Source: Bosea sp. PAMC 26642 (GTDB lineage Bacteria; Pseudomonadota; Alphaproteobacteria; Rhizobiales; Beijerinckiaceae). From it: a stretch of DNA of 64,000 nucleotides. Positions within the stretch are counted from its first letter, which is position 1. Each line of letters begins with the position of its first letter. A model generated the notes under the pieces. That model did no database searches and was not told the DNA's origin. It was given only the letters and a program-made list of their open reading frames with translations. The stretch is taken from contig NZ_CP014301.1 in NCBI RefSeq assembly GCF_001562255.1, positions 3,658,001 through 3,722,000 on the forward strand, written 5' to 3'. Position numbers and translations under genes: made by a program. This document shows positions 1-64,000 of this stretch, piece by piece.

Positions 1-188
1 ACGAGTCCGCCGCGAAAGCGCATCAGGCCGAAACGCGTCTTGTCTGGATTGCGAGGCTCGAAGGATTTCAGCGGGCGCGCCGAGATCGTGATCGGAATGC
101 GCGCAGGCTCCAGCGCTTGTGCATGAGCACCGGGAGCGAGGGTTAAAGCGCCGAGGCCAGTCAACGCCGCACGACGGGTCAGGCGCAT
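1..188 (-). CDS. Esterase-like phytase-family protein, N-terminal part
   Basis: Only the first 62 codons lie in the window; the gene runs off the left edge. The ATG at 188 opens a twin-arginine-type signal (MRLTRRAALTGLGALTLAP, then AHAQA), so the product is probably exported folded. The mature start (ARPLKSFEP, then TRFGLMRFRGGL) resembles the N terminus of the 'esterase-like activity of phytase' family, predicted beta-propeller proteins. From memory, genes of this family often sit next to cobT in Hyphomicrobiales, which fits here. The family call rests on about 40 mature residues and is moderately sure; the export signal is clear. Confidence 0.6.
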   Translation of the reverse strand, partial: MRLTRRAALTGLGALTLAPGAHAQALEPARIPITISARPLKSFEPRNPDKTRFGLMRFRGGL

Positions 189-204
189 GGACGAACCATG
201 GCGT

Positions 205-352
205 GCTTCCCTTCTCCCCTTGCGGGAGAAGGTGGCCGCGCAGTGGCCGGATGAGGGGTAGTGCCAACCTCTCCGGACAATGCAACCAAGACCCAGCGAC
301 GGGGAACGCAGCGCGACCCCTCACCCCAGCCCTCTCCCGCAAGGGGAGAGGG
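205..352. repeat. Intergenic inverted-repeat element with a hairpin at each end
   Basis: Two self-complementary blocks, one around 211-230 (ctccccttgcgggag) and one around 330-350 (ctctcccgcaaggggagag), are roughly inverted copies of each other and enclose a short GC-rich spacer. The element fills the gap between the start of the esterase-like gene and the 3' end of cobT. It resembles a small non-autonomous palindromic element; no coding content is apparent. Confidence 0.6.
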
Positions 353-377
353 AGCCCGCGTAGTGCTGCGCATCTTC

Positions 378-2276
378 CTACTGCCGCCGCCGCGATCCGC
401 GCGACTTCGTCGCCAGCCCGGCATCCTCCTCGAACAGCTCGGCGAGCTTCTCGGTCATCACGCCGCCGAGTTCTTCCGCATCGACGATGGTGACGGCGCG
501 GCGATAGTAGCGCGTCACGTCGTGGCCGATGCCGATGGCGATCAGCTCGACCGGCGAGCGCGTTTCGATCTCCGCGATGATGTGGCGCAGATGCCGCTCC
601 AGATAGTTGCCGGCATTGACCGACAGCGTCGAATCGTCGACCGGCGCGCCGTCCGAGATCACCATCAGGATCTTGCGCTGCTCGGGCCGCGCCAGGATGC
701 GCTTATGAGCCCAGTCCAGCGCCTCGCCGTCGATGTTCTCCTTGAGCAGCCCCTCGCGCATCATCAGCCCGAGATTCTTGCGTGCCCGGCGCCACGGCGC
801 ATCCGCCGCCTTGTAGATGATGTGGCGAAGATCGTTGAGCCGCCCCGGCGCCACCGGCTTGCCCGATTGCAGCCAGCTCTCGCGCGAAAGCCCGCCCTTC
901 CAGGCCCGCGTGGTGAAGCCCAGAAGCTCGACCTTGACGCCGCAGCGCTCCAGCGTCCGCGCCAGAATGTCGGCGCAGGTGGCAGCGACCGTGATCGGCC
1001 GGCCGCGCATCGAGCCGGAATTGTCGATCAGCAGCGTCACCACGGTATCGCGGAAATTGACGTCCGATTCCTGCCGGAACGAGAGCGGCTGATAGGGATC
1101 GATGATGATGCGCGGCAGGCGGGCCGGATCGAGCGCGCCCTCCTCCAGGTCGAACTGCCAGGAGCGGTTCTGCTGCGCCATCAGGCGCCGCTGCAAGCGG
1201 TTGGCCAGGCGCGCCACCACGCCCTGCAGATGCGCGAGCTGCTTGTCGAGATAGGCCCGCAGCCGCGTCAGCTCCTCGGCGTCGCAGAGCTCCTCGGCCG
1301 TGACGATCTCGTCGAATTTCTGGGTGTAAGCCTTGTAGTCGGTGACCGGGCGATCGTTCGCCTTGCCGTCGCGCGGACGCGGCGCCTCGCCCGCCTCCTC
1401 GGAATCGGAGGAATCGTCTTCCTCCTCCCAGTCGCCGGCCGGTGCATCGGACGCCTCGGACGCACCCTCCTGCAGCTCCTCGGTCGCGTCGTCGCTGACC
1501 TCGACCTCGGAGCGCTCGCCTTGCGATTCCTGTTCGGCCTCGCCGTCCTGCTGCTGTTGCTCGTCTGAGGACTGGTCCTGATTGTCCTCGTCCTGCTCGT
1601 CGTCCTGGCCCTGCGAGGTCTGCTCGGCCATGTCGAGCGAGGCCAGCATGTCGCGCACGGTCCGCGAAAAGGCGCGCTGGTCCTCGACCGATTTGGCCAG
1701 CCGGTCCAGATCGCCGCCGGCCTTGCTCTCGATCATGTCGCGCCAGAGCTCGACCAGCTTTTCGGCTGCCTTCGGCGGCTTCAGCCCAGTAAGCCGCTCG
1801 CGCACCATCAGCGCCAGCGCATCCTCCAGCGGCGCATCCGCCCGGTCGGTGATCTCCTCATAGCGCCCGCCGCGATGATAGCGGTCCTCAAGCATCGCAG
1901 TGATGTTGCCGGCCATGCCGCTCATCCGCCGCGCACCAACGCATTCGACCCGCGCCTGCTCGACCGCGTCGTATACCGCGCGCGCCGCATCGCCCTCGGG
2001 CGCGGCGCGGCGATGCACGCTGGCATCGTGGCAGGCGAGCCGGAGCGCCATCGAATCGGAATGGCCGCGCAGGATAGCGACGTCCTGCACGGTCAGCTTG
2101 CGCGGCGGCTCAGGCAGGCGAGCGCGCTCGCCGACGAGCGAAGGTTTGTCGGCGGCGAAGACGATCTCCATCTCCGGCTTGCGCGCGATCGCCTTCATCG
2201 CCGACGAAATGGCGCGCTTCAGCGGCTCAGCCGGCGCTTCCTTGGTCTGTCCAGGCTTGCGGTTGGAGAGGGTCAT
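378..2276 (-). CDS. cobT: Aerobic cobaltochelatase subunit CobT
   Basis: CobT works with CobS and CobN to insert cobalt into hydrogenobyrinic acid a,c-diamide in aerobic cobalamin synthesis. The 632-residue protein has the expected layout: a conserved N-terminal part, a very acidic Glu/Asp/Gln/Ser-rich linker at about residues 219-296, and a C-terminal von Willebrand A domain whose MIDAS motif DNSGS is at about 418-422. I chose the ATG at 2276 ([10 protein letters not shown]) over an upstream start, because it gives the usual N terminus and overlaps the stop of the preceding GNAT gene by 4 bp. It is transcribed leftward from the cobS side. The family assignment is secure. Confidence 0.96.
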
Positions 2277-2695
2277 AGCGCCTTCGTGAAATGATGCAGT
2301 GTTTGTCCGGCTACCGGATAGCCCTCCATCCGGCCGCATTCGCGATAACCCAGGTGCGGGTAGAACTCCGGGGCCTGGATGCTCATCGTCCCCAGGAAGA
2401 CGCCCTTCGCGCCGTGCTCCCGCGCCTCATGCTCGGCCTGCGCCATCAGCGCCTCGCCAAAACCACCGCCGCGATGCGCCTCGTCGATCCAGAGCAGATC
2501 GACATACAGCCACTCCCATTTCAGTTCGCCGACGAGCCCGCCGACGATGACGCCGTCTGCGTCACGCAGACTGATCGCGAGCGGCTTGGTATTGCGCGAG
2601 CCGACCTTCGCATGGTTATGCGCCGTCAGGCCGCGTAGAACCGCAGCGCGCGTCTCGTCCTGACTGGGCTCAACCACGATCGCGACCATCGTCAT
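2273..2695 (-). CDS. GNAT-family N-acetyltransferase
   Basis: This 140-residue single-domain protein has the GNAT fold pattern: strands ending in [10 protein letters not shown], an acetyl-CoA pyrophosphate loop ([12 protein letters not shown]), and a late strand with FYPHLGYRE. It probably transfers an acetyl group to a small molecule or protein amine; the substrate cannot be read from the sequence. It overlaps cobT by 4 bp downstream (ATGA) and the upstream membrane-protein gene by 3 bp, so the three are probably translated from one message. A second in-frame ATG lies two codons in. Confidence 0.85.
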
Positions 2696-3459
2696 TTCTG
2701 CTCGCCTTGGCGCACTTCGAGACCATCGTGGAACTCAATTAGCTTTCGAGCATCGGCGATCTGAGCCTTGCCATACCTGCGGTAGTATTTTTCAAAATTT
2801 TTGACCTTCAAAAACTGAATATAAACCGATATTATAAGTATGCTTGCTAAAGCGACACTAAAAATCAAAGACATAAAAACAATAAATGGATACCCGTTCG
2901 AGAAAGAACGAATACCAAGCGTATCAAGGCCGTCAACGCGCTCGTTGATATTTCTAATACGACCATCAACGAGCAAAGCGCGCACTGAGTCTGAAGACGT
3001 TGCATCAAACTTTATCAACGTCACAGGAATAAAACTTGACGGATCAATAGGAGGCAGTACCATCCTGCCGTCTTTAAGTTGCTCGATCACCGCACCAGAC
3101 AGCGGCGACGAACCATACCATCTAATAGGCTCGTGATCATGGCGGATGGCAATGACGTCCTTCTCGATCAAAAGTTCCGCGTTTGTCACCCGCACGTTTG
3201 ACTTGTTGATCGCATCAAATCTCGTTATTTTAACAGCACCTATGTACGGCATAACCCCTAAAGACCCGAATGGTTCTGACTTCAATCCCTCCGATACTCT
3301 TTGAAAAATAGAGTTCTTCGAATTACCTAAAGACGTTTCTATATTCGATCTCTCGCCATAAACGCTGTTTTCGCGATAGGATTCAAACCCGTAAGGCACG
3401 AGCCACGCGAGCAAAGCCCCCAACAAAGTGAACCAAAGCGCGCGCCAATTTTCGATCAT
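2692..3459 (-). CDS. AT-rich two-helix membrane protein, function unknown
   Basis: I do not recognise the family. The 255-residue protein has one hydrophobic segment near the N terminus (about residues 8-25) and a second at about 188-215, with an intervening region of about 160 residues that would lie outside the cytoplasm, followed by a basic tail (KNFEKYYRRYGK). The DNA is clearly richer in A and T than everything around it and uses codons rare in the neighbours, such as AAA, ATA and TTT. It sits 6 bp after the cobS side and overlaps the GNAT start, so it lies inside the cob transcription unit. The composition suggests acquisition by transfer. Confidence 0.75.
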   Translation of the reverse strand: MIENWRALWFTLLGALLAWLVPYGFESYRENSVYGERSNIETSLGNSKNSIFQRVSEGLKSEPFGSLGVMPYIGAVKITRFDAINKSNVRVTNAELLIEKDVIAIRHDHEPIRWYGSSPLSGAVIEQLKDGRMVLPPIDPSSFIPVTLIKFDATSSDSVRALLVDGRIRNINERVDGLDTLGIRSFSNGYPFIVFMSLIFSVALASILIISVYIQFLKVKNFEKYYRRYGKAQIADARKLIEFHDGLEVRQGEQK

Positions 3460-3465
3460 TGAAGC

Positions 3466-4449
3466 TCAGCTCAGCACGACGTTGACCGCGCTCTCGGGCA
3501 GTTCCTTGCCGAAGGAGCGCTGATAGAATTCGGCCACCAGCGTGCGCTCCATCTCGTCGCATTTGTTCAGGAACGTCACCCGGAAGGCGAAGCCGATATC
3601 GGTGAAGATCTCGGCGTTCTCGGCCCAGGTGATCACGGTGCGCGGGCTCATCACGGTCGAGAGATCGCCGTTCATGAAGGCGTTGCGGGTGAGATCGGCG
3701 ACGCGGACCATCTTGTTGACGATGTCCTTGCCCTCCGGCGTCGCCTGGTAGTGCTTCGACTTGGCGAGCACGATCGCGACCTCGTTGTCATGCGGCAGGT
3801 AGTTCAGCGTGGTCACGATCGACCAGCGGTCCATCTGGCCCTGATTGATCTGCTGCGTGCCGTGATAGAGGCCCGAGGTGTCGCCGAGGCCGACCGTGTT
3901 GGCCGTGGCGAACAGCCGGAAGCAGGGATGGGGGCGGATGACGCGCTTCTGGTCGAGCAGCGTCAGCTTGCCCGACTGCTCGAGCACGCGCTGAATCACG
4001 AACATCACGTCAGGGCGGCCGGCATCGTACTCGTCGAAGACCAGCGCGATGTTGTTCTGCAGCGCCCAGGGCAGGATGCCGTCCTGGAACTCGGTGATCT
4101 GCTTGCCGTCCTTGAGCACGATCGCGTCCTTGCCGACGAGATCGAGCCGCGAAACGTGGCTGTCGAGGTTGACGCGCACGCAGGGCCAGTTGAGCCGCGC
4201 CGCGACCTGCTCGATATGGGTCGACTTGCCGGTGCCGTGATAGCCTGAGATCATCACGCGGCGGTTATGCGCGAAGCCGGCCAGGATCGCGATCGTGGTG
4301 TCGCGGTCGAAGCGGTAGTCGGGATCGAAATCGGGCACATGCGCTTCGGTCGTCGAATAGGCCGGCACTTCGAGGTCGGAATCGATCCCGAAGGTCTGGC
4401 GCACCGACAGCTTCATGTCGGGCAGGGCCGGGGCGGTCGTCGTCGTCAT
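3466..4449 (-). CDS. cobS: Aerobic cobaltochelatase subunit CobS
   Basis: CobS is the AAA+ ATPase that forms a ring complex with CobT and powers cobalt insertion by CobN. The 327-residue product shows Walker [10 protein letters not shown] at residues 69-77, Walker B with the DE pair at 139-140 (ALVFDEYD), and the conserved start [12 protein letters not shown]. The ORF extends upstream, but the ATG at 4449 ([13 protein letters not shown]) gives the usual family length; the extra upstream residues are low-complexity and not family-like. It is the first gene of the leftward cobS, membrane protein, GNAT, cobT unit. Identification is secure. Confidence 0.96.
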
Positions 4450-4532
4450 CTGGCTTGTCTCCGGGCATGGGACAGGTCCGGGAGAAGGACCGGTTGTCCC
4501 AGAAGCCGACCGAAAGGGAGGCGTATCGATCC

Positions 4533-4561
4533 TAACTAGAGCGAAAGACCGGCAGCGGCAA
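4533..4561 (-). promoter_or_regulatory. Candidate sigma-70 promoter for cobS, with a 13-bp direct repeat
   Basis: Read leftward, TTGCCG (4556-4561) and TAGTTA (4533-4538) are separated by 17 bp, upstream of cobS. The sequence gcggcaattcgca occurs at 4555-4567 and again at 4578-4590, a 23-bp period that covers the -35 element. The repeat could be a tandem regulator site. I see no known cobalamin riboswitch elements in this short leader. Confidence 0.45.
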
Positions 4562-4642
4562 TTCGCAAACCGCCGGGGCGGCAATTCGCACCGGACATGT
4601 CGGGCGGAGCAATGGGTGTGCCAAGTCCGGGCACCCGCGCCG

Positions 4643-5869
4643 TCACGATGGTCGGTTAATTCGCGCATCGAGCAGACCGGCGATTATCCGCGCGGATTTG
4701 GCGGCGCCCTCGCGATCGATTGCGACGGCGGCAGGCGCAATCCGCCCGATCATGCCGTCGATGGCTGCGGCAAGCCGCCCCGGCGTCAGAGCCTCCTCGC
4801 CCGACAGGAGCATGCATTTCGCCAGCCCGGCATCCGCCATCGCCTGCGCCCTTATCGCCTGTTCGGTCTCGCCCCCCGCATCGAACGGCACGACGATCGC
4901 CGGACGGCCCGCGGCCACGAGATCGAGCACGGTGTTGTAGCCGGCCTGGCTGATCGACAGCCCGCAGGTCGAAAGCAAAGCGGGAAAATCCGGCCGCGAC
5001 CACTCGACCGAGACATGGCCGGGTGCAAAATCGCAAAGGCGATCGAACGCGTCTTGTCCAAGCCCCCTCCCCGCCAACAGCCGCCATGACCTGGCAGACC
5101 CCATCAAACGAGCGGCTTCTATACAAAGTGAGAACAAGGGCATGGCAGCACCCGACCCGCCGCCCGAAACGAGGATGTCGCCTCTTCCCCCAAAGCCCTC
5201 ATCCTGAGGAGCGGACAAAGTCCGCGTCTCTGACGCGACCTCCTCAGGATGAGGGCTTTGAGCGACAGGCGGTCGTGTGCCTTCGAGATACCCTGTGTAG
5301 TGCAGCCGCCCCCTCAGTTCGCCCGAGACCGGCCACGATGCCTCCAGCGGCAGGAATCGCTCTTCGCCATGCACGAGAACGCCGTCGAAATGCTCCACCA
5401 CGCGCCGATGCGCTTCGGCGACGCGGTCGGCACGCGGCGTCACCAGCACGTCGCGGATCGACGAGAGAACCAGCACGTTCGGATTGGCGGCTCTTGCCGC
5501 TGCGATCAGTTCCAGAAACTCGTCCGCCAGCTGCCGCCGCCCGAACGGGAAATGCTCGGTGACGACGACATCGGGGCGGAACTCACCCGCCAGCGCCGCC
5601 AGCATGGTCTCGCGCGTCACCCGCCGGCCCGGATCGATCGGCTCCCCCTGCTCGTCGAGCAGGTTGCGAAAATCCACGCCTTCGACTTTGACCGGCGGCA
5701 ACTGGACGAAGGCGAAGGGCTCCCCGGCCATATCGCGAAAAGGCATACCCCCGCTCGCCAGCGTCACCTCGAACCCAGCGGCCGAGAGCGCCCGCGCCAG
5801 ATGCATCGCCCGCACCAAATGGCCGCTGCCGAGCAGATGCGTGACCGCGATCAGAACCCAGCGCCTCAT
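4643..5869 (-). CDS. MurG/GT28-like glycosyltransferase carrying a repeat-encoded insert
   Basis: This is a GT-B fold glycosyltransferase of 408 residues. The N-terminal nucleotide-fold half has the glycine-rich [15 protein letters not shown] loop (about 14-28); the C-terminal donor half has ILVSGGGSG (about 232-240) and [23 protein letters not shown]. The acceptor is unknown. A second gene of this family is at 22308-23588, which shares the GHL/GHI loop and the (H/R)YTGYL linker. Residues 204-226 ([20 protein letters not shown], then EGF) are encoded by a 70-bp palindromic repeat lying in the linker between the two halves. The start overlaps the stop of the upstream glycosyltransferase by 4 bp, so it is the last gene of the operon. 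Confidence 0.85.
5191..5260. repeat. 70-bp palindromic repeat inside a coding sequence
   Basis: The 20-bp arms at 5191-5210 and 5241-5260 are perfect inverted copies. The 30-bp centre holds two smaller hairpins (gcgga/tccgc and cgcgtc/gacgcg). It belongs to the type of small palindromic element seen in gaps of alphaproteobacterial genomes, but here it lies in frame in the glycosyltransferase gene and is read through without a stop codon. Confidence 0.85.
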
Positions 5870-7122
5870 CGCCCAACGCCACCGGAGGCTGATTCGGAGA
5901 GACGCTGATGGAGTCGGTCGAAACCGGCCTCGGCGGAGAAATTCCGCGTCAGCCGCTCATGAGCCGCGGTACCCAGCGCGAGCCGGCGATCGGGAGAGGC
6001 AGCAAGCGCCGCCAAAGCCCGCGCCAGTGCGGCGACGTCTCCCGGCGCGACCAGCAGGCCCTCCACACCGTCGCGCACGAATTCGGGGATGCCGGCGAAA
6101 TCGGTCGCGACGATCGGCAGGGCCTGGCTCGCCGCCTCCATCACCACATTGGGCAGGCCGTCGCGGTCGCCGTCGCCCGCCTGCTTCGAGGGCAGCACGA
6201 AGAGATCCGCCTCGCGCAGCGCCGCGATCACATCGGCCTGAGGCTTCGGTCCCGCCCAGAGGATGCGCGACGCCAGGCCGAGTGCCTTGGCCTGTGTCTT
6301 CAGCGTCTTCAGCTTCTCGCCGCCACCGATATGGACCAGCCGCCAGTGCAGCCCGGCCGGCAGCGCAGCGAGCGCGCCGAGAAGATCGTCGAATCCCTTC
6401 TTCTCGACGGCGCGGCCGATGGTGACGAAGCGCACCGGATCTACTGAATCCGAGCCGTCGCGCGGCGGCCGCGACGGCGGCACCGGAAAGCGGCCGAGAT
6501 CGAGCCCGTGATAGACCAGCTCGACCTTCTCGCCCGCATCGGCCAGCCGCGACAGCTCGCGATGCCCGTCCTGCGTACAGGTCACGCCCCAGCTGCTAGC
6601 GGCAATCTTCTCACGCTTCTCCCAGTCAGGCGTCGTCCAGATATCCTTGGCATGGGCCGAGAACGACCAGCTCAGGCCGCGCAGCAACGCCGCATAGCGG
6701 ATCACCGAGGCCGGCGTGTGCAGGTAATGCACATGCAGATGCGTGATCTCGGCCGGCAGCTCGCACGCCATCACGCAGGCCTGGCCGAAACGGCGCAAAC
6801 GGTTGCGCGTCGGGTCGCGGGCAAGGTCGCGCAGGAAAACCGGCAGCAACCGCACGAAACCCGGCCGCAGCAGCGCCTGCAGAACGCCGCGCAACACCCG
6901 GCCGGGCTCCTCATGCAGATATTCCGGCAGATAGTTCACCGGCGCCGTGATCTGCCTGTGCATCAGATGGCGGTCGACATCGGTCGGCCGGCGCAGCGAC
7001 CAGATCGCGAAAAGCAGGCCGCGTTGCTGCAGGCCGAGCAATTCCTGCGCGATGAAAGTCTCCGACAGGCGCGGATAGCCCTTCATCGCGATCGCGACGG
7101 TCGGCTCAGGGCTGACGCTCAT
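5866..7122 (-). CDS. GT4-type glycosyltransferase
   Basis: This 418-residue protein has the layout of a group 1 (GT4) retaining glycosyltransferase. The N-terminal half has PRLSETFIAQELLGL and HVHYLHTPASVIRYAALLRG, followed by FSAHAKDIW. The C-terminal donor domain has FVTIGRAVEKKGFDDLLGAL and the nucleotide-sugar EX7E-type region DGLPNVVMEAASQALPIVAT. It probably adds a sugar to a glycan made by this locus. The ATG at 7122 overlaps the methyltransferase stop by 4 bp and its own stop overlaps the next glycosyltransferase by 4 bp, showing translational coupling. Longer upstream readings lie in the methyltransferase region and are not family-like. Confidence 0.9.
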   Translation of the reverse strand: MSVSPEPTVAIAMKGYPRLSETFIAQELLGLQQRGLLFAIWSLRRPTDVDRHLMHRQITAPVNYLPEYLHEEPGRVLRGVLQALLRPGFVRLLPVFLRDLARDPTRNRLRRFGQACVMACELPAEITHLHVHYLHTPASVIRYAALLRGLSWSFSAHAKDIWTTPDWEKREKIAASSWGVTCTQDGHRELSRLADAGEKVELVYHGLDLGRFPVPPSRPPRDGSDSVDPVRFVTIGRAVEKKGFDDLLGALAALPAGLHWRLVHIGGGEKLKTLKTQAKALGLASRILWAGPKPQADVIAALREADLFVLPSKQAGDGDRDGLPNVVMEAASQALPIVATDFAGIPEFVRDGVEGLLVAPGDVAALARALAALAASPDRRLALGTAAHERLTRNFSAEAGFDRLHQRLSESASGGVGR

Positions 7123-7781
7123 CGCCGCCCGATCAGCATGAAGCGGGTATAGTTCTTCGTCGGCAGCGCGCCGGCGAACCAGGTTTCGCTCAGCCGCGCC
7201 TGGGCTTGAAAGGCCTCCAGCGACGGCACGCAGCTGCGATGGTCCGGCTCGCGGACATAATCGTTCGACTGGAGCAGGACCGGCAGGCCTGGCGGCAGGC
7301 TCGCGAGCCAGCCCGGTACGTCGTCGAGATGTTCGCAGCTCGTATTGATGACGAGGCCGGGCGCCGGCTGCTGCTCCGCGAAATCCAGCGCCATCATGTC
7401 GCCCGTGACGGCGCGAAAGCGTCCCGAGGCGACATGGCGGTGGTTCAGCATCTCGGCGACGGGAGCACAGCCGGGATCGATGTCGAGGCTGACGACCTCG
7501 GCGATCGAGAGCCTGCTGTCGGCCAGCAGCAGCGCGCCGAGCACGCCATACCAAGCACCCAGGACCCAGACCGGCCCCTGCGGCCGCGGCAGCACGTCAG
7601 CCAGCGCCTCGACCAGCCACTGCTTCGAGGCGATCTGCTTGTGGTTGACCGCAATCGAGAGATCGGGCGGCGCGCCCTTGCCGTACAGTCGCGCGATATC
7701 GGCGGCGACCGGATCGCGGGTCAGCGCCGCGACCCCGCGCAGGATGTCGAAAAAGGCCTCGAAAGGCTGTTCTTGTGTCAT
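7119..7781 (-). CDS. Class I SAM-dependent methyltransferase-like protein
   Basis: The 220-residue protein has a Rossmann-type core: VWVLGAWYGVLGALLL (motif I equivalent), VVSLDIDPGC (acidic residue for the SAM ribose), FRAVTGDMMAL, and LVINTSCEHLDD. Family members methylate small molecules or glycans; the substrate is unknown. It lies 73 bp after the cyclase gene and overlaps the GT4 gene by 4 bp. That position suggests methylation of the glycan or nucleotide sugar handled by the two downstream glycosyltransferases, which is inference from context. Confidence 0.8.
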   Translation of the reverse strand: MTQEQPFEAFFDILRGVAALTRDPVAADIARLYGKGAPPDLSIAVNHKQIASKQWLVEALADVLPRPQGPVWVLGAWYGVLGALLLADSRLSIAEVVSLDIDPGCAPVAEMLNHRHVASGRFRAVTGDMMALDFAEQQPAPGLVINTSCEHLDDVPGWLASLPPGLPVLLQSNDYVREPDHRSCVPSLEAFQAQARLSETWFAGALPTKNYTRFMLIGRR

Positions 7782-7854
7782 CTTATGTCATGGAATGCGG
7801 AGAAGGCGGCGGACCATAGGGCAAGCCGGCCGGCAAAAGCCAGTGCGGCACCGC

Positions 7855-9732
7855 TCAGGCCTTGGGATCATCCCGCTTCTTGCGGGGTTTCGCCGCCCGC
7901 GCAACAACAACTGGTGGATCGACGGGCGCCGGCTCGCCAGCCTCCTCGACCAGAACGGCCTCCAGCGCGGCTGGGGCCTCGGCGGCAGGGATCGTCACCG
8001 TCATGGCCGGCTCGTCGGCGACATCCAGCTCGTCGTCTTTCTTGGCCAGTTCGGGCGCGCTGGCAAAGCCATATGCGGTCAGCGGCTTCTCTCGCCCCTT
8101 GATGATCACCTTCAAGGGCGTCGTGCCGCGATAGCTGCGTCCCGTCGTGCGGATGGTTTCTTCGGACACGACGACATCGGCCAACACGCGCCGCGTCGCC
8201 GATTCGAGCTGGCTTGCGACCATCACGGTCTCGCCGACCGTGATTTCGCGCCGGCCCAGGCTGTCGCTCTCGATCGCGCCGATGATCGCCTGCCCGGTAT
8301 GAACGCCGATGCCGATGCGTAGCGGCAGCGGCAGCGCCGCACCGAATTCGCGATTGAGCGCTTCGACCGCGCGCACGATGTCGCCGGTCGCGCTGATCGC
8401 CGCCTGGGCGGTGCGGGCGGGGCTGCCCTCCAGGCCGAACACGGCCATGAAACCGTCGCCGTAGAAGGAATCGATCCGGCCGCCATGTGCGGCGATCGCC
8501 TGCGCCATCTCGTCGAAGAACCGGTTCAGCAACCCCAGCAGCTCCTGCGGCAACTGCCGCTCGGACAGTGCCGAGAAGGCCCGCAGGTCGGCGACGACGA
8601 CGGTCAGGCTGCGCTTGCCTACATTGGCATCGGGCGCGATCTCACGCGTCGATCCGGCCGTCAGCCGCGAGGCCAGCAGGATCTGGACCTGCAGATCGTC
8701 GCGCGGCCGGATCTGGCAAGCCAGCCTGACCCGGTCGGGCGCCGAAATCCGGCGCAGCAGCTTGGCTTCGTTGGGGGCGGGCGGCGGCAGCTTGTCGCTG
8801 CCGTCCAGCACCAGCACGCGGCAGGTGGCGCAGCGCGCGCGGCCGCCACACAAGGCGGCATGGGGAATGCCGAAGCGCCGGAACATCTCCAGCACGGTCA
8901 GGCCCGGCGTCAGCTTGCGCACGCCGTGGCCGACGAAGCGCACCGTGATATGCCGCGTCGTCCGGACCCGGATCTCACGGATCGCGACGAAGCCGACGAA
9001 GCCGGCGACGATGCCGTAGAACCCCGTCTTCGCCCAGATTACGTTCTGGTTGAACATCGCGACCGCAGAATCGGTATAGGTTTCGGGCGGCATCACCATG
9101 AGGGCAGCCTCGCGGCCGGCCACGGCAAAGCCGATCAGCGCCAGCACGGGGATCAGGATCGCGGCAAGCAGGAACGGGTCGCGCCAGCGCGCATAGCCGT
9201 CCCGGGAGCGCAACGAGAAATGCAGCCCGATGATCCCGTGCGTCCAGACCAGCAACAGCAGCAGGCTCTGCGCCGCGGCGAGATTCGGCCAGAGCCGGCG
9301 CAGCACGGCTGGATAGCTCTCGTCGAGCTCAAACAGGGACCCCATCACACGCGTGCCGACCACATGGTCGACGAGCAGGATCGGAATCGCTAGACCGAGC
9401 GCGATCTGCACCATCTCGCGCGCCGGCATCCGGAATGTCCGCCGCTGGGCGACCCGCAGCATGGCGAACAGCGGATGCACGACCATCGCTCCGTAGAGCG
9501 CCACGGTTCCGAGCCATGAGTGCCAAAGCCAGTAACGCCATTGCTGGACGGCCGCCATCGCCTCGACACCGGCGATGCCGACGGCATGATTGACGAAATG
9601 CGTGGTCGCGAAGACCAGCAGGACCATGCCCGACGCAAAGCGGATATCGCGGCTCCATGAGGAGACCTGGTTCATACCCGCGCCGAAGCCCGATCCGGAT
9701 CGATTGACTCCGGCAGTCCCCGGCAGGCTCAT
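7855..9732 (-). CDS. CyaC-like membrane class III adenylate/guanylate cyclase with 2Fe-2S domain
   Basis: A 625-residue three-part protein. Residues about 30-250 form six membrane helices with several buried histidines (H45, H49, H71, H86, H123, H165, H171), like the diheme b anchors of quinone oxidoreductases. Next is a plant-type ferredoxin domain with C295, C301, C304 and C339. The C-terminal class III cyclase domain has metal-binding aspartates in VVVADLRAFS (D382) and FYGDGFMAVFG (D426). This architecture matches Sinorhizobium meliloti CyaC, a quinone-responsive redox cyclase. The tail after about residue 560 is acidic, then Ala/Pro/Lys-rich. It lies 16 bp after the cyclic-nucleotide-fold gene. 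An internal start at residue 20 is possible. Confidence 0.9.
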   Translation of the reverse strand: MSLPGTAGVNRSGSGFGAGMNQVSSWSRDIRFASGMVLLVFATTHFVNHAVGIAGVEAMAAVQQWRYWLWHSWLGTVALYGAMVVHPLFAMLRVAQRRTFRMPAREMVQIALGLAIPILLVDHVVGTRVMGSLFELDESYPAVLRRLWPNLAAAQSLLLLLVWTHGIIGLHFSLRSRDGYARWRDPFLLAAILIPVLALIGFAVAGREAALMVMPPETYTDSAVAMFNQNVIWAKTGFYGIVAGFVGFVAIREIRVRTTRHITVRFVGHGVRKLTPGLTVLEMFRRFGIPHAALCGGRARCATCRVLVLDGSDKLPPPAPNEAKLLRRISAPDRVRLACQIRPRDDLQVQILLASRLTAGSTREIAPDANVGKRSLTVVVADLRAFSALSERQLPQELLGLLNRFFDEMAQAIAAHGGRIDSFYGDGFMAVFGLEGSPARTAQAAISATGDIVRAVEALNREFGAALPLPLRIGIGVHTGQAIIGAIESDSLGRREITVGETVMVASQLESATRRVLADVVVSEETIRTTGRSYRGTTPLKVIIKGREKPLTAYGFASAPELAKKDDELDVADEPAMTVTIPAAEAPAALEAVLVEEAGEPAPVDPPVVVARAAKPRKKRDDPKA

Positions 9733-9748
9733 TCGGCCACCTGCATCA

Positions 9749-10198
9749 TCAATGGACGTCCTCGTTGTGCAGCACGAAATCCGCCAGACGGTAGAGCCGC
9801 GCCGCCAGATCGCGCGAGAGTGCGAGGCTGAAGTCGGGGATGGTTTCGAGAAGCTCGAAGAACAGATCCTTCGGCAGCCGCAGGGTCGTCACGTCGGTCT
9901 TGGCGGTGACCTCCCCGACATAGGGCTGGCCGCACAGGATCGGCACGTCTCCGATGATGCTGCCCGTGGCGAGGCGGAAGCGCTTGCTTCGTCCGTCTGG
10001 AGCTTCGTGCGAAAGCTCGACCTCGCCCTGCAGGACGACATACACCCCGTCGGGCCGCTCCCCCTCCGCGATGATCATCGTGCCGGCGTCGAAATGGAGC
10101 TTCTCTCCCATCAGGGCGACGAGCTTGAGCCGCGGGCCCGGCAGGGAACGAAACAGCGGAAACTGCTTCAGGCAGCCGATATCCGTTTCGAGCGTCAT
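9749..10198 (-). CDS. Single-domain cyclic-nucleotide-binding-fold protein
   Basis: The 149-residue protein is one CRP-type cNMP-binding beta-roll (FPLFRSLPGPRLKLVALMGE, MIIAEGERPDGVYVVLQGEV) with a short helical tail and no DNA-binding domain. In the phosphate-binding cassette (IIGDVPILCGQPYVGEVTAK, about 81-100) the usual Glu is Asp84 and the usual Arg is replaced, with Tyr at about residue 93. Canonical cAMP binding is therefore doubtful. It overlaps the ABC-like gene by 4 bp and precedes the cyclase by 16 bp, so the three genes form a tight unit. It may sense the cyclase product in a non-standard way or act as a structural partner. Confidence 0.88.
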   Translation of the reverse strand: MTLETDIGCLKQFPLFRSLPGPRLKLVALMGEKLHFDAGTMIIAEGERPDGVYVVLQGEVELSHEAPDGRSKRFRLATGSIIGDVPILCGQPYVGEVTAKTDVTTLRLPKDLFFELLETIPDFSLALSRDLAARLYRLADFVLHNEDVH

Positions 10199-12930
10199 GA
10201 TCGCGCCTCCATCCGTTCGCCGACGAAGGCGGCCGGCGACGGCTCGCCCGGCTCCTCCTCGTCCCCTTCGCTGTCGCCATCCTCGAACACGCCGGCAGAC
10301 CCGTTGAAGACGATCCGCTCGGAAATGCCTTTCGCCAGGGTAGCATCGCCGAGAAGAAGAAACAGCGTCATCCCGGCACAATGGTCCCGCAAACGCGCGA
10401 TGATCTCCTCCGGTGCGCTGGAGCTGGCGAGCAGACCCGCGATGTCGAGGACCGCGATCTGGGGCCGCTTGATCAGAGCTTGCGCCAGCGGCACCGCAAG
10501 CTTCAGTCTGACGGGGAGATAGCGTCCCCGCGTGCCGGCATCCGTGTTGAGCCCGATCCGGTAGAGTTCGCCTTCGAGGCCGGCGCGCGCCAGAGCCGCG
10601 CGCACGATCGCCGCGACCTTCCTGCGGGCATCGGCGATGCCATAACCGATGCGGCCGAACATCAGATTGTCCCGCAGGCTCGCGCCAGGCATCACCATGG
10701 CGGGATCGTAGAAGGCGACATCGTCGCGCGCATCGGCGGGCAGATGTGCCTTGAAGCTGGCCCGCGCCCGCAGGATGCGCTGCCGCAGCCGGTCGTCGAG
10801 CAGGTTCAGCCTGTGCTTGGGCTCGACATAGCCTAGCGCCAGCGCGACGAGGTCGCGCTCCGTTTCGGGATCGAGCGGGCTTCGCATGTCGTGCTTGTCG
10901 AGGACGGAAGCGAGTTCTGACAGCCGTTCGAAATCGAGATTGGCGCCGAAGGAATAGCGCTCGAACAAGACATGGCCCTGCGGCAGGCCGGCGAAGATTT
11001 CGACGACGGTTGCGACGATGCGCGACCCGACATCGACGAGCGGCTCGATAAGCGCCTCCGCCGAGAGGATGGCATGGGCATAGGACTCGAACAGCAGGGT
11101 CTCGTTGACGAAGCGCGGCCCCATCATGGCGCCGAAGATCAGGTTCTCCGAGATCGGGGCGTTGGCGTTGTAGCGCTCGGGATCGAAGGTCTCGATCAGG
11201 CCCGCGAGCTTGCTGCGGCGCAACTCCGCAGCCACGGCCTCCCGCGCCGCGACGATCTTCTCCTTGGCTTCCTGGTTCAGGGTGGCCAGGACCTTGCCGT
11301 CGAGACCGAGTTCATAGATGTCCTCCGCGCAACCCAGAACCTCGAGCACGGCCTTGATATGAACCTCGAGCGAGGCCGCGTCGGTCAGGCCCGCACCCTC
11401 GTAATCGGTCCAGTCGTCCGAAAATACGAACGGCGTATTGCCCGAACGGATCGCCTCGACGAATCGCCGATGCTCTTCGTGGGAAACCTTGTCCGTCGAT
11501 TTGGCGTTCGGCCGGCGCCGCTTCAGTGGCAGCAAGATGTTGTCGCGCAGTGTCCCGGCGATGATCTCGGCCTCGCTGCCGGCATAGCCGATCAAATGGC
11601 TCGCCTGCTCGACGGACATCCGGGAAAGATTGAACCCATCGATCATGACCCTGCCGGTATAGGCCATGGCCTGTCGCCCGAGAATGCGACCCAGCACCTC
11701 GCGGGCCCCGCCATTTGGACCGATTACGGCAACGATGCTCGGCCGTGACAAGCGCAAGGACAGTGGCGAAAGCAGGGGCTGGCCGCGATTGTCCAGCATC
11801 TGCAAGCTGTCCAGTCGGATGGCGCCGCGCTCCGGCAGCCGCCTGACCCCGTCCGCCTCGTCGAGCACCACCGATTCCTCGGTGTTGAACTGCGCGATAA
11901 CCTGCTCGTATTTGATCGTCACGTCGTTGCGCTGCTGGTCCCAATCGATCAGCTCCTTGATCGGCGGCGGCAGGTCGCGATAGGCGGCGATGACGGCGAC
12001 GAGCTGGCCGATGTCCAGCCGGCCCTGCAGCGCGAAGAAGCCGCCGATCGCGTAGAAGAAGAACGGCGTGATCTGCGCCAGCAGGTTGTTGAGGAACTTG
12101 ACCGCGAATTTGCGCTTGTAGAGCGCGTAGCGGATGTCGAAGAGCTGCCCCAGCCGCCCGGCGATGTCCGACTGGACATAGGTCGTAGCGCCATGACCCT
12201 GGATCGTCGGCCCGGCATCGACGATCTCGCCGATGCGCCCGGCAAGCGAGCGCGAGGCGATCTGGCGCTCGCGGCCGAGTCTGAGCTGCTCCTTGCGCAG
12301 GATCGGGATGATGATCGCCTGGGCCAGCACGATCAGCAATGCGATCGACCCCAGCCAGACGCTCTGCGCCATGATGAAGACCAGCGCCGTCAGCGCCTGA
12401 CTCAGCAGGAAGACCGGCTGGATGAAAGCATCGCCGACGAAGCCACCGATCGGCTCGACCTCGTCCTTGATCATGCTGGCGACCTCGGCCGGTTTGACCG
12501 CGCGAATCTCCTCCGGCCGGAAGCGCATCAGCTGGCTGAACAGATCGTAGCGCATCCGCCTGAGCATACGCTCGCCCAGAATGCCTTTGCGCAGATTGAT
12601 GACGTATTTGAAGGCGCCGTTGATCAGCACGAGCACCAGGAAATAGCCGCTCAGCCCGAACAGAAGCCCGAGCTGGTTGACCTGAAAGCCCTCGAATATC
12701 TTGAAGCTCGCTCCGCCCAGAAATCCCGGCAGTTGCAGCGTCAGGTCCATCAGCGTGACGGAGGTCTTGCCGCCCTTGAACGCGCCCCCCTGGATGGCGT
12801 CGTTGACGATCCGCTTGGGCACGTCGAAGGAGGCCCAGTTGAAGGGGATCGAGACAAGGATGATCAGCAGGACGAGGATCTGCTCGCCGCGGCTCTTCTG
12901 CCAGACATAACGGAAGAGGTTGGTCTCCAC
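10195..12930 (-). CDS. Degenerate ABC exporter-like membrane protein
   Basis: An exporter-type transmembrane domain (helices near residues 18-35, 88-105, 170-207 and 280-303) is followed by an ABC-like region. The Walker A position reads GPNGGAREV (about 404-412) where GxxGxGK(S/T) is expected. The Q-loop segment lacks Gln (GYAGSEAEIIAGTLRDNI). The signature position reads GRYLPVRLKL (about 802), and Walker B AVLDIA lacks the catalytic Glu. About 300 residues with further LRDNL-like units separate the two halves. ATP hydrolysis looks lost. I prefer the GTG at 12930 (VETNLFRYVW, AGGA 7 bp upstream; 911 residues), because the upstream 55 codons are not protein-like. It overlaps the cyclic-nucleotide-fold gene. 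Confidence 0.82.
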   Translation of the reverse strand: METNLFRYVWQKSRGEQILVLLIILVSIPFNWASFDVPKRIVNDAIQGGAFKGGKTSVTLMDLTLQLPGFLGGASFKIFEGFQVNQLGLLFGLSGYFLVLVLINGAFKYVINLRKGILGERMLRRMRYDLFSQLMRFRPEEIRAVKPAEVASMIKDEVEPIGGFVGDAFIQPVFLLSQALTALVFIMAQSVWLGSIALLIVLAQAIIIPILRKEQLRLGRERQIASRSLAGRIGEIVDAGPTIQGHGATTYVQSDIAGRLGQLFDIRYALYKRKFAVKFLNNLLAQITPFFFYAIGGFFALQGRLDIGQLVAVIAAYRDLPPPIKELIDWDQQRNDVTIKYEQVIAQFNTEESVVLDEADGVRRLPERGAIRLDSLQMLDNRGQPLLSPLSLRLSRPSIVAVIGPNGGAREVLGRILGRQAMAYTGRVMIDGFNLSRMSVEQASHLIGYAGSEAEIIAGTLRDNILLPLKRRRPNAKSTDKVSHEEHRRFVEAIRSGNTPFVFSDDWTDYEGAGLTDAASLEVHIKAVLEVLGCAEDIYELGLDGKVLATLNQEAKEKIVAAREAVAAELRRSKLAGLIETFDPERYNANAPISENLIFGAMMGPRFVNETLLFESYAHAILSAEALIEPLVDVGSRIVATVVEIFAGLPQGHVLFERYSFGANLDFERLSELASVLDKHDMRSPLDPETERDLVALALGYVEPKHRLNLLDDRLRQRILRARASFKAHLPADARDDVAFYDPAMVMPGASLRDNLMFGRIGYGIADARRKVAAIVRAALARAGLEGELYRIGLNTDAGTRGRYLPVRLKLAVPLAQALIKRPQIAVLDIAGLLASSSAPEEIIARLRDHCAGMTLFLLLGDATLAKGISERIVFNGSAGVFEDGDSEGDEEEPGEPSPAAFVGERMEARS

Positions 12931-13123
12931 CCGGCGATCCTGATGCGGCGCAAGCGACGTGGGCACCCACGCCTCGACTTGCGGCTCTTGATCTGCAGCT
13001 CTTGATCTTGCAGCACCCCTATGTGTGTCAGCTTGGCCTGCAGCGCAATGAGGGCCGGCGGCACGCTCGTTGCGTTGTCCGTCAGCGCCGCCCATGTTGC
13101 CATGACGTCACGAGGAAGGAACG

Positions 13124-14110
13124 ATGAGGTGCTCGCGTTTCGACGGGTTGAGACGGTGGTGCCAGGCGGCAATTCTGTTCGTCGCGGCCTTCGCTGCAGC
13201 GCGTGCCCAAGGTAACGAGGCGCAGAGCCGCATTCTGGCAGACGATTTCGAGGCCGGCCATTTCGCGCCGGACGGTGGCCTGTTCTACAAGGACGGCGTC
13301 GAGCAGCGTGCCGGGCGCGTCATCTTCCAGAACCGCAACGTCCGTTCCGGCAGCACCGCGCTGACCCTGTCGGTCTCGCCGTCCTGCCGGGCGGCGACAA
13401 ACGAATGCAGCGAGCGGGCCGAGGTCTGGGAAAGGCCCGAGCTGCTGGTGGGTTATGACGAGACCGTTTGGTACGGTTTCTCCCTTTTCGTGAACGACCC
13501 GGTGCCACAAGATGATGGGCGCTATGTTGTGGCGCAGTGGAAACGCGAGATCGTTCCCGGCATCGAGGGCGACTATTCGCCTTTCATGGCGCTCAGGCTT
13601 TACAAGGGCCGTCTCGGCGTCACGATCGAGACCGACCTCGTCGAGGCTTTCCCGATCGGCGGCCCAAAGCGGCCAAACGGTTGCCTGCCGGGCGAGGCGC
13701 GCGTGCTCAACCGCCCCACGGTGCGGCAGACGCGCGCATTGGTCGCGGTCGAATCGGGCATGACCGCCGACCTCTACCCAGGCTATTTCGACAGTTGCGC
13801 GCCTGGCATCATCGTGACGCGCCACGCCGACCTGCCGCCAGCCCAGAACGGCTGGATCGATTTCGTGTTTCGCTCCAGACCGGGACCTGCAGGCGACGGT
13901 CATGTCGAGATTCTGGCCGACGGCACCCACATAGCAACCGTCAAGGGCCATATCGGCCATGCCGGACCCGGGCTCGACAGGAACCAGTATTTCAAGTTCG
14001 GCCCCTACCGCGCGCCTCACTCTCAGGACTGGACCCTGACCTTCGACGATTTTCGCCGCGGGCCGCGTTGCACCGATGTCATTCGGTCGGGTCAGTGTCC
14101 GGCGGAATGA
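13124..14110 (+). CDS. Secreted polysaccharide lyase-like protein (heparin lyase I family)
   Basis: This 328-residue protein has a cleavable signal (about 1-28, ending AAARAQG) and a jelly-roll type body. The hallmarks VWYGFSLFVND, YVVAQWKRE, FMALRLYKGRLGVTI and NQYFKFGPYRAP match the polysaccharide lyase family grouped with heparin lyase I. Members cut or bind acidic polysaccharides in the periplasm or outside the cell. The ATG has a good ribosome site (gaggaagga, 4 bp upstream). It diverges from the ABC/cyclase/glycosyltransferase operon, which suggests a role in trimming or releasing the glycan made there; that link is inference. Confidence 0.78.
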   Translation: MRCSRFDGLRRWCQAAILFVAAFAAARAQGNEAQSRILADDFEAGHFAPDGGLFYKDGVEQRAGRVIFQNRNVRSGSTALTLSVSPSCRAATNECSERAEVWERPELLVGYDETVWYGFSLFVNDPVPQDDGRYVVAQWKREIVPGIEGDYSPFMALRLYKGRLGVTIETDLVEAFPIGGPKRPNGCLPGEARVLNRPTVRQTRALVAVESGMTADLYPGYFDSCAPGIIVTRHADLPPAQNGWIDFVFRSRPGPAGDGHVEILADGTHIATVKGHIGHAGPGLDRNQYFKFGPYRAPHSQDWTLTFDDFRRGPRCTDVIRSGQCPAE

Positions 14111-14205
14111 ACATGTCTAAAGCCATTGGCAAGACCGTGATTTCACCATCTAGTGCCTTTGCGATACGGCATGAAACACAGCCCTTAGATCGGCGTTAGT
14201 GGCAT

Positions 14206-16080
14206 ATGGATATCTTGCGGCTCGGTGATGTGCGGATCGGCTTCTCGGTTCACGGGCTTGCCCGCGATGTCGTGAAGGGCGTTTCGCTGCGCGTTCCGGC
14301 CGGCAAGACCGTCGCGCTGGTCGGCGAATCCGGTTCCGGCAAATCGGTGATCTCGCAGGCCATCATGGGTCTGCTGCCGCGCAATGGTGGCGTGACCGGC
14401 GGCGAGATCCTGTTCCGCGACCCGCTCGCGCCCGATGTCGAGATCGACATTGCGGGACTGAAGTCGGAGGGCAAGGAGATCAGGGCCCTGCGCGGCGGCC
14501 GCATCGGCATGATCTTCCAGGAGCCGATGTCCTCGCTCTCGCCGGTGCACACCATCGGCAACCAGATCGAGGAGGCATTGCAGCTCCACCGGCCGACCGG
14601 TACGGCGCAGGCGCGCGAGTTGATCGAGGCGATGCTGAAACGCGTCGGCTTCAAGGATTCCCATCGCGCCTTCGGCTACTACCCTTTCGAGCTGTCGGGT
14701 GGCCTGCGCCAGCGTGCCATGCTCGCCATGGCGCTGATCTGCCAGCCGGCCCTGCTCATCGCCGACGAGCCCACGACTGCGCTCGACGTGACGATCCAGG
14801 CGCAGGTGCTCGATCTGATGCGCGATCTCCAGGCCGAGATGGGCATGGCGATCCTGCTGATCACCCATGATCTCGGCGTCGTCGCCAACATGGCCGACGA
14901 GGTCGTGGTGATCTACCATGGCGAGATCATGGAAAGCGGCCCGGTCGAGGACATCTTCCGCCGCCCGCGCCATCCCTATCTCAAGGCCCTGCTCAAGGCC
15001 TCTCCGCATTTCGACATGGCCGAGGGCGAGCGGCTCGTCGCTTTGCGCGAGGCGAGGGCCCGCCCCCCGGCGGCGCCGCGCGCGTCGATACCGGAGCAGC
15101 AGGCAGCTCCGCTCCTCAGCGTCCGCGACCTGCGCAAGACCTACACCACCGGCTCACGAAAATTCTTCGGCAAGGGCACACAGGCCACCGTGACCGCCGT
15201 CGATGGCGTCAGCTTCGACATCCGGCGCGGCGAATGCCTTGGACTGGTCGGCGAGAGCGGCTGCGGCAAGACCACGGTCAGCAAGATCATCATGCGCGCG
15301 GTAACGCCCGACGCCGGCGAAGTGGTGTTCGACGACGGTCGCAAGCACACCGATATCCTGGCCTTGGGAACGGAGGCGCTGCGCGACTTCCGGCCCAGGG
15401 TGCAGATGATCTTTCAGGACCCCGTCTCGTCGCTTTCGCCGCGCATGATGGTGATGAACATCCTGCGCGAGCCGCTGATCATCCACGGCCGCGGCGAGGG
15501 CCAGGACCAGATCGCCCGCGTGCGCAGCCTGATGGAGGATGTCGGGCTCGATCCGCGCTTCCTCAACCGCTATCCGCATTCCTTCTCGGGCGGGCAGCGC
15601 CAGCGCATCGGCATCGCGCGCGCGCTGGCGCTCGATCCCGACCTGATCATCTGCGACGAGCCGGTCTCGGCGCTCGACGTCTCGGTCCAGGCGCAGATCC
15701 TCAACCTGCTCAAGGACCTCCAGGCCGAGCGCGGCCTGACCTTCCTGTTCATCTCGCACAATCTCGCGGTGGTGAACTACATGGCCGACCGCATCGCCGT
15801 GATGGCCAATGGCCGCATCGTCGAGATCGCGCCGCGCCATGCCCTCTTCACCCGGCCATCTCACCCCTACACCAAGGCGCTGCTGAAATCGGTGCCCTTT
15901 GCCGATCTCGACCGCAAGCTCGACTTCAAGCTCGCAGCGCCCGGTGGGGCCTCCGACCATACCCACTGGGCAGCGGCCTTCAAGCCGCAGCCGGACGGTG
16001 CGGCCCTGACACATCTGCCGCTCGGCGACGGCCATTTCGTGCTGGCACGCCCCAATGCCGATGTCAGGGAGATCGCCTGA
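14206..16080 (+). CDS. Fused double ATPase of an oligopeptide-type ABC transporter (DppD-DppF like)
   Basis: The 624-residue protein holds two complete ABC ATPase domains of the dipeptide/nickel group. Domain 1 has Walker [10 protein letters not shown], signature LSGGLRQRA and Walker [13 protein letters not shown]. Domain 2 has [24 protein letters not shown] and [12 protein letters not shown]. Each ends in the family's C-terminal extension (HPYLKALL and HPYTKALL). All catalytic motifs are intact. It is the first gene of a four-gene operon, and its stop overlaps the binding-protein start (TGATG). Likely substrates are peptides or peptide-like compounds. Confidence 0.95.
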
Positions 16081-18047
16081 TGAGTACGCAGGACCGCGCC
16101 GGCATCTTGGGTTTGACGCGCCGCTCGGCGCTGGCACTGGCTGGCGGCGCTACCATTGTTGCGGGATTGCCGCGCCTGGCCTTCTCCGCATCGCAGCCCG
16201 AAAAGCTGATCGACAGCCCCTTTTTCGAGCAGTTGGTCAAGGACGGCGGCCTGCCGCCGATCGAAAAACGCGTCCCCGCCCAGCCGCGAGTGATCGAAAT
16301 CACGGGTGAGGGGCGCGAACCCGGCCGCCATGGCGGTACCATGCGTATGCTGATGGGCGACCAGCGCGACGTGCGCATGATGACGCTCTACGGCTATACT
16401 AGGCTCGTCGTCTATGACGAGGCGCTGAACGTCGTGCCCGACCTGCTGGAAAGCATCGACGTCCAGGACGACCGTATTTTCACGCTGCGTCTGCGGCCCG
16501 GCCATCGCTGGTCGGACGGTTCCGTCTTCACGACCGAGGATTTTCGCTACTGGTGGGAGGATGTCGCCAACAACAAGCGCCTCTTCCCCGGAGGCCCGCC
16601 GCAGGCTCTCCTCGCAGCCGGTGAAAAACCCGTCTTCGAGGTGTTGAGCCCGACCGAGGTTCGCTACAGCTGGCGTGCGCCGAATCCGGTCTTCCTGCCT
16701 TCGCTGGCGAGCGCGCAGCCGGCCTATATCTACATGCCGTCGCAATATCTGAAGCAGTTCCACGAAAAGCACGCCGACAAGGCCGACCTGAACCTGCGCA
16801 TCAAGATCGCCCGGGTCCGCGACTGGGGCTCGCTGCATGAGCGGCTCTCGCGCATGTACCGGCCCGAGAACCCCGACCTGCCGACGCTCGACCCCTGGCG
16901 CGGCATCACGCCCCTGCCGGCCGAACAGTTCATCTTCCAGCGCAACGCCTATTTCCACCGCATCGACACCAATGGGCGCCAGCTCCCCTATGTCGACGAG
17001 GTCTCGCTCACGGTCGGCACGAATTCGCTGGTGCCGGCCAAGGCCGCTGCCGGCGAGGCCGACCTGCAGGCGCGTTACCTCAATTTCGAGAACTACACCT
17101 TCCTGAAGGACGCCTCGAAGCGGATGAACTTCGAGGTCAAGCTCTGGAAAAGGGCGGAGGGCGCCTATTTCGCCCTGATGCCGAACCTGAACGCGATCGA
17201 CCCTGTCTGGCGCGATCTCAACCGGGATGTGCGCTACCGCCGCGCGCTCTCGGTCGCGATTAACCGCAAGGACATCAACAAGGTCATCTTCTTCGGCCTC
17301 GCCAAGGAAAGCGGCAACACGGCCTTGCCTGAAAGCCCGCTCTACGAGCCGGCACTGGCGAAGATGTGGATGCAGGACGACCGGGCGCTTGCCAACCGCC
17401 TGCTCGACGAGATCGGTCTGACGAAGCGCGACGCCGAGGGCGTGCGCCTGCTTGCCGATGGACGGCGTCTCGAATTCACCATCGAGACCGTCGGCGAACG
17501 GACCGAGGAGACCGACATCCTCGATCTGATCAAGCAGGACCTGATCGCTGTCGGCATCAAGATTTACCCGCGCTCGACGCAGCGCGACGTTTTCCGACGC
17601 CGCATTCTGGCCGGCCAGACCGTGATGTCGGCCTGGTCGGGCATGGACAACGCGCTGGTCTCGCCCGGCATGGAGCCCGATGCGCTCGCCCCGACATCCT
17701 CGGCGCAGTTCAACTGGCCGCGCTGGGGGCAGTTCCTGGAGAGTAACGGCCGCGAGGGCGAGGCACCCGACCTGCCGGAGGTGAAGGAACTGGTCCGCCT
17801 CTACAACGACTGGCGCACCAGCTCGACCAACGAGCAGCGCCGGACCATCTGGCAGACGATGCTACGCATAAACGCGGAGCAACTCTACACCATCGGCATC
17901 GTCAACGGCACGCTGCAGCCGGTCGTCGTCTCGCGCCATCTGCGCAACGTCCCCGACAAGGGCCTCTACAGCTTCGAGCCCGGCGCCTTCTTCGGCCGCT
18001 ATATGCCCGACACCTTCTGGTTCGATGGCGGACAGGCCAAGAGCTGA
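16080..18047 (+). CDS. Extracellular solute-binding protein family 5
   Basis: The 655-residue protein begins with a twin-arginine signal (LTRRSALALAGGATIVAGLP) and continues into a family 5 solute-binding fold, seen in LRLRPGHRWSDGSVFTTEDF and VRYRRALSVAINRKDINKVIF. It delivers peptides or related solutes to the permeases encoded next. The true start is the ATG at 16080, overlapping the ATPase stop by 1 bp; a longer upstream reading in this frame runs inside the ATPase gene. At 655 residues it is longer than DppA-type proteins and closer in size to the larger members of the family. Confidence 0.95.
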   Translation: MSTQDRAGILGLTRRSALALAGGATIVAGLPRLAFSASQPEKLIDSPFFEQLVKDGGLPPIEKRVPAQPRVIEITGEGREPGRHGGTMRMLMGDQRDVRMMTLYGYTRLVVYDEALNVVPDLLESIDVQDDRIFTLRLRPGHRWSDGSVFTTEDFRYWWEDVANNKRLFPGGPPQALLAAGEKPVFEVLSPTEVRYSWRAPNPVFLPSLASAQPAYIYMPSQYLKQFHEKHADKADLNLRIKIARVRDWGSLHERLSRMYRPENPDLPTLDPWRGITPLPAEQFIFQRNAYFHRIDTNGRQLPYVDEVSLTVGTNSLVPAKAAAGEADLQARYLNFENYTFLKDASKRMNFEVKLWKRAEGAYFALMPNLNAIDPVWRDLNRDVRYRRALSVAINRKDINKVIFFGLAKESGNTALPESPLYEPALAKMWMQDDRALANRLLDEIGLTKRDAEGVRLLADGRRLEFTIETVGERTEETDILDLIKQDLIAVGIKIYPRSTQRDVFRRRILAGQTVMSAWSGMDNALVSPGMEPDALAPTSSAQFNWPRWGQFLESNGREGEAPDLPEVKELVRLYNDWRTSSTNEQRRTIWQTMLRINAEQLYTIGIVNGTLQPVVVSRHLRNVPDKGLYSFEPGAFFGRYMPDTFWFDGGQAKS

Positions 18048-18065
18048 GCGATGAAGAGCTGAGAC

Positions 18066-19067
18066 ATGCTGCTGCAATACATCCTCAAGCGCATCCTCGT
18101 GATGATCCCGACGCTACTGATCACCAGCGCCCTGATCTTCACCGTCATCAATCTGCCGGAGGGCGACTATTTCGAGACGCTCGCGGCCGAGATGCAGGCG
18201 CAGGGCGAAAAGGCCGATCTCAGCCGTATCGAGTTTCTGAAGAAGGAATACGGCTTCGACCGACCGCCGGTGGAGCGTTATTTCTGGTGGGTCACCGGCT
18301 TGCTCCAGGGCGACATGGGCTATTCCTTCGAATATCAGCGTCCGGTGCGCGAGATCGTCGGAGACAGGCTGATCCTGACCATGGTGGTCTCTTTCGTCAC
18401 CATCATCTTCACCTGGCTCGTCGCCTTCCCGATCGGCATCTATTCGGCCACGCACCAGTACAGCTGGGGCGATTACGGCCTGACCTTCCTCGGCCTGATC
18501 GGTCTCGCCGTGCCGCATTTCCTGCTGGCGCTGGTCTTTCTCTACACCGCCAATGTCTGGTTCGGCACCTCGATCGGCGGGCTCGTCGATCCGCAATATC
18601 TCAACCAGCCGATGAGCTGGGCCAAGCTCAAATCCGTGCTCGAACATCTCTGGATCCCGGTCATCATCATCGGCGCCGGCGGCACGGCGGGCATGATCCG
18701 TTCGGTCCGCGCCAATCTGCTCGACGAGTTGCAGAAGCAGTACTACGTCACTGCCCGCGCCAAGGGTCTGCCGCCCGGCAAGGCGCTGCGCAAATACCCG
18801 CTGCGCATGTCGCTGAACTTCTTCGTCTCCGATATCGGCGACATCCTGCCCTCGATCGTCTCCGGCGCCGAGATCGTCGCGATCGTGCTCTCGCTCCAGA
18901 CGACCGGGCCGCTGCTGATCCGCGCGCTGCAGAGCCAGGACATGTATCTCGCCGGCTCCTTCCTGATGTTCCTGTCATTCCTGACGGTGATCGGCGTGCT
19001 GATCTCCGACATCGCGCTGGCGATCCTCGACCCGCGCATCCGGCTGCAGGGAGCGGCGACCAAGTGA
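18066..19067 (+). CDS. Oligopeptide-type ABC permease, DppB-like
   Basis: A 333-residue inner-membrane permease with the N terminus of the DppB/OppB group (LLQYILKRILVMIPTLLITS), a periplasmic segment after helix 1, and the BPD_transp_1 core with the ATPase-contact loop YYVTARAKGLPPGKALRKY. It lies 18 bp after the binding-protein gene and overlaps the next permease by 4 bp (GTGA). It forms the channel with the DppC-like partner. Confidence 0.94.
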   Translation: MLLQYILKRILVMIPTLLITSALIFTVINLPEGDYFETLAAEMQAQGEKADLSRIEFLKKEYGFDRPPVERYFWWVTGLLQGDMGYSFEYQRPVREIVGDRLILTMVVSFVTIIFTWLVAFPIGIYSATHQYSWGDYGLTFLGLIGLAVPHFLLALVFLYTANVWFGTSIGGLVDPQYLNQPMSWAKLKSVLEHLWIPVIIIGAGGTAGMIRSVRANLLDELQKQYYVTARAKGLPPGKALRKYPLRMSLNFFVSDIGDILPSIVSGAEIVAIVLSLQTTGPLLIRALQSQDMYLAGSFLMFLSFLTVIGVLISDIALAILDPRIRLQGAATK

Positions 19068-20251
19068 CCACCGCCGCGACGACCACTCTGCCGCCGGACG
19101 GCGCTCCGCTGCCGCATACGGCCTCCACGGCTCCGTTCGAGCCCTATGCCGTCGATGCGATGACGCCCGAGCAGGAGCGGGTCTATCTCGCCTCGCAATG
19201 GCAGCTAATGTGGTGGAAGTTCCGCAAGCACCGGCTCGCGGTGATCTCCGGCATCGTCATCCTCGTGATCTACGCGATGGCCGCCTTCGCCGAATTCCTG
19301 GCCCCCTATCACTACACGACGCGCAACACCGACTTCATTCGCGCGCCCCGGCAGGCGGTCCACCTCTTCCACGAGGGCAGCCTCGTCGGTCCGTTCGTCT
19401 ACCCTTACGTCCAGCGCCTCAACATGGAGAACCTGAAGCGGGAATACGAAGTCGACACCACGCGGCCGCAGAAGTTGCGCTTCTTCTGCCGGGGCGATTC
19501 CTACGAGTTCTGGGGCCTGACCCCAGGGAATCTGCACCTGTTCTGCGCCCCTGAGGGAGGAACTGCCTTCCTGCTTGGGTCCGACCGGCTCGGCCGCGAC
19601 ATGCTCTCGCGCATTCTCTATGGCGGCCGCATCTCGCTCTCGATCGGCCTGCTCGGCGTCTTCGTCTCCTTCGTGCTCGGGGTCATCATCGGCGGCATTG
19701 CCGGCTATTATGGCGGCAAGGTCGATCTCGTCGTCCAGCGCCTGATCGAGATCGTGCAGTCTTTGCCCCATATCCCGCTCTGGTTGGCGCTGGCATCGAT
19801 CATGCCGCCCTCCTGGAGCCCGATTGTCGTCTATTTCGGCATCACGGTGATTCTGGGCCTGATGGACTGGACCGGGCTCGCCCGCGCGGTCCGCTCGAAG
19901 CTGCTGTCGCTGCGCGAGGAGGATTATGTCGTCGCAGCGCAACTGATGGGCGCAAAACCCGCCCGCATCATCGGCCTGCACCTGATCCCGGGCTTCATGA
20001 GCCACCTCATTGCCTCAGCCACGATCACCATCCCCAAGACGATCCTGGGCGAGACGGCGCTAAGCTTCCTGGGACTGGGCCTGCGCCCGCCGATCACCAG
20101 CTGGGGCGTGATGCTCAACGAGGCGCAGAACATCAACGTGGTGGCGCTCTATCCCTGGCTGCTCTATCCATGCGTTCCGGTGATCCTGATCATCCTGGCC
20201 TTCAACTTCCTCGGCGACGGCCTGCGCGATGCGGCCGACCCGTATCGCTGA
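19064..20251 (+). CDS. Oligopeptide-type ABC permease, DppC-like, with enlarged periplasmic loop
   Basis: A 395-residue permease of the DppC group. After the first helix (about residues 56-76) there is an unusually long non-membrane loop of about 100 residues that includes two cysteines (FFCRGDSYEF, HLFCAPEGG) before the usual LLGSDRLGRDMLSRILYGGR. The contact loop is DYVVAAQLMGAKPARII, and the C terminus ends FLGDGLRDAADPYR as expected. The start is a GTG at 19064 overlapping the DppB-like stop. Long loops of this kind occur in some family 5 systems; here it may shape docking of the large binding protein. Confidence 0.93.
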   Translation: MTTAATTTLPPDGAPLPHTASTAPFEPYAVDAMTPEQERVYLASQWQLMWWKFRKHRLAVISGIVILVIYAMAAFAEFLAPYHYTTRNTDFIRAPRQAVHLFHEGSLVGPFVYPYVQRLNMENLKREYEVDTTRPQKLRFFCRGDSYEFWGLTPGNLHLFCAPEGGTAFLLGSDRLGRDMLSRILYGGRISLSIGLLGVFVSFVLGVIIGGIAGYYGGKVDLVVQRLIEIVQSLPHIPLWLALASIMPPSWSPIVVYFGITVILGLMDWTGLARAVRSKLLSLREEDYVVAAQLMGAKPARIIGLHLIPGFMSHLIASATITIPKTILGETALSFLGLGLRPPITSWGVMLNEAQNINVVALYPWLLYPCVPVILIILAFNFLGDGLRDAADPYR

Positions 20252-20282
20252 GCGCCCTCGCCACCACGACGAACGCTGACCG

Positions 20283-21392
20283 GTGCGCATTGCCTTTCAC
20301 ACCACGCTGAACGATTTCGACGACGGCCGCATTTCCGGCGACCGGCGCATGGCGAGGCAGCTCGTGGCGGTGCTGCGACGGCTTGGCCATGAGGTCACGC
20401 CGCTTGCAGCGGCACGCACTTATATGCACGAGCCCGACGCCACCGACCTAGCCGCGAAACAGGAAGCAGCCACCTTGCAAGTCGAGGCGATGCTCGCGGG
20501 CTGGCACGACGGTTCGCAGGCCCCGAACCTCTGGTTCACCTATCACCACTATTACAAAGCGCCCGACCTGCTCGGACCGGCGATCACGCAGCGTCTCGGC
20601 ATTCCTTATGTCGTCGCGGAAGCCAGCGATTCCGCACGACGCGCGGAGGGCGAATGGGCGCAGCATGTCGCCCTCGCCCGAACGGGATTTCCAAAAGCCG
20701 CCGTGCATTTCTATTTCACCGAGCGTGACCGCAAGGGCGTGGAACCATGGTGCGGGCCAAAGACACGCTTCATCGCGCTACCGCCCTTCATCGACATCAC
20801 GAGCCTCCCGCAGCCGACCCGCGCTGAGCACCACGAGCCGCATCTCGTCGCGGTCGCGATGATGCGGCCGGGCAACAAGCATGAGAGCTACCAGTCGCTT
20901 GCACGCATCCTCGCGACGCTGGCGGATCGCCCCTGGCGCCTGACACTGATCGGCGACGGCGCGATGCGGAGAGACATCGAGGCGGATTTCGCGCAGTTCG
21001 CGCCGGGCCGCGTGACCTTCCGCGGCGTCCTCGACGCGGCTGCAATCGCGGCCATGCTCGCCGACGGCGATGTTTTCGTCTGGCCCGGCCTGCGCGAGGC
21101 CTATGGACTGGTCTATCTCGAAGCCCAGGCTGCGGGCCTCCCCGTCGTCGCCTTCGACAGCGGTGGTGTCCCGGCCACCGTCAAGCGCGGCATCACCGCC
21201 TTCCTCGAACCGTCCGGCGACGAGGCCGCTTTCGCCGGATCACTCCGCCGCCTCCTCGACGACGCGACGCTGCGCCGGCGGATGGGCGCGGCGGCCAGCA
21301 ACTTCGTCCGCACCGAGCGTGATTTCGGCCGGGCGCAGGAGATCGTCGCGCAGGGTCTCGCACTGGCCTGCGAAGCAAGGACCGAGGCATGA
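20283..21392 (+). CDS. GT4-type glycosyltransferase
   Basis: A 369-residue GT-B glycosyltransferase. The N-terminal acceptor half includes RISGDRRMARQLVAVLRRLGHEV; the C-terminal donor half has MRPGNKHESYQSLARILA, RLTLIGDGAMRRDI, and the nucleotide-sugar site LREAYGLVYLEAQAAGLPVVAFDSGG. Translation starts at GTG 20283. It overlaps the polysaccharide deacetylase gene by 4 bp and follows the transporter operon by 31 bp. The pairing with a deacetylase and a further glycosyltransferase suggests surface glycan work. Confidence 0.9.
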   Translation: MRIAFHTTLNDFDDGRISGDRRMARQLVAVLRRLGHEVTPLAAARTYMHEPDATDLAAKQEAATLQVEAMLAGWHDGSQAPNLWFTYHHYYKAPDLLGPAITQRLGIPYVVAEASDSARRAEGEWAQHVALARTGFPKAAVHFYFTERDRKGVEPWCGPKTRFIALPPFIDITSLPQPTRAEHHEPHLVAVAMMRPGNKHESYQSLARILATLADRPWRLTLIGDGAMRRDIEADFAQFAPGRVTFRGVLDAAAIAAMLADGDVFVWPGLREAYGLVYLEAQAAGLPVVAFDSGGVPATVKRGITAFLEPSGDEAAFAGSLRRLLDDATLRRRMGAAASNFVRTERDFGRAQEIVAQGLALACEARTEA

Positions 21393-22171
21393 CGGACGCG
21401 ATCTGGCAGCCGCTGTTTGCCGAACTCGACCGCTGGAGCGCGGCCGGCCGGACCGTCCGGCTCTGGCTGCGCGACGACGACGCCATCGCACCGAGCCCCG
21501 CTTTGACGCGGCTGGCACGCCTCAGCGAAACCTTCGACATCGCTATTCTGCTGGCCGTAATCCCGCTGCTGGCCCAACCCGCTCTGCCGCGCGAACTGCG
21601 CGCGATGCCGCGCCTTCTTCCCTGTCAGCATGGCTGCCGCCACAAGAACCACGCCCCTCCCGGCGGCAAGAAATCGGAATTCGGCCGCGACCGGCCGGAC
21701 ACCATCATTCGCGCTGACATCGCAGCAGCCCGGCAGCGGCTGGACGACCTCTTCGGCCCAGCCCGGCTGCCCGTCTTCGTGCCGCCCTGGAACCGGATCG
21801 ACCCGGCGGTCGCCGCAGCGCTGCCGGCACTGGGCTTCACCGGCCTGTCCTGCTTCCGCGATTTCACGCTCGGTGCGACTGGCGGACCCGTCCTCGCCAA
21901 CACCCATATCGACGTCATGGACTGGCAAGGCGGGCGCATCGGGCGGCAGGCACCGGAGGTGATTACGGAAATCTGCGCCACACTCGCAGCAAGACGCCAG
22001 GATAGCACCGACGACCGGCTCGGTGTCCTGCTGCATCACCGCGACCACGACGATACTGTCTGGAATTTCCTCGACGGGGTGCTGAGAGTGATCCGAGATC
22101 ACCGGGCCATAGCGCTGACCGATCCGCAAGATTTGTTTCCACCAGCCGAGACTATGGCGACTGGCTCGTAG
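21389..22171 (+). CDS. Polysaccharide deacetylase family protein
   Basis: The 260-residue protein carries the carbohydrate esterase 4-like pattern: the metal/base aspartates in LWLRDDDAIAPS, the histidine motif CQHGCRHKNHAP, FVPPWNRI, and LLHHRDHDD near the C terminus. The fold normally removes N- or O-acetyl groups from sugars with a divalent metal. No signal peptide is visible, so it would act on a cytoplasmic substrate. It is translationally coupled to the preceding glycosyltransferase, which suggests the two act on the same intermediate. Confidence 0.85.
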   Translation: MTDAIWQPLFAELDRWSAAGRTVRLWLRDDDAIAPSPALTRLARLSETFDIAILLAVIPLLAQPALPRELRAMPRLLPCQHGCRHKNHAPPGGKKSEFGRDRPDTIIRADIAAARQRLDDLFGPARLPVFVPPWNRIDPAVAAALPALGFTGLSCFRDFTLGATGGPVLANTHIDVMDWQGGRIGRQAPEVITEICATLAARRQDSTDDRLGVLLHHRDHDDTVWNFLDGVLRVIRDHRAIALTDPQDLFPPAETMATGS

Positions 22172-22307
22172 CGGCCGCAAAAGCAGCCGTTACCACTCGC
22201 GATGGGCTTGGATCGGCCCGCACGCCACGCTATGGTAACCATGCGTATTCCAAGGTGCACTCGTCCTCCAAGAGGCCGGCTGGCCCTTCCGCGGAGGTCG
22301 ACGCCAG

Positions 22308-23588
22308 ATGCCCTTCAATGTCGTCGATCTCGGCGCCGACCGCGCGCCGCGCAGCCCCCATGCGCCGCGCGTCCTGATCTACAGCCACGATACCTTCGGA
22401 CTCGGCCATATCCGGCGCTGCCGCGCGATCGCCAATTCGCTGGTCGCGAGTTACCCACATATATCAGTGATCATCGTCTCCGGCTCGTCGGTGATCTCGA
22501 GTTTCCAGTTCGGTGACGGCGTCGATTATGTCCGCATTCCCGGCGTCGAGAAGCAGAGCGACGGCCGCTACGGCCCCCACCATCTCAACCTCGATCTCAA
22601 CGACACGATCCGACTGCGCACCGACATCATCAAGCAGGTCGTGCTGTCCTTCGACCCCGACATCGTCATCGTCGACAAGGAGCCGGTCGGCCTGCGCGGC
22701 GAACTGGTGCCGTCGCTGGAGATCCTGAAGCGACGCGGCGCCCGCATCGTGCTCGGCCTGCGCGACGTGCTCGACGAGCCCGCCAAGCTGTACGAGGAAT
22801 GGCGCCAGAGCGGTGCGCTCGAGGCCCTGACCGGCATCTATGACGACATCTTCGTCTACGGTCTGGAGAACATCTACCAGCCTCTGGCGGGCCTGCCAGA
22901 CCAGCATCTCTTCGCCGACAAGGTCCGCTACACCGGCTATCTCAAGCGCGCCGTGCCGAGCCCGATGCCGCCCAACCGCTATCCGCGCATCACCAAGGGA
23001 CCGTTCATCCTGGTGACGCCGGGCGGCGGCGGCGATGGTGCGGGCGTCATCGACTGGGTGATCTCCGCCTATGAGGCCGACCCGACCATCCCTTTGCCTG
23101 CGCTGATCGTCTTCGGACCCTTCATGTCGCGCGAGCGCCGCAAGGAGTTCGCCGAGCGCATCGCCAAGCAGCCGAAGCTGGAAAGTCTCGGCTTCGAGCC
23201 CCGTCTCGAACTGCTGATGAACCGGGCTCATTGCGTCGTCGCCATGGGCGGCTACAACACCTTCTGTGAGATCCTCTCCTTCGACAAGCCGGCCCTGATC
23301 GTGCCGCGCGTCAAGCCGCGGCTCGAACAGGCGATCCGCGCCGAGCGCGCCGACGAGCTCCGCCTGATCGACGTGCTGCATGATCCGGCGCAGAATGACG
23401 AAGGCGAGCGCGATCCCCATGTCATGGCCGCGGCGCTGCACACCTTGCCGAAGCGCGTACCGCCCTCGCAGGCCTTCGTGCCGAACTTGCTCGACGGCCT
23501 ACCCGCGATCAACCGCGCGCTCGCCGACGACCTATCAATGCCCGTGCGCAGCCGGGCCCTGGCGCAAAACGCAGCGCTCGGAAGCTGA
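22308..23588 (+). CDS. MurG/GT28-like glycosyltransferase
   Basis: A 426-residue GT-B protein of the same family as the gene at 4643-5869. The N-terminal loop reads DTFGLGHIRRCRAIANSL, the interdomain linker RYTGYLKRA, and the donor-half loop FILVTPGGGGDGAG followed by AMGGYNTFCEILSFDKPALIVPRVKPRLEQAIRA. It lacks the repeat-derived insert carried by its relative. It follows the deacetylase gene after 136 bp, a gap in which I see no clear motif. It probably completes the second glycan group of the locus. Confidence 0.87.
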   Translation: MPFNVVDLGADRAPRSPHAPRVLIYSHDTFGLGHIRRCRAIANSLVASYPHISVIIVSGSSVISSFQFGDGVDYVRIPGVEKQSDGRYGPHHLNLDLNDTIRLRTDIIKQVVLSFDPDIVIVDKEPVGLRGELVPSLEILKRRGARIVLGLRDVLDEPAKLYEEWRQSGALEALTGIYDDIFVYGLENIYQPLAGLPDQHLFADKVRYTGYLKRAVPSPMPPNRYPRITKGPFILVTPGGGGDGAGVIDWVISAYEADPTIPLPALIVFGPFMSRERRKEFAERIAKQPKLESLGFEPRLELLMNRAHCVVAMGGYNTFCEILSFDKPALIVPRVKPRLEQAIRAERADELRLIDVLHDPAQNDEGERDPHVMAAALHTLPKRVPPSQAFVPNLLDGLPAINRALADDLSMPVRSRALAQNAALGS

Positions 23589-23702
23589 GGGCGCGGCCGC
23601 AGGCACAACCGCGGCCACATGGACAACGAAGAATAATCTCCTCAATATATCACGGAGACGATGCGACCCTGTCGCAGGCGCCCTGTCGGACGGGAGATTT
23701 TC

Positions 23703-24941
23703 GTGACGGCCCTTCATTTCAAGAATTTTGCTCTGCTCGAGCCCGACCATGGCGAGCGCCGTATGGGTTACGAACTTCTCGTCGAAGGACAGACCATCCG
23801 AGAACTCTCCGAGACGCCGATCAAGGCCGGCAAGGCCGACGTGATCGATTGCGGCGGGCGCACGCTGATGCCGGGGCTGATCGACAGCCACGTCCATGTC
23901 TTCCTCTCCGAGGTCTACATCCGCTCGCTGGAGAGCATGCCGCTGACCCTGATGACGGCGCGTGCGATCGGGCTGATGAAGGGCATGATCGACCGCGGCT
24001 TCACAACGGTGCGCGACACCGGCGGCGCCGACTGGGGCATTAAGGAGGCGGTCGACAAGGGTGATGTCGCCGCCGCGCCACGCCTGTTCATCGCCGGTGC
24101 CGCGATCGGCCCGACCGGCGGCCATAGCGACCCGCGCCGCCGCACCGATTTCGGCGCCCGCTGCCATTGCTGCAACGCGATGGCCTATACGATGAACGTC
24201 TCCGACGGCGTCTCCTCGGTGAAGAAGTCGGTCCGCGAGCAGATGCGGCTCGGCGCCGACCATATCAAGATCATGATGTCGGGCGGCGTCGCCTCGCCCT
24301 ACGACCCGCTCGACTCGATGCAGTTCAGCGTCGACGAGGTCCAGACGGCCGTCGAGGAGGCAAAGGCTTTCGGCCGCTATGTCTGCGCCCATGCCTATAC
24401 GCCCGAGGCCATCACGCGGGCTGCCCAATGCGGCGTCCGCGCGATCGAGCATGGAAACCTTATCGACGACGCCTCGGCCAAGCTGATGGCCGAGAACAAC
24501 ATGTTCCTGACCGCCAATCTCGTCGCCTATTACGCGATGAAGGAGCGCGCTTCCGAATTCGGCATGACCGGCGACATGCTCGCCAAGAACGACCTCGTCA
24601 TCGACGGCGGCCTGCGCTCGCTGGAAATCTGCAAGCGTGCCGGCGTGCCCGTCGCCTATGGCTCCGACCTGCTCGGCCAGCTCCAGGTCGAGCAGTCGCG
24701 CGAGTTCCTGCTGCGCCGCGAGGTCCTCTCCCCGATCGAGATCATCCGCTCGGCCACGACGATCGGAGCCCAGTTGCTCCGCATGGAAGGCAAGCTTGGC
24801 ACGCTCCGTGCTGGGGCCTTCGCCGACATGATCCTGATCGATGGCGATCCGCTGACGGACCTTGGCCTGTTCCAGGGCCAGGGCAAGCATCTGGCGATGA
24901 TCATGAAGGGCGGCGCGTTCCACAAGAACACGCTGCATTAA
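23703..24941 (+). CDS. Metal-dependent amidohydrolase (imidazolonepropionase/prolidase-like)
   Basis: The 412-residue protein belongs to the amidohydrolase superfamily: metal ligands in LIDSHVHVF, a conserved Lys in HIKIMMSGG, histidines in VCAHAYT and IEHGN, and the Asp in VAYGSDLLG. Relatives hydrolyse Xaa-Pro-type dipeptides or cyclic amides. I chose the GTG at 23703, preceded by gggag 6 bp upstream and matching the N-terminal beta strand TALHFKNFALLE; the upstream codons are not family-like. The polyamine-type ABC transporter follows, so the enzyme may act on the imported compound. Confidence 0.88.
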   Translation: MTALHFKNFALLEPDHGERRMGYELLVEGQTIRELSETPIKAGKADVIDCGGRTLMPGLIDSHVHVFLSEVYIRSLESMPLTLMTARAIGLMKGMIDRGFTTVRDTGGADWGIKEAVDKGDVAAAPRLFIAGAAIGPTGGHSDPRRRTDFGARCHCCNAMAYTMNVSDGVSSVKKSVREQMRLGADHIKIMMSGGVASPYDPLDSMQFSVDEVQTAVEEAKAFGRYVCAHAYTPEAITRAAQCGVRAIEHGNLIDDASAKLMAENNMFLTANLVAYYAMKERASEFGMTGDMLAKNDLVIDGGLRSLEICKRAGVPVAYGSDLLGQLQVEQSREFLLRREVLSPIEIIRSATTIGAQLLRMEGKLGTLRAGAFADMILIDGDPLTDLGLFQGQGKHLAMIMKGGAFHKNTLH

Positions 24942-24970
24942 GGGATTCGAGTTCTGCCATGGAAACACGC

Positions 24971-25080
24971 CCTCATCCCGGACAAGCGGTGCAGCCGCGC
25001 AGATCCGGGATCCATCCTGGAGCACAGAATTGCGCGATGATGGATCCCGGATCTCCGCTTCTCTGCGTCCGGGATGACGG
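24971..25080. repeat. Palindromic repeat, 'gtcatcccggac' family
   Basis: Inverted arms begin ctcatcccggac and end gtccgggatgacgg, with an inner gatccgggatcca / tggatcccggatc pair. Related copies lie at about 34302, 38609, 41912 and 57421, with a half copy near 61232. This copy fills the gap between the amidohydrolase and transporter genes. Confidence 0.85.
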
Positions 25081-25110
25081 CGTTTGGTGTAGCGTGGATG
25101 GGGAAGCGGC

Positions 25111-25929
25111 ATGACCGCCGCCGCTCGCCCGAGCTTCGGACGCATCGCGCTGAACGGCGCGGCGGGGTTGTCGCTGCTGTTCATCCTGTTGCCGCTGATC
25201 TTCGTCACCTGGCTCGCCTTCTTCCGGCAGGAGATCCCGTCCTTCCCACCCGAAGGCTATTCGCTGAAATGGTTCGCGGCTGCCGCCAACAACAAGCCCT
25301 TCATCGACGGCTTCATCCTCAGCCTGCAGGTTGGCGTGATCGCGACGCTGATCGGGCTTGCGCTCGGCGTACCGGCGAGCCTGGCCCTGGTCCGCCACCG
25401 CATCGTGCTCGGTCCGGCCGTCAACACGCTGCTGCTGCTGCCGCTGGTGATGCCGGGCATCGTGCTCGGCACGGCGAGCTACGTCTTCCAGATCGAGACC
25501 GAGATCGCCACCGGCCTGCCGGTGATGGGCTCGCTCGGCGGGCTCATCGCCGCCCATACCCTGGTGGTCATCCCCTGGGTCGTGCGTCTCGTCACGGCGA
25601 GCCTCGTCGGCTTCGACCGCACGATCGAGGAAGCCGCCCAGAACCTCGGCGCCGGCCCCCTCACCACCTTTTGGCGCGTGACCCTGCCGAGCATCCGGCC
25701 GGGCCTGGTCGCGGCCGGCCTGTTCGGCTTCGTCACCTCCTTCGGCAATCTGGAGATGAGCCTGTTCCTGGTCGGACCGGGCCGGACCACCTTGCCGATC
25801 GCGATCCTGCAATATCTCGAATGGAAGATCGATCCCACGGTGGCCGCGGCCTCCCTGATCCAGATCGTCCTGATCGGCGTGGCGATGGTCGTCACGGATC
25901 GTTACGTCAAGCTGAGCCGGGTGGTCTGA
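25111..25929 (+). CDS. Polyamine-type ABC permease, PotC-like
   Basis: A 272-residue permease with six predicted helices (first at about 15-36) and the BPD_transp_1 contact loop TIEEAAQNLGAGPLTTFWRVTLP. The PotC-like N terminus includes WLAFFRQEIPSFPPEGYSLKWF. It partners the PotB-like permease encoded at 28242. It is the first transporter gene and is followed after 21 bp by the ATPase. Confidence 0.92.
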   Translation: MTAAARPSFGRIALNGAAGLSLLFILLPLIFVTWLAFFRQEIPSFPPEGYSLKWFAAAANNKPFIDGFILSLQVGVIATLIGLALGVPASLALVRHRIVLGPAVNTLLLLPLVMPGIVLGTASYVFQIETEIATGLPVMGSLGGLIAAHTLVVIPWVVRLVTASLVGFDRTIEEAAQNLGAGPLTTFWRVTLPSIRPGLVAAGLFGFVTSFGNLEMSLFLVGPGRTTLPIAILQYLEWKIDPTVAAASLIQIVLIGVAMVVTDRYVKLSRVV

Positions 25930-25950
25930 AACGATGGCAAGGCTTTAACC

Positions 25951-27009
25951 ATGGCAAGGCTTTCGATCGAGCATCTCCGCAAGAGCTATGGCGACCTCAC
26001 CGTCGTCGACGACGTCACCATCGACATTGCAGACGGCGAGTTCCTCGTGCTGCTCGGCCCCTCGGGCTGCGGCAAGACCACGACCTTGCGCATGGTTGCG
26101 GGCTTCATCCCGCCCAGCGCCGGCAAGCTCACCATCGGCGCCCGCGACGTCACCGGCCTGCCGCCCTGGAAGCGCGATTGCGGCCTCGTCTTTCAGAGCT
26201 ATGCGCTCTTTCCTCATATGAGCGTCGCCGAGAACGTCGCCTTCGGGCTGGAGATGCGCAAGGTGCCGCAGGCCGAACGCGCCGTCCGCGTGGCCGAGGC
26301 GCTTCGTCTGGTGCAGTTGACCGGCCTCGACGGGCGCTATCCGCGCCAACTGTCGGGCGGCCAGCAGCAGCGCGTGGCGCTGGCGCGCGCGCTCGCCATG
26401 GAGCCCGACGTGCTCCTGCTCGACGAACCGCTCTCCAACCTCGACGCCAAGCTCCGTCAGGAGGTCCGCGTCGAAATCCGCGATCTCCAGCGCAAGCTCG
26501 GCCTGACCACGATCATGGTCACCCACGACCAGGAGGAGGCCCTGACCATGGCCGACCGTCTCGTCGTCATGGAAAAGGGCAAGGTCCGCCAGATCGGCAC
26601 CCAGCGCGAACTCTACGAGAAGCCGGCCGATCGCTTCGTCGCCGGCTTCATCGGCCGCAGCGCCTTCCTCGACGGCGAGATTGCGACGCCCGGCCGCTTC
26701 CGCACCCAAGGCGGTCTCGACATCGCCTGCACGGCAGCGACCGGCACCGGCCCGGCGACGCTTGCTTTGCGGCCGGAGCGGATCGCGATCGGCGGCGAGG
26801 CGGACGGCCTGCCCAACCGCTACGACGCGAGAGTCGAACACGCCTCCTATCTCGGCGCACTGCTCGACATCGATGTCAGCCTGTCCGAGCATGACCGGAT
26901 GCTGCTGCAGATCCCGAACCGGGCCGGCTACGCCGAGCCCGCGCCGGGCGACACCATCGCGATCGGCTGGGCCCAGGATGCCGGGCTCGTCTATCCGCGC
27001 GAAGCATGA
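25951..27009 (+). CDS. Polyamine-type ABC ATPase, PotA-like
   Basis: A 352-residue ATPase with intact Walker [11 protein letters not shown]-loop [12 protein letters not shown], signature [15 protein letters not shown], Walker [12 protein letters not shown] and switch MVTHDQEEA, followed by a TOBE-type C-terminal domain ([22 protein letters not shown]). The start region is duplicated: atggcaaggcttt occurs at 25933 followed by TAA and again at 25951, so a four-codon mini-ORF (MARL, stop) precedes the gene. Confidence 0.94.
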
Positions 27010-27044
27010 CGCTCGATCGGGCGTCCAATCAGGGGAGAACCACC

Positions 27045-28091
27045 ATGACATCCATTCACAGGCGCAATCTGCTCAAGGGCGCGGCCGCCGCGACGCTGCT
27101 TCCGACGCTCGGTGGGGCCGCATCGGCACAGGCGGCCGGCAAGGTCGTGGTCGGCACCTGGGGCGGCGACTACGCCCGGCTGCTGAACAAGAACATCGAC
27201 GAGCCGATCCTCAAGCCCAAGGGTCTGGAGATCGTTCAGGATCAGGCCGGCGACGCTCCGCGCCGCGCCAAGATGGTCGCCGAGCGCCGCCTGCCGCGCG
27301 GCACGGTCGATATCCAGGGTCTCTCGGCCGCCAACATGTTCGAGATGAACGAGGCGGGCGTGATCGAGACGCTCGACTACAGCAAGATCCCCAACGCCAA
27401 GAACCTGCTGCCGGCGATGAAGTACCCCTACGGCGTCGGGCACATCTATTCCGGCAACGTCGTCATCTACAATCCCAAGCTGATCTCGCCGGCCCCGACC
27501 GGCTTCAAGGACTGGCTCGACCCCAAGCACGGCAACAAGATCGGCTTCATCGACATCCAGTACCAGTCGATCATGATCGCAGCCTCCATGGCCGCGACCG
27601 GCGGCAAGGACATGAACGATCTCGATAAGGCCAAGGAGGTCCTGATGGCCGTCAAGAAAGCCGGCGGCCGGGTCTACCCGACCAACGAAGCCTTCGCCGC
27701 CGCGATGAAGAACGAGGAGATCGGCATCAGCGCGATCTGGAAGGCCCGCGTCGTCCAGTGGCAGAACGCCGGCATTCCCTGCGAGGCCGTCTCTCCGGTC
27801 GAGGGCATCCCGGCCTATGTCTCGGGCTTCGTCATCCAGAAGAACGCGCCCAACAAGGACAATGCCTACGCTTACATGAACGCGATGCTGGAGAAGGCGC
27901 CGCAGGAGGCCTTCGCGGTCGACATGGGCTATAACGGCACCGTCACCGGCCTCAACGTCGCCCCCGACCTGCAGAAGCGCATCGGCTTCACGCCCGAAGA
28001 AGAGAAGACCCTGAAGGACCTCGACTACGCCTTCCTCGCCAAGAACGACTCGGCGATGAAGGAGTGGTGGGACAAGGTCTTCAAGGCGTGA
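27045..28091 (+). CDS. Polyamine-type periplasmic binding protein (family 1, PotD-like)
   Basis: The 348-residue protein has a Tat-like signal (HRRNLLKGAAAATLLPTL, cleavage near SAQA) and then the binding-protein core VVVGTWGGDYARLLNKNIDEP. The ATG at 27045 has a strong ribosome site (aggggagaa). Related proteins bind spermidine, putrescine or other small cationic or amide compounds; the adjoining amidohydrolase hints at an amide. It lies third in the operon, before a palindromic repeat that separates it from the last permease. Confidence 0.92.
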   Translation: MTSIHRRNLLKGAAAATLLPTLGGAASAQAAGKVVVGTWGGDYARLLNKNIDEPILKPKGLEIVQDQAGDAPRRAKMVAERRLPRGTVDIQGLSAANMFEMNEAGVIETLDYSKIPNAKNLLPAMKYPYGVGHIYSGNVVIYNPKLISPAPTGFKDWLDPKHGNKIGFIDIQYQSIMIAASMAATGGKDMNDLDKAKEVLMAVKKAGGRVYPTNEAFAAAMKNEEIGISAIWKARVVQWQNAGIPCEAVSPVEGIPAYVSGFVIQKNAPNKDNAYAYMNAMLEKAPQEAFAVDMGYNGTVTGLNVAPDLQKRIGFTPEEEKTLKDLDYAFLAKNDSAMKEWWDKVFKA

Positions 28092-28100
28092 TGCACATCT

Positions 28101-28229
28101 GTCATTCCGGGGCGCTGCGCAGCAGCGAACCCGGAACCCACGACCGGGCGAGACCTGGACCACCCGCGTCCGGACACGCTCGCCCGGTCGTGGGTTCCGG
28201 GTTCATCGCTGCGCGATGCCCCGGATGAC
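28101..28229. repeat. Palindromic repeat inside the ABC transporter operon
   Basis: Perfect 23-bp inverted arms lie at 28130-28152 and 28179-28201 (cccggaacccacgaccgggc, then gag), flanked by a looser outer pair (gtcattccggggcgctgcgc / gatgccccggatgac). Transcribed, it would form a long stable hairpin between the binding-protein and permease genes. Its sequence differs from the gtcatcccggac family. Confidence 0.85.
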
Positions 28230-28241
28230 AAGGGTGCGGCC

Positions 28242-29114
28242 ATGACCACCACCGTCCCCGAACCCGTCGCAGGCGCGCGCACCGGGCTTGCCGGCGCGCT
28301 CGTCGTGCCCGCCACGCTCTTCGTCGCGATCGGACTGCTGGGCCCGATCGCGATCCTGTTCCGCTACTCGCTGAACCAGTTCATCCCCGGCCAGTTCATG
28401 GTCGACGGGCTGGTGATCGACAACTACGTCAAGTTCTTCACCGACAGCTATTACCTCAACGTGCTGGCGCGCACGGTGAAGGTCGCCGTGATCTGCACGG
28501 TCGTCTGTCTGATCATGGGCTTCCCGCTCGCTTATGTGCTGGCGCGCATGGAAAGCCGCTTCAAGAACCTGCTGATCATGCTGGTCGTCCTGCCGCTCTT
28601 CGTCGGCAACGCGGTACGTGCGGCGGGCTGGATGACGGCCTTCGGCAGCAGGGGCGCGCTCAACGCCTCGCTTATGGGGCTGGGTCTGATCGATCAGCCG
28701 CTGGAGATCATGTACACCGAGAACGCGGTGCTGATCGGCATCATCGCGGTCAACCTGCCCTTTATGGTTCTGACGCTGCAGAGCGTCATCGAAGGCATCC
28801 CGCGCAATGTCGAGGAGGCGGCGTTCAGCCTCGGCGCCGGCCCCGCCGCGATGTTTCGCCGCGTGCTCTGGCCGCTGGCTTTGCCGGGTATTCTCGCCGG
28901 CACGATCCTGACCTTCATCCTGGCGATGAACGCCTATGCGACGCCGGTCCTGCTCGGCGGCCCTAAATTCCAGATGATGGGTCCGCTCGTCTACGGCCAG
29001 TTCGCCCAGCAGAACAACTGGCCCTTCGGCGGCGCGATCTCCTTCATCCTGATGACGGCGACCATCCTGTTGACGGTCGCGGCCAATCTGATCGTGCAGC
29101 GGCGCTATCGCTGA
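28242..29114 (+). CDS. Polyamine-type ABC permease, PotB-like
   Basis: A 290-residue permease. The N-terminal helix (about 20-40) is followed by a periplasmic loop with YSLNQFIPGQFMVDGLVIDNYVKFF (read in two parts), then the core with contact loop NVEEAAFSLGAGPAAMFRRVLWP. It completes the transporter with the PotC-like permease, the ATPase and the binding protein. It is separated from them by the palindromic repeat but points the same way and starts 13 bp after it. Confidence 0.92.
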   Translation: MTTTVPEPVAGARTGLAGALVVPATLFVAIGLLGPIAILFRYSLNQFIPGQFMVDGLVIDNYVKFFTDSYYLNVLARTVKVAVICTVVCLIMGFPLAYVLARMESRFKNLLIMLVVLPLFVGNAVRAAGWMTAFGSRGALNASLMGLGLIDQPLEIMYTENAVLIGIIAVNLPFMVLTLQSVIEGIPRNVEEAAFSLGAGPAAMFRRVLWPLALPGILAGTILTFILAMNAYATPVLLGGPKFQMMGPLVYGQFAQQNNWPFGGAISFILMTATILLTVAANLIVQRRYR

Positions 29115-29158
29115 GACGCGGACTCGCCAAGTCGCTCTCCCCGCACTATCTCGTTCCC

Positions 29159-29347
29159 ATGACGCTTTCCGGTTCAATCGTCCCCATCGCGGTCGGCGCG
29201 GTCGCCGTTGTGCTGCTGCTCGGGCTGTTCAACATGCTGCGCGGCGGCAGCGCCAGCACCTCGCAGAACCTGATGCGCCTGCGGGTGGTCCTGCAATTCG
29301 TCGCGATCCTGGTCATTGTCGGCGTGCTCTGGTGGCGCGGCGGCTGA
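29159..29347 (+). CDS. Twin transmembrane protein (HIG1-like)
   Basis: A 62-residue protein with two hydrophobic helices (about 5-24 and 43-58) joined by a basic loop containing SQNLMRLRVVLQF. This layout matches the small twin-TM/HIG1-domain proteins of alphaproteobacteria, thought to associate with respiratory complexes. From memory, such genes often lie near cobalamin adenosyltransferase and etf genes, as here. Function in this organism is not shown by the sequence. Confidence 0.75.
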   Translation: MTLSGSIVPIAVGAVAVVLLLGLFNMLRGGSASTSQNLMRLRVVLQFVAILVIVGVLWWRGG

Positions 29348-29509
29348 GTTGTCAGAGCAATCGGGCATTCTTCTAAATAATTGAAATGGAACGCTTTTCG
29401 ACGCCACAATAACGCCTGTGGCGATCTCGGCCGTAATGCAGCCACATTGTCGACACGAGTCTGAGGTCTTGGTTAAGTCCCGCCGCCGACAAGATGATCA
29501 AGTTTGCCC

Positions 29510-30100
29510 ATGTTTCGCGTCGCGTTGCTGCTCCTTGCCGGTAGTCTGATTGCTTCGCCGGTCGCGGCGCAGTCTCAGCCGCTCCCGGCCGGGGTATCCA
29601 GCTACGCACCTGCATCCAATACCCCTGTCCCGTCCTGGGAGGCGCGGATTGGCGCCGCCGTAGCAAATCCCGGCGGCCGCGAAAGTGGGCTGCTGAATTT
29701 CAGCGGCGAGATCGTGACGCCGCGTCCGATCACCCTAACCGACCGCTTCGCCAACGCCTTCGTCCCACGCTTCCATCTCGGCTCGAGCGCCAATTTCAAC
29801 GGCACGCGTTACGCCTATGCCGGCGCGACATGGACGGCCGATCTGTCGAAGGTCGTCTTCGTCGAGGCCAGCCTCGGCGCGGCTCTCAACGACGGCAAGA
29901 CCGGCGCCGTCATCCCCGAGAACCGCCTGAATGTCGGCTGCAATGCCGGAACGCGCGAAGCCGCGGCGCTCGGCGTCAGGTTGAGCGACCGCTGGAGCCT
30001 GGTTGCCACGCTGGAGCATTTCAGCGCCGCCGGCTGCTCCGACCGCGACAAGCTCCGCGGCCCCGCCAATCTCGGCGCGAAGCTCGGCTACACCTTCTAG
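29510..30100 (+). CDS. Outer-membrane lipid A deacylase-like protein (PagL/acyloxyacyl hydrolase type)
   Basis: The 196-residue protein has a signal peptide (cleavage near VAAQS, about residue 20) and alternating beta-barrel strands ending in the outer-membrane-type C terminus LGYTF. The motif LEHFSAAGC places H170 and S172 in the arrangement of the PagL His-Ser active site; PagL removes the 3-O-acyl chain of lipid A. The usual Asn after Ser is Ala here, so activity is uncertain. A TTG two codons upstream could also start the gene. It is read separately from the neighbours; the 162-bp upstream gap holds no promoter I can call. Confidence 0.7.
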   Translation: MFRVALLLLAGSLIASPVAAQSQPLPAGVSSYAPASNTPVPSWEARIGAAVANPGGRESGLLNFSGEIVTPRPITLTDRFANAFVPRFHLGSSANFNGTRYAYAGATWTADLSKVVFVEASLGAALNDGKTGAVIPENRLNVGCNAGTREAAALGVRLSDRWSLVATLEHFSAAGCSDRDKLRGPANLGAKLGYTF

Positions 30101-30153
30101 GAACGCGCCTGCCCGGCCCTTCCGTTCCGACCGCGCCGCGCTATAACGCGCTC

Positions 30154-30735
30154 ATGGTCAAGCTCAACCGCATCTACACCCGCACCGGCGACGATGGCAG
30201 CACGGGCCTCACCACCGGGCCGCGCCGGCCGAAATTCGATTTGCGCGTCGCAGCCTACGGCACGGTCGATGAGACCAACTCCTGCATCGGCCTCGCCCGG
30301 CTCCACGCCGCCACCGAGGCCGCAGATCTCGACGCCATGCTCGGCCGCATCAGCAACGACCTGTTCGATCTCGGAGCCGACCTCTCGACGCCCGACACAG
30401 GCGAGGCGATGGCGTTCGAGCCCCTGCGCATCGTCCAGGCCCAGGTCGACCGCATCGAGGCCGAGATCGACCGGCTCAACGGCGAACTCGCGCCGCTGCG
30501 CTCCTTCGTGCTGCCCGGAGGAACACCGGCCGCCACCTATCTCCATCTGGCACGAACCGTCAGCCGCCGTGCCGAGCGCCTGATGGTCGAACTGTCCCAC
30601 ACCGAAGGCGAGACGGTCGGCGGTCCGGCGCTGAAATACATCAACCGCCTCTCCGATTTTCTCTTCGTCGCCTCCCGCTATCTCAACGCCAGGGCCGGGG
30701 GCGACGTGCTCTGGGTGCCCGGTCAGAACCGCTGA
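30154..30735 (+). CDS. Cob(I)yrinic acid a,c-diamide adenosyltransferase, PduO type
   Basis: This enzyme attaches the 5'-deoxyadenosyl group of ATP to cob(I)alamin. The 193-residue protein has the PduO-type ATP-binding N terminus IYTRTGDDGSTGLTTG, the helix-bundle motif YGTVDETNSCIGLAR, and the late motif ARTVSRRAER followed by KYINRLSDFLF with the catalytic-site Arg and Asp. It complements the CobS/CobT genes at the start of the window. It lies 8 bp before the rhomboid gene and is likely co-transcribed. Confidence 0.95.
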   Translation: MVKLNRIYTRTGDDGSTGLTTGPRRPKFDLRVAAYGTVDETNSCIGLARLHAATEAADLDAMLGRISNDLFDLGADLSTPDTGEAMAFEPLRIVQAQVDRIEAEIDRLNGELAPLRSFVLPGGTPAATYLHLARTVSRRAERLMVELSHTEGETVGGPALKYINRLSDFLFVASRYLNARAGGDVLWVPGQNR

Positions 30736-30743
30736 GGTCGGCG

Positions 30744-31439
30744 ATGTTCGTGCCGCTGCATGATGGCGTGCCGCTGCGCTTCATGCGCGCGCCCTATGTC
30801 ACCTATGTGCTGATCAGCCTTTGCATCGCGCTCTACCTCACGATCACGCTGCGGCAGAGCGAAGCAGGCCAGATCGCGGTAGCTGCCGGCTTCGGCCTGA
30901 TCCCCTCGGTCTTGTTCGGCGCAGCCCAGCTGCCGCTCGATCTGGTTCAGGCGCCCAGCTGGCTCACGCTTTTCAGCAACATCTTCCTGCATGCGAGTTT
31001 CGCGCATCTTGCCGGCAACATGCTCTTTCTCTGGGTCTTCGGCGACAATGTCGAGGACGCCATGGGCCATGCACGTTTCCTGCTGTTCTTCGTGCTCTGC
31101 GGGCTCGCCGGCTCCCTGCTCCATGCCGTGGTGAACCCCGCCTCCGACCAGCCGTTGATCGGCGCCTCGGGCGCGATCTCCGGTGCGATCGTCTCCTATT
31201 TGATGCTCTATCCGAAGGTCCGGATCTGGGGGCTCGCCTTCAACTGGATTCCCGTCCACATCAGCGCGCTTTACGCCATCGGCGCCTGGATCCTGTTCCA
31301 GCTTGTCGCGGCCTTTCTCGATCCGCAGGGCCATGTCGGCTGGTGGGCCCATCTCGGCGGGTTGGGTGCAGGGGCTGCGCTGACGCCGATCTTCATCCAT
31401 CGCGGCGTGGCGCTGTTCGGGCGCCCGAGACCGGGATGA
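30744..31439 (+). CDS. Rhomboid-family intramembrane serine protease
   Basis: The 231-residue membrane protein has the rhomboid hallmarks: HLAGNMLFLWVFGDNVE, the nucleophile S142 in GASGAISG, and the partner H203 in WWAHLGGLGAG. The catalytic dyad is intact, so it should cleave within or near membrane helices of unknown targets. It sits between the adenosyltransferase and etfB genes. Confidence 0.93.
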   Translation: MFVPLHDGVPLRFMRAPYVTYVLISLCIALYLTITLRQSEAGQIAVAAGFGLIPSVLFGAAQLPLDLVQAPSWLTLFSNIFLHASFAHLAGNMLFLWVFGDNVEDAMGHARFLLFFVLCGLAGSLLHAVVNPASDQPLIGASGAISGAIVSYLMLYPKVRIWGLAFNWIPVHISALYAIGAWILFQLVAAFLDPQGHVGWWAHLGGLGAGAALTPIFIHRGVALFGRPRPG

Positions 31440-31479
31440 ATCGCACGGCCAAAGCAGCGTGCCCGCGACTTTGGCGGCG

Positions 31480-31508
31480 TTGACAAGCGCAAACGGGCGT
31501 CGCTACGG
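31480..31508 (+). promoter_or_regulatory. Candidate sigma-70 promoter for etfBA
   Basis: TTGACA at 31480-31485 and CTACGG at 31503-31508 are separated by 17 bp, 95 bp before etfB. The -35 is perfect; the -10 is weak. The 164-bp gap after the rhomboid gene supports an independent start here. Confidence 0.45.
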
Positions 31509-31603
31509 TCCGTCCGCATTCCAGCCGAGAGCCGCGATGCCGTATTCCAGCCATCAACGCGGCGCGGCTTCGAACTCACCTCTCCGTCAACGGTGAAGCG
31601 ACG

Positions 31604-32353
31604 ATGAAGATCCTGGTGCCCGTCAAGCGGGTTGTCGATTACAATGTGAAGATCCGCGTCAAGGCGGACGGTTCGGGCGTCGAGCTCGCCAACGTCAAGA
31701 TGTCGATGAATCCCTTCGACGAGATCGCGGTCGAAGAGGCGCTGCGCCTGCGCGAAGCCGGCAAGGCGACCGAGGTCGTGGTGGTCTCGATCGGCCCGGC
31801 CCAGGCCGCCGAGACGATCCGCACCGGCCTCGCCATGGGCGCCGATCGCGGCATCCTGGTGAAGGTCGATGGCACGGTCGAGCCGCTCGCCGTCGCCAAG
31901 CTCCTGAAGAAGCTGGTCGAGCAGGAGAGTCCGCAGCTTGTCATCCTTGGCAAGCAGGCGATCGACGACGACTGCAACCAGACCGGCCAGATGCTCGCTG
32001 CTTTGCTCGGCTGGCCGCAGGGCACCTTCGCCTCCAAGGTTTCGCTGGAGAGCGACAGCGTCGACGTCACCCGCGAAGTCGATGGCGGCCTGCAGACCGT
32101 CTCGCTGAAGCTGCCGGCGATCGTCACCACCGATCTGCGCCTGAACGAGCCGCGCTATGCCTCGCTGCCCAACATCATGAAGGCCAAGAAGAAGCCGCTC
32201 GACGAGACCTCGGCCGAGGCGCTCGGCGTCGATATCGCGCCGCGCCTGAAAGTGCTGAAGACGACCGAGCCGCCCGGCCGCTCGGCCGGCGTCAAGGTTG
32301 CCTCGGTTGCCGAACTGGTTTCCAAGCTCAAGAACGAAGCGGGAGTGCTGTGA
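31604..32353 (+). CDS. etfB: Electron transfer flavoprotein subunit beta
   Basis: EtfB is the AMP-binding small subunit of the FAD protein that takes electrons from acyl-CoA and other dehydrogenases to ETF-quinone oxidoreductase. The 249-residue product has the family pattern: [20 protein letters not shown], the loop [17 protein letters not shown], and the signature [20 protein letters not shown]. Its stop overlaps the etfA start (TGATG). Confidence 0.97.
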
Positions 32354-33297
32354 TGGCCACGCTGCTGATTGCAGAACACGACAACGCCACCGTCAAGGAC
32401 GCCACCAACAAGGCGCTGACGGCGGCCAAGGCCCTGGGCGCGCCCATCCACATTCTGGTCGCCGGCGAAGGCGCCAAGGCCGCAGCCGATGCCGCAGCCA
32501 AGCTCGACGGCGTCGAGAAGGTGCTGCTGGCCGATGCCGCGATCTACGGCCACAACCTCGCCGAGCCGCTGGCTGCACTCGTTGCCAAGCTCGCCGAGGG
32601 CTATGACGCGATCGTCGCGCCCTCGACCACGACCGGCAAGAACGTCCTGCCGCGCGTCGCGGCCCTGCTCGACGTGATGCAGATCTCCGACGTGATCAAG
32701 GTCGTCTCGCCCGACACCTTCGAGCGCCCGGTCTATGCTGGCAACGCCATCCAGACCGTGCAGTCGTCGGAAGCCAAGAAACTGATGACGATCCGGACCG
32801 CCTCCTTCCAGGCGACAGGAGAAGGCGGCTCGGCCACGGTCGAATCCATCGCCACAGGCGAAGATCCCGGCCTCTCCACATTCAAGGGCGAGGAGGTCGC
32901 GAAATCCGATCGTCCGGAACTCGCCTCGGCCAAGATCATCGTCTCGGGGGGCCGCGCACTGGCCTCGGCGGAGAACTTCACCAAGGTAATCGAGCCCGTC
33001 GCCGACAAGCTGGGCGCCGCCATGGGCGCCTCGCGCGCGGCTGTCGATGCCGGATACGCCCCCAATGACTGGCAGGTCGGCCAGACCGGCAAGGTCGTGG
33101 CGCCCGACCTCTACGTCGCGGTCGGCATCTCCGGCGCGATCCAGCATCTCGCCGGGATGAAGGACTCGAAGGTCATCGTCGCGATCAACAAGGATGAGGA
33201 AGCCCCGATCTTCCAGATCGCCGATTACGGCCTCGTCGGCGACCTCTTCACGATCATGCCCGAACTCGAAGCCGAACTCGCCAAGATCGGTCGCTGA
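32353..33297 (+). CDS. etfA: Electron transfer flavoprotein subunit alpha
   Basis: EtfA carries the FAD. The 314-residue product has the N-terminal ETF domain ([20 protein letters not shown]) and the C-terminal FAD domain with [38 protein letters not shown] and [16 protein letters not shown] chose the ATG at 32353, one base into the etfB stop, over a GTG one codon upstream. Together with the following 3-hydroxyacyl-CoA dehydrogenase it points to fatty acid or polyhydroxybutyrate metabolism. Confidence 0.97.
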
Positions 33298-33394
33298 CAA
33301 GCGGCAAGGCCTGAGCCTAATATCCGGGTCGCCGCATGAGGCGGCCCGCGTCGGCTCCGGATCGGGGGCGGCGCCACAAGAGATGGATCAACAC

Positions 33395-34279
33395 ATGTCG
33401 GACCAGGCGATCAGGACGATCGGCATCATCGGCGCAGGCCAAATGGGCAACGGCATTGCTCATGTCGCCGCCGTTGCCGGCTTCGAGGTCAGGCTGCACG
33501 ACGTCGCCGAGGAGCGCATCAAGATCGCGCTCGCGACCATCGACGGCAACATGGCCCGGCAGGTCGCCAAGGGCGCCATCGGCGACGAGATCCGCCGCGA
33601 CGCCATGGCCAAGATCGTCGCCGCGCCCAAGCTCGAAGGCCTCGCCGATTGCGACCTCGTCATCGAGGCCGCGACCGAAAGCGAGGAGACCAAGCGCAAG
33701 ATCTTCACCGCCGTCTGCCAGCACATCAAGCCCGAGGCGATGCTGGCCTCCAACACCTCCTCGATCTCGATCACCCGGCTTGCCGCCGCGACCGACCGGC
33801 CCGAGCGCTTCATCGGCATCCATTTCATGAACCCCGTGCCGCTGATGCAGCTCGTCGAGCTGATCCGCGGCATCGCCACCGACGACCAGACCTTCGAGCT
33901 CGCCCGCGAATTCGTCGGCAAGCTGCACAAGACCGTCTCAGTCTCCGAAGATTTTCCCGCCTTCATCGTCAACCGCATCCTGCTGCCGATGATCAATGAA
34001 GCGGTCTACACGCTCTATGAGGGCGTCGGCTCGGTCGATGCGATCGACACCGCTATGAAGCTTGGCGCCAACCACCCGATGGGCCCGCTCCAGCTTGCCG
34101 ACTTCATCGGCCTCGATACCTGCCTCTCGGTGATGCAGGTGCTGCATGACGGGCTGGCGGACTCAAAGTACCGCCCCTGCCCGCTGCTGGTAAAATATGT
34201 CGAGGCCGGCTGGCTTGGCCGCAAGACCAAGCGCGGCTTCTACGACTATCGCGGCGAGAAGCCGGTTCCGACGCGGTAG
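33395..34279 (+). CDS. 3-Hydroxybutyryl-CoA dehydrogenase
   Basis: This enzyme oxidises 3-hydroxybutyryl-CoA to acetoacetyl-CoA with NAD(P). The 294-residue protein has the Rossmann loop GIIGAGQMGNGIAHVAA, the catalytic His in FIGIHFMNPVPLMQLVEL, NTSSISIT, and the C-terminal domain NHPMGPLQLADFIGLD. An ATG four codons upstream is also possible. It is 97 bp after etfA in the same direction, the common order in Hyphomicrobiales. Confidence 0.95.
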   Translation: MSDQAIRTIGIIGAGQMGNGIAHVAAVAGFEVRLHDVAEERIKIALATIDGNMARQVAKGAIGDEIRRDAMAKIVAAPKLEGLADCDLVIEAATESEETKRKIFTAVCQHIKPEAMLASNTSSISITRLAAATDRPERFIGIHFMNPVPLMQLVELIRGIATDDQTFELAREFVGKLHKTVSVSEDFPAFIVNRILLPMINEAVYTLYEGVGSVDAIDTAMKLGANHPMGPLQLADFIGLDTCLSVMQVLHDGLADSKYRPCPLLVKYVEAGWLGRKTKRGFYDYRGEKPVPTR

Positions 34280-34301
34280 ATCGAGGTAGCCATCAATCTA
34301 A

Positions 34302-34418
34302 GGCGGCGTCATCCCGGGCAAGCGTAGCGCAGACCCGGGATCATCGTAGAGCGCCGTCAAGCCTTATGATGGATCCCGGATCGGCGCGGCTTCGCCGCTT
34401 GTCCGGAATGACGCCGCC
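34302..34418. repeat. Palindromic repeat, 'gtcatcccggac' family
   Basis: Arms ggcggcgtcatcccgggcaa and ttgtccggaatgacgccgcc are near-perfect inverted copies around an inner gacccgggatcat / atggatcccggatc pair. It lies directly after the 3-hydroxybutyryl-CoA dehydrogenase gene and could end its transcript. Confidence 0.85.
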
Positions 34419-34578
34419 GGGATTGGCTACCACCGCGCTGAAACATTCCCTGCAGGCTCGGCAAGCGCTGATGCCGCATCCCCTTCACATTCCTGTCGTC
34501 TCGCGCTTACATTGATTCACGGCGGGCTTGAGTCCCGTCCAGATCAGCGGAGGTGCGGCGGATTTGACGGCGCATGTG

Positions 34579-35136
34579 ATGCATCCGATGGCGTCGCCGG
34601 ACGGCTGTCCGGCCTTGGTGCTCAATGCCGATTTTCGGCCCTTGAGCTACTATCCCCTGTCGCTCTGGAGCTGGCAGGACGCGATCAAGGCGGTCTTCAT
34701 GGACCGCGTCAACATCGTCTCCGAATACGATACGATCGTCCGCAGCCCGAGCTTCAATATGAAGCTGCCCTCGGTCGTGTCGCTGAAAACCTATATCAAG
34801 CCCTCGCGCACGCCGGCCTTCACGCGCTTCAACGTCTTCCTGCGCGACCGCTTCTCCTGTCAGTACTGCACCTCGCGCGAAGACCTGACCTTCGACCACG
34901 TCGTCCCGCGCTCCAAGGGCGGCCTGACGACCTGGGAGAACGTCGTCGCGGCCTGCTCCCCCTGCAATCTGCGCAAGGGCGACAAGATGCCGGCGGCGGT
35001 CGACATGTTCCCGATGCAGAAAGCCTACGCGCCGACGGTCAACGACCTGCACCGCAACGGAAAGCTCTTCCCGCCGAACTATCTGCACGAGAGCTGGCTC
35101 GACTACCTCTATTGGGATTCCGAGCTGGAGCCGTGA
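34579..35136 (+). CDS. HNH endonuclease family protein
   Basis: The 185-residue protein has a zinc-supported HNH fold: Cys pairs C94/C97 and C126/C129 around the catalytic DH at 106-107 (LTFDHVVPRSKGG) and the Asn of CNLRKGD at 130. The N-terminal half (PALVLNADFRPLSYYPLSLW) is typical of a conserved chromosomal HNH group in alphaproteobacteria whose role is not established. The ATG at 34579 is preferred; a TTG 51 bp upstream is possible. No partner restriction or phage genes are nearby. Confidence 0.9.
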   Translation: MHPMASPDGCPALVLNADFRPLSYYPLSLWSWQDAIKAVFMDRVNIVSEYDTIVRSPSFNMKLPSVVSLKTYIKPSRTPAFTRFNVFLRDRFSCQYCTSREDLTFDHVVPRSKGGLTTWENVVAACSPCNLRKGDKMPAAVDMFPMQKAYAPTVNDLHRNGKLFPPNYLHESWLDYLYWDSELEP

Positions 35137-35215
35137 GCCGGCTTGACGGCATGGCCGGCGGCGTCTTGTATCGAGTCCTGCACTCGATCAGGCGCCTACC
35201 GGCGAACGGACTTTG

Positions 35216-36427
35216 ATGACCACCACCCTCGACCAATGGCTTGCCCTTCATCACGCCGAGCTCACCGATATCCGCCGCGATATCCATGCCCATCCGGAAC
35301 TGGGCCTTGAGGAGCACCGCACGGCCGCCCTCGTCGCCGCCCAGTTGCGCGAATGGGGCGTCGAGGTGACGGAGGGCGTCGGCGGGACAGGCGTCGTCGG
35401 CGTGATCCGCGGCCGCGCCGGCGGGCAGCGCGCCATCGGCCTGCGTGCCGACATGGATTGCCTTGCCCTTGAAGAGCAGACCGGCCTGCCGCATGCCTCG
35501 ACCCATCCCGGCCGGATGCACGCCTGCGGCCATGACGGGCACACCACCATGCTGCTCGGCGCAGCGGGCTATCTCGCCGCCAACCCCGATTTCGGCGGCA
35601 CCCTGAACCTGATCTTCCAGCCGGCCGAGGAAGGCCGTGGCGGCGCGGTCGCGATGCTGCAGGACGGACTGTTCGAGCGCTTCCCCTGCGACGCGATCTA
35701 CGGACTGCACAATTCGCCCGGGATGCCCGCCTCGGATTTCGGTACCTGCAACGGCCCGATGCTGGCCGCGGCCGATAGCTGGTCTGTCCTGTTTCGCGGC
35801 GTCGGTGGCCATGGCGGCTCGCAGCCGCACCTCTCGACCGACATCACCTATGCCCAGGCGCATTTCGTTCTCGGCCTACAAGGCATCGTCGGCCGGAACG
35901 TCGCCCCGCTCGACACGGCGGTGATCAGCGTTGGCTATATCCATGCCGGCTCGACCGAAGCCTCCAATGTCGTGCCCTCCGAACTGACGATCGGCGGCAC
36001 GGCGCGGACCTATTCTCCCGATGTGCGCGCGCTGATCGAGCACCGCATCGCCGCGCTGGCACAGGCGACCGCGCAGGCCTGGGGCTGCACGGCTGAAGCT
36101 TCATATCATCGCGGCCCGAGCGCGCTTCTGAACCAGCCCGAACAGGTGAAGGTCGCGGTGGCCGCTGCTGCGCAGTCGGTCGGCGCGGTCCGCGTCAACG
36201 GCGCGATCAGGCCCGGCACCGGCGGCGAGGATTTCGCCGAGATGATGCAGGTCGTGCCGGGCGCCTTCATGCGCATCGGCAATGGCGTCGAGGCCGACGG
36301 CTCCTTCAAGGGCCTGCACACGCCGCTCTACGATTTCAACGACGAGATCATTCCGGACGGCGTGCGCTACTGGGTCAATCTCGTCAGGCAGGAACTCGGC
36401 GAGGCCTGGCAGGCGCAAGCCGCCTGA
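35216..36427 (+). CDS. M20-family amidohydrolase (hippurate hydrolase-like)
   Basis: A 403-residue di-metal aminoacylase/amidohydrolase. The motifs are RRDIHAHPELGLEEHRTA, GLRADMDCLALEEQTGLP, the metal-site HACGHDGHT, FQPAEEGRGGA, GVGGHGGSQPHLSTD (dimerisation-domain His) and GGEDFAEMMQ. It removes N-acyl groups from amino acids such as hippurate. The ATG at 35216 is one codon inside an upstream TTG. It converges on dsbB. Confidence 0.94.
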   Translation: MTTTLDQWLALHHAELTDIRRDIHAHPELGLEEHRTAALVAAQLREWGVEVTEGVGGTGVVGVIRGRAGGQRAIGLRADMDCLALEEQTGLPHASTHPGRMHACGHDGHTTMLLGAAGYLAANPDFGGTLNLIFQPAEEGRGGAVAMLQDGLFERFPCDAIYGLHNSPGMPASDFGTCNGPMLAAADSWSVLFRGVGGHGGSQPHLSTDITYAQAHFVLGLQGIVGRNVAPLDTAVISVGYIHAGSTEASNVVPSELTIGGTARTYSPDVRALIEHRIAALAQATAQAWGCTAEASYHRGPSALLNQPEQVKVAVAAAAQSVGAVRVNGAIRPGTGGEDFAEMMQVVPGAFMRIGNGVEADGSFKGLHTPLYDFNDEIIPDGVRYWVNLVRQELGEAWQAQAA

Positions 36428-36439
36428 ACCCGGAAGCGT

Positions 36440-36967
36440 TCAGGCGCGCCGCGCCCGGACGAGTCCGGCAAGCGCCAGAACCAGCAGCCCGAGCGACGCC
36501 AGCGCGTTCCAGCCGGCAAGCGACAGCCCGAGGAAGCGCCAGGCCGCTTCCGAGCAGGCAACGACCCGCGTCGTCTGCAACTGCTTCATGAAGTCCTGCA
36601 CGCCGGCGGCGACGGGCGCGGCAGCACCGCCGCAGTCATTGGGGCCGGCGAACCAGCCCCATTCGACACCCGAATGGTAGACGCCGAGCCAAAAACTCCA
36701 GGCCATCAACCCAGCCAACCCTAGCAGCACCAGCCATTGCAGCAGGGGCGAGCGCGCCAGCACAAGCCCGGCGACTGAGAGCCCGATCGCGGCATAATGC
36801 GGCAGACGCTGCTCCAGGCAGAGCTTGCACGGCCGCAGGCCGATGACGATCTCGAAGAACCAGGCTCCGGCGATGAGAGCCAGGCAACCGAGCCCAACCA
36901 GCAGGATCAGCCGCGCCGGCGTCACGAGAACCGGCGGACTACGCGTATCGAGGCTCGAGACGGTCAT
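36440..36967 (-). CDS. dsbB: Disulfide bond formation protein DsbB
   Basis: DsbB reoxidises periplasmic DsbA and passes electrons to quinone. The 175-residue protein has four predicted helices, the first redox pair C47/C50 (LRPCKLCLEQRLPHY) and the second pair C112/C138 (GPNDCGG, RVVACSEA). All four essential cysteines are present. It follows the DedA-like gene by 9 bp and is likely co-transcribed. Confidence 0.93.
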   Translation of the reverse strand: MTVSSLDTRSPPVLVTPARLILLVGLGCLALIAGAWFFEIVIGLRPCKLCLEQRLPHYAAIGLSVAGLVLARSPLLQWLVLLGLAGLMAWSFWLGVYHSGVEWGWFAGPNDCGGAAAPVAAGVQDFMKQLQTTRVVACSEAAWRFLGLSLAGWNALASLGLLVLALAGLVRARRA

Positions 36968-36976
36968 GGCAATGGC

Positions 36977-37594
36977 TCAGCAGGAGAGAAGCTGACCCGA
37001 TCCTGCGACCAGCTTGAGGCCGAAATACAGCAGGATCAGCAGGGCGGCCGCGACGACGGCGATGAGTTTCAGCCGCTTCTCGATGAAATGGCGGATCGTC
37101 TCGCCATAGCGGCGCAGCAGGAAGGCGAGCGCGAAGAAGCGCGCGCCGCGCGCGATGATGCAGGACAGGATGAAAAACGTCAGCCCGATATGGACGGCGC
37201 CCGCCAGGATCGTCACGACCTTGATCGGCGGCAGATGCGCCAGACCGGACGTCGTCAGCAGCATCAGGAGGAGTTGCTGATCGCCATGGACGCAAGCCTG
37301 AAGCGCCTCGAAGGCACCGAGCTTGCCATAGAAGGCGAGTACCGGCTTCGCCAGCAGGTCGAACGCGTAATAACCCAGCGCATAGCCGGCGATGCCGCCC
37401 AGCATCGAGAAGATCGTCGCGATCAGCGCCAGCCGATAGGCCCGTGCCGGCCGCGCCAAAGCCATCGGCACGAACAGTACGTCGGCGGGAATGAGGAAGA
37501 ACGAGCTCTCGACGAAGGCGACCACCGCCAGCCAGAGTTCGGCGCGCGGCCTTGCAGCCAGCGACATGGTCCATTCGTAAAGGCGCTTGATCAT
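36977..37594 (-). CDS. DedA/YqaA-type membrane protein
   Basis: A 205-residue inner-membrane protein of the SNARE-associated/DedA superfamily, YqaA branch. It has the conserved VAFVESSFFLIPADVLFVPMA near the N terminus, a GGIAGYALGYYAFD segment, and several further helices. Members of this superfamily are proposed lipid or ion transporters. I chose the ATG at 37594 (MIKRLYEW); twelve upstream codons are not family-like. Confidence 0.88.
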   Translation of the reverse strand: MIKRLYEWTMSLAARPRAELWLAVVAFVESSFFLIPADVLFVPMALARPARAYRLALIATIFSMLGGIAGYALGYYAFDLLAKPVLAFYGKLGAFEALQACVHGDQQLLLMLLTTSGLAHLPPIKVVTILAGAVHIGLTFFILSCIIARGARFFALAFLLRRYGETIRHFIEKRLKLIAVVAAALLILLYFGLKLVAGSGQLLSC

Positions 37595-37684
37595 GGCGGT
37601 TCTGTAGTGCGCCGCAGCGTCAGCGTCCATGCGTTTCGCATGGGCGAAGCGCAGTTTTCATGAGCCACGCCATGGTCAGCGCAA

Positions 37685-37712
37685 TTGACCACGCCCGATC
37701 GATCGCTATAGT
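37685..37712 (+). promoter_or_regulatory. Candidate sigma-70 promoter for tRNA-Leu
   Basis: TTGACC at 37685-37690 and TATAGT at 37707-37712 are separated by 16 bp, 18 bp before the tRNA 5' end. Both elements are close to consensus and the placement is right for a stable RNA gene. Confidence 0.65.
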
Positions 37713-37729
37713 CCCGCCGGCCTGCAAGG

Positions 37730-37814
37730 GCCCCTGTGGCGGAATTGGTAGACGCGCTCGACTCAAAATCGAGTTCCGCAAGGAGTGCTGGTTCGATTCC
37801 GGCCAGGGGCACCA
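37730..37814 (+). tRNA. tRNA-Leu (anticodon CAA)
   Basis: The acceptor stem GCCCCTG pairs with CAGGGGC, and CCA is encoded at 37812-37814. The anticodon stem ctcga/tcgag encloses loop ctcaaaa, giving anticodon CAA, which reads UUG. A long variable arm (class II) and a T arm with GGTTCGATTCC are present. The racemase gene begins 27 bp downstream with no terminator between, so the two may share a transcript. No integrase or attachment-site duplicate is seen. Confidence 0.97.
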
Positions 37815-37841
37815 CAGCCGGATCGAGCAGCCGGAGCGGCC

Positions 37842-38585
37842 TTGCGCATTCTTCTGATCAACCCGAACACCATGCCGGACATGACCGATCTGGTCGTCCG
37901 GGTCGTTTCGCCGCATCTGCCGGCGGGTGTCGCGCTCAAGCCCGTCACCGGCCGCTTCGGCGCGCACTACATCGCCAGCCGTGCGGCGGGTGTGGTCGCC
38001 GGTCATGCCGCCCTCGAGGCCTATGCCGAGCATGGCCAGGATTGCGACGCGGTCTATCTCGCCTGCTTCGGCGATCCGGGGCTGTTCGCGCTGAAGGAAC
38101 TGGCGGCGATCCCCGTCATCGGTATGGCCGAGGCGAGCTGCCATGCCGCTGCCGCCCGGGCGGCTCGCTTCTCGATCGTCACCGGCGGCGAACGCTGGGG
38201 GCCGATCCTGCATGAATTCGTCGCGATGCTGGGTCTCGGCGATCGGCTCACGGCTGTGGAGACGGTCGCGCCGAACGGCGCCGCCATCGCGGCCGATCCC
38301 GACGGCGCGATCGCGCTGCTGGCGGAAGCCTGCCGCAAGACGGCGGCACGCGATGGTGCCGGCGCCGTCATTCTCGGTGGCGCCGGGCTGGCCGGGCTCG
38401 CCGCGCGCGTCCAGCCTCTTGTCGATATTCCGGTACTCTGCTCGGTCGAGACCGGCATCGCCGCCGTGCTGGCCGCGATGCGCAATCCTCCGCTCAAGCC
38501 GGCGCAGGGCGATCTGGCGTTCCCGCCACCGGTCGGAAGCGTTGGGCTCTCGGAGCGTCTGGCGGCCCTGCTGGCGAAGTCGTAA
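37842..38585 (+). CDS. Asp/Glu/hydantoin racemase family protein
   Basis: The 247-residue protein has the two-cysteine racemase fold: N terminus RILLINPNTMPDMTDLV, first catalytic Cys in VYLACFGDPGLFALKE, GMAEASCHAAA, and the C-terminal half with VILGGAGLAG and PVLCSVETGIAAV. Relatives racemise hydantoins, allantoin or acidic amino acids. I propose the TTG at 37842, because GGAG lies 5 bp upstream and the family's first beta strand begins there; an upstream ATG at 37785 lies inside the tRNA. Confidence 0.83.
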   Translation: MRILLINPNTMPDMTDLVVRVVSPHLPAGVALKPVTGRFGAHYIASRAAGVVAGHAALEAYAEHGQDCDAVYLACFGDPGLFALKELAAIPVIGMAEASCHAAAARAARFSIVTGGERWGPILHEFVAMLGLGDRLTAVETVAPNGAAIAADPDGAIALLAEACRKTAARDGAGAVILGGAGLAGLAARVQPLVDIPVLCSVETGIAAVLAAMRNPPLKPAQGDLAFPPPVGSVGLSERLAALLAKS

Positions 38586-38608
38586 ACCGATCCGGCACCC
38601 GAACCACC

Positions 38609-38718
38609 GCCGTCATCCCGGACAAGCGAAGCCGCGCAGATCCGGGATCCATTATAGAACACCGCAGCATTTTACGATGGATCCCGGATCTCCGCTTCGC
38701 TGCGTCCGGGATGACGGC
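38609..38718. repeat. Palindromic repeat, 'gtcatcccggac' family
   Basis: Arms gccgtcatcccggac and gtccgggatgacggc enclose an inner gatccgggatcca / tggatcccggatc pair. It lies between convergent genes (racemase and dehydrogenase) and may act as a two-way terminator. Confidence 0.87.
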
Positions 38719-38744
38719 CCTTGATTTTCGGCGAAAATAGACTT

Positions 38745-39656
38745 TCAGCCGGTCTTTCCCAGCGCCACGCCGCTCTGCGCCGCCACGAAATCCGACAGCA
38801 TCGGCACGTAGTCCTCGCCCTTGCCGGCCGCCACCGCCGAGGCAAACGAGTTCTTCACCGCATTGCCGATGGGGTTTGGCACGCCCGCCGCATTCGCCAC
38901 GCTCTCCAGATAGCGGACATCCTTCAGCGCGTTGACCAGCGTGAACTTATGGGCGTTGCGATCGCGCTCCAGCACGTATTGCATGAAGGTCTGGTAGAAG
39001 CCGCAATCCATCCGGCTGCCGCGGAGCACGCTGTCGAAGGTCTGCGGCGTGATCCCGATCTTCTGTGCCAGCGTCAGCGCCTCGGCATAGATCGCAGCAT
39101 AGCCCATCGACAGGAAGTTGTTGAGCAGCTTCATCTTGTGGCCGTCGCCGACCGGGCCGAGATGCACCACCTTTTGCGCCCAAGCCTCGCAGGCCGGCTT
39201 GATCCGCGCGAAGACCTCGGGCGTGGCCCCGACCATCGCCGAAAGCTGCCCGAGCGCGGCCTGGGCCGGCGTGCCGCCCAGCGGCGCGTCGGCGAGGTGC
39301 AGGCCCCTGGCTTCGAGTTCGGCGGCGATCCTGACCGTCGAGCCGGGATCGGAGGTCGAGCAATCGACGATCACGGTGCCGGGCTTGGCGCCCGCCGCGA
39401 TGCCGTCCGGTCCATTGACGACCGCCTCGACCTGAGCCGAGCCGGTCACGCACAGGAAGATGATGCTGGCGCGCTGCGCGAGTTCCTTCGGCGTCTTCGC
39501 CTCCGTCGCTCCGGCCGCGACCAGTTCCTCCACGGGCTTGCGGTTGCGGTGGCCCATCACCGTCAGCGCAAAGCCCTTGTTCAGCAGGCTCTGGGCCATG
39601 CCCTGGCCCATCAGGCCGACACCGATAAAGCCGACCGACTCTTTGGTTGCACTCAT
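38745..39656 (-). CDS. Beta-hydroxyacid dehydrogenase (3-hydroxyisobutyrate dehydrogenase family)
   Basis: A 303-residue NAD(P)-dependent enzyme with Rossmann loop VGFIGVGLMGQGMAQSL, substrate motif DAPLGGTPAQAALGQLS, and the catalytic Lys in GDGHKMKLLNNFLSMG. Members oxidise 3-hydroxyisobutyrate, tartronate semialdehyde, threonate or similar acids. The ATG at 39656 gives the usual length; upstream codons are not family-like. It diverges from a LacI regulator, its likely controller. Confidence 0.9.
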   Translation of the reverse strand: MSATKESVGFIGVGLMGQGMAQSLLNKGFALTVMGHRNRKPVEELVAAGATEAKTPKELAQRASIIFLCVTGSAQVEAVVNGPDGIAAGAKPGTVIVDCSTSDPGSTVRIAAELEARGLHLADAPLGGTPAQAALGQLSAMVGATPEVFARIKPACEAWAQKVVHLGPVGDGHKMKLLNNFLSMGYAAIYAEALTLAQKIGITPQTFDSVLRGSRMDCGFYQTFMQYVLERDRNAHKFTLVNALKDVRYLESVANAAGVPNPIGNAVKNSFASAVAAGKGEDYVPMLSDFVAAQSGVALGKTG

Positions 39657-39757
39657 CTTCAATTTCTCCGGTTTATATGGGAATGACAAAGGCAAGTGAC
39701 GGAGCGGCCGGACCCGGAACAGCTCGGCGGCACGCTTCCACGTCGGAGACGCCTGCC

Positions 39758-40846
39758 ATGGCCGCCAACAGTCCCCCTCCTGCGACAAGCAGGGCTGCCC
39801 GGACGCTGCGGCCAATAGTGCGGACCGGACGTGGGCGCGTCACGCTGCAGATCATAGCAGATCATCTCATCGTCTCGACCGCGACCGTTTCGCTGGCGCT
39901 GCGCGGCTCGCCGCTGGTAGCAGAATCGACGCGCATCAAAGTGCAGCAGATCGCGCGCGAGATGGGCTACAGCTACAATCGCAGCGCAGCCTCCCTCCGG
40001 ACCGACCGCACCAACATCCTCGGCGTCGGCTTCCACGATATCACCAACCCCTATTTCGCCGAATTGCTGGCGGCGATCGAGGAGACGTCGGCCGTCCATG
40101 GACGCTCGATCCTGCTCGGCACCTATGCCGAGAATCTGGAGCGCCAGGACCGGGTGCTGTCGACGCTGAAGGAATACCGGCCCGACGGCATGATCATCTG
40201 CGCCGCCGGCGGCAGCGTGGCCGGGACCTTTGCTCATCTGATCTCGGCGGGCGTGCCTCTCGTCCAGCTCTCGCGCGAAATCCCGGGCCTCGACCTCGAT
40301 TTCGTCGGCTCCGACGACCGGCACGGCACGATCCTGGCGATGGAACATCTCATCGGGCTCGGCCATCGCCGCATCGCCTTCCTCGGCGAGAGCCAGGCCA
40401 TCTCGACCAGCCGCAATCGCTATCGCGGCTATTGCGAGACACTCGGGCAGCACGGCCTGCCGCTCGATCCGGCGATCGTCTATTCGGCCTACGGCACCCG
40501 CGAGAACGGGCTCAAGGGCATCCAGACGGTGCTCGATGCACAGGATCCGCCGACGGCCGCCGTTTGCTTCAACGACCTCACCGCCTTCGGTGCCATGCTC
40601 GGTCTGCGCCATCGCGGCCGCGAGGCGGGCGCCGATTTCTCGATCGTCGGCTGCGACGACGTTCAGGAAGCCGCGCAATGGTATCCTGCCCTGACCACGA
40701 TCAAGAATTTTCAGGAGGAGATGGGCCGCAAATCGGCGGAGTTCCTGATCGCGCGGATCGCCGAGCCGGAATCCCCGACGCGGCGGCTCCTGTTGACACC
40801 TGAACTCGTCGTGCGCGGCACGACCGCGCCGCCGAGCATACGATGA
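39758..40846 (+). CDS. LacI-family transcriptional regulator
   Basis: The N-terminal helix-turn-helix and hinge (VTLQIIADHLIVSTATVSLAL, with YNRSAASLRTDRTNILGV following) precede a periplasmic-binding-like sensor domain ending LLLTPELVVRGTT. The ATG at 39758 gives 362 residues; earlier in-frame ATGs would overlap the promoter of the divergent dehydrogenase. LacI proteins of this kind usually repress sugar or sugar-acid genes. The 101-bp divergent gap is AT-richer than its surroundings and probably holds the operator, but I cannot define a palindrome. Confidence 0.92.
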   Translation: MAANSPPPATSRAARTLRPIVRTGRGRVTLQIIADHLIVSTATVSLALRGSPLVAESTRIKVQQIAREMGYSYNRSAASLRTDRTNILGVGFHDITNPYFAELLAAIEETSAVHGRSILLGTYAENLERQDRVLSTLKEYRPDGMIICAAGGSVAGTFAHLISAGVPLVQLSREIPGLDLDFVGSDDRHGTILAMEHLIGLGHRRIAFLGESQAISTSRNRYRGYCETLGQHGLPLDPAIVYSAYGTRENGLKGIQTVLDAQDPPTAAVCFNDLTAFGAMLGLRHRGREAGADFSIVGCDDVQEAAQWYPALTTIKNFQEEMGRKSAEFLIARIAEPESPTRRLLLTPELVVRGTTAPPSIR

Positions 40847-40862
40847 GATTCGCACTCCCTCC

Positions 40863-40946
40863 GCCGTCATTGCGAGCGTAGCGAAGCAATCCAGGGAGGG
40901 TAGAGCACGCGGCTTTGGATTGCTTCGCTGCGCTCGCAATGACGGC
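40863..40946. repeat. Palindromic repeat, 'gtcattgcgagcg' family
   Basis: 31-bp arms at 40863-40893 and 40916-40946 match at 30 of 31 positions as inverted copies (gccgtcattgcgagcg / cgctcgcaatgacggc), around a 22-bp centre. It lies between the convergent LacI and dehydrogenase genes. The sequence type differs from the gtcatcccggac family. Confidence 0.88.
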
Positions 40947-40986
40947 AGCTGGGCCTTCCCCCCGGCACGTTTCATGAGCCGGGGTT

Positions 40987-41880
40987 TCACGCATCATTCG
41001 CGGGCTTGGCATTGAGCGCGCGATAGGCCCGCACCACCTGCGAGTCGTCGCGCGCCCCATGGCCGAGCCCCGATGCCGCCAGGAACATCTGGTGCGCGGC
41101 CGCCGCCAGCGGCAGCGCCGTCCGGGCCGCGCGCCCGGCATCGAGCACGATGCTCAGATCCTTGACGAAGATGTCGACCGCGCTCGCCACAGTCGGGTCG
41201 GGCTCATGCATCCGCGGCCCGCGATCCCTGAGCATCCAGGAAGAGGCGGCCGAGCCGCCCATGATCTCGAACAGCACGCGCCCGTCGATACCGGCCTTCT
41301 CGGCCAGCGACAGCGCCTCGGCCGCGACCGCGACATGCACGCCGCAGAGCAGCTGATTCACGGTCTTGACCGTCGCGCCCTGCCCCGGCTTCTCGCCGAC
41401 ATGGAAGACCTTGTCGCCGAGCGCGTCGAGGATTGGCCTGGCCAGCGCGAAACTGTCGGAGGGCGCACCGACCATGATCGTCAGCGTCGCGCCGCGCGCC
41501 CCGGCGACCCCGCCGGAGACAGGCGAATCGACGAAATGCCGACCCGACTTTACCACCTCGGCGGCGATCGCCTCGACTTCGCCGGGCGGGCAGGTCGCCA
41601 TCAGCATCACGACGGCACCGGGCGCCAGAGCCGCGAGAGCTCCAGCCTCGAACAACACCGAGCGTGCCTGCGCGGCATTCACCACCATCAGCACCAGCGC
41701 CTGCGCTCCGCTCGCAGCATTCGCCGCGCTGCCGGCGGCATGACCGCCCGCCGCGACCAGCGCATCGCGCGCGGCTTCGCGCATATCGAAGCCGGTGACG
41801 CGGAACTGCCGCTTCACCAGGTTCTCGGCCATCGGCGCGCCCATGGCGCCGAGCCCGACGAAGGCGATGGTCTTTGGCAT
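40987..41880 (-). CDS. Beta-hydroxyacid dehydrogenase, L-threonate dehydrogenase-like
   Basis: A 297-residue NAD(P)-dependent enzyme: Rossmann loop IAFVGLGAMGAPMAENLV, substrate motif DSPVSGGVAGARGATLTIMVG, catalytic Lys in QGATVKTVNQLLCGVH, and C-terminal FVKDLSIVLDAGR. The overall pattern resembles L-threonate dehydrogenase (LtnD), but tartronate semialdehyde or hydroxyisobutyrate cannot be excluded. An ATG three codons upstream (41889) is also possible. It lies beyond the carbohydrate transporter genes in the same direction, separated by a palindromic repeat. Confidence 0.85.
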   Translation of the reverse strand: MPKTIAFVGLGAMGAPMAENLVKRQFRVTGFDMREAARDALVAAGGHAAGSAANAASGAQALVLMVVNAAQARSVLFEAGALAALAPGAVVMLMATCPPGEVEAIAAEVVKSGRHFVDSPVSGGVAGARGATLTIMVGAPSDSFALARPILDALGDKVFHVGEKPGQGATVKTVNQLLCGVHVAVAAEALSLAEKAGIDGRVLFEIMGGSAASSWMLRDRGPRMHEPDPTVASAVDIFVKDLSIVLDAGRAARTALPLAAAAHQMFLAASGLGHGARDDSQVVRAYRALNAKPANDA

Positions 41881-41911
41881 GGTCGGCATCTCGTTGAGTT
41901 TTCTAACCTCC

Positions 41912-42016
41912 GCCGTCATCCCGGCCGGAGCGAAGCGCTGAGCCGGGATCCATTCCGGAACGGGTCAGGAATGGATCCCGGATCGGCGCGGCTTCGCCGC
42001 TTGTCCGGGATGACGT
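41912..42016. repeat. Palindromic repeat, 'gtcatcccggac' family
   Basis: Arms gccgtcatcccgg and ccgggatgacgtc with inner gccgggatccattcc / ggaatggatcccggatc. It separates the second carbohydrate permease gene from the downstream dehydrogenase gene. Confidence 0.85.
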
Positions 42017-42050
42017 CGGAGGTGGAATAAGCCGCGAGCCAAGCGAACGG

Positions 42051-42962
42051 TCACTCCTTCACCGCACCCGTCATCGCCGACACATAGTGCTCGACGAAGA
42101 AGGCATAGAGGATGACCAGCGGCAGCGATCCGGCGAGCGCACCCGCCATCAGCGAGCCCCAGCGATAGATGTCGCCATCGACGAACTCGTTCACGATCGC
42201 GACCGGCACCGTCTTGTTCTGGGTCGAGGACAGGAAGGTCAGCGCGTAGATGAACTCGTTCCAGCACAGGGTGAAGGAGAAGATGAAGGCCGAGATCAGA
42301 CCGGGCACCGCCAGCGGCAGGATGATCTTGATCAGGATCTGCCCGCGCGTCGCCCCGTCGATCAGGGCGCATTCCTCCAGCTCGTATGGGATCGTCTTGA
42401 AGTACCCCATCAGCAGCCAGGTCGAGAACGGGATCAGGATCGTCGGATAGACCAGGATCAGGGCGAACGGCGAGTCGAACAGGCCGACCTTGTAGATCAC
42501 CGTCGCGAGCGGGATGAACAGGATCGAGGGCGGCACGAGATAGGCCAGGAAGATCAGCGCCCCGACCGTCTGGGCGCCCTTGTAGCGCAGGCGCACGATC
42601 GCATAGGCCGCCAGCACGCTCGCCACCAGCGAGATGAACGTGGCGCAGGTCGCGATAAACATCGTGTTCCACAGCCAGCGCGGATAGTCGCTCTCGAACA
42701 GCAGCTTCTGGATGTGCTTGAAGGTCGGTTCCCACGTCCAGAACGGGCTGACCTTGTCCATCTCGATGAGCTGATGGTCGGGTTTGATCGCCGTCAGCGC
42801 CATCCAGTAGAACGGAAACAGCAGCACGATCAGGATCAGCAGCAGCGGGATATAGGTCGTGACCACGCGACGCGGCAGCGTCTCGAGATAGGCCATGCCC
42901 TCGCTGTGGTCCTGCGTGGCAACACGGTCCGAGCTGCCCTGGCCTGCATCGATGCTAGTCAT
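42051..42962 (-). CDS. Carbohydrate ABC permease, MalG-like
   Basis: A permease of about 303 residues with six predicted helices and the MalG-type contact loop ELEECALIDGATRGQILIKIILPLA, followed by FSFTLCWNEFIYAL. The ATG at 42962 overlaps the MalF-like stop by 8 bp; a start three codons earlier is possible. It pairs with the MalF-like permease to import a sugar or sugar derivative. Confidence 0.94.
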   Translation of the reverse strand: MTSIDAGQGSSDRVATQDHSEGMAYLETLPRRVVTTYIPLLLILIVLLFPFYWMALTAIKPDHQLIEMDKVSPFWTWEPTFKHIQKLLFESDYPRWLWNTMFIATCATFISLVASVLAAYAIVRLRYKGAQTVGALIFLAYLVPPSILFIPLATVIYKVGLFDSPFALILVYPTILIPFSTWLLMGYFKTIPYELEECALIDGATRGQILIKIILPLAVPGLISAFIFSFTLCWNEFIYALTFLSSTQNKTVPVAIVNEFVDGDIYRWGSLMAGALAGSLPLVILYAFFVEHYVSAMTGAVKE

Positions 42963-43917
42963 TGCTGCCACCCTGCTGCCATTTGCGTGTCTGGAGGCCG
43001 TACCAGGCGATGCCGATCGCTGCGAGAAGGAACGGGATCATCGCCGTCGAGATCGCGGCGCCCTCGCCGAGCTGCCCCGCGATGATCGCGCGCTGATAGG
43101 ACAAGGTCGCCATCAGATGCGTCGCATTGACCGGGCCGCCGCGTGTCAGCGCCCAGATCAGCTGGAAATCCGTGAAGGTGAAGAGCACCGAGAAGGTCAT
43201 CACCACGGCGATGATCGGCGTCAGCAGCGGGTAGGTGATATGGCGGAAACGCTGCCAGGGCGTCGCACCGTCCAAGGTCGCGGCTTCGTAGAGCGAGGGC
43301 GAAACGGTCTGCAGGCCGGCGAGCAGCGTGATCGCGATGAAGGGCACGCCGCGCCAGACATTGGCGAAGATCGTCGACCAGCGTGCATTCCAGGGATCGC
43401 CGAGGAAGTTGATGTTGCCGGTAATCCAGCCGAGCTGGCGCAGCGACCAGGACACGATCGAGAACTGCGAATCGTAGATCCACCAGAACGCGATCGCCGA
43501 CAACACCGTCGGCACGATGAAGGGGATCAGCACCATGGCGCGGATCATCGCTTTGAACGGCAGATGCTTGTTGAGCAGCAGGGCGAGATAGAGCCCGATC
43601 ACGAATTTCGCGGCGCTGGCGACGATCGTATAGAGCAGCGTGTTGAACACCGACATCCAGAAGACGCTGTCGTCGGACAGCCACTCGTAGTTCTCCAGGC
43701 CGATGAAAACGCCGTCCCGGCCGATCTTGGTGTCGGTGAAGGAAAGCCAGACGCCCAGGAACAGCGGATAGCCGAGGAACAGGATCAGGATTCCTGCAGC
43801 CGGCACCATGTACCAGAAGCCGAGCCAGTTGCGGCTGGTGCTGAGCTTCTGCCAGGCCGAGCGCTCGCTGCGAGGCTGCGTTAGGCGTGCCGGCATCTCG
43901 ATTGCGGAATTGGCCAT
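42955..43917 (-). CDS. Carbohydrate ABC permease, MalF-like
   Basis: A 320-residue permease with helices from about residue 33 onward and the contact loop SLYEAATLDGATPWQRFRHITYP. The FTDFQLIWALTRGGP segment is typical of the sugar-uptake MalF/UgpA group. It follows the binding-protein gene after a gap containing a strong hairpin. Confidence 0.94.
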   Translation of the reverse strand: MANSAIEMPARLTQPRSERSAWQKLSTSRNWLGFWYMVPAAGILILFLGYPLFLGVWLSFTDTKIGRDGVFIGLENYEWLSDDSVFWMSVFNTLLYTIVASAAKFVIGLYLALLLNKHLPFKAMIRAMVLIPFIVPTVLSAIAFWWIYDSQFSIVSWSLRQLGWITGNINFLGDPWNARWSTIFANVWRGVPFIAITLLAGLQTVSPSLYEAATLDGATPWQRFRHITYPLLTPIIAVVMTFSVLFTFTDFQLIWALTRGGPVNATHLMATLSYQRAIIAGQLGEGAAISTAMIPFLLAAIGIAWYGLQTRKWQQGGSND

Positions 43918-43988
43918 CGCGGGTCCGGTGTCAGGCGTGAGATCGATCCGGCGGGCAGCCGGATTGTGATGTCGGATCGTTGAGGGTA

Positions 43989-44019
43989 CGAGGGCGGCCC
44001 TCTTGTCGGGCCGCCCTCG
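43989..44019 (-). terminator. Intercistronic hairpin between binding-protein and permease genes
   Basis: A perfect 12-bp stem (cgagggcggccc / gggccgccctcg) with a 7-base loop lies 14 bp past the binding-protein stop. There is no strong T run on the leftward side, so it may be a partial terminator or a 3' stabiliser that raises binding-protein mRNA over permease mRNA, as known for other sugar transporters. Confidence 0.65.
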
Positions 44020-44032
44020 TCTTTCCTGAAGC

Positions 44033-45331
44033 TCAGCGATAGATGCGCTTTGCCTGGCGTTCGGCGCCTGCCATTGCGCCCTTTACGTCCTCGCGACCAG
44101 TCACGTAGTTCGCGAACATATCGACGACGATGAAGTCGGCGATCGCCGACGCCGCCTTCTCTCCCAGCGTTCCCAGACCCGCCGGAGTCAGCGTGCGCTT
44201 GGCAACGTCGCGATAGGGCGTCGTCTTGGGATCGGCCGTCCACACCGGGTTCTTGTCGTATTCCCCGAGGAAGTGCGAGAGATAGCCCCCCGCCGCACCG
44301 ATCCAGGGATTGTACTGCGGGGCGTCCAGCATGAAGGCGATGAAGGCCTTGCAGGCGTTCGGCACCTTGGTGAACTGGAAGGCCAGCATCGTGAACGGCA
44401 GATGCAGCTCGGTCGGCTTCCCGACCGGACCGATCGGCATATAGGCGTGGTCCATGTCGGCGGCGATCTCGGGCTTTTCGCGCTTGGCCGTGACGTAGAC
44501 CGAGATGCCGTTGACGGTGCAGTGCAGTTCCCCGGCCAGGAAGGCCTTGTTGTTCGACGAATCGTTCCAGGCGGCTGTGCCGGGAATGAAGGTGTCGAAC
44601 AGGGCCTTGCCGTATTCGAGCGCCTTGGCGGTTTCCGGCGAGTTGATGACGACCTTGTCGCTCTTGTCGACGAGGTTTCCGCCATGGCTCCAGAGCAGCC
44701 AGTGCATCCAGGTGTTGGCGTCGCCCGAGGCGTGGCCGAAGGCCATGCCGGCGGGGGTGTTGTTGGCCTTGAGCGCCTTGCACAGTTCGAGGAAGCCCGC
44801 CGTATCCTTCGGGAACTCCTTGAAGCCGGCTTTCTGCATCGCACCGATGCGATAGTTGACGAGGCCACCGCTGGCCGCGATCGGCACACCGATCCATTTG
44901 GGTCCGAGCTTGCCGTAGGCCTCGGCCGACGGGAACCAGCCGCCATGCTTCTCGCCGAGATGCTTGGCGACGTCCGACAGATCGAGGCACTTCTGCGGGA
45001 ACAGATGCGGCAACGAGTAGAGACCCCAGACCAGGTCGAGACCCTGTCCGGTGTTGGCGACCACCGAAGCCTTCGGCTGCAGGTCGTCATAGGATTCGTT
45101 GGTGACGGTGATCTTGGCGCCCGTGGCGGCCTCGAAGGCGGCGACGAGCTTCATGAACTCGACGTCTTCCGCTTCGACGAAGCGCTTCCAGCGCATCAGG
45201 TTGATCTTGGCGTTGGGCTCGGGCTTGAACGGCGAAGCCTGGGCCCAGGCCTTGGCGTAGTCGAGCAGGCTGGTTGCGCCGACGCCCAGCGCCGCACCGC
45301 CCTTGATCAGCGATCTGCGATTCAAGTCCAT
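44033..45331 (-). CDS. Carbohydrate ABC extracellular binding protein (family 1)
   Basis: The 432-residue protein has a Tat-type signal (NRRSLIKGGAALGVGATS, cleavage near AWAQA) and a family 1 solute-binding body (INLMRWKRFVEAEDVEFMKL, LDLVWGLYSLPHLFP). The ATG at 45331 has a strong ribosome site (ggagg, 6 bp); the longer upstream reading is not protein-like. The ligand is unknown, but the neighbouring dehydratase, dehydrogenases and GntR regulator suggest a sugar acid or polyol. Confidence 0.93.
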   Translation of the reverse strand: MDLNRRSLIKGGAALGVGATSLLDYAKAWAQASPFKPEPNAKINLMRWKRFVEAEDVEFMKLVAAFEAATGAKITVTNESYDDLQPKASVVANTGQGLDLVWGLYSLPHLFPQKCLDLSDVAKHLGEKHGGWFPSAEAYGKLGPKWIGVPIAASGGLVNYRIGAMQKAGFKEFPKDTAGFLELCKALKANNTPAGMAFGHASGDANTWMHWLLWSHGGNLVDKSDKVVINSPETAKALEYGKALFDTFIPGTAAWNDSSNNKAFLAGELHCTVNGISVYVTAKREKPEIAADMDHAYMPIGPVGKPTELHLPFTMLAFQFTKVPNACKAFIAFMLDAPQYNPWIGAAGGYLSHFLGEYDKNPVWTADPKTTPYRDVAKRTLTPAGLGTLGEKAASAIADFIVVDMFANYVTGREDVKGAMAGAERQAKRIYR

Positions 45332-45382
45332 CTGTATCCTCCCTGGGATGTGGTTTCGGCGGCTCTTTTGTCGGCCGCCTTC

Positions 45383-45399
45383 AACCGGACTGTCCGGTT
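45383..45399. other. Hairpin in the ATPase-binding protein gap
   Basis: The 7-bp stem aaccgga/tccggtt with a 3-base loop lies in the 169-bp gap between the ATPase and binding-protein genes. A weaker gcccttat / aaagggc pair is at about 45412-45432. The gap looks structured and may decouple expression of the two genes. Confidence 0.4.
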
Positions 45400-45500
45400 T
45401 TTCCATGTGCCTGCCCTTATCGTCCGAAAGGGCGGGCGTCGTTTCGTATCGTCTCTCCTGGTCGTGAAAGTGCCGTGGGACGAGGCGGGGAAAGCCCGCC

Positions 45501-46556
<1,056 letters not shown>

Positions 46557-46710
46557 TGTGAGCCTTCCTTTGGTCTTCTGTTTCCTCGAGGACGGGGTCG
46601 CGCCCTTTGGGGAGCTCCACGTCGCGCGTCGTATCGGCTTCTTGTGACCGATTGATGCAAACGGGCGCAAACAGGATGCACCTGTTGCGTCCGATCGTAT
46701 CTGCGATAAA

Positions 46711-46721
46711 GTCATACGATA
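46711..46721. promoter_or_regulatory. Putative GntR operator, copy 1
   Basis: The site reads aagtcatacga, an instance of the GT-N3-AC core used by FCD-type GntR regulators. It lies between the gntR gene and the divergent transporter operon. A wider inverted pair atcgtat (46696-46702) / atacgat (46716-46722) overlaps it. Confidence 0.5.
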
Positions 46722-46739
46722 TCAACGGGCGTGTCAAGC
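46713..46739 (-). promoter_or_regulatory. Candidate promoter of the carbohydrate transporter operon
   Basis: Read leftward, TTGACA (46734-46739) is followed after 15 bp by TATGAC (46713-46718). The spacing is slightly short. The -10 overlaps the GT-CAT-AC site at 46711-46721, the right place for repression by the divergent GntR protein. Confidence 0.45.
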
Positions 46740-46809
46740 GCCGGAACGGCCGCTGACGGCCCGGTTTTCCCGGGTTTTTGACAAGCGTGGCCGAGGAGGA
46801 GCGCTGGCG

Positions 46810-47571
46810 ATGCGGGTGCGCGATTTCTCGCGGCCGACGACCCTGAACACCGATCGCCTGTTCGGGCAGGTCGCCCAGAAGCTCGCAGTCGCGATCATCT
46901 CCGGCACGGTCAGGGCCGGCGAACTGCTGCCCAACGAGGACGACCTGCGCGCCGAGATCTCGGTCTCCCGCACCGCCTATCGCGAGGCGGTCAAGGTGCT
47001 GACCGCCAAGGGGCTGGTCGAGGCGCGGCCCAAGAGTGGGACCCGCGTCGCCCCGCGCGACGGCTGGAACCTGCTCGACCCCGACGTGCTTTCATGGCAT
47101 TTCGAGGCCGACCCGAACGAGAAATTCATTCGCGATCTCTTCGAGTTGCGCCGTTTCGTCGAGCCCAGTGCTGCCAGACTCGCAGCGCTGCGGCGCACCC
47201 CCGCCGATCTCGCCCGGATCGAGACGGCCTATCGCGGCATGATCGACAACCCGCCCTATGCCGAGGTTACCATCCGGGCGGACCTCGCCTTCCATGAGGC
47301 CGTCTTCGCCGCGGCCCAGAATTCGACGTTGCACTGCCTGGCGAGTGTCGTCGCCGCCACCATCCAGTGGTCGCTGCTGCTGAAATCGGCCGACGACAAG
47401 GATTATTTCGTCGCGTCCCTCACCGATCACGAGCGCGTGCTCGATGCCATCATCAGGCGCGACGGCGACCTTGCCGCCGCCCGCATGACGACGCTGGTGA
47501 TCGACAGCCTGAACACGACGCTGGCCTCTCTCGGCCCGCTCACGACGTCGCAAACGCATAAAATCGCATGA
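46810..47571 (+). CDS. GntR-family regulator, FadR/FCD type
   Basis: The 253-residue protein has an N-terminal winged helix (GELLPNEDDLRAEISVSRTAYREAVKVL, read in two parts, then SGTRVAP) and a C-terminal all-helical FCD domain with its metal/ligand residues (ELRRFVEPSAARLAA, DLAFHEAVFAAAQN, DHERVLDAI). Such regulators respond to sugar acids or other carboxylates. The ATG at 46810 follows gaggagga. Divergence from the carbohydrate transporter and flanking GT-CAT-AC sites point to control of that operon and itself. Confidence 0.94.
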   Translation: MRVRDFSRPTTLNTDRLFGQVAQKLAVAIISGTVRAGELLPNEDDLRAEISVSRTAYREAVKVLTAKGLVEARPKSGTRVAPRDGWNLLDPDVLSWHFEADPNEKFIRDLFELRRFVEPSAARLAALRRTPADLARIETAYRGMIDNPPYAEVTIRADLAFHEAVFAAAQNSTLHCLASVVAATIQWSLLLKSADDKDYFVASLTDHERVLDAIIRRDGDLAAARMTTLVIDSLNTTLASLGPLTTSQTHKIA

Positions 47572-47573
47572 TT

Positions 47574-47584
47574 AAGTCATACTA
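47574..47584. promoter_or_regulatory. Putative GntR operator, copy 2
   Basis: aagtcatacta, immediately after the gntR stop and 172 bp before the D-2-hydroxyacid dehydrogenase gene. It shares agtcatac with copies 1 and 3. Confidence 0.45.
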
Positions 47585-47756
47585 CATATGCGCGCCTCGG
47601 AGCTTTTCCTGCGAGGCGAGGCGTGTAGTGATGTGGTATCGGCCTGTTGCACCAACGCGGTGCTCAGCGTCATTTAATCGATTCAGATTCGCGGAATCAA
47701 GCTGACCGACCACACCTCGCCTCTCATCGTTCCCCCAGCCTATGGAAGCGCACGCT

Positions 47757-48728
47757 ATGACCCGGCCCAACGCCACCGAGATCATCATGACCGGCCCTCT
47801 GATGCCTTATGCGGCGGATCAGTTGAAGGCCCGGTTCACCGTGCATGAACTCTGGAAGGCGGAGGACCGCGCCGCCCTGCTGCGCGAGGTCGCCGACCGC
47901 GTGCGCGGCGTCGCCGGCGGCGGCCACATCAGGATCGACAGCGCCCTGTTCGATGCGCTGCCCAAGCTCGAGATGGTCGCCAATTTCGGCGTCGGCTACG
48001 ACAATGTCGATGCGGCGGAGGCCGGCAAGCGCGGCATCGTCGTCTCCAACACGCCTGACGTGCTCTCCGACGAGGTCGCTGACCTGACCATCGGCCTGCT
48101 GCTCTCGACCATCCGGCAATTGCCCCAGGTTGACCGCTATCTGCGCGAGGGCAAGTGGCTGAAGGGCGCCTACCCGCTCACCACCTCGCTGCGCAAGCGC
48201 TCCATCGGTATCGTCGGGCTGGGTCGCATCGGCAAGGCGGTGGCGCATCGCCTGGAGGCTTTCGGCGTGCCGATCGCCTATCACGGCCGCTCGCGCCAGG
48301 CCGACGTTCCCTATCGCTATTATCCCTCGCTGGTCGAGATGGCGACGGACGTCGATACGTTGGTCTCGGTCGCTCCGGGCGGCGCTGCGACCCATCATAT
48401 GATCAATGCCGAGGTCCTGAAGGCGCTCGGCCCCAACGGCATCGTCGTCAATGTCGGCCGCGGCACCGTCATCGACGAGAAGGCGCTGATTGAGGCGCTG
48501 CAGAACAAGACCATTCTCTCGGCCGGCCTCGACGTCTTCGAGGACGAGCCGCGCGTCCCGGCCGAGTTGATCGCGATCGAGCACGCCGTGCTGCTGCCCC
48601 ATGTCGGCTCAGCCTCGGTCCATACGCGCGAACAGATGGGCCAGCTTCTGGTCGACAATCTGTTCTCGTGGTTCGACGGCAAGGGTCCGCTGACCCCCGT
48701 GCCCGAGACGCCCTGGACCAAAGGATGA
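47757..48728 (+). CDS. D-2-hydroxyacid dehydrogenase (glyoxylate/hydroxypyruvate reductase-like)
   Basis: A 323-residue enzyme with NAD(P) loop IGIVGLGRIGKAVAHRL, catalytic Arg in NVGRGTVIDEKALI, Glu in GLDVFEDEP and His in LLPHVGSASVHTRE. Members reduce hydroxypyruvate, glyoxylate or related 2-keto acids. I prefer the ATG at 47757; one five codons upstream is also possible. It overlaps the AprI-like gene by 4 bp. Confidence 0.92.
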   Translation: MTRPNATEIIMTGPLMPYAADQLKARFTVHELWKAEDRAALLREVADRVRGVAGGGHIRIDSALFDALPKLEMVANFGVGYDNVDAAEAGKRGIVVSNTPDVLSDEVADLTIGLLLSTIRQLPQVDRYLREGKWLKGAYPLTTSLRKRSIGIVGLGRIGKAVAHRLEAFGVPIAYHGRSRQADVPYRYYPSLVEMATDVDTLVSVAPGGAATHHMINAEVLKALGPNGIVVNVGRGTVIDEKALIEALQNKTILSAGLDVFEDEPRVPAELIAIEHAVLLPHVGSASVHTREQMGQLLVDNLFSWFDGKGPLTPVPETPWTKG

Positions 48729-49576
48729 TCACGCTGTTCGTCATCGCGAACGCGGCGAGGCAACCCCGCGTGGCAGGCCTGCGGCTGGGATGTCTTGTTG
48801 CGCTCGCGATGGCGGGAACCCTGTTCGCGCATGCGGCCGCCAGGGCCCAGACTCAACCCCTGCCACGCGGCGCGGAAAAGGCGCCCGAGATCATCCGGCC
48901 GCTGCTGGGCGCCTGGGATCTGGAGCAGGCCGGCGCTTCACGCAAATGCACGATCGTGCTCGGTGTCGAGGACGCGCCCCATGGCCGGCAGCTGCGCTTT
49001 CCCGCGACCTGTCGGCGCGCCTTGCCCGTCCTCGAAACGGCGATGACCTGGACCGCGACCCCCAAAGGACTGCCGATCCTCAATGACGCACAGGGCAAGG
49101 CCCTGATCACCTTCGAGGAGAAGGGCACCGATGCGGCCCTTCAGGGCAAGGGGACCGACGGCAACCAGTATCTGCTCGATCCGAAAAGCTATCCCCGTGC
49201 CGCCCGCCGCCCGCGCCCGAGCGCAGCGGAGGTTGCCGCGACGGCCGCCCAGCGTCCGACGACGGTCGATCCGTCGCGCGCACCGGCCATGGACAGCCTG
49301 CCGGGCCGCTATGCCGTGATGCGCCAGCAGAACCGCGAGGCCTGCCGCATTGCCTTGAACGCGGGGCCGGTCGGGCGTGCACCGGCAGCGATCGAGAGCG
49401 GCTGCCAGGATACCGGCCTGCTGATCTTCGATCCTGTGGCGTGGCGCTACGAAGCCGGCCGGCTGACGCTGTTGGCCCGCAAGGGCCACAGCGTCGAACT
49501 CGTCTTCGAGAACGGCCAATGGCGCAAGGATCCCGCCATCGGCTCGACCCTGATGCTGCGCAAGCTGGCCAACTGA
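48725..49576 (+). CDS. AprI/Inh-family protease inhibitor with two inhibitor-like domains
   Basis: The 283-residue protein has a hydrophobic segment ending AARAQ (signal or anchor, about 20-45) and two copies of the Inh beta-barrel pattern. Copy 1 is LLGAWDLEQAG, then RKCTIVLG and FPATCRRALPVL. Copy 2 is LPGRYAVMRQQNREACRIAL and GCQDTGLLIFDPVAW. An Ala/Arg/Pro linker of about 35 residues joins them. Inh proteins block serralysin-type metalloproteases in the periplasm. No such protease is encoded in the window. The gene is coupled to the dehydrogenase by ATGA. Confidence 0.8.
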   Translation: MITLFVIANAARQPRVAGLRLGCLVALAMAGTLFAHAAARAQTQPLPRGAEKAPEIIRPLLGAWDLEQAGASRKCTIVLGVEDAPHGRQLRFPATCRRALPVLETAMTWTATPKGLPILNDAQGKALITFEEKGTDAALQGKGTDGNQYLLDPKSYPRAARRPRPSAAEVAATAAQRPTTVDPSRAPAMDSLPGRYAVMRQQNREACRIALNAGPVGRAPAAIESGCQDTGLLIFDPVAWRYEAGRLTLLARKGHSVELVFENGQWRKDPAIGSTLMLRKLAN

Positions 49577-49628
49577 CCACCGAAAATCGACACGAGGCCT
49601 CGCGGCGGAACCAGAACCGGTGCTGCGC

Positions 49629-50957
49629 TCAGACGGTCACCTTCGCAGGCTCGCCTTCTACGTCGAAGCCGGTCTCCTTGGCCAGGATCGCCTGCATCCG
49701 CTTCTCGTCGAGGGAATTTTCCCATTTGGAAACGACGATGGTCGCGACGCCGTTGCCGATCAGATTGGTCAGCGCCCGCGCCTCGGACATGAAGCGGTCG
49801 ATGCCGAGGATCAGCGCGATCGACGCGACGGGAATGGTCCCGACCGAGGCCAGCGTCGCCGCCAGTACGATGAAGCCCGAGCCGGTGACGCCAGCGGCGC
49901 CCTTCGAGGTCAGGAGCAGCACCGCGATGATGCCGAGTTCCTGCGCCAGCGTCAGGTCGGTATTTGTCGCCTGAGCCAGGAAGATCGCCGCCATCGTCAG
50001 ATAGATGCAGGTCCCGTCCAGATTGAAGGAGTACCCGGTCGGGATGACGAGACCGACGACGCTTTCCTTGCAGCCGAGGTGGCTCATCTTGGCGATCATC
50101 CGCGGCAGCACGCTCTCGGACGACGAGGTACCGAGCACGATCAAGAGCTCTTCCTTGATATAGGCGATGAATTTCAGGATCGAGAAGCCGTGCAGCCGCG
50201 CGATCGTGCCGAGCACGAGGAAGATGAAGAGCAGGCAGGTGGTGTAGAACGCCGCCATGAACGAGGCGAGCGAGAACAGTGTGCCGACGCCGAACTTGCC
50301 GATGGTGAAGGCCATCGCTCCGAAGGCGCCGATCGGCGCCGCCTTCATGACGATGCCGACGATCTTGAAGAAGACCTGCGCAATGTCGTCGACGAAATGC
50401 AGCACCGGCTTGCCGCGCTCGCCGATCATCTGCAGGCCGAAGGCGAAGAGCAGTGCGAAGAACAGCACTTGAAGGATCTCGCCATTGGCGAAGGCGCCGA
50501 CCACGGTGTCGGGGATGATGGCCATCAGGAAGGCGATGGTACTCTGGTCATGCGCCTTGGCGGTGAAGGCCGCGATGCCGGACGTATTGATCGTGCTGAC
50601 ATCGACATTCATGCCGACGCCCGGCTTCCACAGGTTGACGACGAGCAGGCCGACGATCAAGGCCAGGGTCGTCACGATCTCGAAATAAAGCAGCGCCTTG
50701 AAGCCGACGCGACCGACCTTCTTCATGTCGTCCATCGAGGCGACGCCATGGACGACGGTCAGGAAGATGATCGGCGCGATCAGCATCTTGATCGCCTTGA
50801 TGAAGGCGTCGCCGAGCGGCTTCATCGCCTCGCCGGTCTGCGGATAGAAATGGCCGAGCAGAATGCCGATGGCGATCGCAGTCAGAACCTGGACATAAAG
50901 ATGGGTCCACCACGGTCCTTGGTGTCCACGGAGCGCGTCTGCGGTTGCCGTCGTCAT
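49629..50957 (-). CDS. dctA: C4-dicarboxylate transporter DctA
   Basis: A 442-residue dicarboxylate:cation symporter. It shows the N-terminal helices ([20 protein letters not shown]), the serine-rich reentrant loop [17 protein letters not shown], the substrate-site [15 protein letters not shown], and [20 protein letters not shown]. It takes up succinate, malate and fumarate. It is transcribed alone, leftward, and diverges from the DUF533 gene across a 230-bp gap in which I see no clear promoter. Confidence 0.95.
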
Positions 50958-51187
50958 GATCGTTCTCCCGATCGCGCCTGTGCCGGCGCATAAACTGCCG
51001 CTACGCCGATTTTACCGGGGCGGCAAGACGCAACCATGCCGGTAGGATCAGCTCCACCTCCGGTCTGAGGCTTAAGAGGAACTAATGGATTGCCGCTCAT
51101 CAAGGCATTTGCCGTGAGCCTGACGATTGTGCGAGGGCGCACTTACGTGCAGGCTGCCGCCGGAGCTGCCTGGAAGGAAATCCGTCC

Positions 51188-52090
51188 ATGTTCAACGCCA
51201 AATCACTTCTCGATGCTCTGATCAGCGCCGGCAGCCAAGCGGGTCAGGCGGGAGCGCGTCCAGGCCAGGCAGGCGGTATGGGCGGCGTCCTCGGCGGCTT
51301 GGCGGAACAGATCCAGAAATCTGGCGGAATCGGCGGATTGGCGGGCATGGCTGGCCAGATCCTCGGGCAGGCCGGGCAGGGTGTCGGCGATGCCGCGCGC
51401 CAGACGGGCGTGCAGCAGAAGGCCGGCGATGCCTTCGGGCAAGTCACCGGCGGCAGGGACGTGCAGGATGTCCTGGCGCAGGCACGCGGCATGTTCGACA
51501 AGAACCCTGCTATGGCCACCGCGGTCCTTGGCGGTCTGGGTGCGCTGGTTTTCGGAACCTCGTCGGGACGCTCGATCGTCGGTTCGGCGGCGAAGATGGG
51601 CGGGCTCGCACTGATCGGCGGGCTTGCCTACAAGGCCTATCAGAACCATCAGGCCGGCAAGCCGCTGCTTGAGATACAGCAGCAGGATTTCTTGCCCGCG
51701 CCCGCCGGGACCGGCTTCGAGCCGGAGGCGACGAGCGAGGCGACGGCCCTGATCTTCATACGCGCCATGATCGCTGCCGCAGCCATCGACGGCGCGATCG
51801 ACGACGAGGAGCGCAGCGCCATCTTCGGCGGCCTGCGCGAAGCCGGGTTCGATCCTGAAGCCAATGAATGGCTCGGCCGCGAGATGACGAGGCCCGCCTC
51901 TGTCGATACGCTCGTCGAAGCTGCGACCACACCCGAGATCGCCGCGCAGATCTATACGGCGGCGCGCATCGCCATCAATCCCGACACCCCGGCCGAGAAG
52001 GATTTCCTCGCCGGCCTGTCGGCGTCGCTCGGCCTCGACACCGAACTCGCCGCCAACATCGATGCGGCGGCGAGCGCGGCGAAGGTCTGA
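51188..52090 (+). CDS. DUF533/TerB-fold protein (YebE-like)
   Basis: The 300-residue protein begins with a Gly/Gln/Ala-rich stretch (to about residue 95), has a hydrophobic segment AVLGGLGALVFG and AAKMGGLALIGGLAYKAYQ, and ends with a TerB-like helical domain (LIFIRAMIAAAAIDGAIDDEER). DUF533 proteins are inner-membrane-associated and of unknown function. A ribosome site (ctggaaggaa) precedes the ATG. Confidence 0.88.
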   Translation: MFNAKSLLDALISAGSQAGQAGARPGQAGGMGGVLGGLAEQIQKSGGIGGLAGMAGQILGQAGQGVGDAARQTGVQQKAGDAFGQVTGGRDVQDVLAQARGMFDKNPAMATAVLGGLGALVFGTSSGRSIVGSAAKMGGLALIGGLAYKAYQNHQAGKPLLEIQQQDFLPAPAGTGFEPEATSEATALIFIRAMIAAAAIDGAIDDEERSAIFGGLREAGFDPEANEWLGREMTRPASVDTLVEAATTPEIAAQIYTAARIAINPDTPAEKDFLAGLSASLGLDTELAANIDAAASAAKV

Positions 52091-52108
52091 TCGCGCCCCG
52101 AAGACGGC

Positions 52109-53092
52109 TCAGCGGACGAAATTACCGCCGAGCTCGTCGTCGATATGGACGCGTATGATCTCCTCGAAGCTCGATTCCGCCTTGAAGCCGAGGGACGGCG
52201 CGCGCTTCGCCTCGAAATTGCGCGCCCAGCCGGCCACGATCCCGTCGATCACCGGATCGGGCACGCGCTTGATGCGCGCCACCACCCCTTCGCCTGCGAC
52301 CTTGCGCAAAGCCTCGATCTGCTCTGCGACCGTGCAGGAATAGCCCGGCATGGTCAGCGCCCGGCGCGGGCCGATGGCGCTCGTATCCATCGTCGCGGCA
52401 TGGACGAGGAAGCCGACGGCCGAACGCGGCGAGGCGTGCCAATGGCGCACCTGGTCGGAGACCGGAAGCACGGCGTCGATGCCGTTCAGCGGCTCGCGGA
52501 TGATGTTGGAGAAGAAGCCCGAAGCCGCCTTGTTGGGCGTGCCCGGCCTGACGCAGATCGTCGGCAGGCGGATGCCGACGCCGTCGAAGAAGCCCCGGCG
52601 GGTATAGTCGGATAGCAGCAGCTCACCGATCGCCTTCTGGGTGCCGTAGCTCGTCAACGGCGTGGTGAAGAACTCGTCTTCGATCTTCTCGTGGAAGGGC
52701 GCACCGAACACCGCGATCGACGAGGTGAAGATGACGCGCGGCTTGTAGCCGTCGCCGATCTTGCGGATCGCGTCGAAGAGATAGCGCGTACCGTCGAGAT
52801 TGATCCGGTAGCCCAGATCGAAATTGGCCTCTGCCTCGCCCGAGACGATGGCGGCGAGATGGACGATGAGATCGGGCCGCGAGGCGACGAGCGCCTCGGC
52901 CTGGCCTTCGATCGAGACGTCCGAGACGACGGCGTCGAAGGTGAAGGGGCAGGCCGCCGGGGCATGCGCCGCGACGACGTCCTGCGCCGTGACCTTGTCG
53001 ATCGTCTTGCCGCCGAGTTCGCCGCTATGGGCGAGACGCTCGATGAATTTGCGGCCGACCATGCCGGCGCCGCCGAGAACGAGAATATGCAT
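52109..53092 (-). CDS. denD: D-erythronate dehydrogenase-like protein (DenD)
   Basis: A 327-residue extended SDR: NAD loop VLGGAGMVGRKFIERLA, catalytic Ser-Ser in VIFTSSIAVFG and YxxxK as SYGTQKAIGELLL, then RLPTICVRPGTPNKAASGFFS. DenD oxidises D-erythronate at C2 in the route to dihydroxyacetone phosphate. Its tandem relative lies directly upstream, 28 bp away; the shared blocks show duplication. The kinase and decarboxylase partners of the known pathway are not in the window. Confidence 0.85.
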   Translation of the reverse strand: MHILVLGGAGMVGRKFIERLAHSGELGGKTIDKVTAQDVVAAHAPAACPFTFDAVVSDVSIEGQAEALVASRPDLIVHLAAIVSGEAEANFDLGYRINLDGTRYLFDAIRKIGDGYKPRVIFTSSIAVFGAPFHEKIEDEFFTTPLTSYGTQKAIGELLLSDYTRRGFFDGVGIRLPTICVRPGTPNKAASGFFSNIIREPLNGIDAVLPVSDQVRHWHASPRSAVGFLVHAATMDTSAIGPRRALTMPGYSCTVAEQIEALRKVAGEGVVARIKRVPDPVIDGIVAGWARNFEAKRAPSLGFKAESSFEEIIRVHIDDELGGNFVR

Positions 53093-53120
53093 CGGGTTTC
53101 CTCTGTCGCTTTTTTGCTGT

Positions 53121-54107
53121 TCAGTTCGGAAGGCGGCCGCCGAGATCGTCTTCGATATGGACACGGATGATCTCGTCGAAGTCGCATTCGGCGCGGAAGC
53201 CGAGCGCAAGCGCACGCTGCGCGTCGAAGCGCGTCGGCCAGCCGGCGACGATGTCGCTCACCGCCTTGTCGGGCGCGCGGCGGATCAGCTTCACCGCACT
53301 CTCGCCCGCGACCCGACGCAACGCTTCGATCTGCTCGCCGACCGTGACGCAGACGCCGGGCATGGACAGATTGACGCGCGGCCCCAGAGCCTCGCGCGTC
53401 AATCCCGCGGCATGGATCAGGAAGCCGACCGCGGCGCGCGGGCTGGCATGGGTGAAGATGGTGTCGTCGGAAACCGGCAACGTCGCCTCCAGGCCTTGCA
53501 ACGGCTCGCGAATGATACCCGAGAAGAACCCGCCTGCCGAAGCATTTGGCTTGCCTGGCCGCACCACGATCGACGGGAAGCGGATACCGACGCCGTCGAT
53601 GATCCCGCGGCGCGAATAATCGGCCAGGAGCAGTTCGCCGATGGCCTTCTGCGTGCCGTAGCTGGTCAGCGGCGTGACGTGGAATTCGTCATGGATCGCT
53701 GGCGGAAACGGCGCGCCGAACACGCCGCTCGACGTCGTGAAGACAAGCTTGGGCGCATAGTCGGCACCGCCCTCGTGGCGGATCGCCTCGAGCAGGTTGC
53801 GGGTCCCGTCGAGATTGACGCGATAGCCCTTGTCGAAATCGCGCTCCGCCTCGCCGGAGATGATCGCTGCGAGGTGGAAGATCACGTCGGGGCGTGAAGC
53901 GACGAGCGTCTCGGCAACGCCGGGGGCCGAAAAATCCTCCCCGCGGCTCTCGATCTCACCGGAGAAACCCGCCGGCTTCCCGGGCGCGACGATATCGGTG
54001 AGGACAAGCTTCGAGATGACACTGCCGGCGACCGTCCCCTCTCGCGCGAGCCGTGCGGCCAGCCTGCTGCCGACCATGCCCGCGGCGCCTGTGACCAGGA
54101 CTTCCAT
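53121..54107 (-). CDS. Second D-erythronate dehydrogenase-like protein
   Basis: A 328-residue paralogue of the adjacent DenD-like gene, sharing the order VTGAAGMVGSRLAARL, VIFHLAAIISGEAE, TSSGVFGAPF, SYGTQKAIGELLLADY and VRPGKPNASAGGFFSGIIREPL. Catalytic residues are intact. The two diverge most in the region of residues 20-60, which may change substrate choice. It precedes the first copy in the leftward transcript. Confidence 0.85.
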   Translation of the reverse strand: MEVLVTGAAGMVGSRLAARLAREGTVAGSVISKLVLTDIVAPGKPAGFSGEIESRGEDFSAPGVAETLVASRPDVIFHLAAIISGEAERDFDKGYRVNLDGTRNLLEAIRHEGGADYAPKLVFTTSSGVFGAPFPPAIHDEFHVTPLTSYGTQKAIGELLLADYSRRGIIDGVGIRFPSIVVRPGKPNASAGGFFSGIIREPLQGLEATLPVSDDTIFTHASPRAAVGFLIHAAGLTREALGPRVNLSMPGVCVTVGEQIEALRRVAGESAVKLIRRAPDKAVSDIVAGWPTRFDAQRALALGFRAECDFDEIIRVHIEDDLGGRLPN

Positions 54108-54200
54108 GCGATGCTCCTCCGGGCTTGTTTGCAGCGCCGCGCTTATGCGCGCGGTCGTATCAGGCGAAGCGCGGCGTACCCGCGCTTCGCCTTCCTGGAC

Positions 54201-54947
54201 TCAAAGCGCAAAACCGCCATCGGCGAGATGGATCTGACCCGTCGTGTAGCTCGACTCGTCGGAGGCCAGATAGACCGCGAGCCAGGCGATCTCTTCCGCG
54301 GTGCCGAGCCGGCCCATGGGCTGGCGGTCGATGAAGGCCTGACGGGCGGCCTCATTCGAGGTCTTGGACAGGGTCGCGAGATCCTTGATGCGCTGGTCGA
54401 GCGAGGGCGACTGGATCGTGCCCGGGCAGATCGCGTTGGCGCGCACGCCCTTCTTGATGAAATCGGCGGCGACCGCCTTGGTCAGCCCGATCACGGCCGC
54501 CTTCGAGGCGCCGTAGACATAACGGTTGGGGATGCCGCGCACCGAGCCAGCGCCCGATGCGATATTGACGATCGAGCCGCCGCCCTTGGCGAGCATGGCC
54601 GGAAGGAAGGCCTTGATCGTGCGGTGCATCGACTTGACGTTGAGGTCGAAGGAGAAATCCCAGGCCTTGTCGTCGCATTCCAGCACCGTACCGTGATGGA
54701 CGAAGCCCGCCGCGTTGACGAGGATGTCGATGGCGCCGATCTTCTCCGCGAAGCTGTCGACCGCCTTGTTTGAAAGCACGTCGAGCTTGCGCTTCTTGGC
54801 CTTCGGGATGCCCTCGAGAAGCGCCACGTCCTTGTCGGTCGCATAGACCGTCGCGCCTTCGGCGACGAAGGCTTCCGCGATCGCCCGGCCGATGCCCTGT
54901 CCTGCTGCGGTGACGACCGCAACCTTGCCCTTCAAACGTCCTGCCAT
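54201..54947 (-). CDS. Short-chain dehydrogenase/reductase
   Basis: A 248-residue classical SDR with cofactor loop VTAAGQGIGRAIAEAF, ILVNAAGFVHHG, catalytic Ser in NIASGAGS and YxxxK in YVYGASKAAVIG, ending TGQIHLADGGF. The pattern fits the group with BDH2-like and 2-keto-3-deoxy-L-fuconate dehydrogenases, which would suit a dehydratase-based sugar acid pathway. The exact substrate is inferred only from context. Confidence 0.9.
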   Translation of the reverse strand: MAGRLKGKVAVVTAAGQGIGRAIAEAFVAEGATVYATDKDVALLEGIPKAKKRKLDVLSNKAVDSFAEKIGAIDILVNAAGFVHHGTVLECDDKAWDFSFDLNVKSMHRTIKAFLPAMLAKGGGSIVNIASGAGSVRGIPNRYVYGASKAAVIGLTKAVAADFIKKGVRANAICPGTIQSPSLDQRIKDLATLSKTSNEAARQAFIDRQPMGRLGTAEEIAWLAVYLASDESSYTTGQIHLADGGFAL

Positions 54948-54962
54948 GGTGCTCGTCCCTGT

Positions 54963-56099
54963 TCAGCCGGTTTTTTCGAGTGTTTTGCGCATGTGAGCCA
55001 GCCGCCGGTCGGCCAACTCCTGATGATGGGTGATCGTGTAGCCGAGCCGCTCGTACCAGCCGATGCGCTGGGTCAGCTTCGCGCTGGTGTAGAGAAGGAC
55101 GGCGTCATAGCCCAGTTCGGCCGCGCGCGTCTCGGCGAAGGCCATGACGGCGCTGCCGAGCCTGCGGCCGGCCGATTCCGGCGCCACCGCGATGCTCCAG
55201 ACTGTGAAGCTCTCGGGCTCGATATCCAGGACCAGCGCTGCATCGAGCCGCCCGTCGCTCTCCGCCAGCCAGACCTCATGCTCGGCGACGACCTGCGCAT
55301 AATCGGCGATGCGCGGCAGCGACGGCACGCCGATGATGCTCTCATTGGGCGTATAGGCCGCGTTCTTCAGCGACAGGATCTCCGGGATATCCGCCATCGA
55401 GGCGCGCCGCAGCGGCACAGCGCCCGCCATGGCGAGAGGATGGTTGAAGGCGCCGAGCGCGCGCTTCTGACGTCCCTGCGCATCGAAATTATCGGGCGCG
55501 AGCCAGCGCTGGAAGCCCTGCGCCCGCACCGGCCATTCGCTGTCGAGGATCGAGAACCAGGCGGTGTCGCGGTTTTTGCCCTTGACCACCATGTGCTGGC
55601 GAAACAGCCCCTCATACTGGAAGCCGAAGCGCAGAGCCGCGCGCTTGGAGGGTTCGTTGAGGTTGTTGCACTTCCACTCGAAGCGCCGATAGCCGAGTGA
55701 GAAACCGTATTCGCCGCACAGATAGATCGCCTCGGTGGCGACGCGCGTCTTCTGCAAGACGGGCGAATAGGTGATGTAACCGACCTCGAACACGCCCTGC
55801 TCGGGCCTGATCTCCATCAGCCAGAGATGGCCCTTGGCCTTGCCGTCGGCCTTGTCGAGGATCGCGAAAGGCACGATGCCGGCCTTGGCCGCCATAATCT
55901 CCAGCAGATCGCGATAGGCCTCCTTGGACTGCGGCGGCTCGGCCGGCATCCATTCCCAGATCTCGTCATGGCCCTGGTTCACCGCCCAGATATCGTCGAG
56001 ATGGCGCGCCGGGTCGACCGGCTCCAGCCGGCAATAGCGCCCCTCCAGCACCTTGGCCGGCGGAAACGGCGGGGCCTTCCAGTCGAGCAACGTCGTCAT
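54963..56099 (-). CDS. Tandem GNAT fusion: RimJ/L-like plus second acetyltransferase
   Basis: The 378-residue protein joins two GNAT domains. Residues about 1-190 resemble the RimJ/RimL group (LEGRYCRLEPVDPARH, FEVGYITYSPVLQKTRVATEA, WKCNNLNEPSKRAALRFGFQ). Residues about 228-375 form a second GNAT (VWSIAVAPESAGRRLGSAVM, GWYERLGYTITHH). A linker of about 35 residues connects them. Substrates are unknown. It lies 15 bp upstream of the SDR gene on the same strand. Confidence 0.88.
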   Translation of the reverse strand: MTTLLDWKAPPFPPAKVLEGRYCRLEPVDPARHLDDIWAVNQGHDEIWEWMPAEPPQSKEAYRDLLEIMAAKAGIVPFAILDKADGKAKGHLWLMEIRPEQGVFEVGYITYSPVLQKTRVATEAIYLCGEYGFSLGYRRFEWKCNNLNEPSKRAALRFGFQYEGLFRQHMVVKGKNRDTAWFSILDSEWPVRAQGFQRWLAPDNFDAQGRQKRALGAFNHPLAMAGAVPLRRASMADIPEILSLKNAAYTPNESIIGVPSLPRIADYAQVVAEHEVWLAESDGRLDAALVLDIEPESFTVWSIAVAPESAGRRLGSAVMAFAETRAAELGYDAVLLYTSAKLTQRIGWYERLGYTITHHQELADRRLAHMRKTLEKTG

Positions 56100-56123
56100 G
56101 GCCAGATTCTCATGGCTTTGTTC

Positions 56124-56450
56124 TCACGGCTTGGTCATCTCCCGCCAGCCGGCCAGGTCGGTCGTGACCGTCCAGTCCGGGCCCAGTTCGTCCGCGATCG
56201 CATGGGCCAGCGCGGCGCCTTCCGCTTCCCATGCCAGTTGCTCGACCGCATCGGGAAAGCGGGAGCGGGCCTCGTTGTCCTCTTCATAGATCGCGTCGAA
56301 GGCGTCCATCCAGGCTTCCAGCCGGTCGGCAAGCGTCTCCGAGAGCCCGATATCCTCGGCATCGACGGCCTTGCGCCTACCCTTGGCGTCGAGCGTCCAG
56401 AGCCCGCTCAGGCCGAGCCAGGCCGGTGCGATCAGCAGCGTCCCGCTCAC
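56124..56450 (-). CDS. Conserved-looking acidic protein of unknown function
   Basis: I do not recognise the family. The 108-residue product is acidic and helical (ETLADRLEAWMDAFDAIYEE, AVEQLAWEAEGAALAHAIADE). It begins at a GTG that overlaps the stop of the PEP mutase-like gene by 3 bp, which supports real translation. It has no signal peptide or membrane helix. Confidence 0.65.
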   Translation of the reverse strand: MSGTLLIAPAWLGLSGLWTLDAKGRRKAVDAEDIGLSETLADRLEAWMDAFDAIYEEDNEARSRFPDAVEQLAWEAEGAALAHAIADELGPDWTVTTDLAGWREMTKP

Positions 56451-57286
56451 GAGCGTGCCTTGAGGTCGTCGGTGAAGAACGGGTTCAGCGGCGCCGAGCC
56501 GCCGTTGCCGGCAAAGCCCTTGAAGCTGCCCTCATCCTTGATCAGCCGCGTCGCCTCGATGAAGGCCGCCCAAGCGGCGCGCGCGAGCGCTGCGCCGATC
56601 GAGATGCGACGGGCGCCGAGCCCAGCAATGTCAGCCACGCTCAGGCCGAGATCGCCGTAAACGAGCTGGTTCACAGGCTTGCCGCCAGCCGCCGTCACGA
56701 TGGTGGCGATCTGCTCGGGCGTCTTGGGGCCAGGTGCATAAAGCACATCGGCGCCCGCCTCGGCATAGGCTGCAATCCGCCGTGCCGACTCATTCAATGC
56801 GTCGGGATGGTTCGTCAGGAAACACTCCGCCCGCGCCGTCAGCATCACGCCCGACCCGGTCTCGTCGATCGCCTTGCGCGCTGCCCTGATGCGCTCGACC
56901 GCAAGCTCGAACGGGTAGAGCGGATCTTCCGCGCGCCCCGTCGCATCCTCGATGGAAAGTCCGGCGACGCCGGTCGCGATGCAGAGCTTTACATTGGCGC
57001 CGACACCGTCGGGCGTATCGGCATAGCCGTTCTCGAAATCCGCGTTGACGGGCAAATCCGGCACTGCCTTCACCAACTCCGCGAGATGGGCCAGCATCAT
57101 GTCGCGCGGCACGTCCTGGTCAGCGCGGCCTTGCGTGAAGGCAAAGCCCGCGCTGGTCGAGGCCAGAGCCTGAAAACCCTGCCCCCGCAGCCAGCGCGCC
57201 GAGCCGATATCCCACGGGTTCGGCATGACGAAGCAACCCGTCTCATGCAACTTGCGGAAGGCTTCCACCTGAGGGGAATACGTCAT
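56447..57286 (-). CDS. Isocitrate lyase/PEP mutase superfamily protein
   Basis: The 279-residue TIM-barrel protein has the superfamily pattern: GCFVMPNPWDIGSARWL, LASTSAGFAFTQG, metal-site PVNADFENGYAD, SIEDATGRAEDP, ARAECFL and NQLVYGDLGLSVADI. Members cleave or form C-C or P-C bonds of small carboxylates such as 2-methylisocitrate or oxaloacetate. The C-C lyase versus mutase choice cannot be settled here. It starts the short leftward group with the acidic protein. Confidence 0.87.
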   Translation of the reverse strand: MTYSPQVEAFRKLHETGCFVMPNPWDIGSARWLRGQGFQALASTSAGFAFTQGRADQDVPRDMMLAHLAELVKAVPDLPVNADFENGYADTPDGVGANVKLCIATGVAGLSIEDATGRAEDPLYPFELAVERIRAARKAIDETGSGVMLTARAECFLTNHPDALNESARRIAAYAEAGADVLYAPGPKTPEQIATIVTAAGGKPVNQLVYGDLGLSVADIAGLGARRISIGAALARAAWAAFIEATRLIKDEGSFKGFAGNGGSAPLNPFFTDDLKARS

Positions 57287-57420
57287 CTTAAATCGTTTCG
57301 AATGAAGCGGTTAAGGGCGGCGCCATACTGTCCGCCTCCTGCCGCTTTGTCAGCCCCGAAGGCGCGCGCAGCGGGATCGGCGCCAATGCGCGGGTGGAAT
57401 GGCAACCACTCACCACACCC

Positions 57421-57522
57421 GCGCCGTCATCCCGGACGCAGCGAAGCGGAGATCCGGAATCCATCGGAGGGCACCGTCGAGCTCTATGATGGATCCCGGG
57501 TCAAGCCCGGGATGACGGGCGC
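57421..57522. repeat. Palindromic repeat, 'gtcatcccggac' family
   Basis: Arms cgccgtcatcccgg and ccgggatgacgggcg with an inner gatccggaatccat / atggatcccgggtc pair. It lies between the dehydratase stop and the PEP mutase-like gene start, filling most of the 257-bp gap. Confidence 0.85.
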
Positions 57523-57543
57523 GGTTGAGACATCAGTCAGCCC

Positions 57544-59406
57544 CTAGTGATTGTCGCGTGGAATGCCGAACTTCTTGTGGATCTTCTGATACTTGACCGC
57601 CGGCTTCAGCACCATGCCCTCGGACAATTCGCCGACGATCTTGCGCTGGATTTCCTGCCAGGGCGTCTGGCTCCTGGGGTATTTGTAGCCGCCGGCAGCC
57701 TTCAGCGCCGCGCGCCGCTCTTCCAGCTCCGCGTCCGGGATCAGCATGTCGGCGCTGCGCTTGTTGAGATCGATGCGCACCTTGTCGCCGGTCTTGAGCA
57801 GCGCCAGCCCGCCGCCCGTCGCGGCTTCAGGCGAAGCGTTCAGGATCGAGGGCGAGCCCGAGGTACCCGATTGCCGCCCGTCGCCGATGCAGGCGAGCGC
57901 AGTGACGCCCTTCTTGATCAGGTAATCCGGCGGCCGCATGTTCACGACCTCGGCAGCGCCCGGATACCCGACCGGGCCGACGCCGCGGATGAACAGGATC
58001 GAGTGCTCGTCGATGGCGAGCGCCGGGTCGTCGATGCGATGGTGATAATCCTCCGGACCGTCGAAGACGATCGCCTTGCCCTCGAAGGCATTCTTGTCCT
58101 TGGGGTTCTCGAGATAGCGCTTCCGGAATTCCGGTGTGATCACGCTGGTCTTCATGATCGCGGAATCGAACAGGTTGCCGCGCAGGTTGAGGAAGCCGGA
58201 CTGCGCCTTCATCGGCTCGTCATAGGCCTTGATGACCTTGCGGTCCTCGGCGAATAGCCCCTCGCAGTTTTCCGCCAGCGTCCGGCCATTGGCGGTGATC
58301 GCCGGCTTGATCTTGCCCTTGGCGACGAGTTCCGCGACCACGGCGGGCACACCGCCGGCGCGATAATAGTCCTCGCCGAGATACTCGCCGGCCGGCTGCA
58401 GATTGACCAAGAGCGGGATGTCATAGCCCACCGCCGTCCAGTCCTCGTTGTCCAGCGGCACGCCGATATGCTTGGCGATGGCGTTGACCGAGATCGGCGC
58501 ATTGGTCGAGCCGCCGATCGCCGAGTTGACCACGATCGCGTTCTCGAAGGCTTCGCGCGTCATGATCTTCGACGGGATCAGGTTCTCCCAGACCATGTCG
58601 ACGATGCGCAGGCCCGTCAGATAGGCCATCTCGTAGCGGTCGCGATAAGGCGCCGGGATTGCCGCAGCGCCCGGCAGCGTCATGCCCAGCGCCTCGGCGA
58701 TCGAGTTCATCGTCGTCGCCGTGCCCATCGTGTTGCAGTGACCTGCGGATGGCGCCGAGGACGCCACCAGATCGACGAATCCGCGATAGTCGATCTCGCC
58801 GGCCGCCATCATCTGGCGCGCCTTCCAGACGATCGTGCCCGAGCCGGTGCGCTCGCCGCGGAAATTGCCGTTCAGCATCGGCCCGCCCGGCAGCGCGATC
58901 GCCGGGATGTCGACGGTGGCCGCCGCCATCAGCTGGGCCGGCGTGGTCTTGTCGCAGCCGGTCGTCAGCACGACGCCGTCGAGCGGATAGCCGTAGAGGA
59001 TCTCGACGAGCGAGAGATATTGCAGGTTGCGGTCAAGCGAAGCGGTTGGGCGCTTGCAGGTTTCCTGGATCGGATGGATCGGGAATTCGAAGGGCACGCC
59101 GCCGCGCTCGCGGATGCCGTCGCGGACGCGATGGGCCAACTCGATATGGTGGCGGTTGCAGGGAGCGATGTCGGAGCCGGTCTGGGCGATGCCGATGATC
59201 GGCCGGCCCGACTGCAGTTCGTCGCGCGACAGGCCGAAATTCATCGTGCGCTCGATATAGAGCGCGGTCATGTCGGCATTGGCGGGATTGTCGAACCAGG
59301 CCTTCGAGCGCAGCTGCTCCGGCTTGATCCGGCGCGGCGCCTTCTTCCGGGTGATCGCCACCGGCCGGTCCTGGCGCGGCACATTGCTTTCCGGGGCTTT
59401 CGCCAT
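57544..59406 (-). CDS. IlvD/Edd-family sugar-acid dehydratase
   Basis: A 620-residue iron-sulfur dehydratase. The cluster cysteines appear in [26 protein letters not shown] and [14 protein letters not shown]; other family blocks are [14 protein letters not shown] and [22 protein letters not shown]. Length and motifs fit the pentonate/hexonate dehydratases rather than dihydroxy-acid dehydratase. It would convert an aldonic acid to a 2-keto-3-deoxy acid. The ATG at 59406 is chosen; upstream codons are not family-like. A GT-CAT-AC operator lies 117 bp upstream. Confidence 0.93.
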
Positions 59407-59520
59407 CGTCCTGTTTCCTCTCGCAGTCAGCGGCTCTGAGGGGCCGCCTTGGTCTCTTTTAAACCGATTTGAGATCGCCAACTTTGCCGATCGTCGTCAG
59501 GCCGGCAAGGGGCTTCTCGC

Positions 59521-59550
59521 AGATAGTCATACTATTAAAACGCATGGCAA
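59521..59550 (-). promoter_or_regulatory. Candidate promoter of the dehydratase gene
   Basis: Read leftward, TTGCCA (59545-59550) and CTATCT (59521-59526) are separated by 18 bp. The palindrome at 59523-59535 covers the -10, as expected for repressor control. The rest of the 281-bp gap to the aminotransferase shows nothing else I can name. Confidence 0.45.
59523..59535. promoter_or_regulatory. Putative GntR operator, copy 3
   Basis: atagtcatactat is a perfect 5+5 palindrome around CAT with the GT-N3-AC core. It shares agtcatac with the two sites flanking the GntR gene 12 kb away. Confidence 0.5.
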
Positions 59551-59687
59551 CGAGACACGGGTCGCGTCGGATGACCCGAACCCGACTCTTGCATCGGAGC
59601 GGGCTTTGCGGCCAAGACAGCGGCAGCGCCGGAAACAGGCGCGTCGCGACCGCTTCGTCCACGAAAACGCCTCAGGGAAACGCCGCC

Positions 59688-60872
59688 ATGACGCTCCATG
59701 TCGTCCCGTCCTTCGCCCGCATCGGCGAGGAAAATGCCTTCGCCGTACTGGCGCGCGCCACCGAACTGCAGCGTCAGGGCAAGGACGTCATCAATCTCGG
59801 CATCGGCCAGCCCGATTTCCCGACGCCCGACCATATCGTCGAGGCGGCGGTGAAGGCCCTGCGCGACGGCCATCACGGCTATACCCCGGCCAACGGCATC
59901 CTGCCGCTGCGCGAGGCGGTCTCCGCCGATTTGCACAAGCGCTTCGATGTCGAGATTTCGCCCGAAAGCGTCATGATCGTGCCCGGCGGCAAGGTCACCA
60001 TGTTCATGGCGATCCTGATGTTCGGCGAGCCCGGCGCCGAGATCCTCTATCCCGATCCCGGCTTCCCGATCTACCGCTCCATGATCGAATACACCGGAGC
60101 GACGCCCGTTCCGGTTCCGATCCGCGAGGAGAATGGCTTCGCCTTCTCGGCGGAGGAGACGCTGGCCCTGATCACCCCGAAGACGCGGCTGCTGGTCATC
60201 AACTCGCCGGCGAACCCGACCGGCGGCGTCACGCCCAAGGCCGAGGTCGACAAACTTATCGAAGGCCTGGCGAAGTTCCCCGACGTCGCGATCATGTCCG
60301 ACGAGATCTACGACCAGATGCTCTATGATGGCGAGCAGCATGTCTGCCTGCTCTCCTACCCGGAGATTCGCGATCGGCTGATCCTGCTCAACGGTTGGTC
60401 CAAGACCTACGCCATGACCGGCTGGCGGCTCGGCTATTCGGTCTGGCCCAAGGCCCTCTACGAGAACGCCCGCAAGCTCGCGGTAAACTCGCATTCCTGC
60501 GTCAACGCGCCGGCGCAATGGGCGGGCTTAGCCGCGCTCACCGGCCCGCAGGACGCCGTCGCGATGATGCTGGCCGAGTTCGATCGGCGCCGGAAGGCCG
60601 TGGTCGAGGGGCTGAACGCCCTGCCCGGCATCTCCTGCATCGTGCCCAAGGGCGCGTTCTACGCCTTCCCGAACGTCTCGCAGACCGGCTGGCAGGCCAA
60701 GAAACTGGCTTCGGCCCTGCTCGAGGATGCTGGCGTCGCGACGATCGGCGGGCCGGATTTCGGCGTCCATGGCGAGGGCTATATCAGGCTCTCCTATGCG
60801 AACTCTCTTGAGAACATCGAGCGCGCGCTGGAGCGCATGGGCACATTTTTGGCGAGCGCGAAAGCAGCATGA
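59688..60872 (+). CDS. PLP-dependent class I/II aminotransferase
   Basis: A 394-residue fold-type I aminotransferase: INLGIGQPDFPTPDHI, GHHGYTPANGILPLREAV, NSPANPTGG, the aspartate of SDEIYDQM, the PLP lysine K239 in NGWSKTYAMTGWRLGY, and IRLSYANS near the end. It probably transaminates aspartate, branched-chain or aromatic substrates. The ATG at 59688 gives the family N terminus; the ORF's upstream codons are not conserved-looking. It overlaps the SMR gene by 4 bp. Confidence 0.92.
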   Translation: MTLHVVPSFARIGEENAFAVLARATELQRQGKDVINLGIGQPDFPTPDHIVEAAVKALRDGHHGYTPANGILPLREAVSADLHKRFDVEISPESVMIVPGGKVTMFMAILMFGEPGAEILYPDPGFPIYRSMIEYTGATPVPVPIREENGFAFSAEETLALITPKTRLLVINSPANPTGGVTPKAEVDKLIEGLAKFPDVAIMSDEIYDQMLYDGEQHVCLLSYPEIRDRLILLNGWSKTYAMTGWRLGYSVWPKALYENARKLAVNSHSCVNAPAQWAGLAALTGPQDAVAMMLAEFDRRRKAVVEGLNALPGISCIVPKGAFYAFPNVSQTGWQAKKLASALLEDAGVATIGGPDFGVHGEGYIRLSYANSLENIERALERMGTFLASAKAA

Positions 60873-61213
60873 ACTTCAGCAATGTGAGTTATCTCTACCT
60901 GACGGCGGCGATCATCAGCGAGGTCATCGGCACATCCGCATTGAAGGCGTCGAACGAGTTCACCCGGCTCGTCCCGACGTTGATCATGCTGACGGCCTTC
61001 CTCAGCGCCTTCTACTTCCTGACTCTGACCTTGCGGACGATTCCCGTCGGGGTCGCCTATGCGATCTGGTCGGGCGTCGGCATCGTCCTGATCAGCGTGG
61101 TTTCGCGGGTGCTGTTTGGCCAAAAGCTCGACCCGCCTGCGTTGATCGGCATGGGAATGATCGTCGCCGGCGTGCTCGTGATCAACCTGTTCTCACGGTC
61201 GAGCCCGCACTAA
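60869..61213 (+). CDS. Small multidrug resistance (SMR) exporter
   Basis: A 114-residue protein with four helices and the essential Glu of the SMR family at residue 18 (AAIISEVIGTSALKAS), then the VGVAYAIWSGVGIVLI signature. Members export quaternary ammonium compounds, guanidinium or polyamines by proton exchange. Translational coupling to the aminotransferase suggests export of a compound related to that enzyme's reaction, but this is speculative. Confidence 0.93.
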   Translation: MNFSNVSYLYLTAAIISEVIGTSALKASNEFTRLVPTLIMLTAFLSAFYFLTLTLRTIPVGVAYAIWSGVGIVLISVVSRVLFGQKLDPPALIGMGMIVAGVLVINLFSRSSPH

Positions 61214-61231
61214 GAACTGGCTCGGAACGAC

Positions 61232-61300
61232 TGCGTCATCCCGGACAAGCCGCGCAGGCGGCGCCGAGCCGGGATCCATGCCGGAACGCTGCGCCCGGAA
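61232..61300. repeat. Half copy of the 'gtcatcccggac' palindromic repeat
   Basis: gcgtcatcccggacaagccg and gccgggatccatgccgg match the left half of the repeat family, but the right half is missing. It lies after the SMR gene. Confidence 0.7.
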
Positions 61301-61340
61301 TCAGGCGCATTGCAGGAAAGCTGGAGCAGACCAAACGAAA

Positions 61341-61366
61341 CAGGCCCCGGATCGCTCCGGGGCCTG
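61341..61366. terminator. Bidirectional terminator between SMR and GNAT genes
   Basis: An 11-bp perfect stem (caggccccgga / tccggggcctg) with a tcgc loop lies between convergent genes. Short T-rich tracts follow on both sides (tattgctt rightward, tttcgttt leftward). Confidence 0.75.
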
Positions 61367-61376
61367 TATTGCTTGA

Positions 61377-62027
61377 TTACGCCAGGCAGGGCTCGCCCGG
61401 TGCCTCGGCCACATCCCCGGTGAGTTCGGGCGCATGAGCCCAGCCGCTCGCGCCCCAGCTTTTGAGCGCGGCCCAGGTCGAGCGGTCGAGCCGGTACTGC
61501 TCGCAGGGGAACAGCCCGCCGCGCGCCGGCAGCGACTTCAGGAACGAGCCCTCGGCCCGGAAGCCGGACTTCTCCAGCACGCGCCGCGAGGCCGGGTTGA
61601 TGACCCGCGTATCGGCGTCGATCGCGGGCACGTCGACGAGCGAGAACAGCGTGTCGATCAGCGCCTGCACGGCTTCGGTCGCATAGCCCTTGCCCCAATG
61701 CGGGGTGCCGAGCCAGTAGCCGATGAAGGGAATGCCCGTCGCCTGCTTGTGCGCGCCGATCATGCCGATCAGTTCGTTCGGCCGGGAGCGCGGCGTGATC
61801 GTCAGCACAAGGTGCTCGCCCAGCGCATTGCCCTTGCGCATGGCGAAAATGAAAGGCTCGACCGCATCCACCGGATAGGGATGCGGGATCGAGGCCGTCA
61901 TTTCCGCCACCGGCTTCTCGCCGGCCAGCCGCAGGATTGCCGAAGCATCGGCCATCCTGGTCCAGCGCAGCCACAGGCGCCGGGTCTCGAGCCGGAAGAC
62001 ATCGTCTCTTGTCAGTTCAGGGAACAT
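61377..62027 (-). CDS. RimJ/RimL-type GNAT acetyltransferase
   Basis: A 216-residue GNAT: LETRRLWLRWTRMADASAI, strand IGYWLGTPHWGKGYATEA with the acetyl-CoA loop, and NPASRRVLEKSGFRAEG. This group acetylates N-terminal residues of proteins or small amines. A GNAT after rpmA is, from memory, a common order in Hyphomicrobiales. It is transcribed leftward, 160 bp after rpmA. Confidence 0.9.
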   Translation of the reverse strand: MFPELTRDDVFRLETRRLWLRWTRMADASAILRLAGEKPVAEMTASIPHPYPVDAVEPFIFAMRKGNALGEHLVLTITPRSRPNELIGMIGAHKQATGIPFIGYWLGTPHWGKGYATEAVQALIDTLFSLVDVPAIDADTRVINPASRRVLEKSGFRAEGSFLKSLPARGGLFPCEQYRLDRSTWAALKSWGASGWAHAPELTGDVAEAPGEPCLA

Positions 62028-62104
62028 CTTGGTCTCTCCGTCGGCGCAAACGAGAAAGGGGAGTTGGGTCTGGTCCCATCTCCCCCGGTTTGCTGACCTT
62101 CGGG

Positions 62105-62121
62105 AAACCCTTGTCGGGTTT
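62105..62121. terminator. Hairpin after rpmA
   Basis: aaaccc/gggttt with a 5-base loop; a second hairpin ccggttc/gaaccgg lies at 62140-62157. Together they occupy the gap after rpmA and could end or attenuate the rplU-rpmA transcript. The T run is weak on the leftward strand. Confidence 0.45.
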
Positions 62122-62187
62122 TGATCCCTTCTCGATCGTCCGGTTCGATGGAACCGGCGGATCGAGGAGAAATTCCCTATCCGCCGT

Positions 62188-62454
62188 TTATTCTGCGGCC
62201 TGTTGGGCCGGGACTACGTTTACGAAAGCTCGGCCGAGTTTCGTGATGAATCGGACGCGGCCGTCCGTCAGCGCGAAAAGCGTGTGATCTTTGCCCATGC
62301 CGACATTCGCGCCGGGATGCCACTTGGTCCCACGCTGGCGGATGATGATGTTGCCGGTAATCACGGCCTGGTCGCCGAACTTCTTCACGCCGAGACGACG
62401 CCCTGCGGAGTCGCGACCGTTGCGGGACGAGCCGCCTGCTTTTTTGTGAGCCAT
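62188..62454 (-). CDS. rpmA: 50S ribosomal protein L27
   Basis: An 88-residue L27 with the conserved start [21 protein letters not shown], core [15 protein letters not shown] and [12 protein letters not shown]. The N-terminal tail reaches the peptidyl transferase centre. It follows rplU by 100 bp in the same direction, the usual order. Confidence 0.98.
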
Positions 62455-62554
62455 AACGCCCTACCTCGAAAACTCTTGCATCTGCGTAACCCGAATCGGC
62501 GGCGAAAGCCAGCCGACCCGGGGATGAAACTGCTTTAATGGCTGACAGGAGGTG

Positions 62555-63247
62555 TCAGTAATCCTCGCCCGACGCCAGTTCGGCCTGGTCGGCCTTCGCC
62601 CGCGGGGGCTTGCCGGCCAGAAGCTCCTTGGCCTGCTCGACCCACTCCTCGCGGGTGGCACGGCCGCGCAGCTTCAGTTCCTCGTCCCACTTGGCGACGT
62701 CCTCGTCGCTCCAGGCGGCGATGTCGTTCCAGGAGGTGATGCCGGCAGCGCGCAGCTTCTTCTCGATGGTCGGGCCGACGCCCGAGATCAGCGAGAGGTT
62801 CGAAGCATCGAGCGCGTCGGCCTTGTCCGCATCGGCCTTGGCGGCCTTCGGAGCAGCCTTGCCCTTGGTTTCCGTCGAGGCGGCCGTGAGCGCGACCGAC
62901 GAGGCATCGCCCTTCTTCATCTCCGGCTTCTTGCCGCCGGTGAGGATGTCGGTGATGCGCACGATTGTCAGCTCGGCACGGAAGCCGCGCTTGCGCTTGG
63001 AATTCTGGCGACGGCGCTTCTTGAAGGCGATAACCTTCTCGCCGCGAGCCTGCTTGACGATCTCGCCGGCAACGGTGATGTCGCCGAGGAAGGGCGCGCC
63101 GACGGTCGACTTCTCGCCATCGGTCAGCATCAGCACCTCGCCGAAGGCGACGGTGTCGCCAGGCTCTCCAACGAGCTTGGCGATGGTGATTTCATCGTTC
63201 GCGGCGACGCGAAACTGCTTGCCGCCGGTTTTGATGACTGCGAACAT
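62555..63247 (-). CDS. rplU: 50S ribosomal protein L21 with C-terminal helix-hairpin-helix extension
   Basis: Residues 1-104 are a standard L21 (FAVIKTGGKQFRVAANDEI, KKRRRQNSKRKRGFRAELT). Residues about 105-230 are an extra Lys/Ala-rich linker and a helix-hairpin-helix domain (LSLISGVGPTIEKKLRAAGI at 151-170, then WDEELKLRGR). Long L21 forms with this type of tail occur in alphaproteobacteria; the tail's role is not established. A good promoter lies about 170 bp upstream. Confidence 0.96.
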   Translation of the reverse strand: MFAVIKTGGKQFRVAANDEITIAKLVGEPGDTVAFGEVLMLTDGEKSTVGAPFLGDITVAGEIVKQARGEKVIAFKKRRRQNSKRKRGFRAELTIVRITDILTGGKKPEMKKGDASSVALTAASTETKGKAAPKAAKADADKADALDASNLSLISGVGPTIEKKLRAAGITSWNDIAAWSDEDVAKWDEELKLRGRATREEWVEQAKELLAGKPPRAKADQAELASGEDY

Positions 63248-63418
63248 CCTTGTTCTCCATGTTCAGCCCCGCCCTGTCGTTGCGCCGCAAGGGCACACGC
63301 GGGACGGCTTTTTGGCAGTCGGTTGCGTGGTTTGGTTGCTCTTTCCGGCGGCGGCCGCAAACGCGGAACCGGAACGCCAAAAGAGATCGGGCGCGGGTTT
63401 CCCCACGCCGGATGCGCC

Positions 63419-63447
63419 TCGATAGTCGCAAGGCGGCGCGAGGTCAA
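63419..63447 (-). promoter_or_regulatory. Promoter of rplU-rpmA
   Basis: Read leftward, TTGACC (63442-63447) and TATCGA (63419-63424) are separated by exactly 17 bp, leaving a leader of about 165 nt before rplU. Such leaders can carry ribosomal-protein autoregulation, but I see no defined structure. Confidence 0.65.
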
Positions 63448-63671
63448 GCGAAACAGAGGCGCCCGACACGGCTCCCGGCATTGACCGGCAGCGCGCCTCT
63501 GACGCCGATCGCCCGAAGGCGACCTGTGAACGATGCTGCGGCAGCCCGGACGGCATGCCGTTCGCTGACACGGTAACGCCTGAACACAAAATTCAGGTTC
63601 TCTGTTTGGACGCCCGTCGTGGAACCGAGTCGGGCGTTACCCCGTTGCTTCCCGGCACAGGGAGAACAGTC
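63448..63671. other. Intergenic region before the small Ku-linked gene
   Basis: This is the upstream half of the 424-bp gap between rplU and the small gene at 63672. The only structure I see is a small hairpin cctgaa/ttcagg at 63579-63597. No promoter can be called with confidence. Confidence 0.4.
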
Positions 63672-63899
63672 ATGCGTATCGATCCCAGGGACCGCCTCAT
63701 CAGGGCGCTTGCCGCGCAGCTCGGAGCCGAACGCGAGACCCGCGCGGCGCTCGCGAACGTCATCACCAATGGACAGCTCGACCGCGACGTCCTGCTTGCT
63801 TTGTTGCAGGATCCGATCCCCGCTCTGTCGCAGGAGGATCTGAACCGCGCCGACGCTCTTGCATCCGTCGCCCACTTCAATCAGGCGAGGGCCGCCTGA
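63672..63899 (+). CDS. Small helical protein upstream of Ku, function unknown
   Basis: I do not recognise it. The 75-residue product (RDRLIRALAAQLGAERETRA, then LANVITNGQLDRDVLLALLQ) is predicted all-helical and soluble. A clear ribosome site (agggagaa) precedes the ATG, and its stop overlaps the Ku start by 1 bp (TGATG), so it is probably translated and coupled to Ku. Confidence 0.6.
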   Translation: MRIDPRDRLIRALAAQLGAERETRAALANVITNGQLDRDVLLALLQDPIPALSQEDLNRADALASVAHFNQARAA

Positions 63900-64000
63900 T
63901 GGCGCCCCGCCCCGCATGGAAGGGCTATCTCAAGCTCTCGCTGGTCTCCTGCGCCGTCGAACTGACCGGCACGACAGACCACAGCGAGAAGGTCTCGTTC
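63899..64000 (+). CDS. ku: Ku protein for non-homologous end joining, N-terminal part
   Basis: The first 34 codons are in the window before the right edge. MAPRPAWKGYLKLSLVSCAV matches the start of bacterial Ku, which forms a ring on DNA ends and recruits LigD for end joining. The ATG overlaps the preceding small gene's stop. The call is based on a short but characteristic segment; the rest lies outside the window. Confidence 0.85.
   Translation, partial: MAPRPAWKGYLKLSLVSCAVELTGTTDHSEKVSF

Follow-up and report, generated by a model that had tools for sequence, protein, structure and literature searches.

A CyaC-like redox sensor with an altered cyclase domain in a glycan locus of Bosea and other Alphaproteobacteria

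Closest described systems

CyaC of S. meliloti (SMc01818) is an active adenylate cyclase encoded beside TetR (CycR) and LysR genes, according to its description (PMC10463352). By a figure legend therein it has the same domain order as the CyaC-like sensor of the Bosea locus treated here, with two haem B, 2Fe-2S and a class III cyclase. The variants K410A/T484A and N491A/R495A are described there as silent in a two-hybrid host (PMC10463352), which is probably loss of activity. The His and Cys residues of the CyaC type are kept in the Bosea protein, but in contrast to S. meliloti CyaC, compared here by its description, the Bosea protein has lost catalytic residues and has as partners a cyclic-nucleotide-binding (CNB) protein and a pseudo-ABC protein. 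The context of S. meliloti CyaC was rejected as operon model since the neighbours given for it, TetR and LysR, differ.

For the pair of ABC-like and CNB proteins the closest known kind is presumably, also going by NCBIfam matches, that of the CNB-tied ABC exporters (NHLM/bacteriocin). The Bosea CNB protein matches TIGR03896 (7.3e-9) and the ABC-like protein TIGR03796 (2.7e-21), both far under the cut-off. A further likeness is an ABC-CNB fusion in the same Bosea genome, a paralogue (L114:7788-10871) that unites ABC_membrane, ABC_tran and a CNB domain with intact cassette in a single protein; by its predicted domains this fusion is a physical link between ABC-like and CNB. Unlike the NHLM/bacteriocin exporters, the Bosea locus has an ABC-like protein with a degenerate NBD and no peptidase domain match in Pfam, and glycan instead of peptide genes.

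S. meliloti itself carries most of the locus on pSymB (826.7-845 kb in strain 1021), with genes for a sugar dehydrogenase, lyase, importer, the glycosyltransferase GT28f6, a GT4, a GT28, a methyltransferase-like, an ABC-like and a CNB protein. Its CNB cassette is canonical (PRTAT), its cyclase-like match is weak (24-27 bits, and the single frame scanned had no Pfam match), and a second GT4 and the deacetylase were not seen in this stretch. No study of this pSymB locus was found in the literature, and searches with strict word combinations found no published description of the whole system or of pseudo-cyclases. By gene numbering its ABC-like gene may be SMb20813, named an msbA homologue in the accessible part of PMC10945364. 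The msbA2 operon (SMb21188-21191) encodes an ABC exporter and glycosyltransferases for an uncharacterised polysaccharide, and the accessible parts of its descriptions mention no CNB or cyclase (PMC3687685, PMC12239276); given there at 938 kb of pSymB versus 842-844 kb in the locus above, it was rejected as the S. meliloti counterpart.

Gene content of the Bosea locus

The window, that is the whole stretch analysed, comprises 64,000 nucleotides of Bosea sp. PAMC 26642 (GCF_001562255.1, NZ_CP014301.1, 3,658,001-3,722,000, forward strand). A sequence-only reading had described in it six leftward genes and a divergent polysaccharide lyase-like gene; they are listed here as identified in this analysis, together with a conserved block upstream of the ABC-like gene:

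4643..5869, minus strand: GT28/MurG-like glycosyltransferase, at the end of the leftward operon (PF04101, 3e-9)
5866..7122, minus strand: GT4 glycosyltransferase, EpsE-like (PF00534, 6.7e-32; NF041876 EpsE under its cut-off)
7119..7781, minus strand: methyltransferase-like protein of an unnamed family
7855..9732, minus strand: CyaC-like redox sensor, TM, 2Fe-2S and class III cyclase fold (PF00111 Fer2, PF00211 Guanylate_cyc)
9749..10198, minus strand: stand-alone CNB-domain protein, without DNA-binding part (PF00027 cNMP_binding, 4.6e-20)
10195..12930, minus strand: ABC-exporter-like protein, 911 aa, degenerate NBD (PF00664 ABC_membrane; ABC_tran sub-threshold)
13016..13050, minus strand: candidate promoter-like conserved block upstream of the ABC-like gene, seen when the upstream regions of 18 Bosea-type loci were aligned
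13124..14110, plus strand: putative polysaccharide lyase-like gene, divergent, its putative secretion proposed in the sequence-only reading (PF14099 Polysacc_lyase, 1.9e-24, 87.2 bits against a cut-off of 29.9)

All six leftward genes were found, with Pfam backing GT28 C-terminal, GT1/GT4, Guanylate_cyc plus Fer2, cNMP_binding and ABC_membrane, and the lyase-like gene was borne out by PF14099. The gaps from the ABC-like gene downstream are -4, 16, 73, -4 and -4, as read earlier save for the third, then given as 72. For the methyltransferase-like protein the label comes from appearance only, because searches of Pfam, NCBIfam and PDB sequences gave no match; a PDB sequence search with the lyase-like protein gave nothing useful.

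For comparison 80 named loci were used, the best among at least 505 relatives; 22 of the 80 are Bosea-type (one, L010, cut off by a contig end) and 58 non-Bosea. Within the 22 Bosea-type loci of this best-80 set, the CNB and cyclase genes were called in all 22, the GT4 gene in 21 and the methyltransferase-like gene, to which the S. meliloti locus also holds a relative, in 20, and the GT28/MurG-like gene has a tblastn match in 21. As these genes recur across the 22 loci, their order is not a matter of chance. The GT4 (5866..7122) also has a strong tblastn match (52-67% identical) in 33 of the 58 non-Bosea loci, and the lyase-like gene is an optional member with tblastn matches in 10 of the 22 Bosea-type and 11 of the 58 other loci, again among the best 80 of at least 505.

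Back to back with the operon lies a further half of the locus (14206-23588, plus strand), absent from the earlier reading, with an importer, two glycosyltransferases and a deacetylase-like gene:

14206..16080, plus strand: Opp-type importer double-ATPase subunit (PF00005 in two stretches, PF08352)
16080..18047, plus strand: family 5 solute-binding protein (PF00496)
18066..19067, plus strand: importer permease B (PF00528)
19064..20251, plus strand: importer permease C (PF00528, PF12911)
20283..21392, plus strand: second GT4 glycosyltransferase (PF13692, 1.5e-24)
21389..22171, plus strand: polysaccharide-deacetylase-like protein
22308..23588, plus strand: GT28/PseG-like glycosyltransferase, the marker glycosyltransferase GT28f6 (PF04101), co-occurring with the ABC-like gene

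Gene calling in the 22 Bosea-type and 58 other loci (best 80 of at least 505) gave the double-ATPase gene in 21 and 38 loci, respectively, the gene for the solute-binding protein in 22 and 38, and the second GT4 gene in 22 and 27. The operon of six genes is real and is conserved, yet it makes up one half of a larger locus. The deacetylase-like protein has no Pfam or NCBIfam match of its own and was grouped with the GT28 family via GT28 proteins that bear a deacetylase domain in other genera. In a Phyllobacterium locus a gene annotated as polysaccharide deacetylase adjoins a GT4 gene.

Linkage across Alphaproteobacteria

Since gene calling overlooked some genes (such as the CNB gene in L069 and the lyase gene in L007 and L008), tblastn counts are given as well. 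By tblastn all 80 named loci have a CNB match no more than 1 kb away from the ABC-like gene, and a CyaC-type cyclase is present in 43 of the 80 by gene calling and 46 by tblastn (best 80 of at least 505). What had been read as a three-gene signalling module therefore consists of a constant ABC-CNB pair and a variable CyaC-type member, the triad being one form of it. At least one of four glycosyltransferase families was called beside the ABC-like gene in 49 of the 58 non-Bosea loci, in varying orders; nine of the 58 have no glycosyltransferase in the stretch, three of them cut by contig ends and six not. Outside Bosea, the ABC-like and CNB genes usually stand amid these glycan genes too, though differently arranged.

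In an order-wide sample of 199 genomes, 65 of the 66 with GT28f6 also carry the ABC-like gene, a count that omits ten weak extra glycosyltransferase places in genomes already counted; the two genes lie within 20 kb in all 54 genomes that have both on one contig, and in eight of the 73 genomes that carry the ABC-like gene the marker glycosyltransferase is missing. The ABC-like gene is widespread in the class, being present in 98 of 289 sampled genomes; the phylum-level sample comprises 299 genomes, counted together irrespective of class. That signalling and glycan genes belong together, as the sequence-only reading had proposed, is supported by these counts: rare adjacency of the two groups elsewhere, which would have spoken against it, was looked for and not found, and their linkage recurs across families.

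The ABC-like protein

Besides the 80 named loci, 40 further stretches were used, picked by choice from the matches and not at random; the alignment of the ABC-like protein has 120 rows. Its description as degenerate and exporter-like is upheld. The exporter TM fold is present (PF00664, 44.4 bits against a cut-off of 28), and in the window protein the Walker A GK[ST], the catalytic Glu and the H-loop His are missing. The Walker A column holds Lys in 7 of the 120 rows and GK[ST] in none, and the Walker B Glu and H-loop His are outside the six commonest letters at their columns. The loss is also visible in alignments to ABCB proteins, so that, on alignment grounds, the family as a whole has lost its ATPase motifs. 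In addition, the protein contains two extra Q-loop/helical segments. The predicted model (pLDDT 80) finds P-glycoprotein, MsRv1273c/72c and Atm1-type exporters as best Foldseek matches, with low whole-chain TM values of 0.2-0.4. A degenerate NBD combined with a tripled Q-loop/helical segment makes this architecture a deserving structure target.

The CyaC-like sensor

The redox-sensor part of the CyaC-like label holds: His 45/86/123/165, putative haem ligands, and Cys 295/301/304/339 of the 2Fe-2S part are kept in every protein compared, the 42 non-canonical and the 10 canonical ones alike. A match to the cyclase profile without cyclase domain (L135:3837-5330) was left out of the residue counts, and L025, whose contig ends inside the cyclase gene, was not scored. 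In the window protein Ser, Met and Gln take the place of the Lys, Asn and Arg that class III cyclases have, both by alignment columns and by direct PDB alignments, in which Ser stands opposite Lys (Glu in Cya2), Met opposite Asn and Gln opposite Arg. Among the 42 non-canonical proteins the base-specifying Lys is kept in none, the Asn in two and the Arg in six, and the Lys site is Ala, Ser, Gln, Leu, Val or Asn without new consensus. The metal-binding Asp pair is kept in 42 and 41 of the 42, and both are present in the window protein, so that some nucleotide chemistry is possible. The distance from K to N is 85 in the reference row and 81 by S. meliloti numbering, and the residue mapping therefore rests on alignment. 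The T484-like residue is Ile in the window by one column and Thr behind a one-residue gap by another alignment; given this ambiguity the Thr was left out of the argument.

The predicted model of the sensor (pLDDT 80, pTM 0.55) has Cya2, CyaC and CyaB cyclases as nearest folds of its cyclase part. The mean identity of the Bosea cyclase domain is 79% versus 26% in the tail, and dN/dS is 0.08-0.29 in six pairs; judged from such comparisons the cyclase domain is still under selection. On a quick tree of the ABC-like protein (61 of the 120 rows) the non-canonical loci form one clade, which holds Bosea, Labrys and Ancylobacter, with a single change in the rows where a cyclase was scored, and the first loss is therefore one event and not 42. 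Treating the 42/10 split (Fisher p 6e-11) as independent evidence was rejected, as the tree gives one change.

The CNB protein

The cyclic-nucleotide fold claimed for this protein was recovered by PF00027 (4.6e-20). Its phosphate cassette reads Asp...Pro-Tyr-Val in place of Glu...Pro-Arg-Ser/Thr-Ala, and thus has neither the Glu nor the Arg-Ser/Thr-Ala expected of a cNMP receptor. The phosphate-binding Arg is absent in all 23 Bosea-type CNB proteins, that of the window included. All 10 loci with a canonical CyaC have an R[ST]A cassette, and none of the 42 non-canonical ones does; it also occurs in 59 of 62 loci that lack a full CyaC-type gene and in 24 of 26 further loci of the class in which there is a CNB. 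In 16 of the 42 non-canonical loci the Arg is still present, followed by letters other than Ser/Thr-Ala, so that cNMP binding in those lineages is possible. Traced on the ABC tree, this Arg has changed three times or more within the non-canonical clade and once outside; in L118 and L119, which are of one family, it is gone with no CyaC-type gene nearby.

Proposed mechanism and alternatives

How could a redox sensor of this kind act on glycan genes? The operon may be the Bosea version of a locus that is widespread in Alphaproteobacteria and serves to build, trim and retake a surface or secreted glycan, the glycan itself being something we infer. Its core would be a membrane complex of pseudo-ABC and CNB protein acting as a gate on the glycan machinery. 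The CNB protein of most lineages probably senses a cyclic nucleotide, which in many cases would come from a class III cyclase encoded nearby. In the Bosea/Labrys/Ancylobacter clade the partner would be a CyaC-type redox sensor, in which the sensor residues persist and those for making the nucleotide are gone; the phosphate cassette of the CNB protein is altered too, in Bosea with the Arg missing. With cyclase catalytic residues and CNB Arg lost and sensor residues kept, the sensor is most likely messenger-free. In this reading the redox state of the quinone pool, presumably sensed in Bosea too, would set the conformation of the cyclase dimer, which perhaps still binds nucleotide, and the dimer would by direct contact with CNB protein and pseudo-ABC switch glycan assembly or export, up or down. 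That a redox sensor with pseudo-cyclase output acts by contact on a pseudo-ABC/CNB complex controlling glycan handling appears to us evenly poised between right and wrong. A stricter form, in which throughout the clade cyclase, CNB protein (in Bosea) and ABC-like protein are inactive and contact alone sets the glycan, is more tentative and falls somewhat short of that. If true, bacteria can couple exopolysaccharide handling to the state of the quinone pool with no need for a diffusible messenger. The locus also allows a comparison of the enzyme, the receptor and the effector of a single circuit between forms that look active and forms that look inactive.

The cyclic-nucleotide output implied by the sequence-only reading is not supported. 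On that account CyaC would make cAMP as the redox state of the quinones dictates, and the signal would reach glycan synthesis through the CNB protein, as would suit the intact sensor residues, the intact cyclase fold of the predicted model and the 10 of 52 loci with intact CyaC and intact CNB cassette; since Lys, Asn and Arg are replaced in the window protein and the phosphate Arg is absent from all 23 Bosea-type CNB proteins, we regard it as quite unlikely. Slightly less so, though still improbable, is a switched product, an altered base pocket yielding another cyclic nucleotide (e.g. a pyrimidine one) to which the CNB cassette has adapted. Purifying selection, the retained metal Asp pair and the change of cyclase and receptor in one and the same clade are consistent with this idea; against it speak the loss of the transition-state Asn and Arg in nearly all proteins, the missing consensus at the Lys site across the clade and the lack, in the Bosea CNB, of the Arg that holds the cyclic phosphate.

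Alternatively, the ABC-like protein may still transport glycan or its lipid-linked precursor, with a partner NBD or some other force supplying the drive and the CNB protein and sensor only gating it, for which we see the same small chance as for a switched product. The exporter TM domain is by eye the most conserved part of the alignment and glycan genes surround the gene, but the ATPase motifs are degenerate and no partner NBD recurs in the stretches examined save the importer ATPase. By far the least probable account is mere proximity, with module and glycan genes sharing a stretch of chromosome and not a function. It can draw on the named loci (the best 80 among at least 505), 37 of which yielded no called CyaC-type gene, but is at variance with the co-occurrence of GT28f6 and the ABC-like gene (65 of 66 genomes, with no more than 20 kb between the two in 54 of 54 genomes that have both on one contig) in many families and differing orders, and with the 4-bp overlaps between operon genes here.

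The locus in Bosea

The source genome comprises 5.5 Mb in two contigs, and the closest named relatives of the window ABC-like protein belong to Bosea. Its gene opens a leftward run of six, with gaps of -4, 16, 73, -4 and -4 bp. Five of the six gene labels proposed in the sequence-only reading agree with Pfam, but the methyltransferase label lacks library support, as this 220-aa family (7119-7781) had no match in Pfam, NCBIfam or the PDB sequences. The family is kept across Bosea-type loci, and a relative is present in the Sinorhizobium meliloti locus.

10195-12930 (-), ABC-like gene
9749-10198 (-), gene for the cyclic-nucleotide-binding protein (CNB)
7855-9732 (-), CyaC-like gene
13016-13050, promoter-like block upstream of the ABC-like gene, conserved among 18 aligned Bosea-type upstream regions

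Divergent from the promoter-like block lie a lyase-like gene and then Opp-type importer, GT4, deacetylase-like and GT28-like genes. A scan of a genome collection with the ABC-like alignment gave at least 505 relatives, of which the 80 best were retained; among these, one back-to-back locus is conserved in 22 Bosea-type loci, 10 of which have the lyase. In Bosea-type loci the operon is followed by the cobaltochelatase genes CobS and CobT (378-4668 in the window). CobS was matched in 21 of the 22 Bosea-type loci versus none of the 58 others in this best-80 set, and since it is absent from the latter, CobS and CobT look like neighbours rather than members of the locus.

Distribution and gene content

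By our own gene calls, of the 58 non-Bosea-type loci in the best-80 set (at least 505 relatives in all), 49 contain at least one of four glycosyltransferase (GT) families, 38 an importer ATPase, 21 a CyaC-type cyclase, 13 a nucleotide-sugar dehydrogenase and 11 a lyase. Contig ends truncate three of the nine GT-less loci; the other six are uncut. Gene order and strand vary from genus to genus. Forty further stretches of our choosing contained at least one GT family in 29 cases, and six of the 11 GT-less ones (stretches L114-L117, L131 and L132) carry fused, partial or weakly matching relatives.

In an order-level sample of 199 genomes, the ABC-like gene occurs in 73, the marker GT (GT28/PseG-like; 22308-23588 (+) in the window) in 66 and both in 65 (Fisher p 3e-42, related genomes not being independent), eight genomes having the ABC-like gene without the marker. 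Both lie on one contig in 54 genomes, at most 20 kb apart in all. The class sample had the ABC-like gene in 98 of 289 genomes and 73 of 224 genera, and 23 of 29 class loci, the window's own left out, had the marker GT within the same short stretch. In a phylum sample whose non-class share is not given, all 25 positive genomes (of 299) belong to the same class.

A GT28-like enzyme is fused to a deacetylase-like domain at L047:4240-6165, a stretch with an ABC-like relative, and, by length and profile, at other loci too; in Bosea this domain is a separate gene (21389-22171). One locus of the Bosea-like clade (L072) sits inside a MAG named Asaia bogorensis (Acetobacteraceae), reflecting a misbinned contig or transfer.

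The ABC-like protein

The transmembrane domain is of exporter type, as indicated by Pfam and by fold comparison of the model, and the nucleotide-binding domain is interrupted by about 310 residues. That this is no ordinary ATPase is well supported: across 120 ABC-like proteins the Walker A column holds Lys in seven and GK[ST] at that site in none, and the catalytic Glu and H-loop His are outside the six commonest letters of their columns. The insertion repeats the Q-loop/helical segment, the three segments having profile-comparison probabilities of 98, 97 and 81%. These three copies span residues ~438-812, and we know of no description of a nucleotide-binding domain with this architecture. The structure model has a pLDDT of 80; the strongly conserved stretches ~158-172 and ~319-335 are poorly modelled and may need a partner.

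A paralogue in the same genome (L114:7788-10871 (-), C1 near 3474 kb) is a natural fusion of ABC-like protein and CNB of 1027 aa, adjoined by an MBL-fold hydrolase gene (L114:6941-7795). Its cyclic-nucleotide cassette is intact, indicating that the cassette change described below is specific to this circuit rather than genome-wide.

Sensor and receptor

None of the 52 full CyaC-type proteins examined has lost His 45, 86, 123 or 165 or any of the four 2Fe-2S Cys, and by analogy with S. meliloti CyaC the four His would hold haem. The cyclase part is well modelled and matches the structures of Cya2, CyaC and CyaB, but the positions that hold Lys (Glu in the guanylate cyclase Cya2), Asn and Arg in solved cyclases are occupied by Ser, Met and Gln in the window protein. 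Among the 42 non-canonical CyaC-type proteins Lys is kept in none, Asn in two and Arg in six, whereas the metal Asp pair is kept in 42 and 41; in contrast, the 40 chosen stretches contain 21 further class III cyclases, of which 18 have the Lys and 20 the Asn, while all 21 carry either Arg or Lys at the position of the Arg. PMC10463352 describes S. meliloti CyaC K410A/T484A and N491A/R495A as silent in a two-hybrid host, which its authors ascribe to probable loss of activity. The Bosea cyclase domain is under purifying selection (dN/dS 0.08-0.29 in six pairs by a crude method) with a mean identity of 79% over 22 sequences, which argues against a decaying gene. Two other class III cyclases are encoded elsewhere in the Bosea genome.

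The R[ST]A cassette of the CNB is present in 10 of 10 canonical-cyclase loci versus 0 of 42 others (52 loci with both genes), a split that the ABC tree traces to a single event, so that the table does not amount to 52 trials. Complete loss of the CNB Arg is partly independent, with at least three changes on that tree inside the non-canonical clade (Bosea, a Methylocystis MAG with L025, Rhabdaerophilum with L073) and one outside. The latter, in L118 and L119 (one family), is apparently separate; no CyaC-type gene was found near either, though their CNBs lack the phosphate Arg. Since 16 of the 42 non-canonical loci retain the Arg, Labrys and Ancylobacter included, cyclic-nucleotide binding may persist there. 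The window CyaC-like protein probably makes no cAMP and the window CNB probably binds none.

A possible contact mechanism

Every one of the 80 best loci, drawn from at least 505 relatives, has a CNB match no more than 1 kb away from its ABC-like gene, and the paralogue is a natural fusion. On these grounds it is well supported that the two proteins function together; that they serve the glycan locus is also well supported. More tentatively, at slightly under an even chance for the whole chain, the quinone redox state would set the sensor conformation, the sensor would act through contact on the CNB/ABC-like complex, and this complex would gate glycan synthesis or export.

Each part is of a known kind, namely CyaC sensors, exporter-linked CNB domains, and pseudo-enzymes. 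The likeness to exporters with CNB domains (NHLM family) consists of NCBIfam matches far below cut-off. Literature searches with strict word combinations on the combination and related terms, covering few subscription papers, found no description of it.

Counterparts in Phyllobacterium and S. meliloti

Plasmid p_3 of Phyllobacterium sp. 628 (L186, 246-279 kb) has much the same gene set, and its annotation around the CNB gene lists two cyclases, a DUF3095 protein, a metallophosphoesterase and an MBL-fold hydrolase. The last two are possible dedicated phosphodiesterases, and the set is possibly a whole make-read-erase circuit with a putative erase step.

Most of the gene set is also present on S. 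meliloti 1021 pSymB (826.7-845 kb). The KPS genes smb20804 and smb20805, which PMC5539429 reports to influence sensitivity to a plant peptide, may lie near this copy, judged by gene number. The ABC-like gene of 1021 (L154, 841.7-844.4 kb) is split over two overlapping frames, unlike that of the M270 record, which aligns in one piece; the discrepancy is either a strain difference or a sequencing error.
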